Source of the DNA: Blattamonas nauphoetae
Taxonomy: Eukaryota > Preaxostyla > Oxymonadida
Assembly: GCA_033064195.1 (NCBI GenBank)
Contig: JARBJD010000093.1
Coordinates: 124,001-188,000 of the forward strand
Direction of reading: 5' to 3'
Length of the DNA stretch: 64,000 nucleotides
The notes beneath the pieces were generated by a model. The model saw nothing but the letters and a program-made list of their open reading frames with translations. It had not been told where the DNA came from and searched no databases. This document shows positions 1-64,000 of this stretch, piece after piece. The number at the start of each line of letters is the position of its first letter. Position 1 is the stretch's first letter. Made by a program: the position numbers and the translations under genes.

Positions 1-177
1 GAATCCAATCCGGAAATGAAGGCTGTGGAAGTGACAGACATTCGCAGAACTTCTCTCACTGTCAACTTCAAGATGAGTCTCAAAAACATCATTTTGCACT
101 CTTTCTACACCATCACACAGCTCTTGTCCACTCAGCTGATGACGAGTCGATGGTGGAACGAGCGATCACCACAATAA
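1..177 (+). CDS. 3' end of an unidentified gene (partial)
   Basis: The first frame is open from base 1 to a TAA at 175-177 and gives 58 residues (KAVEVTDIRRTSLTVNFK..., ending SRWWNERSPQ). The start lies outside the window. The composition looks like protein rather than a shadow frame, because it is balanced and has a clear helical stretch (NIILHSFYTITQLLSTQL). I do not recognise a family. The opposite strand also has a long open frame here, so the assignment is tentative. Confidence 0.3.
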   Translation, partial: ESNPEMKAVEVTDIRRTSLTVNFKMSLKNIILHSFYTITQLLSTQLMTSRWWNERSPQ

Positions 178-437
178 CCTTCAAACTCGCCAAACAATTG
201 AAGAATTGAGAAAATCAGAAGAAGAAACATCAAACATTTCATTGATATGTTGTGTGTTGAGTTAGTATGTGGAATCATGCCAGAATTTGAAAACCAAAGG
301 AGGATCGTGATCGCCCGCTCATCAGCAACGCTTTGTTCCTCGTAGAGTCTTTGTGAACAGTTTTTGCAGAAAAAGGGATTGACAACAGAGAGAATATTTG
401 ATATCTGATAAAAATGAAATAAAAAAGGAAAAAAAAA

Positions 438-508
438 GTCGATGACAGGAATCGAACCCGGGTCCGCCGTCTCAAAGTCCAACATTCTTACCGCTAAACC
501 AAACATGT
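438..508 (-). tRNA. tRNA-Gln(UUG)-like sequence, probably decayed
   Basis: On the minus strand an A-box-like TGGTTTAGCGG and a perfect B-box GGTTCGATTCC flank an anticodon loop CTTTGAG, which would read UUG (Gln). The part TTGGACTTTGAG matches eukaryotic tRNA-Gln. The anticodon stem (TTGGA against ACGGC) and the acceptor stem do not pair, and the T stem has one mismatch. It is therefore more likely a tRNA pseudogene or tRNA-derived repeat than a working gene. An unrecognised tRNA whose stems I have misaligned is the alternative. Confidence 0.4.
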
Positions 509-548
509 TCAAAATTGGGTTCTTCTTCAACCCTTATGGTATATGACA

Positions 549-667
549 TTCTTCCCCTGTGGCCCGAGATTTTCCCCTGTGATTGAGATTTTCCCCTGTG
601 ACTGAGATTCTCCCCTGTGATTGAGATATTCCCCTGGGATCGAGTTTTTCCCCTGAATATTGAGGTA
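549..667. repeat. Short tandem repeat, ~18-bp unit
   Basis: About six imperfect copies of TTCCCCTGTGATTGAGAT stand head to tail, with units varying at GTGAC, GTGGC and GGGATC. The repeat begins about 40 bp beyond the tRNA-like sequence. On the minus strand it can be read as a GE/RGKSQSQ-type repeat peptide, but no convincing gene contains it. Confidence 0.7.
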
Positions 668-1442
668 CCCCGAAAGAAGAGAGGGTTCCACGACCGTAGA
701 AGCGACATAAGCTCCCATCATTATCCAGACAGAGACATTGAATATCTTTTTTGTCTGCGCATAAAGATTTCGTTCGGAGGTTTAAGCGATAGTATTTTGC
801 ATAGGTTCTTCCACCACTTGTTTTCCTCTCAACTCTTGAAATGATGAGTGATTGATCATGAGGATGGCGGATAATGTCTTTTTCTTCAAATGGTGACGAG
901 TTAAAGTGAAAAGAGAAAACCTGTTGCGTTGTGAATGGTCTTTTTCGAATTGATTTCGATCTCATGTGTGAAATGTTTCTTGTGCATTGATCACTGTTCT
1001 GATAGCTGAAAGAGTTGACAATCTTGACTCGTGCGAATTTGAAACTGAAGAAGAAGTTGTCTTCCGATTCGTGTTCGAATCAAAAAACTGTCGCGTGGGT
1101 TGATCGTCCGTTGTCCGGGACTGGACAGATTTGTCCGTTTTCAACTAATCACATCTGGATAATGAAGAAATTCAAATGATTCTGTTTTTCAATACAGGAG
1201 AGATTGTCCAAGATCGGACATGGTTGGACATTTTTACAATTAATGGGTCATTTTGTCCGAATTCTCAATTCTTGTTTCTAATCACTCTTTATGGACAAAT
1301 TTTGAACAATATCATGATTTAAAAAGAGTATAGACTCAAATGGAGGGTTATTCACAGGTAGTCACGTTGCAAGAATTGAATTTTCTCAGATTGGACAAGA
1401 CCTCTGTCCGATGTCCGAAGAAACTCTTGTTTTGTCCGTCCG
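668..1442. other. Gene-free stretch with a dense TGTCC motif cluster
   Basis: I see no gene here. From about 1105 to 1443 the pentamer TGTCC or its complement GGACA recurs more than a dozen times, as TTGTCCG, GATTGTCC, GGTTGGACA and CTGTCCGATGTCCG, on both strands. The cluster ends where the transposase reading frame opens at 1443. It could be a binding-site array of the transposon's subterminal region, or a decayed simple repeat. Confidence 0.45.
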
Positions 1443-2804
1443 TTGCTCATCCTTAATCACAGCAATCAAACTCAACTCCACCTCCTTTCCATCCTTCCAC
1501 AAAAGACTTCTGGGACTGGAAAAAACTTGTTCGACCTTCTCATGACAGCTCTGGCCGATAACAACCTTGGTCTTACAAATTGTGTGTCGATTTGTACTGA
1601 TGGCGACGCAGCAATGATGAGTCAGAAAGTTGGCCTCAGACATTTTGCTCAGATGGCAAATCCCAAAATTTTATTTTTTCATTGTGCAGCACACTCTTTC
1701 CAACTGGGAATAGCACATACATTCGATGATAAACGAATTTATGACTTCCCATTCATCATCGAAGTATGTTATTCCATTGCATCTTATATTGTGGGGGCTG
1801 CTTCGAGACAAAATGAATTTGAGAACGCTGTTCATGCCAGACATCTCATCCCAAAGAAGATACCGCTACCAAACGCAACGAGGTGGCTCACTCGATACAA
1901 TCTCATCGATTATTGCGTTTTGTATTATCCTCCTCTTCGCGACTTTATTATTCACCGTCAGATGGAATTCAGCCGTGATCACCCATTTCATAGCTTCCCT
2001 ACGTCCTACTTTTACATCAAATTGCGCTTTCTACATTCCATTCTCGTACCAGTTCAGAAATGTTCAATCCAACTCCAATCCTCGTACTTAACCATCAATG
2101 AGTATCAGGAAACAATCGATAGCTGCATCAATTCTCTATCCCTGCTAACCACAGAAAACAAAATGAAACAAAGCCTCAACGCATACCTCATCGCATACCC
2201 CACCCAACATTACTTTTCTCCAGAAACAAAGCCAGAGGTCATAACACGAGCCCACGTGTTGATCGACGTGTTAACAACGCATATTCGTATCTCAACATCA
2301 ATTTCTTCTGTTTGGGCAGCGTTTCAAGGCCTCAAAACATCCAATCTTCTCAATCCACAAAAAGTCTCTCAATGTTTGGAAAATTGCCTGATATTGGCCA
2401 AAAAATGTCTTTCATCACATCAGAGAATAAGGCGAACCGACATGGAGGCAGAAATTTTAGTCATTCATCAGAAACTAGTTAATAATCCGCTCGTTCGGCC
2501 GATCAACTCCGTGGAATTCCTCAATCTGGTTATGGATGAGAAAACTACCTCCAAATGTCCTGTTTTCAAGCAGCTACTGCTTATTGATTCCATCGCTGCA
2601 ATTACAACTGTGCCAGTCGAAGCAGGCTTCAACATTTTGAAACTCATAAAAACTCCGAATAGAAGCACACTAACCGCTAATCATCTCCAAATTCTAATGA
2701 GGATCTACTTAAATTTCAGGACACCACTAAGCGAAGAACAGATTACTAAACTTTGGTCGAAATTTTGCCTGCAGTTGCACAAAGGCGTACCAACCAGCTA
2801 TTGA
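1443..2804 (+). pseudogene. hAT-superfamily DNA transposase, N-terminus missing
   Basis: The 453-residue frame carries the C-terminal two thirds of a hAT-type transposase. Residues ~24-75 have the RNase H-like core (CVSICTDGDAAMMS, then HCAAHSFQLG), the form seen in the DUF4371/ZBED relatives of hAT. ATRWLTRYN (~145) is the family RW motif. The end (VPVEAGFNILKLIKTPNRS, ~390-410) is the hAT dimerisation region. The N-terminal BED-type zinc finger and first catalytic segment are absent, because the frame opens directly after the TGTCC cluster. I did not find terminal inverted repeats. The domain is uninterrupted, so the insertion is probably not very old. It is likely inactive for lack of the DNA-binding end, unless an upstream exon was missed. 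Confidence 0.75.
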
Positions 2805-3775
2805 AGCAATCACCGTTTTCTCGACGATAACACAGTTTTTTGTTTCTTCCCATTTCCAAAAGAACTTTCTCGAATCAATATTTCATTTTGTTAAGGCTGG
2901 CCTCCGGTTCCAAAACCCCTGGTTCACAGAAGAATCATCGCTTGAATTCAAAGAATCTGTTTCCTCTTCCATTTGAACGTGAAAAAGTAATCCCACTGTT
3001 TGTCACTTTCAGATTCTCAATAATTGTTTTGTGCAACATACGAATTGCTCTGAAAAGAACATGATGAAATGAGGGCAGAGATGTGGGAGGGATGCGGATG
3101 CGATTGGACTGCTTTCGCATCAATTCTGATCTCGTTTTCGTCTTGTTCAAAGAGATGAGCATTGTGATCAGGTTCGTCGTCTTCACAAATGTCTGAATGG
3201 TTAGATTGAAAAACGAGGTGAACAAAGAATTGGGAGGTGACAAATCCCTCTCGTTTTGAGATTGGAGAGAGAACAGTGTGTGTCCATCGTTTTCCATTCA
3301 GTTTGTGACGAAGTGGTTGGCTGGGGATGAGATGGGAGAAACGATATTGAAAGATTGGAGAGAATGAGAGCGATGTTGAAGAAGAACCAGCCTCTAAGCT
3401 TTCTGGAAAATGTGGATGTGTGTGTCGTTATAGCACACAGCCAATGTTCGAATCACAACACTCCGCGCAGCATCAAAGGCATCCGACGAGAAAACGCGAA
3501 TTGACCATCAAGAGAGCACCCTTTAAGGGAACAATCAGGAAACAATCGCGGAGACACAAACTGCGAGGGATGGCACGATGCACGGGTTCAAGTGGGGAGC
3601 AGTTGGAGAGAGGGTTGGTGAGTGTGGCGACCATCGAGCGAGACTGGCGAGAGAGAATCCCAATCGTTTCGGCAAATCATGAGGTGATGTCGGAGTCGAC
3701 AGAGATCATTCACAAGCAGTGTTGTCCAAAAGAAGCCACAAAAAGTTCGAAACGATTGCTGGTTCTTACGAGTTT
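2805..3775. other. Gene-free stretch before the tandem array
   Basis: No convincing gene is visible. Short frames on both strands overlap each other and match nothing I know. The segment near 3665-3770 resembles the segment near 6375-6480 (both contain AATCATGAGGTGATG), so the right part is the 3' flank duplicated together with the array genes. Confidence 0.4.
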
Positions 3776-4849
3776 CTATCCGCGCCGTGGAATGTTCATG
3801 TCATGCGTGTTGCTCCATCTGATCGATTTGTCAATAAGGTCACCTCCCCAGGTTCCGTTTCGGTCGTTCTGCAGTCTTTCCTCGCTCACATCTTCGATGC
3901 CCTCCATTCTCAACATTTGATCCACTGCTTTCCCCATCTGTCTCTTGTTTCCCCTTGCTATGTTCCATTCCTGCTGGGCACTGTTCATTTCAAACAGAAA
4001 AATCCAGATTGAGGTCTCATTTTCGAAGAATGTCAGACAACTTGGGACAGTGAGAACGACTGGCAGACGAAGAACAAATTCCATTGTCGGGAGATAAGAA
4101 GGAGATATTCGGAGGAATCTGGCCAGAAGTTCCAGAAAACACCTGGATTGCTCACCATCGATGATTGAAGATCGGTTCACGCGCAAATACCAAATATACT
4201 TCTCCAAAGGTGTCAGAACTTGCTGCAAAACTGTCTCGTGAACATGTTGTTGTTCATTCCCATCTTCATTTGTAAGATATTCGAGACCATCCGGAGTTAT
4301 GAGCCAGAGAGAATAGACGATGCTTTTCGTGAAGTTCACGTGGATATCGACTGCTTCGGTGAATGAAAGAGACTGTGGATTGATAGTAACGATGAGTTGA
4401 GGGATCAGATCTGCCTTTATGAGGGCCAGGAGGACTTTCGCTGAACACCATCCGATCATTGAATCGAGCATTTTCATTGATGCTGTTGTGATAATCTGAC
4501 TACTTGAAGAAATGAGTACCACAATGGACTGGATGAAGTTGGTCAACGATTCATCAGTGGTTCGCCCAAGGTTGCTCAGAAAAGCATCTGCTGATTCTTC
4601 ATCTTCCGCATCGAGAGACTTGAAAAGTTTCACGGCTTTCACTTCCAGAGAGTCATCAAATGCAGACTGCAACTTCACAGTTGCAACGAGAGACTGAAAG
4701 ATAACGGTCTTTTCGGATTCAGTTTCGAATTCTTTTTCGTTCCATTTCAGGAACGGTGAGCAATCCATCGAAAATGAGAACTGAGAGGAGGGCAACTCAG
4801 AGCGTGCTGTACTGAAGGAGTCTTCTATTGTCTTGTTAATCTCGGTCAT
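3776..4849 (-). CDS. Helical-repeat (ARM-like) family protein, array copy A
   Basis: An uninterrupted 357-residue frame, first of four paralogues on this strand. It opens with a Ser/Thr-rich start and FSMDCSPFLKWNE. Then come leucine-rich amphipathic helices of ARM/HEAT character (FQSLVATVKLQ, SIVVLISSSSQ, LLALIKADLIPQLIVTINPQ). The tail is conserved: PSCLTFFENETSIWIFL, then RMEGIEDVSEERL and IRWSNTHDMN. There is no signal peptide or TM segment, so it is presumably cytosolic. I recall a large oxymonad family of this type with no known function. The ATG at 4847-4849 is supported by alignment with the other three copies and by the shared upstream motif at 4878-4887. Confidence 0.85.
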   Translation of the reverse strand: MTEINKTIEDSFSTARSELPSSQFSFSMDCSPFLKWNEKEFETESEKTVIFQSLVATVKLQSAFDDSLEVKAVKLFKSLDAEDEESADAFLSNLGRTTDESLTNFIQSIVVLISSSSQIITTASMKMLDSMIGWCSAKVLLALIKADLIPQLIVTINPQSLSFTEAVDIHVNFTKSIVYSLWLITPDGLEYLTNEDGNEQQHVHETVLQQVLTPLEKYIWYLRVNRSSIIDGEQSRCFLELLARFLRISPSYLPTMEFVLRLPVVLTVPSCLTFFENETSIWIFLFEMNSAQQEWNIARGNKRQMGKAVDQMLRMEGIEDVSEERLQNDRNGTWGGDLIDKSIRWSNTHDMNIPRRG

Positions 4850-4877
4850 TCTTTTGGATTCTTAGGCAAATCATTCG

Positions 4878-4887
4878 TTATGGGTCA
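4878..4887 (-). promoter_or_regulatory. TGACCCATAA motif upstream of copy A
   Basis: TGACCCATAA reads on the minus strand and ends 28 nt before the ATG of copy A. The same motif is at the same distance before the other three array genes, although the sequence between motif and ATG has diverged. A core promoter or initiator element fits. Confidence 0.55.
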
Positions 4888-6498
4888 GCGAAAAAAGTGA
4901 GAAACAATGAGATTGAGATGTAAATGACGTCTAAAATGAAGAACAAAAAAGCACATCCATAGTAAGACGATCCAGGAATGAAGAGAAAGACTGTAAACGA
5001 GACAAAACGAAAGATGTTTTCGAAGAGTGGATGAAAGAACCACAAGATGACGCAGAAATGCAGGAGAAGAGAGAAACACTGACAGTTTGGACACTCAGTT
5101 CCCCAATCCGCACTCGAAAATCAAATCATCCATCCACAAACGGCAGACCAAGCGGCGAGAGTGACGATGTCGAGAGGAGTGTGTGTTGTGAGTCGGTGAT
5201 GAAGAGGATGATGTTTTTTGAGACACAGATGGAGGCATCATGATTTGTAGTTCCTCTTTGTTTTCGTCGATATCTCGCAAATGGGGCTCTTCAGAACCGC
5301 TTGTCAGAAAACGGGATTTGAGAGTCACGAATTGGAGAGCGAGTGAGGATGTGAAGAACAACCAGAACAGAGTGCGGCTTCGATCGAAGTGGGAGGACTT
5401 CATCATTTCGAGTCGAAAAGTCAAGTTGTGCACCAGGCCAGTCTTCCTCCCACCATCCTAATTCCAGTTCCATGTGTCAGTACCCATCCGCTTCCACAAC
5501 GTCGAGTCTGCTGCCATCAAACGCACATCGGCCTTCCAGACTGTCATTGTCGCATCAACATCAGCTGTCATCACAGGTCTTGCCACCAACACGATCCATT
5601 CCAATTCATTCATGCCCGCTGCGTCTCGCAATCGCTTGCCATCGTCGCTGAAGAGCGAGCAGAGCAGACTCAGTGAGTGGATGATCGAGCGATGGCTGAG
5701 AAGAATCGGCTTCGAAGGTTGGATCGAAAAGTGAGGCATGGCCAGTCGGGCATCTCGTGTGTGTGCGTTCCTCATTGTCCCTCTCAGAGCGAGTGTGTGG
5801 CGGGAAGTGTGGGGGCTGAACACGAAAAACTGCTCGCATTGGAAACCGGCGGGGACCAAATGGTACTTCGGCTGAAAGTCGATCATTTTTCGTTGGTTCT
5901 GTTTGGAGGATGGTCACTTCGGCAGCTGTCCACGAGTGGAATCGAAGACATGGCATCTGTGGACGAGACGGTAGTCGAGAAGAGAAGCAGATTGGCTCAG
6001 TTGGAAGAGAGGCATCGCTTGGACAAGACTGTCCATGAAGTCGGACCCTTTCGTTCATCGTCACTCTGGGTGGGAGGCATCATGAAGTGGATGTGTGGGA
6101 GGAAGAAGCACTTTGGCTCGTCTGTCGTTCCGAAGAGTCGAGGACGATTTCACGATGCTGGATCGATTTTGAAATGCAATCTCATCATTGCAGAGAATCA
6201 TCAAGAGAGGTCCCTTGGGAGTACGATGATAAAAGAATTTGGCACATAGAATGGATTAGCAATTTGTATTCTTGATGTATTGATGCATTAACTTTCAGAA
6301 ACGAGCAGTGCGAGAGAGGCAGTGAAGGAGAAGGGGAGTGGGGTGACCATGGAGTGAGATTGGTGAGAGGGAATCCGAATTGTCCCGGTAAATCATGAGG
6401 TGATGACAGAGACGACAAAGATCACACAAAAGCAGGGCTTGTTGCACAAAACAAGACAGAAGCAGTTCGGAAGGTTCGCTGGTTCTGTTCTGTTTCTA
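4888..6498. other. Spacer between array copies A and B
   Basis: No gene that I can support lies here. Overlapping open frames occur on both strands (for example 5677-6249 plus and 5606-6064 minus), but none has a recognisable motif and they exclude each other. The first ~60 bases past copy A (GAGATTGAGATG...) recur upstream of copies B and C, and the part near 6375-6480 recurs near 3665. The spacer is therefore part of the duplicated unit. Confidence 0.4.
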
Positions 6499-7570
6499 TT
6501 ACGGTTCTTGAAAGTTGATGCCGCGCAAGTTGTTCCATCTGATCGAGTCGCCAACAATTTCTCTTCCGACACGGGTGTTTTTGTCGTTTCGCAGCTTTTC
6601 TTCAATCACATCTTCGATGCCCTCCATTCTCAGCATTCGATTGATTGTCGTCCCCATCTGTTGCACTTTTCCGCCTTGCTTGTTCCATTCTCGCTGGGAA
6701 GTGTTCATCAAATTCAGACAATCATAGATTGAGCGATCATTTTCGAAGAATGAGAGACAACTCGGGATCGTGAGAAAGACTGGCATATTCAAGACAAAAT
6801 CCATTGTAGGTTGATAATATGGACATATTCGGAGGAGTTGGGCGAGGATGCCCAGAAACCACACGGATAGGTCACCAAAGTTGATCGACAATCGGTTCAC
6901 GCACAAATGGCATATATACTTCTCTGAAGGCACCAGAACTTGCTGCAAAAACTGTCGCGTGAACCGCTTGTGGTTCATAGTTATCTTCATTTCTGAGATC
7001 TCTGAGACGATTCGGAGTTGCGAGCAAGAGAGAATCGGAGATAATAGAAATGAGTCTGGTGTGGATATTGACTGCTTCTGCAAAAGAAAGAGACTGTGGA
7101 TGGAGAGTGATGATGAGTTGAGGGATCAGATCTGCGTTTAAGAGAGCAAGGCGAATTGTAGCTGAACAGTTCCAGGATAGAATTGCGAGCATCTTCATTG
7201 CTGCAGTAGCGATGGCACGACTGGGAGAAGAAATGAGAATAACAATGGACTGTGTGCATGCTCGAGAAGCTTCATCTAAGGTCGGTGCAAAGCTGTTGAG
7301 AAGAGCTATTGCGGTCAACCGATTCCTCTGAAACATATATTCCAGAAGTTTCACAGCTTTCCCTTCCAGATAGACATCAAGTGCAGGCTGTAACTTCACA
7401 GTGGCAACGAGAGATCGAAACGCAGCGGCTATTTCGTGTTCATATTCATGAATGCCCCCATTCCAATTCACGAACGGTGAGCAATCCGTTGAAAATGGTA
7501 ACTGAGAGGAGGGCAAGGTAGAGCGTCCTGCACTTGAAGATGTGTCTGTTTTCTTGACTGTCGGGTTCAT
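6499..7570 (-). pseudogene. Helical-repeat family protein, array copy B, one frame break
   Basis: Same family as the gene at 3776-4849. The N-terminal part runs from 7570 to about 6950 (FSTDCSPFVNWN, SLVATVKLQPALDV, LLNADLIPQLIITLHPQSLSFAEA). The C-terminal part continues in the next frame to 6499 (QQVLVPSEKYICHLCVNR, PSCLSFFENDRSI, MLRMEGIEDVIEEKLRND). The switch is at 6947-6951, where this copy has five A on the plus strand and copy A has four. It is either a single-base insertion that kills the gene or a homopolymer error in the assembly. Everything else matches an intact member. Confidence 0.8.
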
Positions 7571-7598
7571 TCTGTTTGAGTCTGAGTCGAATCACACG

Positions 7599-7608
7599 TT
7601 ATGGGTCA
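7599..7608 (-). promoter_or_regulatory. TGACCCATAA motif upstream of copy B
   Basis: Exact TGACCCATAA on the minus strand, ending 28 nt before the ATG at 7568-7570. It is the same motif and spacing as at 4878-4887. Confidence 0.55.
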
Positions 7609-8407
7609 GATCAATTGTGCACAGTCTCGAGATTGAGGTGAAATATCCGTCCAAAAGGAAGAAGAAAAACAACCAACCCAGACTGAGATCATTCATGAAT
7701 GAAGAAAAAGTCTCTGAACGAGATGAAAACAAAGTGAGAATGGATGGTGATGATCCATGACATGGCACAATAGAATGAAGTCCACATGCAGGTGTGAAGA
7801 GAGGGTAGAATCACATTTTTGTGTGAAAACGAGTGAGAATTTTCATTTTCACATTCCCAATCAACACCTCATGTTCTCCATTCTCCCTTCATCCAAACAT
7901 TGTCGAACAGACGGATGGAGTTGCTCATAGTGTCGGTGTGATTTGGGCACTCAACAGATGGGATATGAGGCTCATCTCGCACTTCATGCTCAAAGAGAGG
8001 CGAGGAGCTGATTTGATGCCCAGCGGAGAGTCAGACAGCGTGAATCCTCGCCATCCCGTTTTGGTCGATGACAGGATGTGTGGGAGTCTGTTCAGAGCCT
8101 TCTCGTCTTTTGACTCAAGTGGCATTTCTCTTGCTGCTGTGCTGTGAGTGAGCTTTCACAGAGTTGAAGGGGACGAACAAGGGCGTGCGTGAGAAATGTG
8201 GGAAGTGTTTGTGGACGACGAAGAGACAAGTCGGTGGGTATGCGGTGAATTGACGTCGGAACCATGTCGGGAGGGGTTGGATCAGAGACAGGATGAGGTA
8301 TGAAAGTTGGGTTGCGAAAAGATGGTTGGGAACAATCTGTGAAGTGATGAAGGATCGGCCAGAAATCAAGATTGGAGAGAGGAGGGTTCGTTGGTGCTTG
8401 TCTGTTT
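7609..8407. other. Spacer between array copies B and C
   Basis: No supported gene. The part next to copy B (GAGATTGAGGTGAAATATCCGT) is homologous to the region upstream of copies A and C. The remainder has only short overlapping frames. Confidence 0.4.
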
Positions 8408-9481
8408 CTATTCCAGTTCTGAAATCTTCATGCCCAGAATGTTGTTCCATTCAATCGAGTCGGCAACAATATCTCCACCAAAGGACGTTCTTTTACTGTT
8501 TCGCAGCTTTTCTACTATCACATCTTCGATGCCCTCCGTTCTCAACATTCGATGCATTGTCTTCCACAACTGTCGCACTTCTCCACGTTTTTTGTTCCAT
8601 TCCCGCTGGGCATTGACCATGGTATACAGACAATCATTGATTGAGAAATCATTTTCGAAGAATGTTAGACAACTTGGAATCGTGAGAACGACTGGCATAT
8701 GAAGAACAAAATCCATTGCCGGTTGATAAGAAGAAGATAGTTCGAGGTGTTGGACGAGGAGAACCAGAAAAAACCTGGATTGGCCACCATCGATGATCGA
8801 ATATCGGTTTGCGCACAAATGCCGAATATACTTCTCTGAAGGGACGAGAACTTGCTTCAAGATCGTCTCGTGAATAGCTTGTTCTTCATGGCTATCTTCA
8901 ATTCCGTGATATTTGAAACCATATGGAGCTGCGAGCCAGAATGATCTGCTGATGCTTGTAATGAGATATGTGTGGATATCTTCTGCTTCTGAAAAGGAGA
9001 GTGAATGTAGATTGAGAGTGTTGATGAGTTGAGGCATCAGATCAGCTTGGACGAGGGCAAGAAGGATTTTAGTTGAACCCCAATCCATTACAGTTTTGAG
9101 CATCTTCATTGCTGCTGTTGTGATAATCTGACGAGTTGAAGAAAGGAGAACCACAATGCACTGAATGAAGTATCTCTGAGAATCACCAGAGAATGGGGCA
9201 AGACTCTCGAGAAAAGCATTTGCGGACAACTGATGCTTCGGAAACATAGATTCGAGAAGTTTCACAGCTTTCATTTCCAGATTCACATCAAGTGCAGGCT
9301 GTAACTTCACAGTGGCAACGAGAGATCGAAAGGCAGCGACTCTTTCGTGCTCAGATGGATTGTTTTGTTCTTTCCATTTCAGGAAGAGAGTGCAATCCGT
9401 TGAAAATGGTAACTGAGAGGGGGACAAATTAGAGTGTGATGTACGTGAGGAGGTGGCTTTTTTCTTGATCTTCATGGTCAT
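8408..9481 (-). CDS. Helical-repeat (ARM-like) family protein, array copy C
   Basis: An uninterrupted 357-residue frame, the same length as copy A and colinear with it throughout. The N-terminus is FSTDCTLFLKWKEQ. The middle has SLVATVKLQPALDVNLE, SIVVLLSS-type helices and VQADLMPQLINTLNLHSLS. The C-terminus has MDFVLHMPVVLTIPSCLTFFEND, MLRTEGIEDVIVEKLRN and WNNILGMKISELE. No TM segment or catalytic motif is visible, and the function is unknown. The ATG is fixed by alignment with copy A and by the upstream motif at 9509-9518. Amino-acid divergence between copies is large, so the duplication is not recent, yet gene length and domain order are preserved, which suggests selection on this copy. 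Confidence 0.85.
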   Translation of the reverse strand: MTMKIKKKATSSRTSHSNLSPSQLPFSTDCTLFLKWKEQNNPSEHERVAAFRSLVATVKLQPALDVNLEMKAVKLLESMFPKHQLSANAFLESLAPFSGDSQRYFIQCIVVLLSSTRQIITTAAMKMLKTVMDWGSTKILLALVQADLMPQLINTLNLHSLSFSEAEDIHTYLITSISRSFWLAAPYGFKYHGIEDSHEEQAIHETILKQVLVPSEKYIRHLCANRYSIIDGGQSRFFLVLLVQHLELSSSYQPAMDFVLHMPVVLTIPSCLTFFENDFSINDCLYTMVNAQREWNKKRGEVRQLWKTMHRMLRTEGIEDVIVEKLRNSKRTSFGGDIVADSIEWNNILGMKISELE

Positions 9482-9508
9482 TTTGACAGATTTTGTGAAT
9501 ATGTCTCG

Positions 9509-9518
9509 TTATGGGTTC
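9509..9518 (-). promoter_or_regulatory. GAACCCATAA motif upstream of copy C
   Basis: A one-base variant (GAACCCATAA) of the array motif, ending 27 nt before the ATG at 9479-9481. Confidence 0.5.
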
Positions 9519-10630
9519 GAAAAAGAAATGATGAAACGATGAGATTGAGATAAAATAGACAATCGAACGGAACAGTAGTACTCAAAAACGAAGATGTGGA
9601 TGATAAGCGAATGAATGAATGAATGAATGAGACATTGTAGTAGAACAGATGAAGTGATGCCCGTGTCTTCTCGATGGTTGCCCACACTGCGTTTGTTGGT
9701 GGACCAGCCCTCATACCTGCGATTGTGGCATCTGTTTCGTGTGGCATCCAAATTGTCCAGCATGCGAGAGTGTGTGCAACAATCACAAGATGGTGCGGTT
9801 TTGGTTGAAGAGCAGTTGGCGAGAGAATCTCCTCACCCACAATCGACACACAATTTGTGGGACTGGCTGTGGCATCAGTGCGAGGTGGGGTTAGTTGGTT
9901 GGGTGGGTCTCAGCACATCCCTCAGAGCAGGACGGATGAAGGACAGGTTGTGGGATCGGAGAGCGAGTCAGATTGGCTGATGGGTGTTGGCTGATTGTGA
10001 TGGCGGGGATGGATTGTGGAAGGTGGAGTGAATGAGCGAGAAAACGAAGAGATGACACGAGGGACGAGGCAGAGATCGAGGACACACGATGTGCAAATCA
10101 AGCCAAGGACAGAACTGTCGAGTGGGGGAGATGGTGTGGGTGTTCGGAGAGTGGAGATCGGAGACTGATTGGAGCACGCCTTCGACGCTGTCCCTCCTTC
10201 CTCTTCAGAACCGATCAAAGCGATTCCGAGATACGAGGGTGGGTGCACAGACACAGTCCGCACAGAAGTCGTCGGCTGGGGATGAGATGGATCAGGTCGC
10301 CCATTGGAGGGAAGGGTGGCGATGATCAAGAAGAACAACTCGAACTGCGGCATCTCATGCAGGAAGGGAGTGCGATCACGAAACAATCTCGTCAGCACAG
10401 ACTCCCAGTAATCGTCCCGATCGACGCATTGCCTTTCGTAAGACAAGGAGGGAGAGCATGATGAGAGTGTGATGGAGTGATGGTGACGATGGATGGAGAC
10501 GTGGGAGAGAGAAGGAGAATCATTCTGGGCAAAGATGAGGTGATTCCAGAACCGTTGAAAAATGAAGTTTGAGTGACGTTGCCAAAAGAAGTCAGAAACA
10601 GTGTGAGATGTTTGCTGATTCTGTCTGTCT
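9519..10630. other. Spacer between array copies C and D
   Basis: No supported gene. A 174-residue minus frame (9922-10446) and several plus frames overlap, are low in recognisable motifs and rich in Ser/Pro/Arg, and look like chance frames. A four-base tandem run (GAATGAATGAATGAATGA) lies at about 9610-9627. GGCTGGGGATGAGATGG near 10275 also occurs near 3318, another trace of unit duplication. Confidence 0.4.
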
Positions 10631-11706
10631 CTATTCCGGTTCTGGAAGGTTCATGCCCAGCAGGTTGTTCAGTTCGATCGAATTGTCAACAATAAATCCT
10701 CCGTTGATTTCATTTCGGTCGTTTCGCATCTTTTCCTCCATCACATCTTCCATGCCCTCCATTCTCAACATTCGCTGCACTTTCTGCCACATCTGTCGCT
10801 CCTCTCCCCTTGTTTCGTTCCAGTCTCGCCGGACACCGATCATGAAATTCAGAAAGGTCCAGATCGAGTCATCAGACTCGAAGGATGTGAGACAGTTTGG
10901 GATTGTGAGAAAGACGGCGTATGAAGAAGAAAATCCATCATCGGTTGATGGGAAGGACATATTTCGAGGAGTTGGGCCAGGATGACGATAAAATGCATGG
11001 ATAGCCCTTGATCAAGGATCGAGCAGTGGGACACGCACAAATGAGAAATATACTTCTCCGACGGTGCCAGAACTTGCTTCAAGACTGTTTCGTGAACAGC
11101 TTGTTGTTCATGCCGATCTTCAATTTCGAGTTTTTCGAGACATTCCAGAGTTGAGAGCCAGAGAGAGTTCCAGACGATATTCAAGAGACTGGCGTTGATA
11201 TCTTCTGCTTCTGCAAAAGGAAGAGACTGTGGATTGATAGTATTGATGAGTTGAGGGATAAGATCAGCTTTGACGAGGGCAAGGTGGAGTTCAGTGGAAC
11301 AGCAAAAGATCATTTTGTTGAGCATCTTCATTGCTGCTGTGGTGATGGCAGTACTGGCTGAAGAGACAAGCACCACGATGCATTGTAGGAAGTTGACCAA
11401 CGATTCATCAGTGGCTCGCGCAAAACTGCTGAGAAAAGCATGTGCTGATGGTTCGTCACCAATTATCTCCATATATTTGAGAAATGTAACGGCTTTCTCT
11501 TCCAACGTGTTATCAAGAGTAGGACGCAACTTCACCGTGGCAACGAGAGAGAGAAAGACAACTGGTAGTTCCTCGTCAGAATCGATTCGAGCTTCGTCCC
11601 AATTCAGGAAAGCAGAATAGTCTGAAGAAAATGGGAACTGAGAGAGGGGCAAATGAGATTGAGTTGAAATTGGGGAAGTGGTTGGTTTCTTGTCAATCGC
11701 AGTCAT
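10631..11706 (-). pseudogene. Helical-repeat family protein, array copy D, one frame break
   Basis: The fourth member. The N-terminal 260 or so residues run from 11706 (FSSDYSAFLNWDEAR, SLVATVKLRPTLDN, VKADLIPQLINTINPQSL, HETVLKQVLAPSEKYISHLCV). The C-terminal ~100 residues continue in another frame to 10631 (FLTIPNCLTSFESDDSIW, MLRMEGMEDVMEEKMRNDRN, ELNNLLGMNLPEPE). Alignment with copy C puts a one-base deletion at about 10910-10920, where GAGAACGACTGGC has become GAGAAAGACGGC. As with copy B this may be a real inactivation or a sequencing error. Confidence 0.8.
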
Positions 11707-11734
11707 TCCAACTGATTCTGGAATAAACCCTTTA

Positions 11735-11744
11735 TTATGGGTCA
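11735..11744 (-). promoter_or_regulatory. TGACCCATAA motif upstream of copy D
   Basis: Exact TGACCCATAA on the minus strand, ending 28 nt before the ATG at 11704-11706, as in copies A and B. The beta-helix fragment on the opposite strand opens directly beyond it. Confidence 0.55.
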
Positions 11745-11766
11745 GAAGTGAACCAGAAAGAAAGAG

Positions 11767-12402
11767 ATGGTGATGAAATCTCCACCCAAAGTTACATCAA
11801 AAGGAAACTCTCTGATTGTTTTGGCAATGAACTCCACGCCAGATGAGAAGACAACTCGAACATTTGAGTCACTCCTCGCAACCACTTCTCCAATCAAGTC
11901 GATCAAAATTGAGAACTGTTCATTCACAGATATCCTGTACGTAATTCCTGAGGATATGGATTACTCGGTCGGGTGCACAGAACACGTCGAAATCAAGAAC
12001 ACATCTTTCGCCAACTGCACGGCCCCTGTGGGTGGAGGAATCGTCTTTGGTGTATTTGCGAAGTACGTGTCTGTGGATCAGGTGTCGATGAGTCGCTGCA
12101 CAGCCTCCCGCTCAGACGCTCTCGAGATGGTTTCTGAAAATCCAACTGTGCGGATCTCGCACTCAAATATCACAAACTGCCACGCAGGCTCCACTCTTCT
12201 CGACGGTGGAGTGATACTGTTCACGAACCTGGTGTCACTAACAATCAACAAGTCCATTTTTGTGAACAACACGTGCAAAGGAAATGGAGGAGTCTTTGCC
12301 TTCGCTGGAGGTGTGTCTGGCCTTGAAATTGAGACCAGTCAGATCCTGTCGAACTCAGCAGTGCATGGCGGGGCTCTGGTTTTAGTTCTTTCCTTTTCTT
12401 GA
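11767..12402 (+). pseudogene. Fragment of a beta-helix surface protein
   Basis: A 211-residue frame with the rungs of a right-handed parallel beta-helix: IKSIKIENCSFTD, VEIKNTSFANCTAPVGGGIV, VRISHSNITNC, LTINKSIFVNNTCKGNGGVF and IETSQILSNSAVHGGAL. The FxNN/GGA pattern is that of polymorphic-membrane-protein-like repeats. It has no signal peptide, no TM segment and no C-terminal tail. It stops at TGA (12400-12402) and abuts the promoter region of array copy D. It looks like the remnant of a relative of the large gene that follows 150 bp downstream. A short real exon of that gene is possible but less likely, because the downstream gene has its own signal peptide. Confidence 0.6.
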
Positions 12403-12551
12403 CAGGGTCGGATCCTCGCTATGATGGTGATGCTCGACCCATGTAACAGAAGAGGAAGCCTGTGAACGAGATTATATCACTGTTGATCTCCAAAAGTCAT
12501 GGAATAACTATGAACGAGTCAATCTCAAAACGAAATTATGTCCAGATCAAA

Positions 12552-15500
12552 ATGTCATTTCTTCTCTTTTTCTTTTATGCTGTACGAAGTTCATTTGTCG
12601 AACATCCATCACGCCATCCTCCGCATACTTCCGTTTTGGAGCATGGCAACGGATTCCAAAGTTCTTCGTCATACACCATCGTAACCGAACCTCTCATCTC
12701 ACTAACTACCACATTTTCAACAATTAATTCCGTTACACAATTTCAGACCTCATGTAACACTAATGTAGTTGCAACTCCGTCCGGGTTTCAAGGGAATACC
12801 ATGCTGTTCGTGTCAAATGGAACATTCTTTGCCGAAGGCTTCCGTTTTGAAACATACCAGCAAGCTCACTTTGCCGACGTCGCCAAGAATTCTCACCTCT
12901 CCCTCTCTGATGCCGTCGTACTCGTTGGGAGTTCGATCCAGTCGATTCTCCAAATCGATGATTCAAATGTCTTTCTGACGTCTGTCCAGCTGATGTCAGA
13001 CACTGCACTTCTCCCTCAAATTTCGTCGTATTCTCCAAATGGGGGAACTCTCTCGATTATTGCGTCAACAATCTCGTCTCTCATCTCTTCCACCCAGAAT
13101 CAACTTCTCCCCCATCCCAACCTCACAACAACCACCCTCGCCAATTCCGTCATCTCCAATATCACTTTCAAGGACATCACATATTCCCCCGAGCCCTCCT
13201 CCTTCTCTTCGTCCCTTCTCATCCATAGCTGCGATTTATCTGACTCCCACCGTTTCCTGTACTGCGGCTTTGTCGACCTGAACCAACCCAATGTCGGCCG
13301 AGTGAACAACGCGTCTCTCATCCGAACATCGGCAAACACGGATTATACAAATACTCTATCGGGCGATCAGAACATCGACTCATCCCAAACCATCTCGAAC
13401 ACGAAGGCATCTGGATTGACAGGCGGGTGTTTCTATCTCAAGGGGGATATTACGTTGACCTTGCAAACGTGCCTGTTCGAAAATATTAAACGTGGCTCAA
13501 GTGGAACAGTGGTCTTTGCTGAGAAGGACAAAAGTAGTCAAGCAGTCATCCTGAAGGACGTAATATGTGACACCTGTGATGGCACTGGAGCAGGAACGAT
13601 TTGGACTCACCTTGGAAAAATAGAGATTGAAGATTCCGAATTCAGATCCTGCGAAACAAAGAATCTTGGAGGTGCGATCCGAATCGACAATTCAGCCAAT
13701 CAAAACTACCTTCTCGTCACCAACACTCTCTTTAGCAAGTGTGGAGTGAGAGAAGGCCACGGAGGAGCCATTAGCGCGAAGATTAATGGGCGAGACAAAA
13801 CACGGATCATCACCTGCATCTTCGAATACTGCTACTGTCCAGGAAATGGTGCTGCTCTCGACATGTGGAACGGGCTACAGTTTTTGATCCAGAATTGCTT
13901 ATTCATTGATAATCGGGCTGGTGATAAGAATCCATCCGATCTCCAGATCTGGGACACCACACCAGATCAGTTTAATCTCGCCGAAGGAATGATCGACTGT
14001 CTGTCCAGCAGCCCACAGCCACGAATTAGCTTTAAGGAGTTCCCTCTCACAGAAGAAGAAACTGCAAAATACTTTCCAGTTTTCACGGTCAACGAGTTGA
14101 TCGTGGCCAACAATGGGGAAGACGAATTGTTCTGTGGATACGATTACAAAGCAAAGGGAGACTGCAAGACAGTCAACTACGCCGTTCAGAACTTGAAGGC
14201 TGACAGTTCAGATCCGTTTTATTACATCTCCATCCGAAACACGGACACTGAACCGATCTACCCAATCGACACTTCCATCTCGAACCAATTCAACAAAATT
14301 GAAGTCCACAACTCTACTGCAAATACTTTGGGAAAGATATCGTGTGAATTACTGTCGAATTGCCTCTCCAGTACAGCCACTGATTTCCACCACCGATTTA
14401 TCAATCTCAGCATCCATCACTTCACCAACACCCACAGCAGTGTTCAAGCATTGTTCAAAGTGGACGGTGGGAAACTGGAAGTGACGCGCTGTGTCTTGGA
14501 TGGATGCCAAACAGACACCAACCGAAAAGAGATCAAGGCACCCTTTTTTGCGTTAAATTCTGGAGAAGTGACATGTTCCGAACTTTCCGTCACAGATTTG
14601 TCATTTGTTGGCGCTAAACTGATTGATACAACGTCATACACGTCGTTGTCTGTCACCGACTCAGAATTCGCTTCCCTCGCCTCAGATTCCACGTTGATCA
14701 ACTTGAAAGGCTCATCTGGCACAACAACATTCACATCCACCAAGTTCACTGCCCTTTCATCCTCATCCCAACCAGTCATCGATGTCGACATGGCAGGCAC
14801 CGTCGTCTTCGCAGGAACAACGTCGTTTGAAGATTGCCCGTCTCTCTCGTCCAATCTCGTCGCTGCATCATCTTCAAGCAAGGTCCAGTTCAGTGGGACA
14901 TCGTTCAAGAATGTTGGGTCAGCTTCAACTCTCTTCGCGTCAGCTGGTTCAGCTTCGTTCACATTCTCTGACTCGTGCTCATTCACAACTTGCACTGGCT
15001 CACCGATCTTCTCCCACGCATCCACAGGAACACTCTCCATCTCTTCATGCTCGCTCGCCTCGCTCACCCCAACCTCGCCTTCTCCACTATTCGCACTGAC
15101 CGGAGCAAGTGGCACAGTCAAACTCACCTCTGCTCCAATCACTGGTCTCACCCTGACAGCATCGTCGCTGATGGAGATGACGGGAGGACAAACAGCGACG
15201 CTCTCAGCGGAAGAAATCAAAAGTGTCAGTTCATCTGTGTCACTGTTCACAATTGGCGCTTCTTCGTCGATGGAAGTGAAGGATTCATCGCTGTTCGAAA
15301 CATGCTCAGTTGGCACGCTCTTCACCATCACAACTGAAGGCAGTGTCTCGTTCACAGCGACGACTTTCAAAGATCTGACATCAACCGCAGCACTCATCTC
15401 GATCGACAAGTCGACAGGAGCAGTGTCGTTCTCTGCATCTCCTTTCACAAATTGTCAGTCAATAGGTTCATCTCTCATCGATGCCACACTGACAGGATCA

Positions 15501-18500
15501 GCGTCTCTCTCAATCCCATCTGGGAATGTCTTCACAGATCCAACAACAACCAACACTCCAATCTCAGTCACGTCTTCATCCACAGCAGCCCTGGCCATCT
15601 CTCCTTCGTTCATTGGAGGAACTCCAAGCCTGACTCGCTCTGTCGACGTTTCGATCACATCGACCGCTTCCCTCGCCGTCGCATCAGCGTCTTTCAAAGC
15701 ATCCACGACCACTTCAGCAACAGGAAAGGGAGCCAAGCTCTCAATGGCCGGCCAGCTGAGCCTCACTTCGTCCACATTCGAGAACTGTGTTGCAGCAAAT
15801 GGAGGAGCACTGGAAGTGGTCCTTCTGACAGGTGGCACCGCGACGATCTCTGCTGTCTTCACTGGCTGCTCTTCGACAGGAAACGGAGGAGCGATCGTTC
15901 TTGACCTGTCCCAGTTGTCGTCTGTGACCACATCTGCCTTCTCGCTGAGTGGATCGTCGTTCTCTGGATCGTCGATTCAATCGTCAGGGAAGGGAACCGA
16001 TGTTTACATTGCATGTGCATCTGCTGTCACTCCCTCTTTCACAGCCACCCAGTTTCCTTCTGCAATGACGACTGTGTCAGAATCGGGAATGTTCACGTCA
16101 GCACAAATCGAAGCCGCTGTGGTTGGATTCATGGAGTCTGGTTCAGAACAATCGTCTTCGTCTGTGTTGTACTTACTGTTCCCCTACTCGTCAGGAACAC
16201 TGGATGTGCATGCGACTGGTGGAATTGATGATGCGAAGTGTGGAAATCCCAAACTACCTTGCGAAACGATCTCGACTGGATTCTCGAACTTGGCTGGAAC
16301 CGCGAAGAAAGTGAATGTTCGAACGAACTCATTGATTTCCACTGCAATCTCGTCAGCAATCGAAGCGACGATCAGCTCTGATTCAACTCGCCGCACCATC
16401 ACACTGTCAGTTGACTCAGCGATCACAGTAACAAGCGCGACATTGACTTTGAGCACAATGGATTTCGCCACCGACTTGGCATTAGCTCCTGTGAACTTTG
16501 TGAAAGTGACGGGTGGATCGATCGCCGTCTCCAGCTGCACGTTCAAGTCACTCATCTCGACCGGATCAGGCGGAGCGCTGAGTTCCACAATCGGCACTGG
16601 CGAAACAGAAACCATCACTGGCTCGACCTTCACGTCGTGTTCTTCCGCGAATGGAGGAGCTCTCTCCATCAAAGTCACAGACGGACAGCTCTCCATCGCC
16701 TCAACAACTTTTGAAGAGTGCACAGCCACGTCGAAGGGGGGAGTGTTGTTCCTCGATCTCAGCGCCCTCACTGCCTCAGGATCGTATTCGTTGAGTGGAG
16801 CGACATTCTCAACAGTCAAGCCCAACACAGCGACTGTCTCTGGAGGAAATGTGTTTGTGTCGGCAGGATCAAAAGATATTGTGGATGTGATTGAGAAAGG
16901 ATCTTGGAATTCCGCGAACATCCTCGCTGTCCCATCTGACTCTGTCATGGCCACACCAGATCCCGCCAACACACCAACCGCATTCTCTTTCCAACACTTC
17001 TTCTCCACATCCTTCCCTTCAAATACAATCAATCTGGGAACAGGTGGAGTTGACTACAAATATTGTGGAACTGCCTCTTTCAGCTGCTTGACAGTCAAAG
17101 GAGCTTTCTCGCAGTCGATCAAGTCGTCACTGGCTTCGCACACGCTGAGTGTTGGAGCGAGTGGGAGTGTGGGAGGGACTGATGTGGAGATTGGTGGTGT
17201 GCCGTTGGTTGTGAAGGGAGACACAGCTGCTTCGCGTCTCTTGTTCGATTCGAAGATTGTGAACAACATTGCACAGACGGGAAAACTCCAGTTCTCTTCG
17301 CTTTGCCTGGATTGCGTCGCAGCCGGAACTGGAATGATCGAAACGAAGGCAGGAACAGTTGAGATCAACACATGCCATGTCGGTGCATCAGCATCAACAC
17401 AAATCTCGTCAGCTCTGCTCACTGCTGGTTACTCAGGCAGCACAACCTCAGCCACGTTGAACCTCATCTCGTCCACCTTCAAGAACATCAAGTCGAATGG
17501 AGCACCAGCCTTGGCTGTTGCCCAGAAGGGTGTTGCCTCGATGTCCAATTGTGTTGTGGAAGCCTCATCGACAATGTCGTCTTCGTTGTTCTCAGTCACA
17601 AGCGGAGGACAGCTCACAATCAACACACTCTCCTTCTCGTCCATCGCATCGTCGACTTCGCCAATCATCCAAGCTGTGTCTGGATCGACTCTCGTTCTTT
17701 CTGGACAAGTCTCATCGACCAGTGCAGCTGCACAAATGTCCAATGCTGTTGTCGATTTGGGAAATGCTCCACTCATCTCTTCTTCGTCGGCTGTCACAAT
17801 GAACGCCATCACGATCTCAAATTTCAAGTCGACGTCTCCGTTGATCGTTCTCACTCCCACAACAGAAAAGATGACAATCGGAAAGACCGGAACAACAACC
17901 CATTTCGAATCAATCGAGTCGTCATCAGTGGAAGGAGGTGTGTTCAAAGTCACTCTGCCGAACACACTCACAGCCGCCACCAAAATCGAGTTTGTCAGCG
18001 TCTCGTTCTCAGCCATCACAGCCCCAACAGCTGCCCACGGTTCGTCCATCTACATCGACGCCTCTGACTCCCCACACTTCCTCCTGTCTTCTCTCGCCCT
18101 CGGAACCGGAACAGACGGGAGTGCCTCAGCCGTCTTCGTGAAGGGCGAGCTCCACGAGATTGTCACATCGTCATCGTTCACAGGAACCACAAAGGACGAA
18201 GCAAACCTGAACTTGATGTTTGGTGTTTACGGCGGACAGCCTCTGCTGTATCCTCTCTCCATCTTCTTCAAGACAGTCACAAGCACTGTCTTCACTGACA
18301 GCAGTTCCGTCGCAAATGACAATGTGTGTGGAAGAGCTGTTGAGTTCCCTTGCACAGGATGGACAACAGCGGCAAGCAAGCTGGCGTCCTCGGCTGTCAC
18401 TCATTCGCTCCAAGTCGTCTCAAGTCAGACCATCTCGTCCGCTCAGAGTTTCACAAAAGCTACCACAATCAGCCAAGTCTCGTCATCAGCAAATAAAGTC

Positions 18501-21083
18501 ACGATCACCCTCTCCCAACTCGATGTGTCCGTTGCATCGTACTTCTCGTCCTCAGCTGCTCTGACCTTCTCCAAACTGAACATCGTTCTCCCACCAGCCC
18601 TGTCATCTCTGTCAGTCGACTCTCTGATCTCCACAACTGCGATTCTGACCATCGCTGACTGCGACTTCACCCAATCGGTCGCAACTGCCCTCTCGTCCAA
18701 CCTCATCAACCTCTCTCCCTCAACAATGACTGTGATTTCGAACACTGCCTTCACGTCCCTCAGTTTCACCGACAAGTCCCCAATCTCAGCCGCAACAGGA
18801 GCAAAGCAAGCGGCAATCTCAAACACAGACTTCACAACCATTGCCCGAACAGGAGGCGATGGAGGAGCAGTGTCGGCTGTCCTCACCGCTGGCCACTCCC
18901 TCACCCTCACCTCAAACGTCTTCATCGACGTCACGTGCAGCTCAGCCGAAGCCAAAGGAGGAGCCGTGTTTGCCTCTCTCGACGCCTCTGCCACTCTCTA
19001 CATCGATTCGTGCACGTTCACGGGATGTGTTGCCACTGACACCTCGTCTGGGTCGAACTCGACGGGAGGAGGAATGAGATTGGTGCTTCTGCCGTCGTTT
19101 GCTGGGGAGTATATCATCTCCACGCCCGTCTTCCTCACGCCAACCACAAACAACGCGGATTATGGGAAGGACCTCTTCATCTCATCGTCCAACCTCAACG
19201 AACACATCGGGACAGGCTCTATCAGCTTCGATTACACAGTCGACACAAGCAAAGATCGGTTCCAGTGTGCTCCTTCTGACACCCCTTCTGACGTCCAGTG
19301 GATTGGAGATTTCCTGCAAGGTGTGTACCGAGCAAGCACAATCTATGTGGGAGGTGATTCAGCGCAGGACACGAAAGAGTGTGGGATCATCACGGAGCCT
19401 TGTCTCTCGCTGAAGATGGCCACGTCGCATCTGATGGGATCACCACTCAAATTAGCTGCTGTTGGGGATTTCGACTTCTCGCAGAGTGTTCGAGTGTCTT
19501 CTCTCGGAATATCGCCACAGTCCAACACCGACACGTGGACAGTCAACACTGCCCCCACACAATGGAACGACGGGGCTGCTCTCCTCACTTTTGCGTCAGG
19601 GTCATCGGATATCGCCTCGCTCGTGTTCTCCCTCTCCCCGCACGCCGAAGCGAGAGAAGCGCTCATCAACGTCTTGTCTGGTTCGCTGGACATCCAAAAA
19701 GTGGCATTCACTGCTCTGTCCATCTCGTCGTCGATAAATTACGGAATCTTGTCAAGCACTGTCGATGCCTCACTGTCGTTGTCAGAGGTCGCTGTCACAG
19801 ACACCATCTTCTCGTCATCGCCCGTGCTGGCTGTGGCTGATCAGTCCGTCCTCGAGGCAGACACGCTCTCGTTCACCGACCTGACATTCCTCTCGTCTGT
19901 CTCTGATCCTGTTCTTCTCCTCCTTCGGTCCGACGAGCTCCTCTCTCAAACGCCAGACAACCTCACTCGCCTTGTCGTAGGCAATGTCCAACCAACGGCA
20001 ATCGAAAGCTTCTCATCGGAGTCGCTCTGTGGGTGGAATTCGGGAGTGGTGAGGATTGTCAATCGGGAGGCAGATATCACAGATTCCAGCTTCTCGTCTG
20101 TCTCTTCTTTTGGCGCCCTGTTTCTCGATTCCTCGGAAGTCTCGTTGACGAACTGCTCGTTCACTGACAACACAGCCGGACACGCTTCGTTCCCTTCCGC
20201 CAATCGCAACATCCACTGCTCGTCGTCCACTCTGACCGTGACAGAGGGAGACTGGACAGCACCTGAATCGCTGTGGATGAAAAACGACGATTGTGAGATG
20301 TTTGGTGATTGGGCAGATCGCGACACGTTGTTGTTCGTTCCAACAGTGTCGGGTGTGGCATCTGAGAAGATGGAGGACGAAAGTGGAGTTGAAGTGACTG
20401 CGACAGGAACGAATCTTCAACCATGCAATCTCCAAATCAGAATCACACTGGCGTCATCCACACAGAACGAGTCTCCCCTCGTCCTCTCCCATTCGGATGC
20501 CTCGTCCCACACTGAAACATCCATCGTCTTCTCCATTCCCTATACATCCTTCCCATCGTCGGGTGAGTATTCCGTCGCTGCTGCTTTCGGCCCCTCGTTC
20601 TCCCTCTCGACCTCATCCTCGTTGATCACTGTCACACTTCCAGTACCACCAGTCGATCCTGAGCCTCCTGTTGATCCTGAACCAGAACCTGAGCCTGAAC
20701 CGCCAAAATCGGAAGGAAAACTGAAAATGTGGCAATTGATTCTGATCATCGTCGTGTCTTCGGTTGTGGTGATTGCTGTGATCGTCGTTGTGATTGTAGT
20801 GATTGTTGTCAAAAGGAAAAACAAGAAGCGAAAGGAGGAAGGAAAGTTGGACACGACAGAACTCGAACAGATCCTTCCTGAAAACCCTGCGCCTGAACAG
20901 ACCGAACCAGACAGCGCAGAGAAGGCAGAGGAGAAGGCAGAAAATGTTGAAGAGACACCAAAGAAGAACTTGTACCCGCTCTTCCGGAACAGAGGAGAGG
21001 CAACCAAGAAGTACCAGACAGGCTTCAGTCCTCACACAGCCTCGACGATCACTCTCGTCCAGCCAGAGTATGGGGCGCAGTAG
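12552..21083 (+). CDS. Giant beta-helix surface protein with TM anchor
   Basis: One frame without introns. The frame is open from an ATG at 12462, but the ATG at 12552 is preferred because it begins a signal peptide (MSFLLFFFYAVRSSFVEHP), giving about 2,843 residues. The ectodomain is Ser/Thr/Ala-rich and consists of beta-helix rungs with the NGGA/GGA motif (GGALEVVLL, NGGAIVLDL, NGGALSIKV, GGAVSAVL). Five cysteine modules of the form xCGxxxxxC[KELTS]T divide it, near 14130, 16240, 17060, 18330 and 19375. A Pro/Glu linker (PEPEPEPEPP) near 20690 precedes one TM helix of Val/Ile (20725-20810), the stop-transfer KRKNKKRKEEGK and a ~90-residue acidic cytoplasmic tail. It is probably a cell-surface adhesin-like protein, and the ligand is unknown. 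A polyadenylation-like AATAAA stands at 21364-21369. The long reverse frames here are composition shadows. Confidence 0.9.
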   Translation: MSFLLFFFYAVRSSFVEHPSRHPPHTSVLEHGNGFQSSSSYTIVTEPLISLTTTFSTINSVTQFQTSCNTNVVATPSGFQGNTMLFVSNGTFFAEGFRFETYQQAHFADVAKNSHLSLSDAVVLVGSSIQSILQIDDSNVFLTSVQLMSDTALLPQISSYSPNGGTLSIIASTISSLISSTQNQLLPHPNLTTTTLANSVISNITFKDITYSPEPSSFSSSLLIHSCDLSDSHRFLYCGFVDLNQPNVGRVNNASLIRTSANTDYTNTLSGDQNIDSSQTISNTKASGLTGGCFYLKGDITLTLQTCLFENIKRGSSGTVVFAEKDKSSQAVILKDVICDTCDGTGAGTIWTHLGKIEIEDSEFRSCETKNLGGAIRIDNSANQNYLLVTNTLFSKCGVREGHGGAISAKINGRDKTRIITCIFEYCYCPGNGAALDMWNGLQFLIQNCLFIDNRAGDKNPSDLQIWDTTPDQFNLAEGMIDCLSSSPQPRISFKEFPLTEEETAKYFPVFTVNELIVANNGEDELFCGYDYKAKGDCKTVNYAVQNLKADSSDPFYYISIRNTDTEPIYPIDTSISNQFNKIEVHNSTANTLGKISCELLSNCLSSTATDFHHRFINLSIHHFTNTHSSVQALFKVDGGKLEVTRCVLDGCQTDTNRKEIKAPFFALNSGEVTCSELSVTDLSFVGAKLIDTTSYTSLSVTDSEFASLASDSTLINLKGSSGTTTFTSTKFTALSSSSQPVIDVDMAGTVVFAGTTSFEDCPSLSSNLVAASSSSKVQFSGTSFKNVGSASTLFASAGSASFTFSDSCSFTTCTGSPIFSHASTGTLSISSCSLASLTPTSPSPLFALTGASGTVKLTSAPITGLTLTASSLMEMTGGQTATLSAEEIKSVSSSVSLFTIGASSSMEVKDSSLFETCSVGTLFTITTEGSVSFTATTFKDLTSTAALISIDKSTGAVSFSASPFTNCQSIGSSLIDATLTGSASLSIPSGNVFTDPTTTNTPISVTSSSTAALAISPSFIGGTPSLTRSVDVSITSTASLAVASASFKASTTTSATGKGAKLSMAGQLSLTSSTFENCVAANGGALEVVLLTGGTATISAVFTGCSSTGNGGAIVLDLSQLSSVTTSAFSLSGSSFSGSSIQSSGKGTDVYIACASAVTPSFTATQFPSAMTTVSESGMFTSAQIEAAVVGFMESGSEQSSSSVLYLLFPYSSGTLDVHATGGIDDAKCGNPKLPCETISTGFSNLAGTAKKVNVRTNSLISTAISSAIEATISSDSTRRTITLSVDSAITVTSATLTLSTMDFATDLALAPVNFVKVTGGSIAVSSCTFKSLISTGSGGALSSTIGTGETETITGSTFTSCSSANGGALSIKVTDGQLSIASTTFEECTATSKGGVLFLDLSALTASGSYSLSGATFSTVKPNTATVSGGNVFVSAGSKDIVDVIEKGSWNSANILAVPSDSVMATPDPANTPTAFSFQHFFSTSFPSNTINLGTGGVDYKYCGTASFSCLTVKGAFSQSIKSSLASHTLSVGASGSVGGTDVEIGGVPLVVKGDTAASRLLFDSKIVNNIAQTGKLQFSSLCLDCVAAGTGMIETKAGTVEINTCHVGASASTQISSALLTAGYSGSTTSATLNLISSTFKNIKSNGAPALAVAQKGVASMSNCVVEASSTMSSSLFSVTSGGQLTINTLSFSSIASSTSPIIQAVSGSTLVLSGQVSSTSAAAQMSNAVVDLGNAPLISSSSAVTMNAITISNFKSTSPLIVLTPTTEKMTIGKTGTTTHFESIESSSVEGGVFKVTLPNTLTAATKIEFVSVSFSAITAPTAAHGSSIYIDASDSPHFLLSSLALGTGTDGSASAVFVKGELHEIVTSSSFTGTTKDEANLNLMFGVYGGQPLLYPLSIFFKTVTSTVFTDSSSVANDNVCGRAVEFPCTGWTTAASKLASSAVTHSLQVVSSQTISSAQSFTKATTISQVSSSANKVTITLSQLDVSVASYFSSSAALTFSKLNIVLPPALSSLSVDSLISTTAILTIADCDFTQSVATALSSNLINLSPSTMTVISNTAFTSLSFTDKSPISAATGAKQAAISNTDFTTIARTGGDGGAVSAVLTAGHSLTLTSNVFIDVTCSSAEAKGGAVFASLDASATLYIDSCTFTGCVATDTSSGSNSTGGGMRLVLLPSFAGEYIISTPVFLTPTTNNADYGKDLFISSSNLNEHIGTGSISFDYTVDTSKDRFQCAPSDTPSDVQWIGDFLQGVYRASTIYVGGDSAQDTKECGIITEPCLSLKMATSHLMGSPLKLAAVGDFDFSQSVRVSSLGISPQSNTDTWTVNTAPTQWNDGAALLTFASGSSDIASLVFSLSPHAEAREALINVLSGSLDIQKVAFTALSISSSINYGILSSTVDASLSLSEVAVTDTIFSSSPVLAVADQSVLEADTLSFTDLTFLSSVSDPVLLLLRSDELLSQTPDNLTRLVVGNVQPTAIESFSSESLCGWNSGVVRIVNREADITDSSFSSVSSFGALFLDSSEVSLTNCSFTDNTAGHASFPSANRNIHCSSSTLTVTEGDWTAPESLWMKNDDCEMFGDWADRDTLLFVPTVSGVASEKMEDESGVEVTATGTNLQPCNLQIRITLASSTQNESPLVLSHSDASSHTETSIVFSIPYTSFPSSGEYSVAAAFGPSFSLSTSSSLITVTLPVPPVDPEPPVDPEPEPEPEPPKSEGKLKMWQLILIIVVSSVVVIAVIVVVIVVIVVKRKNKKRKEEGKLDTTELEQILPENPAPEQTEPDSAEKAEEKAENVEETPKKNLYPLFRNRGEATKKYQTGFSPHTASTITLVQPEYGAQ

Positions 21084-21789
21084 AGCCTCTCGTCGTATCC
21101 ATCGATCTTCAGTTCGTAGTGCGAACACAAGACCTTTCCATGGTTGTGCATCGCAAAAAATGATTTTCTGTTTTGTTCAGTTCTCTAACAATTCTCGTTC
21201 CAGACACATTCTGTTTTGGGCTTTTGATTGCTCCCGTGCGGCACTCGTGTCGTTTCTGGCGATAGCAGTCGAAGTCCATCCACTTTTTAAACTATTCGTT
21301 TATATTCTTGGCTTTCAATGCCTTCAGACTGTTGACTGTTATCATCCTCCTTTTTTGGAAAACAATAAAGACAGAACTTCCGCAGAATGATTGATTTTTG
21401 GTTCAGTATTGTTGGATCTTCCCTTTTTTTTCTCAAGTTGTGAAAATGAGTCTGAGAGATCTTTTCAGTTTATGGATCGCAAAAAAATGTGAGATCCTAC
21501 ATGTAAAGACATTCCGGACTCAGAGAAAAAAGAACGTATTTCTAAATCAAGAACAGGGGGAAAAACGAAATTCAACTGGACGTATTGACAGAAAGGTTCA
21601 GAAGATGTCTGTAAATGCATTGCCACCATAGATAGTTTCACCAAAACATCCTGCACACACGTAGAGAATGCCTAGATAAATCAAATAAACAGTCAGGAGA
21701 GCAGACATGTGATTACTGTTAGTGCTGATCCAGGAATGGTTGGAAAGACAATAAATCCAGGGACAGCAAGTAGAAGGTAGATTAACGAT
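21084..21789. other. 3' flank of the surface-protein gene
   Basis: I see no gene. The stretch contains AATAAA (21364-21369) within the first 300 bases and further AT-rich sequence. The nearest gene on the other side runs towards it on the minus strand, so this is a shared 3' region. Confidence 0.4.
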
Positions 21790-22246
21790 CTAGTGTAATA
21801 GGAAACTGATGGATATCATGAGTATAGGAAATGTCATGCATAAGAATTGTGAGGATCTCGTCTGGCCAAACATAGACATGCTCATGATTTCTAACTCATA
21901 CAAAGCAATGACAAATGCCAAGATAAGAGAGAAAATTGGCAGTATTATCTGGTAAGCCTTGTGATAGATGCACCACGAGACGATTGATCCCTGACAGATG
22001 GTGAAGCAAAAAAGAATCCCAGACGACAATCAACGAGAGCATAGCGAGCATTGACATGATCCATCCCCAGAAACTTGTTGTTTTAAGAGATTTCTTGTGG
22101 AATCGATTGATGATAGCACGATTGATCCATGGATCATGTTTAGGCTGGACAGACTGTCCATCGATAACAGTACCAGGTTCTTCTAATGGTGTGTTGATCG
22201 ATGACGATTGATATGGACCCGATGTGAGTGGTTCAGTCTCGTCCAT
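21790..22246 (-). CDS. Small polytopic membrane protein, frame discontinuity
   Basis: The likely start is the ATG at 22244-22246 (MDETEPLTSGPYQSSS), directly downstream of the foldback arm. A soluble ~45-residue N-terminus ends in NRAIINRFHKKSLK. Four hydrophobic segments follow: WGWIMSMLAMLSLIVV, GILFCFTICQGSIVSWCIY, IILPIFSLILAFVIALYELEI and FLCMTFPILMISISFLLH. The reading frame changes inside the first hairpin near 22006-22029, next to a run of six A on the plus strand (22008-22013), so a one-base homopolymer error or a real break is likely. I do not recognise a family. It is divergent to the ubiquitin-like genes, and its upstream region is one arm of the inverted repeat. Confidence 0.5.
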
Positions 22247-22267
22247 TCTGGATGAAAGGGCCGAAGA

Positions 22268-22604
22268 TCTTTTTACCGATTCTCTAACTTTCTCTAGCAC
22301 TCAATATGGACTGAAACTTGGGATTGTGTGTCCTCAGGCCGTTTAGCCTGAAAATCACCTCATTTTTTCCCACCAAAAGTTTGTCTCCTCTCCATGATTC
22401 AGTATGTCTTTTTGTTCGTTTTTCGACATTCCATCATTTATACACATCTATTTTAACTGAGTTTTTGCACCTTGCTGGAGGATCATCGTCATATGTGGAT
22501 ATTTGACGGACAAGATCCTCTCCGTCCACACACTTCGTTTTTATTATCGTTTTGTTCATTTTATCACTTTCTCTTATCATTCTTTCCTTGCTACCCTCCT
22601 TTTC
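22268..22604. repeat. Left arm of a foldback inverted repeat
   Basis: About 337 bp are repeated inverted at 22969-23305 with very few differences, around a ~364-bp spacer. The outer end is TCTTTTTACCGATTCTC. The arm contains a small hairpin (AGGCCGTTTAGCCT). Read outward it is the immediate 5' flank of the membrane-protein gene ending at 22246. Confidence 0.85.
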
Positions 22605-22968
22605 ACAAATCCATTCAGCGTCAAAAACCACTTTGTCTCACTCATTTTGATTTTACTTTTTCCATGCTTATATCCTCCGCCTCCCAAGATTCAGTCGCGT
22701 ATTCTGCACTTAATGCTTTTATTAGCTTCTTTTTGTTTCGTAAATCCACTTTTCATTCTTCTCCATCCTCTAATTCGAAAAAAGGTAGTTGTTTGAGTCA
22801 AAGCAACAGGATCGTGTTGAGGAAAATCGAAATTAGACTGAAAATTTAAGTTTCCCGCGAATTTGAAGAGATCTGAATGAGTTAACGCTTCGTTCTGTTG
22901 ATAGGAGCGTGAGAAATGGAGATCGAAAATGATGAAAAGAAGAGGGTCACGAAGCGATAAGATTGTTG
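22605..22968. other. Spacer of the foldback repeat
   Basis: No gene seen. It is AT-rich with homopolymer runs. Open frames that enter from either arm stop here and look like chance frames. Confidence 0.5.
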
Positions 22969-23305
22969 GAAAAGGGAGGTAGCAAGGAAAGAATGATAAG
23001 AGAAAGTGATAAAATGAACAAAACGATAATAAAAACGAAGTGTGTGGACGGAGAGGATCTTGTCCGTCAAATATCCACATATGACGATGATCCTCCAGCA
23101 AGGTGCAAAAACTCAGTTAAAATAGATGTGTATAAATGATGGAATGTCGAAAAACGAACAAAAAGACATACTGAATCATGGAGAGAAGACAAACTTTTGG
23201 TGGGAAAAAATGAGGTGATTTTCAGGCTAAACGGCCTGAGGACACACAATCCCAAGTTTCAGTCCATATTGAGTGCTAGAGAAAGTTAGAGAATCGGTAA
23301 AAAGA
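22969..23305. repeat. Right arm of a foldback inverted repeat
   Basis: The inverted copy of 22268-22604. Its outer end, GAATCGGTAAAAAGA, lies about 90 bp upstream of the first ubiquitin-like gene. Confidence 0.85.
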
Positions 23306-23394
23306 ACTTTGGCACACCTTACGGAGTCCGTAAGTCTGCATGGTGGGATTGATCTTTGTTCCAGATCGCCATCATTATGTACCAGACTGTAAAC

Positions 23395-23901
23395 ATGGCA
23401 GACCCAAATACTCCACTTACTCTGAGAATTAAATCTGCTCTCAACGCAGAGATGTATGACCTTAGTTGTGCTCTCGGGAATTCTGTCCTCCAAATTAAGC
23501 AGTTGCTTATTCCAAGTGTTAACGTTCCCGTTCAAAGAATGACTATCATGCATGAAGCCGAAGAATTAGCCAATGACAGAACCCTCATGACAATTGATTT
23601 TAAAGGAAATTTTGTCCTTATTCTCTTCGTGGCTGATGAGGAAGAAACAGGAAATACAATTGACATCACACTCCGAAACCAGACAAATGCCCCAGCACTA
23701 TACAAGATAAATCCTCAGAAAACTATTGGTGAACTGAAGGAAGTCATAGCAAATCGGGAACACGTTCAGTCAAGCGCCATCAGACTCACCGCACTCGGGA
23801 GGCCTCTTGACAACGCGAATGCAACAATCGCCAGTTATGGAATTGTCAATGGGAGTGAGATTGTATTCACAGCAAATATCATTGGAGGGCTCTCTAATTA
23901 G
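23395..23901 (+). CDS. Tandem double ubiquitin-like protein, copy 1
   Basis: The frame is open from 23356, but the ATG at 23395 (MADPNTPLTLRIKS) aligns with the start of the second copy and gives 168 residues. Two beta-grasp ubiquitin-like domains follow each other. Domain 1 is residues ~7-80 (LTLRIKSALNAEMYDL ... VLQIKQLLIP ... RTLMTIDFKGNFVLILF). Domain 2 is ~87-165 (TIDITLRNQTNAPALYKI ... TIGELKEVI ... LGRPLDNANATIASYGI ... VFTANIIGG). It ends IIGGLSN, a ubiquitin-type di-glycine followed by three residues. FAT10/ISG15-like architecture fits, with possible conjugation after removal of the last three residues. The residue before GG is Ile rather than the Arg of ubiquitin. No intron is needed. 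Confidence 0.8.
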   Translation: MADPNTPLTLRIKSALNAEMYDLSCALGNSVLQIKQLLIPSVNVPVQRMTIMHEAEELANDRTLMTIDFKGNFVLILFVADEEETGNTIDITLRNQTNAPALYKINPQKTIGELKEVIANREHVQSSAIRLTALGRPLDNANATIASYGIVNGSEIVFTANIIGGLSN

Positions 23902-24221
23902 GCCTTCATTCGCCTTCTCATTCTTACGTCCCTTCACCCCTCTTTCACACTTTTCAGTGGGATATGATATTATTTTTCCCCTCATTTCTTCCACAGAATC
24001 ATCACTCCACCCTTTTTCGTCTGTTATGTTGAGAGATTCTGAGTTTGATCGGGAACGAAAAATGAACTCAAAACGCATGTTATCTGGCCATATAGCTCGA
24101 ATAAGAATGGTTTCACATCGACTACGCAAGAAATCGATGGGAAAGACGACGAAAATCTCAATCAATTGTGACATGATTTAGACGAAACTGTGATTCAAAA
24201 ATGTTGTGGGTCGGATCAAAA
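23902..24221. other. Intergenic between the two ubiquitin-like genes
   Basis: About 320 bases with no supported gene. The foldback-arm sequence found upstream of copy 1 is absent, so copy 2 must have a different upstream region. Confidence 0.5.
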
Positions 24222-24728
24222 ATGTCACAAGCATCTACTCCTCTTTCTCTAAAAATCAAATCTGCAACAACTCAAGATGTCTTTGATATCAATTGTGCTC
24301 TCGGGAATACTGTCCTCCAGCTTAAACAGCAGCTTATTCCACGAATGAATGTTCCCGCTCAAAGAATATCAATCATGCATGAAGCCGAAGAACTATCCAA
24401 TGACAGAACCCTCATGACAATTGATTTTAAAGGAAATTTTGTTCTTATTCTCTTCCTGGCCGATGAGGAAGAAACAGGAAATACAATTGACATCACACTC
24501 CGAAACCAGGAAAACGTCTCAAAAACGTACAAGATAAATCCTCAGAAAACTATTGGTGATCTGAAGGAACTCATAGCAAATCGGGAAAACGTTCGGTCTG
24601 ACGCCATCAGACTCACCGCATTCGGGAAGCCTCTTGACACCATGAATGCTATAATCTCCAGTTGTGGAATTGTCAATGGGACTGAGATTATCTTCATTGC
24701 AAATATCAGGGGAGGGCTCCCTTATTGA
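24222..24728 (+). CDS. Tandem double ubiquitin-like protein, copy 2
   Basis: 168 residues from the ATG at 24222 (MSQASTPLSLKIKSAT), colinear with copy 1 and strongly similar, with long identical stretches (MHEAEEL..NDRTLMTIDFK, ADEEETGNTIDITLRNQ, YKINPQKTIG). Two ubiquitin-like domains occupy ~8-80 and ~87-165. The end is ANIRGGLPY, with Arg-Gly-Gly at 163-165 as in ubiquitin, NEDD8 and related modifiers, then a three-residue tail. This copy keeps the ubiquitin-like Arg that copy 1 has lost. The pair arose by tandem duplication. A role as a processed protein modifier is inferred. A non-conjugated double-UBL adaptor is the alternative. Confidence 0.8.
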   Translation: MSQASTPLSLKIKSATTQDVFDINCALGNTVLQLKQQLIPRMNVPAQRISIMHEAEELSNDRTLMTIDFKGNFVLILFLADEEETGNTIDITLRNQENVSKTYKINPQKTIGDLKELIANRENVRSDAIRLTAFGKPLDTMNAIISSCGIVNGTEIIFIANIRGGLPY

Positions 24729-24885
24729 ACCCTTTTTTAAGCTTTCCAGTCGGAAATGTTCATTTTGTTTCTTTAGTTTCTTCCACACCACCCTCGCCCA
24801 ATATTTTCTCGAAAATATGAAGGAATAATCAATCTATTTGTCCTTTTCGTGAGAGTAATCAAGACGTCAAAGAAGAGCAACAGAA

Positions 24886-26363
24886 CTACATGAAAATCCA
24901 ACTCCCTGTACCCCTCTCCTGCGTGGAGAACGTTCCGCGAGTGCTGGATCCTTTGCGAGAAGAATAAGCTGTGTAATCAGACGGTCCTGGTGTCGGATCA
25001 CCTGGAATGCCCCCGCGTCTCTCTTTCCCAAACACCGTCCGAGGTTGATGCCGTTTGTACAGATCAACTGAAGAAGACGAAGAATTATGAAATATACGAA
25101 GGAGAATACCGCTGGGTGCCTGATATTGCGATGGGCTTGGCGTGGGGTCCTTTTTCTGTCCGTCACGAGGAGCTTTGCCGATGACTGTGCGTGGAGACCT
25201 CGGATGGGACGCGAGATTAGTCACGTCGCCATGATAAGCTGGACCTGGTCCAATTGTGTGGACTGAGGACGTTCGGGGTGCAGTCCCGATTTTGAAGGCG
25301 GCAGAGCGGCGGAGGACGTGTTTGTCAAGATCTGGGCCAACATCGTAGACAGGACCGGGGGAACGCTGGTATCGGCTGGCGTCGTGATAGATTCTGGGAT
25401 GGTTGGTGTATGGAAGAGGGGAGGGAGGAGAGTGGGTGTCGATAGGAGAGATGAATTAGAAAAAGTGAGGGTTGGCAAACTCGTCGATATCATCGCCCTG
25501 AAAGTTCCTGGTGAGGATATTACTCCGCCTTTCACGCCTTGACATCCGACCCGCACTGGCTGATCGTCCTGTCATCTCAAAACGATAACTCTGACGATGA
25601 GAATGCTGGGCTGACCCGCGCCTTGACGGAGACTGTGATGTGCTCCGCTCTCCACGTCGAGACGTGCCAGCTGCTGAGCGTGTCCTGTTTGGGCGATTTT
25701 CTTGTCGACCTGATTGTCGAGCTGATTTTGACTTTCGGGTGTTTCCACCGCGGAAAGTGTTTTCCTCTTGGTCGTTTGATTCGGCTGTCTGGCGGAGAGG
25801 AGGAACTTCTGTGCGGGTTTGCTCTGGTGAATCTGAGCGGTCTGGATTTGGGGGAGACGTGGGTGGTTTGTCGTCTTGGTCGTTGTCTTCCTCACCTTCT
25901 TTCTCATTCCGATCTTCGGTTTTTGAAAGTTGGTATTCATCATCTCCTTCTTCTGTTTTTTGCTCGATTTCAGCATCATTACGTTTAGATAGGTCAGCTT
26001 TGAATAAATGAAATCTCGAGATGAAAAAATTGAATAATACCATCCTGCTCAGAGTTCTGGCCCTCATCAGGGGCGACATAATCAGATGTTTCTTCTGGTG
26101 ATGTCATAAACTGTCAGTACGAATGAGTGAGTTTTATGGATCTCGGAAAAAATAGAAATTAAGGGGATCAGAACGGTTTCCCCTTCGCGCTTGAATCGGT
26201 CTCCATCGGGTGAAATACGATGCATATCATCGAGAGTTGGTGAATAGTGAGAGTTGACCTCGCTCGCATCTGCCTCAAGAGCAGAGAAGCCATTCGCTGT
26301 GTTGTAATTCCGAACACGAGAAACAGAGAACAAAGGAGTTTTGTCATGTGGTTTCAGCCTCAT
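24886..26363 (-). CDS. SHIPPO-repeat (ODF3-like) protein, spliced
   Basis: Five exons fit one frame. Introns are proposed at 26095-26218, 25998-26040, 25394-25480 and 25068-25109 (124, 43, 87 and 42 nt), all GT..AG. The long middle part is charged and low in complexity (EEGDDEYQLSK, Ser/Arg-rich RRGERSTSQSPSRRG). The last third carries PGPxxY repeats of the SHIPPO/STPGR type: SPGPVYDV, GPGPAYHG, TPSPSQY and TPGPSDY, each followed by a basic segment such as PRTVIGKAPR or PRTVFGKERR. Such proteins associate with flagellar or cytoskeletal microtubules. The first ATG (26361-26363) overlaps the 3' end of the zinc-finger gene by about 20 bp, so the true start may be a later codon. The first exon and its intron are the least certain. 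Confidence 0.7.
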
Positions 26364-28407
26364 CGATCAACACGGCGTCATCTGTTTCGGTTGGTGTCCT
26401 TGAGGGGAAGGCCTCCGCGTCAGTGTTTGGAATGGAGCCGTCCTCTCCCTTCTTCTCGTCCTTCTCTTCTTCCTCTTTCAGCTGCTCTTCTTTCTCTGCT
26501 GTGTCTTTGGCTAATTGCGCTTCAGCTTTCTGTTTCTCGTCTTCTTCAGTCTTTTCGGGAGCAACTCGCTCTTCTTCCTCCTTCTGCTTTCTTTCTTCCT
26601 CAGCCTTCTCTTTGGTCAATCTTTCCTCTTCCTCTTTCTGACGTCTTTCTTCTTCCTCCTTCTTCTGCTTCTCCTCTTCTTCTCTCCGACGTCTTTCCTC
26701 GTCTTCAATTCTCATCCGTTCATCTTCTTCCTTCTGAAGTCGCTCTTCTTCCTCTGCTTTCTCTTTCGTGATTCGCTCTTCCTCCTCTTTCTGCTTCCTT
26801 TCTTCGTCTTCTTTCTCTTTGGCTATTCGCTCTTCTTCTTCCTTCTGCTTCTCTTCTTGTTCTTTCGCTCTCCTTTCCTCTTCCGCTTTCTCTTCCGCAA
26901 TTCTGGCTTCTTCTTTTTGTTTTCGATCTTCGTCTGCCTGTTCCCGAGCAATTCTGTCCTCCTCCTCCTTTTTCAGCCTCTCTTCGTCCTCTTTCCTTTG
27001 TTTCTCTTTCTCCTCTTTCTGCTCTCGTTCTCGATCCTGTTTTTCAGATTCATCTTTCTTCCGCTGCTCCTCCTCGTCCTCATCCTCGACCATTCGCTCG
27101 CTCCTCCCCTCTTCTCTTCCTCCTCTTTCGCCCAAATCCACACTTCGCAGATCCGCCCCACACTCGCAACAGAACTTCGGAGACGGGCAACAAAGTTGAT
27201 GGTTGCACGCAGGACAGCGTCTGAAGGGTGTTGGAGAGGCAGACAGGCTGAGGGAGGTGCGTGCGGTGTGAACAGACTGTTCAGAATTGAAGTCCGATTG
27301 GTTCGACTGAGGCGATATGGGAAGTCGAAGTTTTGGGATTTCTGGACGTGATTGTGTCGCAGTTGGCGCTTTTTTCTCTTTGGGCGGCTCTGTTTCGGAT
27401 TCAATCGACACGAGTGCATCGTGATCATCGTCAGATGTTTGTTGGTGAACTTGTTTATTCTGAGAGAGTCTATTCGAGGCTGTGCTCCCGGCAACCATTC
27501 TACGTGGCCGATGTCGCGATTTTGAGTGGATATGGAGAGGATTTTGCGGTTTGTGAGGCGAGAGAGCAAGAGAGCCAGAATTATTCTCTCGCTCATCAGA
27601 TTCTTCGTCGGTCGAATATCGAGTCTGTGAATAGCGATATGATGACTCCTTTTTGTCAGAGAGGCCGCTTCCAACAGAGGTGCGACAGAGAGACAGGAAA
27701 GGGACTCCACTGTCATTCTGTTGCCTGATTTTCGCTGATTTCGGAGAAATTTTCCGTTTCTGCTCCTGAGATTGTTCCTCGCGAAGTTTTTGTTGGTGAA
27801 TTTCAGACTTCCGTCGGTATTCTTCCTCCTTTTCTTGATTTTTTCGTTTTTCATCAAGTCGTGAAAGGCGGTTTTTCTCTGCCTCTTGGGCTCGCTTACA
27901 GATCTCCTTGTGCTTAGGAAGGCGATCTACAGCAAATGACCGGCCACAGTAAGGGCATGGTTGCAATTCGACTGGTGAGTCGAGGTGATTGGCATGTTCA
28001 TCATCAGAATACGTTTCCCTCGTTGTATAATGTCGCTCCGTCGGTTCAGGATGGGAGAAACGGAAACTTGATTCTTCAAGGAACACAGAGGTTCTTACTG
28101 GTGTTCGATTCGACATCTGGAGAGAGTTTGGTTCATAAGAATCTGAGTGATTGTAAGATCCCGTGGAATGAAACGTCGGAGTATGGGGCAATTGAGATTC
28201 AGCAATATAATCGATGAATGATTCTTCAGCATCCAGTTCCGGGCTGATATCGTTCCGAGAGCGAGGAGGGGAGCGTTGTTGCGGTTGTGTCGATATCGCA
28301 GGGTAACGTGGTTTATTCACTTTCTGCGGAGGATACATGGGAGAATACGCTCTTTCATACGGATCTGACTCCGTATTTGAGCTGCTATCCAAAAGCTCAC
28401 TGAGCAT
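26344..28407 (-). CDS. ZC2HC-type zinc finger protein with long coiled coil
   Basis: 687 residues in one frame. The N-terminal ~140 residues are polar and disordered. A C2HC zinc finger of the ZC2HC1 type follows: Cys151, Cys154, His166 and Cys170 in CPYCGRSFAVDRLPKHKEIC. A second zinc site, a ribbon of paired cysteines (CPACNHQLCC...FCCECG), is near residue 400. From about 430 to 650 the protein is a continuous Glu/Lys/Arg coiled coil (EEERIAKEKEDEERKQKE and similar). It ends in an acidic tail. ZC2HC proteins are common in flagellated protists, and an axonemal or basal-body role is plausible but not shown. The reverse frames rich in Phe/Leu/Ser opposite the coiled coil are shadows. Confidence 0.8.
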   Translation of the reverse strand: MLSELLDSSSNTESDPYERAYSPMYPPQKVNKPRYPAISTQPQQRSPPRSRNDISPELDAEESFIDYIAESQLPHTPTFHSTGSYNHSDSYEPNSLQMSNRTPVRTSVFLEESSFRFSHPEPTERHYTTRETYSDDEHANHLDSPVELQPCPYCGRSFAVDRLPKHKEICKRAQEAEKNRLSRLDEKRKNQEKEEEYRRKSEIHQQKLREEQSQEQKRKISPKSAKIRQQNDSGVPFLSLCRTSVGSGLSDKKESSYRYSQTRYSTDEESDERENNSGSLALSPHKPQNPLHIHSKSRHRPRRMVAGSTASNRLSQNKQVHQQTSDDDHDALVSIESETEPPKEKKAPTATQSRPEIPKLRLPISPQSNQSDFNSEQSVHTARTSLSLSASPTPFRRCPACNHQLCCPSPKFCCECGADLRSVDLGERGGREEGRSERMVEDEDEEEQRKKDESEKQDREREQKEEKEKQRKEDEERLKKEEEDRIAREQADEDRKQKEEARIAEEKAEEERRAKEQEEKQKEEEERIAKEKEDEERKQKEEEERITKEKAEEEERLQKEEDERMRIEDEERRRREEEEKQKKEEEERRQKEEEERLTKEKAEEERKQKEEEERVAPEKTEEDEKQKAEAQLAKDTAEKEEQLKEEEEKDEKKGEDGSIPNTDAEAFPSRTPTETDDAVLIDEAETT

Positions 28408-28514
28408 GGAGCCAAATGAGATGATTTTGGGTCGAAAACCACCCCATTTTATTCCATCAGCCAGAAGAAGCTGAACGACATATAATTATCTCTTTTCCAG
28501 ACTTAGATTCCGAA

Positions 28515-28718
28515 ATGGCCATGAACATTCGCGATTTGGAGAAAGAGTGTGTTCAATGTTTATTTCAAAAACGTCCGGAGTATTCTTCGAGCAAGCCGAC
28601 TGACAGCATCAGTGGTACTCTGTGTCAAATGCTCGATAACCTCAATTCCATCGAGATCTCTTATTTTCTCCTCAATGGGATTCTCAGGTTGGTCTTCACA
28701 AAGAATGTGACAAAATAG
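28515..28718 (+). CDS. Small hypothetical ORF
   Basis: 67 residues (MAMNIRDLEKECVQCLFQKRPE...). The first 55 have balanced composition and read as helices, and the last dozen (LVFTKNVTK) may be read-through into an intron. It lies between two minus-strand genes, and its 3' end overlaps the 3' end of the ARM gene by ~20 bp. I do not recognise it. A real gene with a second exon opposite the ARM gene cannot be excluded. Confidence 0.3.
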   Translation: MAMNIRDLEKECVQCLFQKRPEYSSSKPTDSISGTLCQMLDNLNSIEISYFLLNGILRLVFTKNVTK

Positions 28719-30394
28719 AGGACATACTGCCTTCTGTCATGGGAATGTCCGATATCTCCGATAATCCCTGCTGGACCAGCTCCAACAGCGCTTCAAGAGC
28801 AAATTCTTGTGTGTCGGCTCGGCCTTTGAGAAGGATCAGGAGACTCGCCACGAGTGCGTGCATATCAAGCGCAGAATACACGATTGGTGAATCGAGAACT
28901 ATGCTCAAAAGAAGGAGGCTCAATTCCTTCTGGCTGTAGCGATCCAGAGTTGGTGTCTGTGTGAGATAAAACTGGACGATTCCACTCTGAGCAAGGAGTT
29001 CCTGTTGGCTGGTTGACCCAACAGTAATGTTGTTGCAGAGGATGATGATGTGTGTGGATTGTTCAGGGTCCATTTCGCTGGATATATGCGAAGAAATAAT
29101 TGAGAGGATGTCTGCATCCAATAGAAGCTGAGTATGCGCTTCAGACAAGATTGAAATGGAAGCAAAGGCACGAAGAACATTTGTTTGGACATCGGGAGTT
29201 GTTTCTGATTGATACAGTGTCAAGAAGAAGTGAATGTTCGATGGTGTGGCAATGACCTTCAGAGACGTTGGAAAATGAGAAATATGAAAAAACTGTGAAA
29301 TATTCGAAAAAAGCACACAATGATGGCAGGTGCGTTCCTCCTCATCAATGATGAAAGACACCTCAAAATTTTGGCTTGTAGTCGAGGTGAAGCATCATTC
29401 AGGAGGAGAATGAGGGGAGAAATGGCTTGATTCAATTTGATTAGTTCTGAGAACACCTCATTCTCAACGAAAGCAGGTTCATTTCGTTGGATGCGTTCCC
29501 ATTGTTCACGAAGCCTTGGCCTGTCTTCTCCGATCGAAAGGCCACGGATGGCATGAGTGAGTGCCATGATTGTTGATGGGTGAAGTGATGGGGAGGCCAA
29601 GATCCTCAAAATGTGATCGACAAAGCCCTGCGAGAGAAAGTGTGACGGAAGGACATCCGATCGATGGCACAGCTCCGAAATAAGATTGAGGACCTTGTGA
29701 AGGAGGATAGAGAACATAAACGCCAGACTTCGTCGACAATTTCGGTATTTTGAGAAGTGAGCAATGTCGGGAACAGTTGTGCTCCCAAAGAGAAACTGAC
29801 CTGCTCGGCTTCGCTGGCAGTCATTCTCGAGGCAATATTGTACAGAATTTTGAGTGAATTTAGCTGGATTTCGTCAAAAGAGGAAGATGTCATGGTGAAG
29901 CAATTACGATACTTGGAGTGTGTTGTTTGAAAAGTCAGACAGAAAAGGATACAACAGATTGATGAGATTGCTTTCAAGAAGCTTCATTGTGATGGTTCCA
30001 GACTCTACAAAAATGAAACGAGGATGAAGAAGTGTTGAGAATCAATACGGATTTCAGTGGCGTCAACCAAGAAGGAGAGAGCAAGAGCCGCTTGATGTGG
30101 ATCAGGATGAGTGAGAGAAAGGGTTGCTTCTCCGATTTTCTCCAGCTGTAGAAATAACCAATCGAAGTAATGATGAGAAAGATAAGGATAGATACAATAA
30201 CACACATTTTGAGCAAAATCTTGTGCATTCTCACGTGTTTGTCGATACTCATCGAATTTTGTGATATCATATCTCTTCTGTCGTCGAAGAGTTACAGATT
30301 GTGTTCTTTGCTCTGATTGATCATAATCACGGTCTGGCTCTGCGAAATCTGGAGAGTTACGGGAAGAATAAGAGGAGTCTTCCCTGGGAAACAT
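28696..30394 (-). CDS. Importin-alpha-like ARM-repeat protein, spliced
   Basis: The start at 30394 (MFPREDSSYS...) leads into a basic segment (LRRQKRYDITKFDEYRQTRE) that resembles an importin-beta-binding domain. ARM repeats follow: IGEATLSLTHPDPHQAALAL, LQLNSLKILYNIASRM, LFPTLLTSQNTEIVDE, VLNLISELCHRSDVLPSHFL and LILLLNDASPRLQAKIL. Proposed introns are 30146-30205, 30005-30048, 29864-29912, 29694-29728 and 29257-29318 (60, 44, 49, 35 and 62 nt). The 29694-29728 junction is the weakest; it restores frame but has a poor donor. Importin alpha carries NLS cargo into the nucleus with importin beta. The repeats are divergent and the classical Trp/Asn array is weak, so this may be a degenerate relative. 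The last exon ends at a TGA with a slightly unusual tail. Confidence 0.6.
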
Positions 30395-30578
30395 TGCGGG
30401 AGAGACAATGTGAGAATCTGAGCGTGAAGAGGTCGAAGAGAATTCAATGGGTACTTAATCGATCTTCCATCACACGCTTCCGTCCCGTTCTATGGACAGT
30501 TTGTTGCTTGGTTGATATTTATGAACTTTCATCTCTCTTTATTCTCCAGAACCTCCTCTATATCGAATAGAATGGTCA

Positions 30579-32894
30579 TTGGACAATTCTGAAATCGAAG
30601 GATTTCTCTTAATATCAGAAACAGACTCCTATCAATCCGTCGTATCAAAGCTGAAACACGAACGGAAAGTGCTTTTCATCGAAGACTTGCACCAACTCGA
30701 ATTAACACTCCCGCAAATCCATCCTCTCTTCGATGCTTCCCCTTTTGGATGTATCACCAATGATATGTCGTTTTTAACACTTTTATCTGGATGGTCACAC
30801 GATATGGAAGATACTCACTCTGAATATATCTCTTTAAAAGGAAAATTGCTCGTCAAAGTCAATCCCATCTTGCATCGGGCATTTCTCGACAATGTCCTCT
30901 CATCTCCTCTTCTGAACCTGAAAGCCGACAATATCCGCCATTCGACAGTGTGTGGATATCCAATATATGACTTGACTCCGCATTGCCAATCAAAAAGCAA
31001 CGATCCAAACAATGACATCGCCAATTTCGTTCCTTCCGACTCAAACATCTTCTCTCATATCTCAAATTTCTTCAATGGTGAAGCAAATCTTCATCCTCCC
31101 TCTTTCCTCCCCACAGACACGCCAAATCGAACCCCAGAAATTCTCAGCCTCCCTGCGGACCCTTTGCACCTCCTCAACCCAGACTTTGTCCGACCTATCT
31201 TTGTCCGCCAATCTTGGCAAGCGAATGCTGCCCAAATTGAGCAATCTTTTGCGTCAGAGCCGACAAATTCGTCTTTTCAGAAGCAGTTTGTCCTCTTCAA
31301 CCATTCTGGCACGGGAAAGTCGATTTTTCTAATTTATCTTCTTCGCCAGCATATCCTTGCTCATCCTGACTCTTTTGTGTGCGTTTTTTGTTCTTATTTT
31401 GTGCCAGTGTGTTGTTTACCACTCCGCTACAGTCGCACCCTTCACAATTCTGAAGGAAAAGGGGAAGAGTGTCTCGATCATCACAGACACGAACGATCAC
31501 TCGATCTCATTGTCTCCCCAACGGAAACTGATTCTCTTAGATTCCGTCCCGTTCATCCAGCCAGTGAATGCTGTCGTCGTCTTCACCCATTCTTCCCAAA
31601 CACTCCACTCGTTCCCCCACAACACACCCGAACAGATTCAGCACGGCCTCACACTCATCCCCGAGCAGCTCTGGTCGAAGGGCGAGATGTCGCTCGCTCT
31701 GTCGCATCTGGACATCCCGTCGCTCATCCTCGTCGACCCACAGCAGCTCGTCTCTCTCCCCCCGTCCATCACTGCCCTGCTTGGGGCATCGTCCATCCAC
31801 ACAAAATCGGGTCTGTTCATCCTCTCCACCCGCTTCCTCTTCGGCGACAATCCACGCAAGCTATTCCATCCACAGCACTGCCTCTCGCACCTCTCGACAA
31901 TCGCTGACAAGATGCTGGACACACTCCTCGTCTCTTCCAACACATCCCTCACCTCTCCATCACCCTTCTTCTCCACCGACACCGACCTCTTCCTCTTTGC
32001 TTCTTATCCTCGTTATGCCAGTCACTTCGCTGAACTCCTCCATGGATACCTGCTCGCTCTGAACGAGGTGCCCAGACAGTACACCCCAATTGCAGCGAGG
32101 ACAGAGTTGGTGGAAGTGTGCTATCGGGAATTCGTGTTCTTCACTCTTCTCGAATCTGATGTCGAACTGATTCTGTCGAAGGTTGGGATGTGTCTGCCAC
32201 CGTGTCCAGCGTTCTTTCCTTCGCTTCGGAGAATCTCGTTCACACCTCACTCTCTCCTCCTCTCCAAGTTTGAGCCGAATGTTCTGTTCACATCTCCCTC
32301 ACCGACATTCCTCCCTCCTCTCTCGTGCCTCTTCACGGTCCACACTTCCCAATCTGACTTCGTCGTCGGAGCGATTGTGTCGATCTCGTCGAATCCGCCG
32401 CCTCCCGACCTCTCCGCCTTCTCCTCGTTCTCTCAGGCGCTCATGCCCTCCTTCCCGCACGTTCCTGTTCTTCTTTGGATTCTTCCTTCATCCACTTTTT
32501 ATGATTTCGGGCGCCATCGGGCAGAAGGGGATAAATCTCCACTCAACGCCCATCATCCCAGCTGTACGATTCTGGAACTGTCGACATCAATCACGGAAGA
32601 AGGCGTGGGCATCTCGTCGGCGATGAGCAGACTTGAAATCAACAACTCTGATTGGATTGAGGAGCAGAAGGCAAAGGAACACGAGTGGCTCCGAAAACCT
32701 GATTCTGACGCCGGTTTATTGTTCTTTTTTTCATCTTTGCAGAGGAAATGGGAGTGTCAGTGTCAGCATCTGGGAATGCGTCGGAGAATGAAAGGGTTTT
32801 GCATGAGTATGAATGGTCTGCAGGAGATCATCAGCCGATCCAAGTGAACATAGAGCGATGCAGACGTATCAGAAAAAGTAGAGCGAAGAAATAA
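30579..32894 (+). CDS. P-loop NTPase of Crinkler/RHS type (tentative), spliced
   Basis: Exon 1 (from 30579 or the preceding frame) ends at 31376. Two tiny introns, 31377-31407 (31 nt) and 32714-32742 (29 nt), keep one frame to a TAA at 32892-32894, about 750 residues. The centre has VRPIFVRQSWQANAAQIEQS, then a Walker A (FNHSGTGKSIFLIYLLRQ) and, after the first intron, VVYHSATVAPF. A Walker B-like strand (RKLILLDSVPF) follows, with VVVFTHSSQT as the sensor strand. This order (conserved Trp region, GxGKS, VVY, hhhhD, SP/TH) is that of the NTPase half of Crinkler and retrotransposon-hot-spot proteins. The rest is not recognised and no nuclease motif is seen. The frame looks whole. The start is uncertain because no ATG fits exactly at 30579, and an upstream exon is likely. 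Confidence 0.5.
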
Positions 32895-33014
32895 TAGTCC
32901 TTTATTTTCTATGCATTATTGAACATTTCATCGATTTGTCAACTGTTTTCCTTTCTTCCTCCTCGACATGTAACCCATATTTTTTTATTTTGACATCTTG
33001 ACCAAATCCAGACA

Positions 33015-34353
33015 ATGCTGTTCGGTCTACTCATCGTTGATACTCTCTGCAGTGATATCATCGACTTGGATACCGCAGCATTTAAGGAAAAAGTCCTGAA
33101 ATCTGACGACACGTACTTTGTCAGTTTGCATCCTCATTTTTTCTGATATTCCGTTGTTCTCCGCAATTTTAGTGCTTCAGACACGATCTTGTGGTGCTTG
33201 CCATCAATCACTTCCAGCTGTTGAGAAGCTTGCAACTACGATGAAGTCCATTGGGATCAATGTTGGAACAGTCATGCTGGACAACAATCCAGAAATTGCA
33301 CGAACATACAAAGCCAACTCTGTTCCGAAATTTCTTCTTTTCCGTCCTGGGATGAAACCCACGGAATATAAATCAGAGCGATCACCGAAGGCGATGGGCA
33401 AATTTATCATGGACAACCAGCTCGGAGGAAAGTATATTTCCGTACTTGACACAGAACCAAAGGTAGAGTCATATTTCAGTGCTGCGAATTCAACATCGAG
33501 AATGCTTCTATTTTCGAAAAAGACGACAATCCCACCGATGTTTAAACAGATCTGCTACAAGCATCGAGCTACCAAAAATTGTGGCTTTATTTCATCATCT
33601 CACTCAACCCTCTCGCAGGTGTCGACAAATCTGGCGGCTCTTGGCACTTTTGACATTGATACTGTTGAATATCCGTCCATCTTCTTCTTCGAAGTTGGAG
33701 ATCAAGTCAAACTCGAAAAATTTGATGGGAATCTGAAATACGACTCACTCGACGAGTACCTGTCGAAAGGAGTCAAATCATCCCCCAAAAAATCACAAAA
33801 ACAGCCCAAAAAACAAGAACAGAAAGAAACTGCTGAACCTGACCCACCAAAGGCGAAGACTGAGAAAGCTGATGCCACTCCTCCCAAACAAACGATTCAT
33901 GAACTTCAGGATCTCACGGAGGAACTTTGGAAAGAAGCACTCAACAAAGAAGAAGTTTGCGTTCTTTTCAGAACCATTTTTCCAGTTTGCCATTATTTTT
34001 GCTGCGCCAGAAGGCTCAAATGAGGAAAAGAGGAAGCGTATCACTGATATAATTGAGCCATACACAAAAGAACGTGTGTTTTCCTCTCATTAATCGTCTC
34101 AGACTTCCACTTCTACGCCACTTCTCAACCGCTCCTTGCTGACCTGCAAGAGCTTGTCCAATCGCTCAATCCGCCGAATAAACCCTGTATCTTTGCTCTC
34201 AACTTAAGGAGGAAGAGAGGAACGATGTGGGTCGACGAGGACGAGGAGCAAAACTGGAAACACGCCAGTCTCTTTTTGGACAGAATTGCAGGCGGTGACG
34301 TTCGGTACACCGCTTTAAAAGCATCAAACGAACCAAAGAACCCTGACTTGTAA
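33015..34353 (+). CDS. PDI/thioredoxin-family ER protein, spliced
   Basis: The ATG at 33015 starts a short signal peptide (MLFGLLIVDTLCS). Introns are at 33124-33172, 33955-33985 and 34074-34102 (49, 31 and 29 nt), and the frame ends at TAA 34351-34353, about 410 residues. Domain 1 is a thioredoxin fold with an active site CGAC (YFVMLQTRSCGACHQSLP), NVGTVMLDNNPEIARTY and the cis-Pro segment SVPKFLLFRPG. Domain 2 is a redox-inactive thioredoxin fold (SRMLLFSKKTTIPPMF ... VEYPSIFFFEVGD). After a Lys/Glu/Pro linker a third, cysteine-poor domain follows (FAIIFAAPEGSNEEKRK). CGAC differs from the usual CGHC of PDI, which should shift its redox potential. It ends EPKNPDL with no clear KDEL signal. 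Disulfide exchange in the ER is the expected role. Confidence 0.75.
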
Positions 34354-34458
34354 TTGTTTTATCCGTTCTTCATTTCTCTTTGCGTCATCATTCAAATCAC
34401 CTCGTTTCTGATTTCCTGTCGGAGTGATTGCTTTCTTTCACAAAGATGCATCGAATAT

Positions 34459-34630
34459 GTTCAGTACGGACCGACCGATCCGGAATATCTGCTGGTCGGA
34501 GTCGTTTGGCGTGCCCCTCACGCTGCTGAACTTGTCCGAGGTGTCGCTTCTCTATTTACTCGGATGGAGGGTTGCGGTGTCGGAGGGAGAGCTGGGGAGG
34601 ATCAAGGCTCAGTGCGAGGAGGCGATGTGA
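34459..34630 (+). pseudogene. 3' end of a cyclin gene, truncated by the palindrome edge
   Basis: The frame encodes FSTDRPIRNICWSESFGV through KAQCEEAM and is identical to the C-terminus of the cyclin gene at 42475-43431. The matching sequence stops at 34459, and the bases to the left are unrelated to that gene. It therefore lacks the first half of the cyclin box and cannot be functional alone. Confidence 0.8.
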
Positions 34631-34927
34631 AGAAGTGAGTTTAACGTTTATTTTGGGGTGTTTTGGGGATAGTTTGTTTTTGGGTTTTTGGTGTTTTGGT
34701 GTTTGAGGATTGTTGAGGGTGGGTGGGAAGGCTTTCTGTTGTTGTATGCTCTCTTGCTGTTTTTGATCAGAAAGAGTTAGTTTGATTGGACTTGATTATT
34801 ACAGCGTTTGATTGGGTTAGTTTGTTGAAAGAGAGCAGTTTGAGAAAGTTGTTGAGGGTTTTGAAGGTGAATTTGGTTCGGGAGTGGGGTGATTTAAGAG
34901 AGGTAAAAAGTGACATGAAATCACTGA

Positions 34928-35001
34928 GCCCACCTAGCTCAGTTTGGTAGAGCGTCCGGCTTTTAACCGGACGGTCGAGGGTTCGAGTCCCTCGGTGGGC
35001 G
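34928..35001 (+). tRNA. trnK-UUU: tRNA-Lys(UUU), left-arm copy
   Basis: A complete 74-nt cloverleaf: acceptor GCCCACC/GGTGGGC, D stem GCTC/GAGC, anticodon stem TCCGG/CCGGA with loop CTTTTAA (anticodon TTT), T stem GAGGG/CCCTC with loop TTCGAGT, and discriminator G. There is no intron and no encoded CCA. Every stem pairs perfectly. It is the mirror copy of the gene at 42104-42177. Confidence 0.97.
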
Positions 35002-36155
35002 AAACTTTTGAACTTTTGCTTGCTTCAACTCTTTTCATTCTTTCCATCCTGTTCGCTTTCTCTTTTTTCTTATCTCCTTCATTCCAATGTCTCTCTCTTT
35101 GTCTGACCCCTATCATCTCTCTTTCTCTTTGCACCTCTCCATAAAACTCTTTTCTCATTCACCCATTCTCTTGATTGTTCTCTTGTTCGTTGTCCACTCC
35201 ATCTTCGTGTGTGAATATCCTCAAATTGGACTATCTCTGTTTGTTCACGTTTTGTCTGTCCTTTCTTTTCTTCATTCGTTCTTGGAATCGCTCTTTTTTC
35301 CACTCCTTTCTCGCTTTCTTTTTGTTCGTCATTTTCCTCTCCATCTGTTCAGATTGTCTTGTTTCCGTGCATTGAGCACAGAATGGACTGTTTGTTGGAA
35401 TGATGGGATGGAGAGTGGATTTGTTGAGCTGAAACAGAATTAGTTTGCTTTTCTGTTCTTTGTCATATTGGTTTCCAGATGAACGATTTCGTGGAATAAT
35501 TGTTCGTTGGACGGGATGGATTGCGGTGTGTGAGTGCTTGTCATGGTTGAGAATTTTGGGTTTTGAGGCTGTATTTGTTGAGTGTGAGGAGATTGTGTTT
35601 TTTAGGTTGTGAAATTGAGATTGTATGACGTGTGCATCAGACAGACGTTTCTTGACTTGTTTTCAGGCCAGTTGGAGGCTGACTGAATGTGGTCTGAGTG
35701 GATGTGTGGAGGTTATTGGGAAAGAAAAGAGTGTTTTGCGAATTGTTTTGTATTGTGCTGAAGACAAGAGCTGCTGGAAATCTCGAAATGCCAATGTGTG
35801 GGATTACTTGCAGTTGAATGAAATTTGAAAGATTTGTTTTGATTTGTTGTTGTTGAGGCGCATTTTGATTCTGAACGATTGTTCGTGTCGCCTTTGTTGA
35901 TGTCTGCCATAACACGTGACTATCTTTCTCGAACACATTCAAGTCGTGTGATTGAGGATGGAGAACTGATTTGGATATCCAGTTCAGGCTGTTCACCCCA
36001 TTCTCAAAATTACCGTTTTTCTCCATCAATTACCATTTCTCCCTTCATCTCTTTCATTTTTTACAATCTCTGGCCATTCTCAAAACAGTTAGAATTAAAA
36101 TTGTGTTGTGAGCTAAGCTGTGAAAATCCTGGAACAAGAAAATAAACAAGGTGAC
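35002..36155. other. Left arm, stretch without recognised genes
   Basis: T-rich on this strand, with one 118-residue hydrophobic frame (35087-35443, LILIVLLFVVHSIF-like) and its reverse. None has a domain I know. The same stretch is mirrored at 40950-42103. I see nothing further that I can support. Confidence 0.4.
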
Positions 36156-38017
36156 TCATTCAGATATCACCCCATAACGAAAAGCAAGGAAACGCTTCAA
36201 TTTATCAAGTTTAGTGGCTTTTCGTTCAATCAGAAGCGTAACCCTGACTGCCTGCCCCATCACGCCTTCCTCTTCTTCCACGTCCGATCCACCCCTTCCC
36301 CTCACACTTGGCCCGACTAATCCCAACAGGTCCGACGATAGATTCATGTTGTATTTCTTCCCCTTCTTCCACTGCTGCGGTCTCTCCTCGTCGCGCACCA
36401 AAAACGAAAGCCAAACAAACACTGTCTTGGAGTCCTTCTTTCCGCATCGCATCGTCATGCCCTCAATATGGTCCTTTCCAATCTGAACAATCCTCCTTCT
36501 GTCGTCTCTGTGCCTCTCCTGTCCTGACCCAATCTCCTCGTTTCTTCCCACTATTCCTTTCTCCTCTAACTCCCGATCAATCTCCACACTTCGTCGAGTC
36601 GTCACTCCCATCAGCTCAATTGTCAATGTGTTCTCACTTAAACGTGCATACGACTTTCCTGTCGCTTCCACAAACGGCTCTTCGTTCAATGACAGTCCAG
36701 CAAGATGCCCCAACACTTGCTTGTCAACCGGCTCTTTGGCTGGTGCTCCATCTATCTGCGCATTGGCCGATTCTGGCTTTGTTCCTTCCCATGTTCTTGA
36801 GCGTCCAGTGTTGGGATAATCTGCCACTTGATTTTGGGAGGCGAAGTGTGGTTGTGCAGTCCCCGTGTGTGTGGGAGTAAGAGGCGGGAAAGACCGATAT
36901 GCCACCGGAGGGCGGAGTTCTCCATAATATGCCGAGAACGACCCCTGTTTCATCTCTGCGCGGTCATTCACTGCTTCGTTCCGTTCATCCTGTTGAGGTG
37001 ATGGATTTTTGGGCAGAAGAGACTCGCCCAAAATGGTGTCATCAACTTGATTGTGATCTGTCCAGGATTCCTGGTTGTCGGATTGAGCGCCCAAATCAGC
37101 ATCAATCAGAGTTTGTTGGAAACACTGACTCGGAAACAAAGCACCGAAGGCGGGCTGGCATGCTGCAGATGGACTCGTAGGGGGAGTAAATGTGGCGGAC
37201 GGAATTTTTGCAAATGATGGTAGATCACAATCATAATACGGATTTTGTGGCGAATCGAAATTCAAAAGCGAAATATCTTGGTCTGACTGGTCTACTGCAG
37301 ATAAACAAGGAGAGGGAGCAAATGTGGCGGACGGGCTTCCCGGAAGTGATGGCGGATAACAATCACAAAACGGATTTTGTCGTAAATACTGGCTCAGATT
37401 GGACATATCTTGGGTGGACTGGTATGATGCAGATGGACTCAGAGGGGAAAGAAACCGAGCGACCGTACCATCTACAAATGACAACACATGCCCTCTTAAG
37501 TTCGATTCTCCTTCTTGGCCAGTTTCATCCAGAATGTCTGAAATGTGATTCTGTGGAAGACATAGGCTTTGGGGGGAGATAAATGGTAGCAGTGTCGTCG
37601 AATCAGTAGAATATGACTTCTGTTCATTATCAGGAGGAGCTCGTTCTGTTTCGTTTTCCTTTGGATCTGTCAGGGAAAATGAATCGTCATTTCGACTCAA
37701 TTCTCCGCAAAAGGGTTGAGAATACAGGTCTATAATGAATTCAGGAGAAAGTACGGGTGCAGATAAGTCCACGTCCGTCATTCCACTTGTTTTGGAGAGA
37801 CTCAAAAATGTGAAGATTGATCTGAAACATAATTATTTTTAATTTGTTTCATTTGGATTCTTCCGAAATTTTCATTTCTGTCCACTTTTCCTCCGTTTAC
37901 CGTACATAAACTCGGAGAATCACTCACCAAACACAGTTTGCCTCGTTTTTTTGCTTTTGGAGATTCAATATTCGCCAAATACAAATCTGTCAAAACAACT
38001 GTGTTCATCTCACACAT
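36156..38017 (-). CDS. Unknown ~580-aa protein, left palindrome copy
   Basis: Exon 1 starts at 38017 (MCEMNTVVLTDLYLANIESP). The intron is 37822-37927 (~106 nt, GTGAGT..CAG), and exon 2 runs to the TGA at 36156. Exon 2 is open for 549 residues: a Ser/Pro/Gln-rich N-terminal half with repeated DQ/SPxxxxFxxxYYDCDLPS-type segments, then a folded C-terminal part of ~200 residues (TLTIELMGVTTRRSVEIDREL, DSKTVFVWLSFLVRDEERPQQWKKGKKYNMNLSSDLLGL, LLIERKATKLDKLKRFLAF). I do not recognise it. At the start of exon 2 this copy has one more T than the right copy (CACATTTTTGAG), which breaks the join with exon 1, while the rest is uninterrupted. Confidence 0.65.
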
Positions 38018-39091
38018 ACCGTCCTGATAAAAAACTTAACTGTCCATTGACTAAATTGTGGTTTTACCAGTCGAGAAAAATTATAAGTTTGTACAGGAAA
38101 TGATCTCTCGAGCACCCATTTCACCCACACTTTTTCATTTGATGATCACACTCATTCAATCAACTCTCAATAAACAATTCACATTCTCTGGGAATGTTCA
38201 CTTTTGAATGTATGGATCATTTTTTCACTAATAAATCACGAGCCATGAGTGATTGGTAAAGAAACCGAACCAAAATGTCGGATTGAAACCATTTTTTCTT
38301 CATATCCAATTCATTATTCTGAAATGAATTTCTCTTTCATCAATAAAGATGTAAAGTAGCCGATCTTTGAAAGGATCCGATCTATATTCCCACTTGTGCA
38401 CCCATATCCAAAAATCTCCGAACCCAAAATTTTTGGGATCCCACTTTTTCTTCGAACATCATCACAACTCCGGGAACAGTTTGAGGTAGAAATCGAACCT
38501 CCAAAATAGGATCCCCAATTGGGGTCTCCTATTTAAGAGTCATTTTTTGTCCCGTTTTTGGCTCCTAAATAGGAGACCCCAATTGGGGATCCTATTTTGG
38601 AGGTTCGATTTCTACCTCAAACTGTTCCCGGAGTTGTGATGATGTTCGAAGAAAAAAGTGGGATCCCAAAAATTTTGGGTTCGGAGATTTTTTTGGATAT
38701 GGGTGCACAAGTGGGAATATAGATCGGATCCTTTTCAAAGATCGGCTACTTTTACATCTTTATTGATGAAAGAGAAATTCATTTCAGAATAATGAATTGG
38801 ATATGAAGAAAAAAATGGTTTCAATCCGACATTTTGGTTCGGTTTCTTTACCAATCACTCATGGCTCGTGATTTATTAGTGAAAAAAATGATCCATACAT
38901 TCAAAAAGTGAACATTCCCAGAGAATGTGAATTGTTTATTGAGAGTTGATTGAATGAGTGTGATCATCAAATGAAAAAGTGTGGGTGAAATGGGTGCTCG
39001 AGAGATCATTTCCTGTACAAACTTATAATTTTTCTCGACTGGTAAAACCACAATTTAGTCAATGGACAGTTAAGTTTTTTATCAGGACGGT

Positions 39092-40949
39092 ATGTGTGAG
39101 ATGAACACAGTTGTTTTGACAGATTTGTATTTGGCGAATATTGAATCTCCAAAAGCAAAAAAACGAGGCAAACTGTGTTTGGTGAGTGATTCTCCGAGTT
39201 TATGTACGGTAAACGGAGGAAAAGTGGACAGAAATGAAAATTTCGGAAGAATCCAAATGAAACAAATTAAAAATAATTATGTTTCAGATCAATCTTCACA
39301 TTTTGAGTCTCTCCAAAACAAGTGGAATGACGGACGTGGACTTATCTGCACCCGTACTTTCTCCTGAATTCATTATAGACCTGTATTCTCAACCCTTTGC
39401 GGAGAATTGAGTCGAAATGACGATTCATTTTCCCTGACAGATCCAAAGGAAAACGAAACAGAACGAGCTCCTCCTGATAATGAACAGAAGTCATATTCTA
39501 CTGATTCGACGACACTGCTACCATTTATCTCCCCAAAGCCTATGTCTTCCACAGAATCACATTTCAGACATTCTGGATGAAACTGGCCAAGAAGGAGAAT
39601 CGAACTTAAGAGGGCATGTGTTGTCATTTGTAGATGGTACGGTCGCTCGGTTTCTTTCCCCTCTGAGTCCATCTGCATCATACCAGTCCACCCAAGATAT
39701 GTCCAATCTGAGCCAGTATTTACGACAAAATCCGTTTTGTGATTGTTATCCGCCATCACTTCCGGGAAGCCCGTCCGCCACATTTGCTCCCTCTCCTTGT
39801 TTATCTGCAGTAGACCAGTCAGACCAAGATATTTCGCTTTTGAATTTCGATTCGCCACAAAATCCGTATTATGATTGTGATCTACCATCATTTGCAAAAA
39901 TTCCGTCCGCCACATTTACTCCCCCTACGAGTCCATCTGCAGCATGCCAGCCCGCCTTCGGTGCTTTGTTTCCGAGTCAGTGTTTCCAACAAACTCTGAT
40001 TGATGCTGATTTGGGCGCTCAATCCGACAACCAGGAATCCTGGACAGATCACAATCAAGTTGATGACACCATTTTGGGCGAGTCTCTTTCTGCTCAAAAT
40101 CCATCACCTCAACAGGATGAACGGAACGAAGCAGTGAATGACCGCGCAGAGATGAAACAGGGGTCGTTCTCGGCATATTATGGAGAACTCCGCCCTCCGG
40201 TGGCATATCGGTCTTTCCCGCCTCTTACTCCCACACACACGGGGACTGCACAACCACACTTCGCCTCCCAAAATCAAGTGGCAGATTATCCCAACACTGG
40301 ACGCTCAAGAACATGGGAAGGAACAAAGCCAGAATCGGCCAATGCGCAGATAGATGGAGCACCAGCCAAAGAGCCGGTTGACAAGCAAGTGTTGGGGCAT
40401 CTTGCTGGACTGTCATTGAACGAAGAGCCGTTTGTGGAAGCGACAGGAAAGTCGTATGCACGTTTAAGTGAGAACACATTGACAATTGAGCTGATGGGAG
40501 TGACGACTCGACGAAGTGTGGAGATTGATCGGGAGTTAGAGGAGAAAGGAATAGTGGGAAGAAACGAGGAGATTGGGTCAGGACAGGAGAGGCACAGAGA
40601 CGACAGAAGGAGGATTGTTCAGATTGGAAAGGACCATATTGAGGGCATGACGATGCGATGCGGAAAGAAGGACTCCAAGACAGTGTTTGTTTGGCTTTCG
40701 TTTTTGGTGCGCGACGAGGAGAGACCGCAGCAGTGGAAGAAGGGGAAGAAATACAACATGAATCTATCGTCGGACCTGTTGGGATTAGTCGGGCCAAGTG
40801 TGAGGGGAAGGGGTGGATCGGACGTGGAAGAAGAGGAAGGCGTGATGGGGCAGGCAGTCAGGGTTACGCTTCTGATTGAACGAAAAGCCACTAAACTTGA
40901 TAAATTGAAGCGTTTCCTTGCTTTTCGTTATGGGGTGATATCTGAATGA
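39092..40949 (+). pseudogene. Unknown ~580-aa protein, right palindrome copy, frame broken
   Basis: The mirror of the gene at 36156-38017. Exon 1 is 39092-39181 and the intron 39182-39287, and here the exon join keeps frame (GKLCL-INLHILSLSKTSG). The frame is then lost twice relative to the left copy. One T fewer in CAACCCTTTGCGG near 39392-39400 leads to a stop. TATCTCCCCAAAG near 39527-39535 has two C fewer. The remaining 470 residues are open and identical in sense, except LLPKNP against LSAQNP near 40090. All but the last are homopolymer differences, which points to sequencing error rather than decay. Confidence 0.65.
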
Positions 40950-42103
40950 GTCACCTTGTTTATTTTCTTGTTCCAGGATTTTCACAGCTTAGCTCACAAC
41001 ACAATTTTAATTCTAACTGTTTTGAGAATGGCCAGAGATTGTAAAAAATGAAAGAGATGAAGGGAGAAATGGTAATTGATGGAGAAAAACGGTAATTTTG
41101 AGAATGGGGTGAACAGCCTGAACTGGATATCCAAATCAGTTCTCCATCCTCAATCACACGACTTGAATGTGTTCGAGAAAGATAGTCACGTGTTATGGCA
41201 GACATCAACAAAGGCGACACGAACAATCGTTCAGAATCAAAATGCGCCTCAACAACAACAAATCAAAACAAATCTTTCAAATTTCATTCAACTGCAAGTA
41301 ATCCCACACATTGGCATTTCGAGATTTCCAGCAGCTCTTGTCTTCAGCACAATACAAAACAATTCGCAAAACACTCTTTTCTTTCCCAATAACCTCCACA
41401 CATCCACTCAGACCACATTCAGTCAGCCTCCAACTGGCCTGAAAACAAGTCAAGAAACGTCTGTCTGATGCACACGTCATACAATCTCAATTTCACAACC
41501 TAAAAAACACAATCTCCTCACACTCAACAAATACAGCCTCAAAACCCAAAATTCTCAACCATGACAAGCACTCACACACCGCAATCCATCCCGTCCAACG
41601 AACAATTATTCCACGAAATCGTTCATCTGGAAACCAATATGACAAAGAACAGAAAAGCAAACTAATTCTGTTTCAGCTCAACAAATCCACTCTCCATCCC
41701 ATCATTCCAACAAACAGTCCATTCTGTGCTCAATGCACGGAAACAAGACAATCTGAACAGATGGAGAGGAAAATGACGAACAAAAAGAAAGCGAGAAAGG
41801 AGTGGAAAAAAGAGCGATTCCAAGAACGAATGAAGAAAAGAAAGGACAGACAAAACGTGAACAAACAGAGATAGTCCAATTTGAGGATATTCACACACGA
41901 AGATGGAGTGGACAACGAACAAGAGAACAATCAAGAGAATGGGTGAATGAGAAAAGAGTTTTATGGAGAGGTGCAAAGAGAAAGAGAGATGATAGGGGTC
42001 AGACAAAGAGAGAGACATTGGAATGAAGGAGATAAGAAAAAAGAGAAAGCGAACAGGATGGAAAGAATGAAAAGAGTTGAAGCAAGCAAAAGTTCAAAAG
42101 TTT

Positions 42104-42177
42104 CGCCCACCGAGGGACTCGAACCCTCGACCGTCCGGTTAAAAGCCGGACGCTCTACCAAACTGAGCTAGGTGGGC
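42104..42177 (-). tRNA. trnK-UUU: tRNA-Lys(UUU), right-arm copy
   Basis: Identical to the tRNA at 34928-35001, in inverted orientation: the same seven-base acceptor, anticodon loop CTTTTAA and T loop TTCGAGT. Confidence 0.97.
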
Positions 42178-42474
42178 TCAGTGATTTCATGTCACTTTTT
42201 ACCTCTCTTAAATCACCCCACTCCCGAACCAAATTCACCTTCAAAACCCTCAACAACTTTCTCAAACTGCTCTCTTTCAACAAACTAACCCAATCAAACG
42301 CTGTAATAATCAAGTCCAATCAAACTAACTCTTTCTGATCAAAAACAGCAAGAGAGCATACAACAACAGAAAGCCTTCCCACCCACCCTCAACAATCCTC
42401 AAACACCAAAACACCAAAAACCCAAAAACAAACTATCCCCAAAACACCCCAAAATAAACGTTAAACTCACTTCT

Positions 42475-43431
42475 TCACATCGCCTCCTCGCACTGAGCCT
42501 TGATCCTCCCCAGCTCTCCCTCCGACACCGCAACCCTCCATCCGAGTAAATAGAGAAGCGACACCTCGGACAAGTTCAGCAGCGTGAGGGGCACGCCAAA
42601 CGACTCCGACCAGCAGATATTCCGGATCGGTCGGTCCGTACTGAACTTGTGGGTAACCAAGGCGCACGAGAGAAGGAGGATGTGGAGATTGTTCCGCAGG
42701 AGAGTGAAGGGGGGGTGGTTGATGTGTTCGGACACGACTTGCTCAAATAGGCACAGAGCATGTGTCGCCTCACTGATGCGAATCTTATAGCCACCTTGAA
42801 GAACACGGAAAGTCTCGTTGGCATAGTGGAGGAAGGCAGGGTAGGGCATGAGCGCAGTCGGAGTGGCAGCTGCGAAATATTTGTTAGAAGAGAGATGTAT
42901 GCAATGTGGGCATGATAATGGAGATATAGAACATTGATCATATAAATTCGGCGATAAATGAAGAGTATCGGCAGAGAAGACTAGATTTGTAGCGAAGAGG
43001 GAACATTGCCGACCAAATGAAGTCGTTATAACGTCACAATCCCAATAAGGGCTCGAGATTTGGGGAAGGGGTTGATGGAGTGAAATATGGCGCGGCACGC
43101 AGAGAGAAGCATGTCGTTTATGGATGAGTTGAGAAATTGAATTCGGAGGAGGATTGATCTCGGGCGGTGTGGGAAAGTGATCAGATCCATACACGTCTTG
43201 ACAGGTGTCCGGTGTGAGAATTGGGCTGTGTATGGTCATGTATCGTGACATGACGGAATGAAGAAACAAAAAATATGTATATTGGGATGATCTTGATAAA
43301 TTTAAAACGACCGACGAAATGATCCCTTTGGGTACATCACCATCAAAATAGGTTTCTCTTTCATAGACACTATAGAGAAAGACAGACTCAGAATATCTAT
43401 TCGGAACAAGCAGGAGATACGATCGTCCCAA
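42475..43431 (-). CDS. Cyclin (PHO80-like cyclin box)
   Basis: Open for 318 residues from 43431, and the ATG at 43249-43251 (MSRYMTIHSPIL) is an alternative start. The C-terminal 140 residues form a cyclin box: a first helix region (PYPAFLHYANETFRVLQ), ATHALCLFEQVVSEHI, NNLHILLLSCALVTHKF, NICWSESFGVPLTLLNLSEVSLLYLLGWRVAVSEGEL. This order matches the PHO80/cyclin-N group that activates cyclin-dependent kinases. The N-terminal half is unusual, and a short intron within 42880-42960 (…TTTCGCAG) is possible although the frame stays open. The last 58 codons (42475-42646) lie in the palindrome arm and are duplicated at 34459-34630. Confidence 0.75.
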   Translation of the reverse strand: MGRSYLLLVPNRYSESVFLYSVYERETYFDGDVPKGIISSVVLNLSRSSQYTYFLFLHSVMSRYMTIHSPILTPDTCQDVYGSDHFPTPPEINPPPNSISQLIHKRHASLCVPRHISLHQPLPQISSPYWDCDVITTSFGRQCSLFATNLVFSADTLHLSPNLYDQCSISPLSCPHCIHLSSNKYFAAATPTALMPYPAFLHYANETFRVLQGGYKIRISEATHALCLFEQVVSEHINHPPFTLLRNNLHILLLSCALVTHKFSTDRPIRNICWSESFGVPLTLLNLSEVSLLYLLGWRVAVSEGELGRIKAQCEEAM

Positions 43432-43473
43432 AAGTCATTCTTTTCACGTTTTCCTCCTTTTCACCACAGCACC

Positions 43474-45561
43474 ATGTTCTCATTCCAATGTATCCGATTT
43501 TCTCCATTCTCAATATTTCCTTTCTCGATTTTTCAACTTCAACTTTCCTTAGCTTCACCGCAACAAAAAACTGTCACACCATTTGGAAAAAAGGAAACCG
43601 TTGGCGATCCGAATGCTGGATTTGCCGAAATGAAACGGACACTCCCAAAAGATCTCATGAAAGATCCAACCTCCTTCCTGGGAAAGAAACAGGCCCTCAT
43701 CGAATATCGCTGTCCTTACATCGTCCAAGTCACAGCCATCGATGAAACTGAGACAGACATTGAAATTACGGAGGAGCATATCTCCACTGACTCCTTAAAT
43801 GAATACCTTGGGCAGGTTAATCGAATGGGATTGATGATTTCGGAAGAAGTTTGTGTTTCCATCGTTTATCCATCCCATTCCCTTATCTTTGGCTATCACT
43901 CGTCCGCTATCATCTAGAAAATCTGGGACATCGTTGGAATTGTGGCATTGTCGTTGAAAAAGCTTTTGGAGAAAGGGTTCATGCACGGCAATCTCAAACC
44001 AAGCAACGTCTTCCTAATGAAAGACTGTGTTGGAAAATTAGGTTTGCTGTGATGCTCCTCTTGCTCTATCTTGATTAGGCGACTTTTTCCTCTGGAATGA
44101 AATCAAGGATCCCATCTCCATCATGGTCGAGAAGAAATCGGAACTGTGTGTCTCCTCCTTTCTTCACATCTCCCTCAGAGGATACCTAAGCCCAGAACAG
44201 ATTAATGGCGAGGGAGAGTTTCCTTCTTTGTCTTCATCTCCCCAGAATAACCATCGCATCCGACATCTACGCTCTCGGCCTCATTATTGCCCAAGCGGTC
44301 GGAAAAGCGCCCCTTTACAAAACAACATCGCTCGACGAACTGAAGGAGAAGTACGCCTCTCCTCCCCCGTCCATCCAGATGACTATGTACAGTGAGAACC
44401 TCCAGAACACGTTGACGGGTATGATCAACAGAGTATGTCGTGTTTCTGTCATTTGATTGCCTCAGACTGCTTCTGAAAGAATCACTCTTGAAAAGATTTT
44501 GGAGATTGAGACCGTCAAGAACAGAATCAACATGTGGGAGACCAGACTCGGAAAGCTGCCTGTGAAGTACACTTACCCAAAGGAACGGCCCCCAAAATGC
44601 TTGCCATTTGTTGTTCTTCATGTTATTGTCGTGCGCTTCAGACACGGACATCCCAGGTCCGTTCACATTCAAAATCGCCAACAAAGACGATTCGTCCGAC
44701 CCACATTACGACGAGTTCACTGACAAGAATTTTAGTGTTAACGAGACGACTGTGACGAAGGAAGTGAACTCCCTTCTGACTACAACGTTCTATCTCGACA
44801 AGCCGTTCACATCGGGAATCGTGTCATGGTGTGTTCCTCATTCGTCTCTCTTTCTCATTCCCGTTTGATATTGTGTCTATCTTTCAATTAATTTGTCTGT
44901 TTTCTCTTATCTTCGTTGTTTCAGCTCGTTTTCGTTCCAACATTCCGAAGGATCGATGTATGTTGGAATCTCGAGCAATCCCATCACCCAAGCAGGCCGC
45001 ACTTGGATTGGCGAGAACCCGGAGTCTCTTCGATACATGTTCAGGTCTGTTCTCTCCTCTGCCATCACCCATTCTTCCAATCTCCTCTCCACCATCTCCT
45101 TATCTATCCTCGTCAACCACTCATTTCAGCGGGAAGGTTATTCAGAATGGAAAATGGGTGAGCGGCTGTGAGCCATTCTCAGCGCAGGACGTAGTCACTC
45201 TCGAAGCGAACATGGAAAAGCGCACGCTTCACATCTTCAAAAGTGATGTATTGCAGCCTGTCTACTTCACCAACATCCCCGAGGAAATTTTGTTCGGTGT
45301 ATGTTTCGTTCTATCTGAAGAACAGAGTTTCAGTCCAACTTTTTCGTTGCTTTCTTTCTCACTCACGATTCGCTTATTCTCGCTCTTACTCGTTCTCTAT
45401 TGATTGGATCTGTCCCATTCTCTCAGTTCTGTCTTGTCCGACCCAAAAGTTCCTGCGAAGTGTCCAGTCTGTGCACTCTCGAGTTTCCGTCTCCCGACAT
45501 CGACCGGGGAGTAGAAAACATGAAAGGCATCGAGTGGGACTATTCTCCACAAAAAGCTTAA
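43474..45561 (+). CDS. Pseudokinase-like protein with SPRY-like downstream exons
   Basis: Several exons joined by short introns. The N-terminal exon (43474-43852) has SPFSIFQLQLSLASP and IEYRCPYIVQVTAIDETETDIEIT. After an intron come LLEKGFMHGNLKPSNVFLMKD, KLGDFFLWNE, GYLSPEQINGEGE and ITIASDIYALGLIIAQAVGKAPLY, which are kinase subdomains VIB to IX. HRD is replaced by HGN and DFG by DFF, so the catalytic base and Mg-binding pattern are altered; pseudokinase is likely. TASERITLEKIL follows. From ~44640 exons encode a SPRY/B30.2-like beta domain (GPFTFKIANKDD, SFSFQHSEGSMYVGISSNP, GKVIQNGKWVSGCEPF, VVTLEANMEKRTLHIF) ending GIEWDYSPQKA at TAA 45559-45561. The join near 44590-44650 is off by one base, so these may be one gene with an error or two genes. 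Confidence 0.6.
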
Positions 45562-45767
45562 TTCTCCATTTCATCTTAGTGTCTACAGGCTTGTCCAACG
45601 AAAATAAACACAAACATCTTCGAAACACGTTTTCTTCGACATTATGTTGATCACCATAGATGGTATAATCACCTTCTCGCAATTATCGCATATTTGCTTC
45701 GACTGAGCCCCATTGGAGAAGTATAAAACAAAATATGGATGAAATAAAAAAGTGACTTGGCTTACTC

Positions 45768-46907
45768 TTATTGCTCCTCGGCCTGCTCCTCCTCCTCTTC
45801 TCCCTCCTTCTTTGGCTCTGGTTCTGGCGGGAGATCCAATTCTCCTTCCTGGATCTGGATATCAAAGTCGGTTTCGACAGTCTGAAGAGAGTGCGATGAA
45901 AGAGAGAGAAAAGCAAACGGAAGCTGTCGATTGCGAGAGGACCTGTGGAATGAATTGTCGAAGTGATATTTTTTCCACTTTCCGCATCTGTGGCTCATTT
46001 GCTTCCTCTGCCTGTTCCTCAGCTTCTTCAGCCTGTTCAGAGGGTTCTTTCTCGACCTTCAAACATTAAACAACACAAATAACACAAACGGGAACTTCGA
46101 ACGATTTGGTCTCTTCTTTGAAAGTCCCTGTGATCGAGTTTCCATTCACCATGACGTACCGTCCCTCGATGTTCGGCCTCTGCTTCTCAAACTGGCCGAC
46201 ATAGTAACTGCCGTCCTTAATCTTCCAGACCCCACGAATGATCTGTCCTGCACGCCAGACACCAATATACTAACGAAGAGTGAGGAAGGAGGGGAGCAGA
46301 CCTGGTTTCCGTCCTGTTTGAAGGTGTGGGTGCCCTTTCCGTGTTTCTTGCCGTTCTCCCACTGCCCAACATACACGTCACCGTTTGCATATGTGTATGT
46401 CCCATCTCCATGCCTCTTTCCTTCGTGGAATTGGCCTGGATTGAAAAAGTGAGAATTGCGAAGTGTGCAGCAAACCATCATAAGAAGAGCCATCTGGGTA
46501 TTTCATCAGGCCATACCCTTCCTTTTTATGATTTTCATACGTTCCAGAGTACTTTGCGACTGGCTTCTTCCAGAAGTACTTTCCTGGGCCCTGCCGGACT
46601 CCCTTCTTATATTCACCTTTGTAAATATCGCCATTCGGGAATCTGTTGACACCTTGTCCTTCGCGTTCTATTGAAGGAGAGAGTAATGACAATGAGAGAT
46701 GTATGTCAATTCGATTGAGAAATAGAATTATCTGTGATAGATGCGATGCATACCGCCCGTCACGGAATTTCTGCCACCCTCATAGACGCCGAGGATCTTC
46801 TCGGGACTCATTTCTTCCTGTTCTTCCTCTTCGCTCATCAGAACTGCTCGAGCACGAATGATGGGGTGATCGCTACAGTTTTCAGCGTCTTTGGGTTGAT
46901 CAGACAT
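45768..46907 (-). CDS. MORN-repeat protein with acidic tail, spliced
   Basis: The ATG at 46905-46907 (MSDQPKDAENCSDHP) begins exon 1. Five introns keep one frame: 46668-46753, 46436-46476, 46270-46301, 46057-46089 and 45882-45942 (86, 41, 32, 33 and 61 nt). The stop is TAA at 45768. MORN repeats follow from residue ~40: GVYEGGRNSVTG, GQGVNRFPNGDIYKGEYKKG, GPGKYFWKKPVAKYSGTYENHKK, GYGLMKYPDGSSYDGQFHEGK, HGDGTYTYANGDVYVGQWENGK, HGKGTHTF, YIGVWRAGQ and GSYYVGQFEKQRP. The C-terminus is a Glu/Pro/Gln-rich tail (EQAEEAEEQAEEAN ... PEPEPKKEGEEEEEQAEEQ). MORN proteins bind membranes or scaffold cytoskeletal structures. The six-exon model is unusually clean, because each junction is supported by the next repeat continuing. 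Confidence 0.85.
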
Positions 46908-47030
46908 TCGCCATCATCAATTGAGCGGTTTACAAACACTCGGATTGAATCGAATCTTACTCGATAATCCTCTTGCTCCACCAAGTATGTTGTTCTGTGT
47001 TGTAAATGTACACCTATTATCAAAATCAGG

Positions 47031-49101
47031 ATGGTCACGCCCCCTCATCACTTCATCGAGTGGATCACACCTGCAGAAAGATCTGAAGACACCGAAAGAA
47101 AGATTTTATTATTTCTTCAAGGAATTCCATCCTTGGAAGTCGCTCATCAACCAGAATCGATCCGCAGAATCACACAATTTGTAAAGAGCAAGCATGAGAC
47201 AAATGTACTCACTGTAGCTGAGTCTTCTCCGTTCATCCCAGCCCTTGTTGAAAGACTGACTTTGCTGGTCCCTCTGACGCAGTCCACGCTGAACAGATGC
47301 TTCTTCTTGCTCCTTCTGGACGCTGTCGGTGTGTTGTTATCTCTTATGCAACTCTTTCCCAGTCTCTCTCTGGCCCAGCATTGTTTCTCACTTCACAGAC
47401 ATGCTGATTGAGTCCATCGTCGGATCGTTTTTCATTCTGAGAAATAGCCCAAATGGAGATGCAAATGCTGAACTTGCGTTTTTCTACCATTCCCATCACA
47501 CTCTCCTCTTCCTCCACCGACTGCTGTCCACAGAACAGTTCCCAATCAGTCTTTTCAATGACCATCCTCACTTTGTGAACATTCTCAAATCGTTCATCCG
47601 CATCTCTCTCCCTAATCCAGAAATATTCCAAACAGTCATTGAAATTTGCAGATATCTTGTGCCCACACCTCCTCTGTGGCTTGCAATCGCAAAAATGATG
47701 ATCGTTGATCCTTTCGACACGACACGCGGACCAGAATCATTCAATTCGTACCTGGTTCGACATTTGAATGTATCGCTGGTCAACGTGCATACTCTTCTCA
47801 CGACATCTCTTGAATCTCGCTGTGATCCGCCGAGCCAACAACACATCCACGATCTCGCTCATCTTGCCGCACAGCTCCAATATGTCTCACATATCTTGGA
47901 ACTCACCAATCACCTCTCTCCAGCGCTGTCATATGACATCCATATTCCCAATCTGGATCCACAGACAGTGAGATTCCGTTCGATGTTCTCCACCCACGTG
48001 AACATCCTCAGAACCATCGCCCAAATCCACTTTCATTACGCAGAAGACGATGATCCATACAAACAGGTCATTTCGAACTGTCTAGAGCTCAGGCAGAACA
48101 CGTGGCATGATCTCTATCAAATTCTCGACAACTGCCCAACCGACACTCTCCATGACGCCTTTTCACGCGCTGACGCCTTTCCTGTGGTCGACCTCGTTCC
48201 CACGACCGTTACCAATCGTGACAGTCCCATACTTGATTTCTTCGCCAGTTCTGTCATCGTCGTCGTTACGAATGTCCCCGCCTTCAAGGAATACTGCATG
48301 GATGTGCAGATTGACGTCAAGCTGCGTGATTGGATGGACAAGATCCTACCTGCGGACCCCGTCATCTCAAACTTCGAATATTTGGTCGATCTCCTCCACC
48401 CAACCAATCGTGCCACCCCCATCTCGACGTCGGAATCACAAAATTCATTGTTGGAGGAGCAGGACGACAATTCTATTTCTATTTGTCGCGATCATTCGCC
48501 GCATCATCACAACCGACGAAACAGCTCACCGATTTCGGCGAGATCGACAACCAGCGATGAGGACGACAGAGACAGCCAAGAATGGGGTGGCGAGCTCCTT
48601 CTGGAAACCCCGTTTGGTACGCAATTGCTTTTCCAGTCTTTCGTCGAGTCGGAGCATTATCATCGTCATCGTCGTCGTAGCTCAGCTGGAAGGGGGACTG
48701 AGGCTGACCCATCACTTCAGGATGATTCGTCGATCAGGAACGAACCACCACGTGAGGAGTCTCTGCCAATACCTGACGATCCGTCCGTCGAAGTTGATCC
48801 ATCAAATGGGGGCATTCCCCTGAACAGAGGGATAGCCGCGGGAGAGGAACAACGAAGTCCGGAATGTTATGATTGTCACGCAATGGATGAAGTCACGGAT
48901 GCTCTGATAAAGCAGTATCCGGCCTCGTCTTACTGCTTCATCGTCGACGTCAATTGCACGCCCTCCAACTACGTTGTGCGCGATGACGATGTTGATCCCG
49001 TTGATACTGATGAGATATCGTTCCCAAAATGTGCAGGAATGGTATTTGGTGGCGTTGTTCTCTTCATTGCTGGAACAGCACTCCTTACCATTTTTCGATG
49101 A
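47031..49101 (+). CDS. Large unknown protein with C-terminal TM anchor, spliced
   Basis: Exon 1 runs from 47031 (MVTPPHHFIEWITPAERSEDTERK) to 47332, the intron is 47333-47378 (46 nt, GT..AG), and exon 2 runs to TGA 49101, about 675 residues in all. The N-terminal two thirds are alpha-helical and HEAT/ARM-like (IPALVERLTLLVPLTQSTLNRCF, VNILKSFIRISLPNPEIFQTVIEICRYLV, LDDC-type helices). A disordered Ser/Asp/Arg-rich region follows (HHHNRRNSSPISARSTTSDEDDRDS, HYHRHRRRSSAG). The last 20 residues (GMVFGGVVLFIAGTALLTIF) form a single tail-anchor helix. It is probably inserted post-translationally with the bulk in the cytosol. I recall similar oxymonad proteins but no function. Confidence 0.7.
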
Positions 49102-49243
49102 TAATGTTGCTTTTATTTTCTTTCACACACATCTATGTACGACTAAGGATAATTATTTTTTGCTCAATTTCACCCGGACTAAACGAGTGGTGTGATCATC
49201 CCTAAACTTGTTTTAAGAATCATCCAGGCGAACATTATCGATA

Positions 49244-51536
49244 ATGTCCTTCAAAACACAGTATACTCCACCAGAATCAACAGATCTGACCCCAGAACCA
49301 GAAAAACCACCCAAAGCCACCAAGAAACGTAAGGCCTCAAAAAAAGCTAAAGTTCCTCGAGACCCAGCGACAGAAGATTCATCACGTTATTCACACAAGG
49401 AATTTCTCTCTCTTTGGACCAAGTCACTCCCGATACATCCATCGCTCCAGGAATCAGTCTCAAAATTAACTGGAACACGACGTTTGATCACAACCTCAAT
49501 TCAAAAACCGGTTTCAAACAAAAAAATGACGGTATTATCGTCTATAATTCTCACTCACCATTTATCTTTGATTATCTTCACCAGGGAACAGTCCATTTGG
49601 GAAAAAACAAAAAACAACAGAACCATCCAAATGAAGTCAGCAAAGATAGTATGCCGCGCATTACCCTCATCCTCTCCCTTTTCCAGATGCTAATGCTGGT
49701 TCGGTGGCAGCCTCATCGATTCTTCCTGCCCCACCTTCTGTTTCTACAAACGACCCAAAGTCGCTTCTCACAGCGCCCCAATCCCAGCACCTCCTCCCGA
49801 TTCCCCAAGTCTTTGCCTTCTCGCCGTTTAGCTATCCAGTTGCTCCACACGCGAATTCGTTTCCAACACATCACATTCCATGGCCTGCCCCAGCGCCCAA
49901 ACAGATTCAACAAAGAACGTTGCAGGAACTCCTCTCCAACGTGATTATGCCTTCCTCGGACACTAAGGCACGTGAGGCTGTCCAAGCAAGCGAACCTTCT
50001 TCTCTTGATGCTAAAGACATGGAAGGGAAATGTTGGGAATACATTGATCTTAATTCAGTCGTGCGTGGCCCGTTCTCCGCGAAAGAAATGGCAAAATGGC
50101 ACGCTCAAGGATATATGAAGCCGACATTGTTTATCCGACTCATTCCAGAACCCAAATTCTATCAAATATCCGAAATGTTCCCGTCGCCATTAAAACCATT
50201 CGTTGATTTGCCACAGAAAGGAAATACAGCGGCCCCGACAGGTGATGGACAGACGGATGCTGGCGTAACAGGCCTAACGTTGGAACAAGCGCAGGAAGAA
50301 ACTCGAAAACTGAAAGAGAAAGAGAAATCCTCAAAGAACCCCAAAAACGAGTCCACCGAAAAGCAGAAAGTTCCCTCGATTGTTCAACCGCCAGCTGCTA
50401 CATCGTCCACCGACAAACCAGAACTCGACCACAACTTCACCACAATCTCGTCGTCGTCGCTCATCAAAGACACGATTGAACAACCCCCACTGCGGCCGCT
50501 GCCTCAGACACTCATTCCTGCCCTCCCTCCCTCTCTCCCCGCAGAGTTACCCACACACCTCCCCGTCACACTCCAGACGCAATTCCCTGCCCAACTCCCG
50601 TCGCAGCTCCCAACACAGCTGCCTCGGACACTCCCTCAGTCACTCCCTCAAACAATTCTTCCTCCGCAACTTCCCCTCCCGATGCCCAAAAGAGATCAAA
50701 CACAAACTGGCCAGATCGAACTGACGCGATTTCCTCGCAAAATTCCACTCATCAAATTTCCACCTCAAAAGCAACTTCCCACTGTGGATAGATTCCCTTC
50801 CCACGAATTCCCAGTTGATGATCCACTTCTCCCAGTGATCCTCCCAACATTCCAGGAACCGTCGCCAATCGACAATTTTCAGGCCGTCAAGTTTCCTCCT
50901 CCTCCAGACTTTGTACCCGAGCCGGTGGTGCAGCAATGGACAGAGTATTTCTTGCATCAACAGCTGATGGAACTCGCACCGGACCAACTGTCCAATCTCC
51001 ACCATGCTCAGGTCGAAGAAATGACGAAAAGAACACGCTACTTTGTTGTCGATGCGTTGATCCAGTATGCGCAGGGTGTGGAGATGCCCACCCATTATCA
51101 ACTCTTCCCACACGATGTGGGACAGCCTCTGAAGAATGATTTGTCACCCTTGCCCACCTCCCATTCACTCCCACATCCGTCTCTCGTGCAGACTGAGCCT
51201 CCCGTCCTCTCAAATTTGAGAGTGTCTGCAGAACCGTTTCGCCCCAAAGCCTCGTCCGCATCTGGCGACGAAAAACAAACAGCGGACCACGATCAATCCC
51301 CTCAAGAATATACGATTCGTTCGGGCTTGACGATTGAAGAATATCAGGAGGAAGTGGTTGCATGGACACAACGACAAATTCAAGGGATTTTGGGGCAGGA
51401 CGATGAAGAAGTCACTAAAGCGTTGTTTTCCGCCCAAACACCAGCTGAAATGGAGGATGTTGCGCTGCAGAAACTCGGAGACAACGAGTTGACTCGCAAG
51501 TTTGTGGTGGAATTGATTCGCCTCCGGACACAGTGA
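49244..51536 (+). CDS. GYF-domain protein (GIGYF-like), spliced
   Basis: The start at 49244 (MSFKTQYTPPESTDL) leads to a Lys-rich segment and RYSHKEFLSLW. Introns are proposed at about 49542-49584 (restoring DGII-GTVHLGKN) and 49650-49687 (SKDN-ANAGSVAASS). The first part changes frame once between 49425 and 49450, so an indel or a missed intron is likely there. The GYF domain is CWEYIDLNSVVRGPFSAKEMAKWHAQGYMKPTLFIRL (about 50030-50140), a proline-binding fold. A long Pro/Leu/Gln repeat (LPAQLPSQLPTQLPRTLPQSLPQ) follows. The C-terminus (GILGQDDEEVTKALFSAQTPAEMEDVALQKLGDNELTRKFVVELIRLR) resembles the terminal module of GIGYF/GYN4-type proteins. The family acts in translational repression through 4E proteins, a role inferred here by homology only. 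Confidence 0.75.
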
Positions 51537-52094
51537 TTAACAGCCCACCATTTCACCTCCTGAATGAAGATCGGATTGTCGCTCATCACTCCATCTTTTG
51601 TTGTTTAATTGTGGCCTCTGTTCAGCCAATCATCTGTTCCATTTCGTTTTGTTGATTAATATTCATCCAACCTTTCTCAGCCACGGTGCCGAGTATCTGC
51701 CTTGGTCTCGCACATTAAAAGAACTATCAGAAAGTCAGATGGCATAAAACAAGGAAGGCGAAGTGATATGAACCAATGCTAGTGATATGGACAGAATAAT
51801 ATGGCTATTAAACGAGACTCAAGTTGAAGAAATGAATCCTCTTAAACTTAGTTGAGCGATGAACAAGACCCTGGTGAAAGAAGAAGGAGTCAGTTGATAA
51901 TTGGAAAAACGAGAAAGAGATGAAAGTTGATCATAAAACTCAAAGAAGAGAAAGAAAAGAATGTCAGAGATTGATTGAACAGGAACACCATTAATCGAGT
52001 GTCCGGTGTCTGTTTCTCGTAATCATGACTCAGAGAGTCACAATCAGTATATATACGCCCATATGTCCACACCAATAATCCCGAGGTTCGCGTG
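51537..52094. other. Intergenic between the GYF gene and the membrane-protein cluster
   Basis: No supported gene. Only short frames are present. The last part leads into the leader repeat. Confidence 0.4.
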
Positions 52095-52326
52095 AACAGA
52101 GAAAACTGGCTCTACAATGGGCGAATAAAAAGTGTTGTTTTTGGCTCCAATAAGGCGCTGGCGATTGTGGCATACATTGGCTGATGTTCATCAATACTTT
52201 ATGAGATGCATAGTTACAATAAAAGCGGGAACAGATTGCTCAGTGAAGTGAGTGTGTGAACTTACATTCGATCAAACCATTGTTTCAATTCTGGGACGTT
52301 GGAATATCTGATATCTCGCTCGTGTT
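52095..52326 (+). repeat. Leader repeat upstream of membrane-protein genes, copy 1
   Basis: This segment (…GGCTCTACAATGGGCGAA…GAGATGCATAGTTACAATA…GTGAACTTACATTCGATC) recurs at 55000-55228 and 62378-62601, each time just before the start of a member of the membrane-protein family. It contains remnants of the 3' part of the MDSNTLEV frame and the gene's 5' flank. Confidence 0.75.
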
Positions 52327-54614
52327 ATGCCAAGAAATCGAAAAGATTCAACTGGTATTTTTTCCGTGATTTTCAGATGGTCTAGTTCGCTCAACTGATA
52401 AGGACCACCCTGGGTGTGCTTTATTTCCTCTTCGACATGTAACTCGTCAGAAACACTGATTTGACGGAAGAATTAAAAGAAGGGAGAAGACCACTGTTCA
52501 GAGATGGGTGTAAAGCCGTTCTTCTCTTTCTGATTGTTCCCCTTCTGTTGTACATCCCCATTCTCGTTACTCGAGCGATGACCCAAGTAAAGAACGGAAT
52601 CACTCCTTTCAATCCCTTCCCGTGGTTTCTCTCAGACTTTTTCATGTGTGTGATCATCATCTGTCTCATCATCCTCGCCATTTTCTTTCTTGGACCGGGT
52701 GATGCCAAAAAAGCCAAACTGTGTGCTGTCATCGCGTCCATTTCTGTTCTTCTGATCGTCCTCTTCGAACTGTCCGCAAACCGCCGCTTCATCAACCAGC
52801 TCTTCATCGACGCAATGTCTTCTCAACAATCAGACAACCAACAAACCAGTCCTGACCAACCGCTGAGTCCTGACGAAGTGAAACAACCAGCGACCGATCC
52901 AGCAACGGAACCCTCAAACGATGCGACTGCTCCAAATCAAAGCGACAAACGATCTGCGGGGCAAGTGGAGCACGACAACATACTCGCTCTTGTCAAGCAA
53001 GTTGCCAAAACAGTGCCAAACTTCCACCCGACCACAGTCCGCCGTTCCATCCAAAGACTCTCCATCGACCCAAACACACCAGTCCCTCCACACGCTCGCA
53101 TCCCAATCAAGACCCTCGTTGTTGCTCAGCTTCTTCTCCTTGTTGCCTTCCCTCCTTATTTCGAGAAATCAAGTACCGACTCTGTTCTGCACGATGTCGT
53201 GGATGTGGTGCTTCGGTTGTTTGTCTGTCTGCTTCCAACCATCACCGCTCTGAACGGATTGCGTGTGTCCATTTCTCCTTTTTGCTTCATCTGTTTCCTC
53301 TTTCTTTTCACAGAAATCATCCGTGTTCGTTGGATCTTCATTCCTCTCCCTCTTCTTGTCTTCCCTCTTCTGCGGATTGACAAGGCGACTCAACCTTACC
53401 GCAAAATCGAAGGGATCATCTCAATCCTTGGTGCTCCGATCATCGTTCTCTACGTCGGTGTCTTCTATCTCATCGGCGCGTTCATTGCCGACGGTGTCCT
53501 CTCGTGGTCGTTCAGTGTCTCGACGTTTGGGATAATAGTTCCCATCCTCGTTGACATGGTGCTTTTGTTGATTGAAGAAGTATGGCTGCCCATTCTTGAT
53601 TCGGTAACAGTGGAAGACACATGTTACAACGTTCTTCTCTGTCTGATCTGCACCCCTTTCATTATCCTCCCCTTCGCCGTCATTGAACCCTTGTTTCAAA
53701 TTGTGAACGGATTCACTCCATTGAATCCCTTCCCCTGGTTTTACTTTGACAATCTCATCTGCGTCATCATCATCTCTCTCATCATCCTGTCCATTTTCTA
53801 TTTTGGACCGGGTGAGGTTAAAAAAGCCAAACTGTGCGCTGTCATCGCGTCAGTTTCTGTTCTTCTCATCTTCCTCTTCGAAATGAACGCCAACGCCCGT
53901 TTTATCGACCAGCTCTCCATCGACGCAATGTCCTCTCAACAATCAGACAACCAACAAACCAGCACTGACCAACCGCTGAGTCCTGACGAAGTGGAACAAC
54001 CAGCGACCGATCCAGCAACGGAACCCTCAAACGAGACAATTTCTTCAGCACAAAGCGATGAACGATCTGCGAGGCAAATCGAACAAGATTATCTCCTCGA
54101 AGTTGCCAAGAAGATTTCTGAAACGATGCCAAACATAGAACTGACAACAATCCAGCGCTTCATGAAACAACTCTCCGTCGACAGAAACGCACCACTCCCT
54201 CCACGCTCTCGCATCCCAATCAAGACGCTCGTTGTTGCCGAGATTCTTCTCCTCGTCTTCATCGCTTCTGACTTCCACAATCATGTCGACTCCTGTCTGA
54301 GCGCTGCTGCGTATGTGGTCTTTGTGTTGTGTGTCTGTGCCATTCCTGTTGTGATCGCTCTGATCGGAATGCGTGTGCTCATCTCTCTTCTTTTCATTCA
54401 TTCACTTTCTCTCTCTTCCACAGAACTCATCCATGTTCCTCTGTGGGTGCTTCTCGTCGTCGGTGGAATTGGTGTGTTGTCGGGGATGTTCGTGTTTGGG
54501 TCGTATCGTGTCTCGGTTGAGATGCATGTCGAGCGCAGAGTGCGTCCAGACGACAGCGACACATCTCCCACAAAACACGTCCGGAATTCCGTTGAGCGAG
54601 AACCGGAGGACTAG
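52327..54614 (+). CDS. Polytopic membrane protein, two-unit member (family copy 1)
   Basis: The ATG at 52327 (MPRNRKDST) fits three tiny exons: introns 52355-52376 (22 nt) and 52414-52450 (37 nt) give MPRNRKDSTDGLVRSTDKDH followed by PGNTDLTEELKEGRR. Introns of 51 nt at 53263-53313 and 54373-54423 are in phase and flanked by identical splice context. The body is two homologous halves of ~350 residues, each with a first TM pair (LFLIVPLLLYIPILV; NPFPWFLSDFFMCVIIICLIILAIFFLGPGDAKKAKLCAVIASIS), a hydrophilic loop (SSQQSDNQQTS.DQPLSPDE) and further TM segments (TLVVAQLLLLVA, VVDVVLRLFVCLLPTITALNGL, WIFIPLPLLVFPLL, IIVLYVGVFYLIGAFIADG). The function is unknown. The stop is TAG at 54612-54614. Confidence 0.8.
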
Positions 54615-54711
54615 AACGAGACGGGGTTAATTGATCTCAGTCTTGATGTAACGTGAGAATCCTTCCACTTCACAATTCCATCTGTCTCCATGTATCGACA
54701 CATTTCCCAAA

Positions 54712-55017
54712 ATGGATAGTAACACACTCGAAGTGACATTGTCATCGATCCCAAACTTCAACGATTCGGACACAGGGCGTTATCTTTTCGTTTCTCAATT
54801 TCCTGCAACTCTTCACAAGACCATCCTATCCATCCCCTCTTCCGCACAACAAACCTCGACCACACTAAAAGTCCGTCACACACTCCACACCAGTTCATCC
54901 AACATTCCCACTCCTTCCTCACTCATCATCATTCAGAGTGCCACAACCAGCACAGATACCCCGTGCGTCCACACTAAGAATCTCGATGTTCCCATCAACG
55001 GAGAAAACACGCTCTGA
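54712..55017 (+). CDS. MDSNTLEV protein, copy 1 (short, probably truncated)
   Basis: 101 residues, MDSNTLEVTLSSIPNFND..., rich in Ser/Thr, ending VPINGENTL. It is colinear with the longer copy at 62123-62533, which continues where this one stops (GENWLYNGRRK...). The sequence after the stop is still homologous, so this copy is shortened by a nonsense change. It lies directly downstream of a membrane-protein gene, as does copy 2, so the two were duplicated as a block. No domain is recognised. Confidence 0.45.
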   Translation: MDSNTLEVTLSSIPNFNDSDTGRYLFVSQFPATLHKTILSIPSSAQQTSTTLKVRHTLHTSSSNIPTPSSLIIIQSATTSTDTPCVHTKNLDVPINGENTL

Positions 55018-55228
55018 GATGGGCGAATGAAATGTGGAGAGTATTGCTCCAATAAGTCTCTGGCGACCATGGCATACATCGACTCATGTTCGTCTATCCT
55101 TGATGAGATGCATAGTTACAATAAAAGCGGGAACAGATTGCTCAGTGAAGTGAGTGTGTGAACTTACATTCGATCAAACCATTGTTTCAACTCTGGGACG
55201 TTGTAACATCCGACTTCTCGCACTTTTT
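55018..55228 (+). repeat. Leader repeat upstream of membrane-protein genes, copy 2
   Basis: Homologous to 52095-52326, including GATGCATAGTTACAATAAAA and GTGAACTTACATTCGATCAA. Confidence 0.75.
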
Positions 55229-56802
55229 ATGCCAAGAAATCGAAAAGAATCAACTGGTATTTTTTTTCCGTGTTTTAACATGATCTAGTTCGCTCAAATG
55301 ATCAGGACCACCCTCGGTGTGTTTAAAATTTTCTTCGACATTTAACTCGTCAGAAACACTGATTTGACGGAAGAATTGAAAGAGAAGAGAAGACCCCTGT
55401 TCAAAGATACATGTTATGTACTTCTTCTCCTTTTTATTGCTCCCCTTCTGTTGTACATCCCCATCTACGCCGCTGATGCAATGAATGAAGTGAAGAATGG
55501 AATCTCTCCTTCATATATCTTCCCTTGGTTTATCCCGGACTTTCTCATCTGCGTCCTTATCATCTGTCTCATCATCCTGTCCATTTTCCATCTTGGACCG
55601 AGCGATGCCAAAAAAGCCAAACTGTGTGCTGTCATCGCGTCCATTTCTGTTCTTCTGATCGTCCTCTTCGAACTGTCCGCAAACCGCCGCTTCATCAACC
55701 AGTTCTTCATCGATGCGACGTCTTCTCAACAATCAGACAACCAACAAACAAGCGCTGATCACCCACTGAGTCCTGACGAAATGGAACAACCAGCGACCGA
55801 TCCAGCAATGGAACATTCAAACGAGAAGACCACTCCAACACAAAGCGACGAACGATCAGCGAGGCAATTGGAGAACGACCATCTCCTCAAAGTTGCCAAG
55901 CACATTGCTGAAACAATGCCCAACTTCCACCCGACCACAGTCCGGCTTGTCATCCAAAGAATCTCCATCGACCCAAAAACTCCAATTCCTCCACGTGCTC
56001 GCATCCCAATCAAGACGCTTGTGGTTGCTCAGCTTCTTCTCCTTCTCTCGTTCCCTGCGTATTTCGAGAAATCAAGTGACAACTCAATTCTGCACGATGT
56101 CGTGGATGTGGTGCTTCGGTTGTTTGTCTGTCTGCTTCCTACTCTCACCGCTCTTAACGGATTGCGTGTGTTGATTTCTCCTTTTTCACTCCATCTCGAT
56201 TCATCTTTCTTCTCACAGAAATCATCCGTGTTCGTTGGATCTTCATTCCTCTTCCTCTTCTTGTCCTCCCTCTTCTGCGGATTGACAAGGCGACTATCCC
56301 TTACCGCAAATCCGAAAGGCCGGTCAACTTCTTTGGTCCTGCGATCATCGTTCTCTACGTCAGCGTCTTCTATCTCATTGGCGCACTCATTGCCGACGGT
56401 GTCCTCTCGTGGTCGTTCAGTGTCTCGACCCTTCCTGTGTCGCTTCTTGTCGTCGTTGTAAAGATGCTTGTCGACTTAGAAGATGTGTTTGAGGAAGTCT
56501 CTTTCTCGACAAAACGGGAGAAAGGATGTTTCTCCCTTCTTCTCTGTCTGATTGCCGTACTTTTCTATATCCTCCCCTTCGCCGTCCTTCATCCAATGGT
56601 TCTTATTCTGACCGGCTTTACTCCATTGAATCCCTTCCCCTGGTTTTACTTTGACAATCTCTTCTGTGCCCTTATTATCTGTTTCATCATCCTGTCCATT
56701 TTCCATCTTGGACCGAGCGATGCCAAAAAAGCCAAACTGTGTGCTGTCATCGCGTCCTTTTACAACAAACCGGGCCCATCAACATACGAGAGAGTGCCGT
56801 GA
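55229..56802 (+). pseudogene. Membrane protein, family copy 2, 5' part (split by insertion)
   Basis: The ATG at 55229 (MPRNRKEST) has the same exon layout as copy 1: a ~23-nt first intron (55257-55279, which lacks the AG acceptor), a 37-nt intron (55317-55353) and a 53-nt intron (56166-56218) whose removal keeps frame where unspliced reading would not. The first unit is complete (NTDLTEELKEKRRPLF … IRVRWIFIPLPLLVLPLL … LIGALIADGVLSWSFSV). The second unit begins (CFSLLLCLIAVLFYILPF … FHLGPSDAKKAKLCAVIAS) and is cut at 56757 exactly where copy 1 reads on to VSVLLIFLFE. After 56757 the frame runs into the inserted element and stops at 56802. The missing 3' half is at 61264-62025. Confidence 0.75.
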
Positions 56803-57101
56803 ATAAATAAGGGGCTGGCCTCGATCAACAAAGATTAAACAGAAATAAGTTTTATCTGTTAGTAAAATCCCATCAAAGGAACGTAACGTACACAATGATG
56901 GTTCTGCCCCGAAGGGCTGTTGATGGGGAAAAAAAAAGGTATTGCCATTTGGCTTTTACCCAGAAATCCCTAACAGGGAACAAAAACTGGGAGAACAGGG
57001 TCGAAAACGACCCGTCAAGTGAAACAAAGGATCACTTGACAGTGAGCCAACCACAGGTGTGTATCAGGACTACTCGTTGATGAGCCCGGTTTGTTGTAAA
57101 A
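56758..57101. mobile_element. MITE-like unit of ~344 bp with inverted ends
   Basis: The left end TTTTACAACAAACCGGG... (56758) is mirrored at 57085-57101 as CCCGGTTTGTTGTAAAA. The ends are therefore terminal inverted repeats of at least ~17 bp, extending imperfectly through CATCAACATACGAG / CTCGTTGATGAG. The interior has no coding frame of note. The bases from 56775 to 56828 (…AACATACGAGAGAGTGCCGTG…GGGGCTGGCC) also occur inverted at 61177-61240, so this unit and the larger element to its right share end sequence. It sits in the second unit of a membrane-protein gene. Confidence 0.6.
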
Positions 57102-60100
57102 GGATGTCGCAAGCTCCATCCACAACCAAACCGGGCCATCAACATACGAGTGTTGAAAGGATCTATTAAATGAACAAGATAGAGAAAAACAATGAGAAGA
57201 AAGAAGATGTCCCTGGGAACCAGTGTTTAAGTTCTGGTTCTTTCTTCTGTTTGTTGAGGCCGTGAGTATCCTTTGAAAGGCTGATACCACCTGTTCAAGA
57301 AAGAATGATCGAGAATGTCAATGAGAGATCAGGGAAGCTGAGTTCTTCCTCTGAATGTGATGGGAAACAACTTCAAGATCTTGAAGGAGATGTCTGTTTC
57401 CATCACACTGTCATACGACCCAGCTCCCCATTGATGACACCATTGGATTCCACTCTATATCAGATGTCCTCTTCTCGCTTTCCTAATCGAGAAGGGATAA
57501 GTCAGGATGAGATCTCCTCTGTCCATCACCCGACGACCCACGAATGACAATTCCTTCTTCTTCCGTCCTGATCTAATTGTGATCCATCCTTCTAACACTC
57601 CTTCCTTCATCTGAATTTCCATCAAATGGATCGAATCAACAATCATCGCCTCTCAGATCGATGTGTGGGTCGTATGAACTCCTATTCCCACTCACACTCC
57701 CCTCCGACTCCCTCCAAAAAAAAAACATACCCTGTTTTCCTCCCTCCAGTTGTGAAGGCGTGGGAACAAACTGACAATAACAGCTTGTTCTGTTGTCCTC
57801 ATTCAACGTCCCCCAACTCGCACACTTATCCTTTCCGTTCTTCACCCTCATCAATCGCCGATCCCCTTCTTCCAGAAATGTGTCATTCCTGTCCCACTCC
57901 TTGCTCGCTCCAAGATGTCGATAGCTGCTCACAATCCGCCCGGTGATCAATCCCTCCTGTTGAGACTCCCCGTTCACTTCCGTCTATTCCTCTGTCAAGA
58001 GTCCGAGAGACAAATTGCACAGAATGGTGTCTTTCTCTTATCATCAGTTGTGTTCGGACAATGTGCTTGAATGATTCCTTCTTTCTATCAGCGATTTGAC
58101 ATGTCCTCCTCACAGTCGAACCTGTTGCAGTCACTGAAAAGTTTGCTGGTATGATGGTGTCACCGTTTCTTTTCGTTTGATGGCATCTTCATTCCCCTGG
58201 AGTTCACCCCTTTAATCTGGTGATTCGTTGTCTGAACAGCGACTACTTCATCAAGGGGTTCATTTTTCCAAAAGACACATCCTCTCCGATATGGGCGTGT
58301 CAGTTGTATCCGCGTGACTCGTTATCAGAATGGAACATTCAGTGTGGGCATCATTCAGATCAACGATTATCTTTTCAATCAATTCTACATCGCTGCCATG
58401 TTCCTCTTAGTCAAAGATTTCCGTTCTCTCCATTGGAACAATATTTCCCATCAAGTTCCGATTCTCTTCACGCTCTTGAACGATGAGGTCCAGCTGGATT
58501 CTTCTCTGATTGTCTCCAGCAATCACTAGCGCAGTTGGGAGGTGAAGATGGATTTCAGTTGGCTGGAGGAAATCATCCATCTGACACTCGATGGACCCCA
58601 GTATCTTGAGTCAATCCCGTTATCTGCACTCTACACTCCATTCCCTTGCTAGATAATTAGTCGATGCGAAGAGTGGAGACAAGTCACTATTGTGGTGGAG
58701 AGATAAATTTGATTCGCGAGAGACGATGATCATTCTGTGCCCTGCTTTCTTCCCACCTCAATCGTCCTGTACATTATGATGGATGAGATGATTGTGAACG
58801 TTACGCGCAGAGAGGTTCACAGGAGTTCGATTCAAGAGGACCGACCTATCGCTCCCAATCTCCAAATTGAAGAGTCAAAGACATTCAGAATACTCAGAGA
58901 TGAGTTAGATCACCCGTTGGTTTAAATTCCGAGTGTTCGTGTTGATGATGTCAGCCTCGTTCCAGCCAGCGAGTATCGCTCTCCCATTCGTGTTGGATCG
59001 ATTAAGAATTATGAATCAATCTTTGTCTTTCCCACTGAGTGCGTGAAGGGGGTGGTCAAGACTCTGACAGCTCACCCAGTGACCTGTGTCAACCATCGGT
59101 CCTGTTCTTTCTGAAGAAGCAAGACTCTGAGGCGAACAACGAGTCGACCTTTGGAAGGAAAATGTACTGTCTGTTCCTTATTCTTCGGAGATCGAGATGT
59201 CTTGAAACAACGTACTCCATCCCAATTTGGTCAAAAGTCTCCACGTTTGGCTATCCTTGTCCTCAGTATCATGATAAGTTGCGAGAATTGTCTTATCCCT
59301 TCGTTCAAAAAGGGCGATTGAATTGATTGTTGGATGGATCAGATCTTTTTTCAGATATTAATTCAGATGAGCAGTTAATTCTTCCCCTTGATACTTTGTG
59401 TTTATCACACTTACTGACACAGCCTCTCAATATTTCTGGTTTTGAGAACGATTCGATTGTGTCTTTGTGTTCGTAGATCACTTGGAAAGTGGGATACAGC
59501 TTGATCATCATCGTTCCTCCTGCGCCGACAGGAACACCATTTGTGTTTCAACGAAGTACTTTTTCTCCAGTTTGTTGGTTCTGGAGTTCAGAATTCACGT
59601 CAAGATGAAGGAAGTTTACAACGATTTTCATTCGTATCATCCATTGGACATTCTTCTCCACAACGTCGGTGCGGTCCTCCTGTGGTGTGTCCGCTCTCGA
59701 TCAGCTTCGTCGTCCAATGTTGTTTCCCGACAAGAAATAACGTTGTATCAGTAATGCACCATGTCCAATCCACTGGACAGATGGGAAAAGACACTTGTCC
59801 GGACGTCGCCGACGTAGAAAATATGAGGGGCATTCAATCGATCACAGAGAACTTCCAGGCTGGAAGGAAACCGAAATACCACACGTCCTGTCTTCTCTTA
59901 GTCTGCATGTATACTGTCCCAAAGGATGATCGGAAGCTATTTGAGCTGACGAGTTCGACAGACACGAGAGAACATCCTTCCTGGTGAGATCGGTTGGGTA
60001 GTCACGAATCCCAGCTGCGCACGATTTACTTAGAAAAGTGGGACGGACGTTCGACAGTCTGCATCGATCGTTTGACCTTGTGATCGACAACAAGGGAGTC

Positions 60101-61263
60101 GCTGAGGTTGAGTAATATTGTAGGTGCTAAGATCCTCGAAATTCTGGCATAATATTCCTGTTGTGATGAATTCCCTGACACTGGGTGGCGTTTCGTCTGA
60201 TGGGTGTAATATGTCGTAGGAGAGCTATTGCTGGGAGCTTTGTTATAGTTGTTCCCGTTGAATCCCATCTAATCTCGAAGTTGAACGAAAATCTCCCTTC
60301 TCCACCCGCAAAAGAGTGATATTTGCCGTCATCATCGGAGGTTGGGCCACCCTGTCCGAATGATCGACCTGAGTTGATTTAGATGCCGTTAAAACCCCGC
60401 AAAGATATTCCAGTATCGGTATTCTGTTGATTAACATGGATTGTAGGGTTCACACGATTCATCGAGATGGCCCATTCGGGTGAGCCAAGCCGCCTGAATC
60501 AATGAGCGGGATCGCTGCGAAGGCTGAACTATAATGTTCTTTGATTTCGAGTTTGCCTATTCCGGAATAATCTGCATGGTTGGTGCTTTGGAGCACTTGT
60601 TCTGGATCGAAGAATTTTGCCATCGATATCCATAACGTATTCATCGACGCTTCCGACAACAACTGTCAGTCCTGTACTATTTAGAGCTATATGTGATCAT
60701 TAGCTCCAACGATTTCCACCTCCTCGTCTGTTTTGTTGGTTGTCCACGTTGAGATTCGAAGTTGTGAACTGTTCTATTGTATTATCTTGATTGTCCACTT
60801 AACTTGCACTGGCTGATAAGGAAGCCTCCAAGGAACATTCATGACGGTACTGCGTGGATAGACTGTCTTCGTCCACTGGAGTTGAACACGTACGGTTCAA
60901 GAAGCATTTCCTCTTTGGCAAGGTCCGATGGCTAGGATATAGATTTCATAAGCCGGGAGATCGATCTCTGCAACTTGCCCTCGAGATTAACGCCATTGTT
61001 TTTGAATTTGAGACCGCGATTGGAGAGAAAATGTTACGATATTCGTGTTGAGTGATGAGTGTCAAATCTTGTCTAAAACTGCTTGAGAAAGGATTACGCT
61101 GAGAGTTTTGTGATTTATGCCAACATAGTTCGCCGATTCAGACGAGGAGGTGTGTGCTTTTCTGTTTTGCACATGTTTGATCGAGGCCAGCCCCTTATTT
61201 ATTCACGGCACTCTCTCGTATGTTGATGGCCCGGTTTGGTTGTGGATGGAGCTTGCGACATCC
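57102..61263. mobile_element. Degraded inserted element of ~4.2 kb with ~49-bp TIRs
   Basis: The left end GGATGTCGCAAGCTCCATCC (57102, continuing to about 57150) is repeated inverted at the right end (61215-61263), about 49 bp with no mismatch seen. The interior holds only short open frames on the plus strand separated by many breaks, so the element is a fossil and has been silent for some time. Some pieces look once-coding (around 58200-58530, 59040-59330, 59470-59990 and 60850-61050, with balanced composition and aromatic-rich strands). I cannot assign a family. A decayed virus-like or Polinton-like element and a plain DNA transposon are both possible. It entered a host membrane-protein gene between 56757 and 61264. 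Confidence 0.6.
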
Positions 61264-62025
61264 ATTTCTGTTCTTGTGATCTTCCTCTTCGAGCTGTCCG
61301 CAAACCGCCGCTTCATCGACCAGCTCTCCATCGACGCAATGTCCTCTCAACAATCAGACAACCAACAAACCAGTCCTGACCAACCACTGAGTCCTGACGA
61401 AGTGGAACAATCAGAGGCCGATCCAGCAACGGAACCCTCAAACGAGACAATTTCTTCAGCACAAAGCGATGAACGATCTGCGAGGCAAATCGAACAAGAT
61501 TATCTCCTCGAAGTTGCCAAGAAGATTTCTGAAACGATGCCAAACATAGAACTGACAACAATCCAGCGCTTCATGAAACAACTCTCCGTCGACAGAAACG
61601 CACCACTCCCTCCACGCTCTCGCATCCCAATCAAGACGCTCGTTGTTGCCGAGATTCTTCTCCTCGTCTTCATCGCTTCTGACTTCCACAATCATGTCGA
61701 CTCCTGTCTGAGCGCTGCTGCGTATGTGGTCTTTGTGTTGTGTGTCTGTGCCATTCCTGTTGTGATCGCTCTGATCGGAATGCGTGTGCTCATCTCTCTT
61801 CTTTTCATTCATTCACTTTCTCTCTCTTCCACAGAACTCATCCATGTTCCTCTGTGGGTGCTTCTCGTCGTCGGTGGAATTGGTGTGTTGTCGGGGATGT
61901 TCGTGTTTGGGTCGTATCGTGTCTCGGTTGAGATGCATGTCGAGCGCAGAGTGCGTCCAGACGACAGCGACACATCTCCCACAAAACACGTCCGGAATTC
62001 CGTTGAGCGAGAACCGGAGGACTAG
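61264..62025 (+). pseudogene. Membrane protein, family copy 2, 3' part (split by insertion)
   Basis: It resumes exactly where the 5' part stopped: ISVLVIFLFELSANRRFIDQLSID, then the hydrophilic loop (SQQSDNQQTSPDQPLSPDE), KISETMPNIELTTIQRFMKQL, TLVVAEILLLVFIASDF, an in-phase 51-nt intron (61784-61834), VPLWVLLVVGGIGVLSGMFVFGS and the tail VRPDDSDTSPTKHVRNSVE. From the QIEQDYLLEVAKK segment to the TAG at 62023-62025 it appears identical to 54060-54614 of copy 1, so a recent duplication or gene conversion joined them. An ATG-initiated frame from 61150 begins in the element and is probably not used. Confidence 0.75.
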
Positions 62026-62122
62026 AACGAGACGGGGTTAATTGATCTCAGTCTTGATGTAACGTGAGAATCCTTCCACTTCGCCATTCCATCTGTCTCC
62101 ATGTATCGACACATTTCCCAAA

Positions 62123-62533
62123 ATGGATAGTAACACACTCGAAGTGGCATCGTCATCGATCCAAACATCCTCCCCACAAACACGTCACCCTTCCAATAAC
62201 TCAACTCCAATTCCAACTCTAACATTGACAACCTCCTCTCCATCTTCACTTCAGTCCAACAAATCTGTCCCACTCCTTCCTCAATCATCCACAATAATCA
62301 TCACTCAGAGTGCCACAACCAGCACAGATACCCCGTGCGTCCAGATTAAGAATCTCAAGGTTCCCATCAACGGAGAAAACTGGCTCTACAATGGGCGAAG
62401 AAAAAGTGTTGTTTTTAGCTCCAATAACTCGCTGATGACAATGACAGATATCGAAACATGTTCATCAATACTTTATGAGATGCATAATTATAATAGAATA
62501 GGGAACAGATGGCTCAGTAAAGAGGGTGTGTGA
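62123..62533 (+). CDS. MDSNTLEV protein, copy 2
   Basis: 136 residues: a Ser/Thr/Pro-rich N-terminus (MDSNTLEVASSSIQTSSPQ ... SVPLLPQSSTIIITQSATTS) followed by a more folded part (VQIKNLKVPINGENWLYNGRRKSVVFSSNNSLMTMTDIETCSS). The second part also survives, broken, in the leader repeats at 52095 and 55018. I do not recognise it. It may be the 5' end of a longer gene that the family duplication cut short. Its end overlaps the leader of the next membrane-protein gene. Confidence 0.4.
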   Translation: MDSNTLEVASSSIQTSSPQTRHPSNNSTPIPTLTLTTSSPSSLQSNKSVPLLPQSSTIIITQSATTSTDTPCVQIKNLKVPINGENWLYNGRRKSVVFSSNNSLMTMTDIETCSSILYEMHNYNRIGNRWLSKEGV

Positions 62534-62601
62534 ACTTATTTTCGATCAAACCATTGTTTCAACATTGTGACATCGGTTTTTTCTAGTATCTCGCTCATTT
62601 T

Positions 62602-63605
62602 ATGACAAGAATTAAAGATGATTCGACTGGTATTTTTTCCGTGTTTTTCAAGTTGTCTAGTTCCCTCAAATGATAAGGACAACCTTGAGTATGGTTTATT
62701 TTCTCTTCGACCTTTCACTCTTCAGAAACACTGATTTGACGGAAGAATTAAAAGAAAGGAGAAGAACTCTGTTCGGAGATGGATGTAGAGCCCTTCTTCT
62801 CTTTCTGATTCTTCCACTTCTGTTGTACCTCCCCATTCTCGTTACTCGAGCGATGACCCAAGTAAAGAACGGAATCACTCCTTCCAATCCCTTCCCGTGG
62901 TTTCTCCCAGACTCTCTCGTCTGTGTCATCCTCATCTTGCTCATCTGGCGATACTTGGTCCCTCCGATCTCGGACAAATCTGAACAATTCAAAGTTCGCA
63001 TCATCGGAGTCGTAATCTCTGCTCTTCTCCTCATCATCTTCCTCTTCGAACTGTTCGCAAACCACCACCTCTCCAACCAACTCTCCATCGACCCAAACAC
63101 ACAAATCCCTCCACGCGCTCGCATCCCACTCAAGACACTTGTGATTGCACAGATCGTTTTCCTTGTCGCCATCGTCGCTACGGTCGCGGATCGAAGGACC
63201 GACCCAGATCTGGGGGCTGCTGCCTTTGTGGGTTTATTGTTGTGTGCCTGTGCAATTCCGACTGTCCTTGCTCTGAAAGGAATGCGTGTGTTCATTTCTC
63301 CGTTTTCTTTCATTCGTTTCGTCTTTCTTCACCCAGAAATCATCAGTGTTCGTTGGATCTTCATTCCTCTTCCTCTTCTTGTCCTCCCTCTTCTGTCCTT
63401 ATACTGGGTGATTGTTCCACCACGTGAACACGAAGGGATTGGACATCTTTTTTTTGCTGCTCTCGCCTTTCTCTACGTCGGCGTCTTCTATCTCATCGGT
63501 GCACTCATTGCCGATGGGGTCATCTCGTGGTCGTTCATGGTCTCGACACTTCCGGTATTGCTTCCGGTCTGCGTTGTAATGGCGCCTATGTTGTACACTT
63601 CATAG
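62602..63605 (+). CDS. Polytopic membrane protein, single-unit member (family copy 3)
   Basis: The likely ATG at 62602 (MTRIKDDST) is equivalent to MPRNRKDST of the other copies, although the first mini-intron (62630 to about 62652) does not restore frame cleanly here. The second intron is 62689-62725 (37 nt). The frame is also open from an ATG at 62670. The body is one unit only: LLLFLILPLLLYLPILV, NPFPWFLPDSLVCVILILLIW, VRIIGVVISALLLIIFLFELF, TLVIAQIVFLVAIVATV, a 51-nt intron (63286-63336, in phase), WIFIPLPLLVLPLL, LFFAALAFLYVGVFYLIGALIADG and VLLPVCVVMAPMLYTS. The long hydrophilic SQQSDNQQTS loop of the other copies is missing. The stop is TAG at 63603-63605. Confidence 0.75.
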
Positions 63606-64000
63606 TGGTGTTAGAAACCCGCCAGTGTTCAGAAACCCGCAACGAGAGTCTATAAAACCGCAACCGAACGATCTTCATCCGAATCAAGCTCTTTCACTAT
63701 TTCTTCAAACTATATTCTTATTTTCTCACTTCTTTTGAAAAAATTAATCCCAAATAATCGTGAAGTGACGAAATTTAACCTGATCATTCTTCAGATGGTG
63801 CATTGTCATCGAATCTCACTCCTTTCGGGATTCGTTGTTGTACAAGCCAATGATTGCCTAAAATCTGTGTGATATCTGTGGTTTATTTCGGTTTCATCAG
63901 TTTGTTTCGACTTGGAGACCCAATTAAATAAAGTTTCTGGATTGTTGCGCCACTGAAGGTTAAGTCTGTTTACTTGTTGTAATGATCACCTCCTCCAGGT
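63606..64000. other. 3' flank of the last membrane-protein gene
   Basis: No gene seen. Near the start GAAACCCGC occurs twice (about 63617 and 63633). The rest is AT-rich and unassigned. Confidence 0.4.

Follow-up and report, generated by a model that had tools for sequence, protein, structure and literature searches.

A near-perfect 8.2-kb palindrome with a transposon-derived hairpin at its apex in the oxymonad Blattamonas nauphoetae: a candidate fold-back inverted duplication

The genome assembly of Blattamonas nauphoetae contains, in the 64,000-nucleotide stretch analysed here (contig JARBJD010000093.1, positions 124,001 to 188,000; hereafter the window), an 8.2-kb palindrome whose apex is a natural imperfect hairpin lying within the terminal inverted repeat of a transposon family. 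The palindrome probably exists in the cell, whether it arose by fold-back or by template switching, and we tentatively favour, as a plausible account of its origin, a recent break-type fold-back inverted duplication, one side of which afterwards broke at 34459 and became attached to other DNA. According to published work, long palindromes are unstable wherever they are introduced and seldom occur in natural genomes (PMC10766186); within the limited literature that we covered no earlier account of palindromes in Blattamonas was found. New here are the apex hairpin and the sense of its loop, the combination of a native right and a truncated left edge, the pattern of differences between the arms, and the inverted duplications at tRNA loci.

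Organization of the palindrome

The two arms and the 22-nt loop of the original prediction were recovered mechanically as inverted repeats (Table 1). The largest ungapped inverted block (34459-37577 against 39528-42646) spans 3119 nt and is followed by shorter blocks toward the apex. When the two arms are aligned with gaps, 27 columns differ, namely the loop centre (7), two stem mismatches (38536/38565 and 38540/38561), a block at 37010-37016 (6), and homopolymer indels (12 columns, corresponding to 10 length-change events). In the same alignment the outer 2551 bases (34459-37009) are free of any difference, and there is no convincing substitution outside the stem; homopolymer-length changes make up most of the differences and are concentrated near the apex.

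The palindrome had also been predicted to carry tRNA-Lys and a protein gene twice, along with the 3' end of a cyclin gene. The tRNA gene is indeed duplicated, and the cyclin 3' end lies in both arms, with the ORF whole only on the right. The protein gene, a long ORF, is likewise found in both arms, but the N-terminal part of its right copy lies in another frame because of a 2-nt length difference between the arms; a Pfam search returned no match for this ORF at E <= 0.01. The further suggestion of a chromosome-end fold-back does not hold for either end of this contig, which is 242 kb long and extends beyond the palindrome by 158 kb on one side and 75 kb on the other; nor do the 2.0 and 4.0 kb examined at its two ends contain TTAGGG/CCCTAA, which we take to be the telomere repeat in B. 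nauphoetae.

Table 1. Features of the palindrome and its flanks (positions in the window)
Feature	Position	Strand	Remarks
Thioredoxin/PDI-like gene, left flank	33100..34353	+	Apparently intact to the stop; two introns and the start modelled, start provisional
Left arm	34459..38539	+	Loop sense suggests the template side of a fold-back; outer edge truncates the cyclin ORF
Truncated 3' end of cyclin ORF, left arm	34459..34630	+	Mirror of 42475-42646
tRNA-Lys(TTT), left copy	34928..35001	+	
558-aa ORF, left copy	36156..37832	-	Open
Relic of transposon terminal inverted repeat	38344..38575	+	Aligns to positions 1-240 of a 555-558-bp repeat, 78% to locus L022
5' stem of natural imperfect hairpin	38525..38542	+	Approximate limits
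Loop, 22 nt	38540..38561	+	Transposon sense as read from the left arm
3' stem of natural hairpin	38559..38575	+	Transposon similarity stops at 38575, where the copy of the left arm begins
Right arm	38562..42646	-	Loop sense suggests the mirror copy; outer edge continuous with the cyclin ORF
558-aa ORF, right copy	39438..40949	+	N-terminal part out of frame
tRNA-Lys(TTT), right copy	42104..42177	-	
Cyclin ORF (stop to stop)	42475..43434	-	Crosses the right arm edge unbroken; PF08613 match at residues 238-300, edge after residue 262

The apex hairpin and the outer edges

The arms had been held to be ordinary host sequence and not a mobile element, which is true of most of their length but overlooks the transposon terminal-repeat relic at the apex. 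This relic runs through the loop, and its mirror image on the right reaches ~38762. An imperfect hairpin is present, without a fold-back, in four relatives of the repeat (L022, L017, L023 and C37), pointing to inverted sequences that pre-date the event, and the letters at both stem mismatches match what native 5' and 3' stems should carry. On their own the hairpins of native relatives fold weakly (-12.4 and -9.6 kcal/mol; z -1.55 and -1.12), and the predicted fold of the second differs from the apex-type hairpin. The flanks (32500-34458 and 42647-44500) contain no transposon remnant at E <= 1e-3 against 15 loci (L014-L028), and therefore no trace of the former continuation of the relic; nor was that continuation found adjoining any arm copy in the assembly as searched (837 contigs, versus 879 published). 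Elements with long terminal inverted repeats are frequent in the B. nauphoetae genome.

The right outer edge (42646) appears native, since the cyclin ORF runs through it and its PF08613 match straddles it; among 803 candidates in the protein collection, none was a homologue of this ORF at E <= 0.001. At the left edge, by comparison, the cyclin ORF is interrupted and gives way to unrelated single-copy DNA; this junction lies 105 nt beyond the stop of the thioredoxin-like gene. The two flanks are different sequences, neither with a high-identity match elsewhere in the assembly.

A proposed fold-back origin

The ancestral order would have been cyclin, tRNA-Lys, the 558-aa ORF and the transposon relic, with a break or an exposed end just past the relic. 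The 3' strand would have folded on the relic hairpin, pairing the 3' stem, which ends at 38575, with the 5' stem (~38525-38542), and would then have extended itself, so that the arm was copied outward again past tRNA-Lys and the cyclin gene and further still. Once this hairpin-capped end was replicated, a mirror-image chromosome would result, one side of which may have broken in mid-cyclin and been joined to the present left flank. We favour such an origin because the apex is a transposon hairpin, the flanks are two distinct single-copy sequences, and of the outer edges the right is native and the left a breakpoint. The extension of the contig well beyond the palindrome on both sides, the recurrence of inverted duplication around tRNA genes in this genome, and an anatomy matching that described for human fold-back duplications (PMC3907307) also argue for it. 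Counted against it are the arms without convincing substitution outside the stem, which is artefact-like, the concentration of errors at the apex, the weak hairpins of the relatives, and the relic continuation that was not found. A third, partial arm copy, found at a distance of 54 kb and with 94% identity across 1.6 kb, also weighs against it: its break point is only 35-50 bases from the position of the left edge, which the fold-back model leaves unexplained.

In human fold-back inverted duplications with terminal deletion or translocation, as described by Hermetz et al., 2014 (PMC3907307), two inverted copies likewise surround a non-inverted spacer, short inverted sequences lie at the spacer boundary, and one end is joined to unrelated DNA. 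The spacers reported there range from 700 bp to 70 kb, as against 22 nt in the palindrome, which further differs in that its primer hairpin would be a transposon terminal repeat, its truncated side is, from the loop sense, the template side, and it is read from an assembly. In yeast, the inverted Ty pairs of chromosome IV, several kilobases long and separated by ~25-66 bp and 100 bp, likewise persist in the chromosome (PMC3616911); there the arms are transposons, whereas here they carry host genes and the transposon is confined to the apex. If the B. nauphoetae palindrome is real, the scar of its birth would be readable in a reference genome (template side, hairpin primer, copy side and point of breakage), and the fold-back mechanism of human chromosomes would operate in an oxymonad too, with a transposon terminal repeat as the primer hairpin.

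Alternative explanations

The original prediction had set a real palindrome, an amplification or break-induced product, and an assembly artefact side by side; the anatomy favours a fold-back inverted duplication among these and weakens the artefact, which we consider somewhat unlikely. Here, single-stranded DNA would have snapped back on the transposon hairpin in end repair, or another chimeric read would have formed, and Canu would then have built it into the contig; this would require either a second false join at 34458/34459 or two real near-identical loci folded together at the hairpin. The described combination of R9.4 reads, Canu with corMinCoverage 0, Nanopolish and Pilon (PMC10703272) leaves room for such an event, and the effectively identical arms, differing mainly in homopolymer lengths close to the apex, would fit it. 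Comparable in this respect is a second long inverted duplication, with which contig C712 opens (C712:3-6535 / 7492-14096); in its inner 4.8 kb, 23 of the 28 indel events are in homopolymers, with 5 substitutions, and its errors increase toward the contig end. However, as the two flanks differ and are each single-copy, one fold-back read cannot make this contig, which continues both ways, and a second misjoin would be needed. Nowhere else in the assembly, with the contig coverage given above, is there a full or near-identical copy of the arm that continues differently past the relic, which counts against the artefact, and there is no alternative allele without the palindrome. The fold-back pattern was found only once, despite 286 places matching a loose stem pattern, and nanopore accuracy reportedly drops at real inverted duplicates too (PMC7229812). 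There is no adapter signal at the left junction, whose score is equalled or exceeded at 8.1% of 4000 random positions, and the adapter score at the palindrome centre is below the background mean. The letters at the edge (GTTCAGTACGG) resemble a nanopore adapter, but an adapter-derived left junction was rejected: on the right this sequence codes for part of the cyclin, and its adapter score is unremarkable. Seven of eight contig starts (5 kb each; L040 partly N) have no inverted repeat at E <= 1e-20, and the eighth (L044) has a spaced inverted repeat (75%), a sample too small for a rate. No published account of nanopore fold-back chimeric-read artefacts with inversion was found in the limited literature covered. 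Should the palindrome be such an artefact, it would usefully caution that neither nanopore assembly nor polishing need remove a hairpin-primed snap-back from the interior of a contig.

Replicative template switching at a stalled fork, with no chromosome break (MMBIR or ODIRA-like), strikes us as improbable. A strand from the left flank would enter the cyclin gene midway, copy the arm to the relic, snap back on the hairpin, copy the arm again and pass into the native right arm. Both neighbouring genes are apparently intact, as a local insertion predicts, and tRNA genes are listed as replication-pause sites (PMC3616911), but the sense of the loop contradicts a simple two-switch form starting from the native right arm, so that the three-step form is required. 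Yeast ODIRA amplicons, moreover, are described as inverted triplications with two palindromic junctions (PMC10766183, PMC10766186), whereas here the arm is present in full only twice, around a single junction, and its third copy is partial. An 8.2-kb mobile element of fold-back or MITE type, with the arms as terminal repeats, might be suggested by the relic at the centre and the abundance of long-TIR elements, but is exceedingly improbable: the transposon end lies at the apex instead of the outer edges, the position of the right edge inside a continuous host ORF already contradicts it, and the assembly has no second 8.2-kb unit with the same ends.

Inverted duplications at other tRNA loci

Six of seven other tRNA loci, selected for paired tRNA genes, are inverted duplications with spacers wider than that of the palindrome. 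One of these duplications (C34) has 81 scattered substitutions between its arms and is for that reason too divergent for an artefact. A candidate inverted tRNA pair (C667) proved to be Met beside Thr with no shared flanks and was removed from the series. It is a doubtful, if conceivable, generalization that tRNA genes in B. nauphoetae are seeds of inverted duplication and that this is a genome-wide mode of tRNA copy-number growth. Forks stalled or broken near tRNA genes would fold back on short hairpins nearby, here the transposon end; the near-perfect palindrome in the window would be the youngest product, and the other loci would be later stages with wider spacers and shrunken or diverged arms. 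If the palindrome is real, the tRNA loci would form a natural series on which the decay of palindromes into spaced inverted repeats could be tested. At C224:337588-347184 six tRNA copies lie in tandem in direct orientation, which counts against a purely inverted mode.

Geometry of the palindrome and differences between its arms

A repeat search and a gapped arm alignment return the same inverted repeat, bearing out the position given to the palindrome in the original prediction. In the repeat search, 34459-37577 pairs with 39528-42646 as one ungapped block of 3119 nt, with shorter blocks onward to the apex, i.e., the palindrome centre. The gapped arm-versus-arm alignment has 27 differing columns: seven at the centre of the loop, two mismatches in the stem, six in the block 37010-37016, and 12 homopolymer-length columns representing 10 indel events. 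Identity is complete over the outer 2551 bases, and the differences concentrate near the centre, at 1540, 979, 841, 746, 349, 331, 259, 198, 181, 141, 106, 14, and 10 nt from the apex.

A third, diverged copy of arm parts on the same contig equals the right arm exactly at 37010-37016, so the left-arm sequence is probably in error there. Its length agrees with the right arm for the G run at 37571 and with the left arm at 37804, and it favors neither at 37709; at 38352 and 38444 relatives of the apex transposon side with the right arm's longer runs, the remaining inner sites being without a clear reference. By these comparisons, the majority of arm differences look like residual homopolymer errors, and the only convincing substitutions are the two stem mismatches, which are spelled as in the native 5' and 3' stems. 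Against the left arm, the third copy has 91 substitutions over 1589 aligned bases (5.7%); the nearly alike palindrome arms are therefore either much younger than the duplication behind that copy or kept alike by gene conversion. The third copy is likewise a truncated cyclin 3' end, with similarity beginning some 35-50 bases in from the edge of the left arm, so that two break points lie close together.

Locations and arm statistics of the palindrome, its relatives, and other repeats
Feature	Location	tRNA	Length	Identity	Spacer
Palindrome arms	34459-38539 (+) / 38562-42646 (-)			27 differing columns	22 nt (38540-38561)
Third, diverged copy of arm parts	C831:214803-220436 (L011, L012)	Lys (own)		94% over 1.6 kb, rearranged pieces beyond	
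Long copy of apex transposon family (ends same as short copies)	C35:233320-241823 (L022)		8.5 kb		
Window inverted repeat	22260-22662 / 22911-23313		403 nt	92% complementary	248 nt
Diverged direct-repeat clusters	3617-11745; 52058-63579				
Inverted duplication	C235 (L046)	Lys CTT	846 nt	99.9%	4.7 kb
Inverted duplication	C24 (L047)	Lys CTT	447 nt	99.3%	1.7 kb
Inverted duplication	C14 (L049)	Ile	902 nt	96.5%	0.26 kb
Inverted duplication	C223 (L052)	Arg	594 nt	99.7%	3.1 kb
Inverted duplication	C712:3-6535 / 7492-14096 (L050, L051, L054, L055)	Asp	6.6 kb	97.9%	0.96 kb (956 nt)
Inverted duplication	C34 (L056-L057)	Tyr	1665 nt	95.0%	6.9 kb
Direct tandem tRNA-like genes (six, plus strand)	C224:337588-347184				about 1.9-kb spacing

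A transposon relic at the apex

The final 200 bases of either arm are members of a repeat family. All eight short copies read (L014-L021) measure about 1.3-1.4 kb and are bounded by terminal repeats of about 550 bp; the single 276-aa ORF scanned from the family gave no Pfam match above its cut-off. The segment 38344-38575 aligns through the loop, in one continuous sense, to positions 1-240 of the terminal repeat of the long copy. At the apex site, relatives have an imperfect hairpin (5' stem ...GGGGTCTCCTATTTAGGAG, loop, 3' stem GGCTCC.AAATAGGAG), beyond which the sequence differs: in the window, transposon similarity ends with the 3' stem at 38575, and from there on the left arm is repeated in mirror image. 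Reading the loop from the left arm gives the letters of the relatives, whereas reading it from the right does not; by this sense the left arm is the template and the right arm its copy.

Pattern searches place the whole fold-back apex at a single genomic site, the window apex, the stem plus ACCCC at 26 sites, and a looser stem pattern at 286. Among the other 25 stem plus ACCCC sites, 22 make 11 minus/plus pairs (ten 0.96-0.99 kb apart, one 1.5 kb), spaced as expected of the 5' stems of paired terminal repeats; the one pair read, on C37, consists of such stems. The 403-nt inverted repeat elsewhere in the window is perhaps another short element with long terminal inverted repeats.

Outer edges and flanking genes

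The ORF at 42475-43434 (-) has a cyclin match (PF08613, residues 238-300) at 21 bits, the curated cut-off being 21. Since this match straddles the right arm edge, which falls after residue 262, we take that edge as native. The left edge interrupts this coding sequence, and the junction with other DNA at 34458/34459 shows no base in common immediately outside the edge. A thioredoxin/PDI-like gene (PF00085, E 5.2e-11; two short introns modelled here) lies in the left flank and has its stop at 34353. High-identity genome matches of either flank are to itself only; the left also matches C790 weakly at two places (69% and 79%), and the further match of the right is only of 47 query bases that lie within the arm. 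The two direct-repeat clusters in the window are probably local gene families.

Origin of the palindrome

We consider the palindrome probably real in vivo. As to its origin, we tentatively favor, at a little short of an even chance, a fold-back on the relic hairpin with later breakage and joining. The relevant section of PMC3907307 describes fold-back inverted duplications as a native side, a spacer, an inverted copy, and an abrupt junction with unrelated DNA, an anatomy that the palindrome fits. The analysis covered the assembled sequence, which leaves room for an assembly artefact; we regard this as unlikely though far from negligible. The arms are effectively identical with errors concentrated at the apex, and the read correction was permissive, the assembly section of the genome paper (PMC10703272) listing R9.4 nanopore reads sheared to about 20 kb, Porechop, Canu 1.7.1 with corMinCoverage 0, Nanopolish, and Pilon; nanopore accuracy is, however, reported to be lower at real inverted duplicates too, in the relevant part of PMC7229812. 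The long inverted duplication on C712 also favors an artefact: it starts at its contig's first bases, its inner 4.8 kb differs mostly by homopolymer indels, and 39 of its 46 substitutions lie in the outermost kilobase, towards the contig end; it may itself be either genuine or a fold-back artefact of the contig end. Conversely, the palindrome flanks differ from each other, the contig runs on for 158 and 75 kb to the two sides of the palindrome, adapter signal was not found, and a genome search (837 contigs, 88.31 Mb) found no other arm continuation. The window (C831:124001-188000, from a 242-kb contig) has a GC content in the range of the published genome (88.54 Mb, 879 contigs, GC 44.96% in the assembly summary of PMC10703272), and the word "amplified" is absent from the main text of that paper.

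Template switching without a chromosome break is a less probable source still: the loop sense contradicts a simple two-switch model in which the native right arm is the starting point, though a three-step version is compatible with it, and a small remainder falls to other origins.

Under the favored fold-back with breakage, a symmetric mirror-image chromosome could break on either side, so that a broken template side would be no obstacle. Easy spontaneous priming by the hairpin is somewhat disfavored because the folds predicted for two relatives' hairpin regions are weak (-12.4 and -9.6 kcal/mol, z -1.55 and -1.12, the second with a fold unlike the apex hairpin); the window apex as single-stranded DNA, copied stem included, folds strongly (-20 kcal/mol, z -9.48). 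According to the pertinent passages of PMC10766186, palindromes are unstable and seldom met in natural genomes, and spacers at yeast junctions enlarge through secondary rearrangement; replication-pause sites listed in a section of PMC3616911 include tRNA genes. A limited literature search found no paper on palindromes in Blattamonas.

Inverted duplications at other tRNA loci

The arm search also matched other tRNA genes in inverted pairs. In a tRNA family search, 63 of 4071 candidates were scored, giving 46 matches with 11 neighboring pairs within 10 kb, ten inverted and one direct (two-sided p=0.012 assuming independent pairs, which they are not, two loci giving five pairs). One inverted pair, on C667, comprises two different tRNAs with unshared flanks and was rejected as an inverted duplicate. 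Like tRNA genes sit in inverted duplicates at six of seven fetched loci, the exception being C667; all seven were picked for holding neighboring pairs and thus yield no rate. The duplicates on C235, C24, C14, C223, and C34 are sharply bounded and widely spaced, several having arms that are almost identical, and none has a match to the transposon family of the window at E <= 1e-6. On C14, the innermost 95 columns contain all but one of 31 substitutions, which leaves the greater part of that arm nearly identical as well. The C34 duplication, with 81 substitutions scattered over the arm save about 400 columns without any, a patch such as gene conversion would leave, cannot be an assembly artefact. 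These loci show that inverted duplication around tRNA genes happened more than once in the genome. Against the pattern, however, stand the direct tandem copies on C224 and, by eye in the listed part of 154 tRNA-like places, the lack of any plausible tRNA gene having another of its kind within 10 kb.

Two tRNA-like repeats occur genome-wide. The first, TAGCTCAGTGGGTATGTTCC... (e.g., C324:10681, C391:9441, C371:27273), is by eye often near contig starts and on the minus strand among the matches listed, and is perhaps a subterminal repeat; the second, TGGCCTAGCGGTAGCC..., nearly invariant among the matches listed, is perhaps a SINE-like element.
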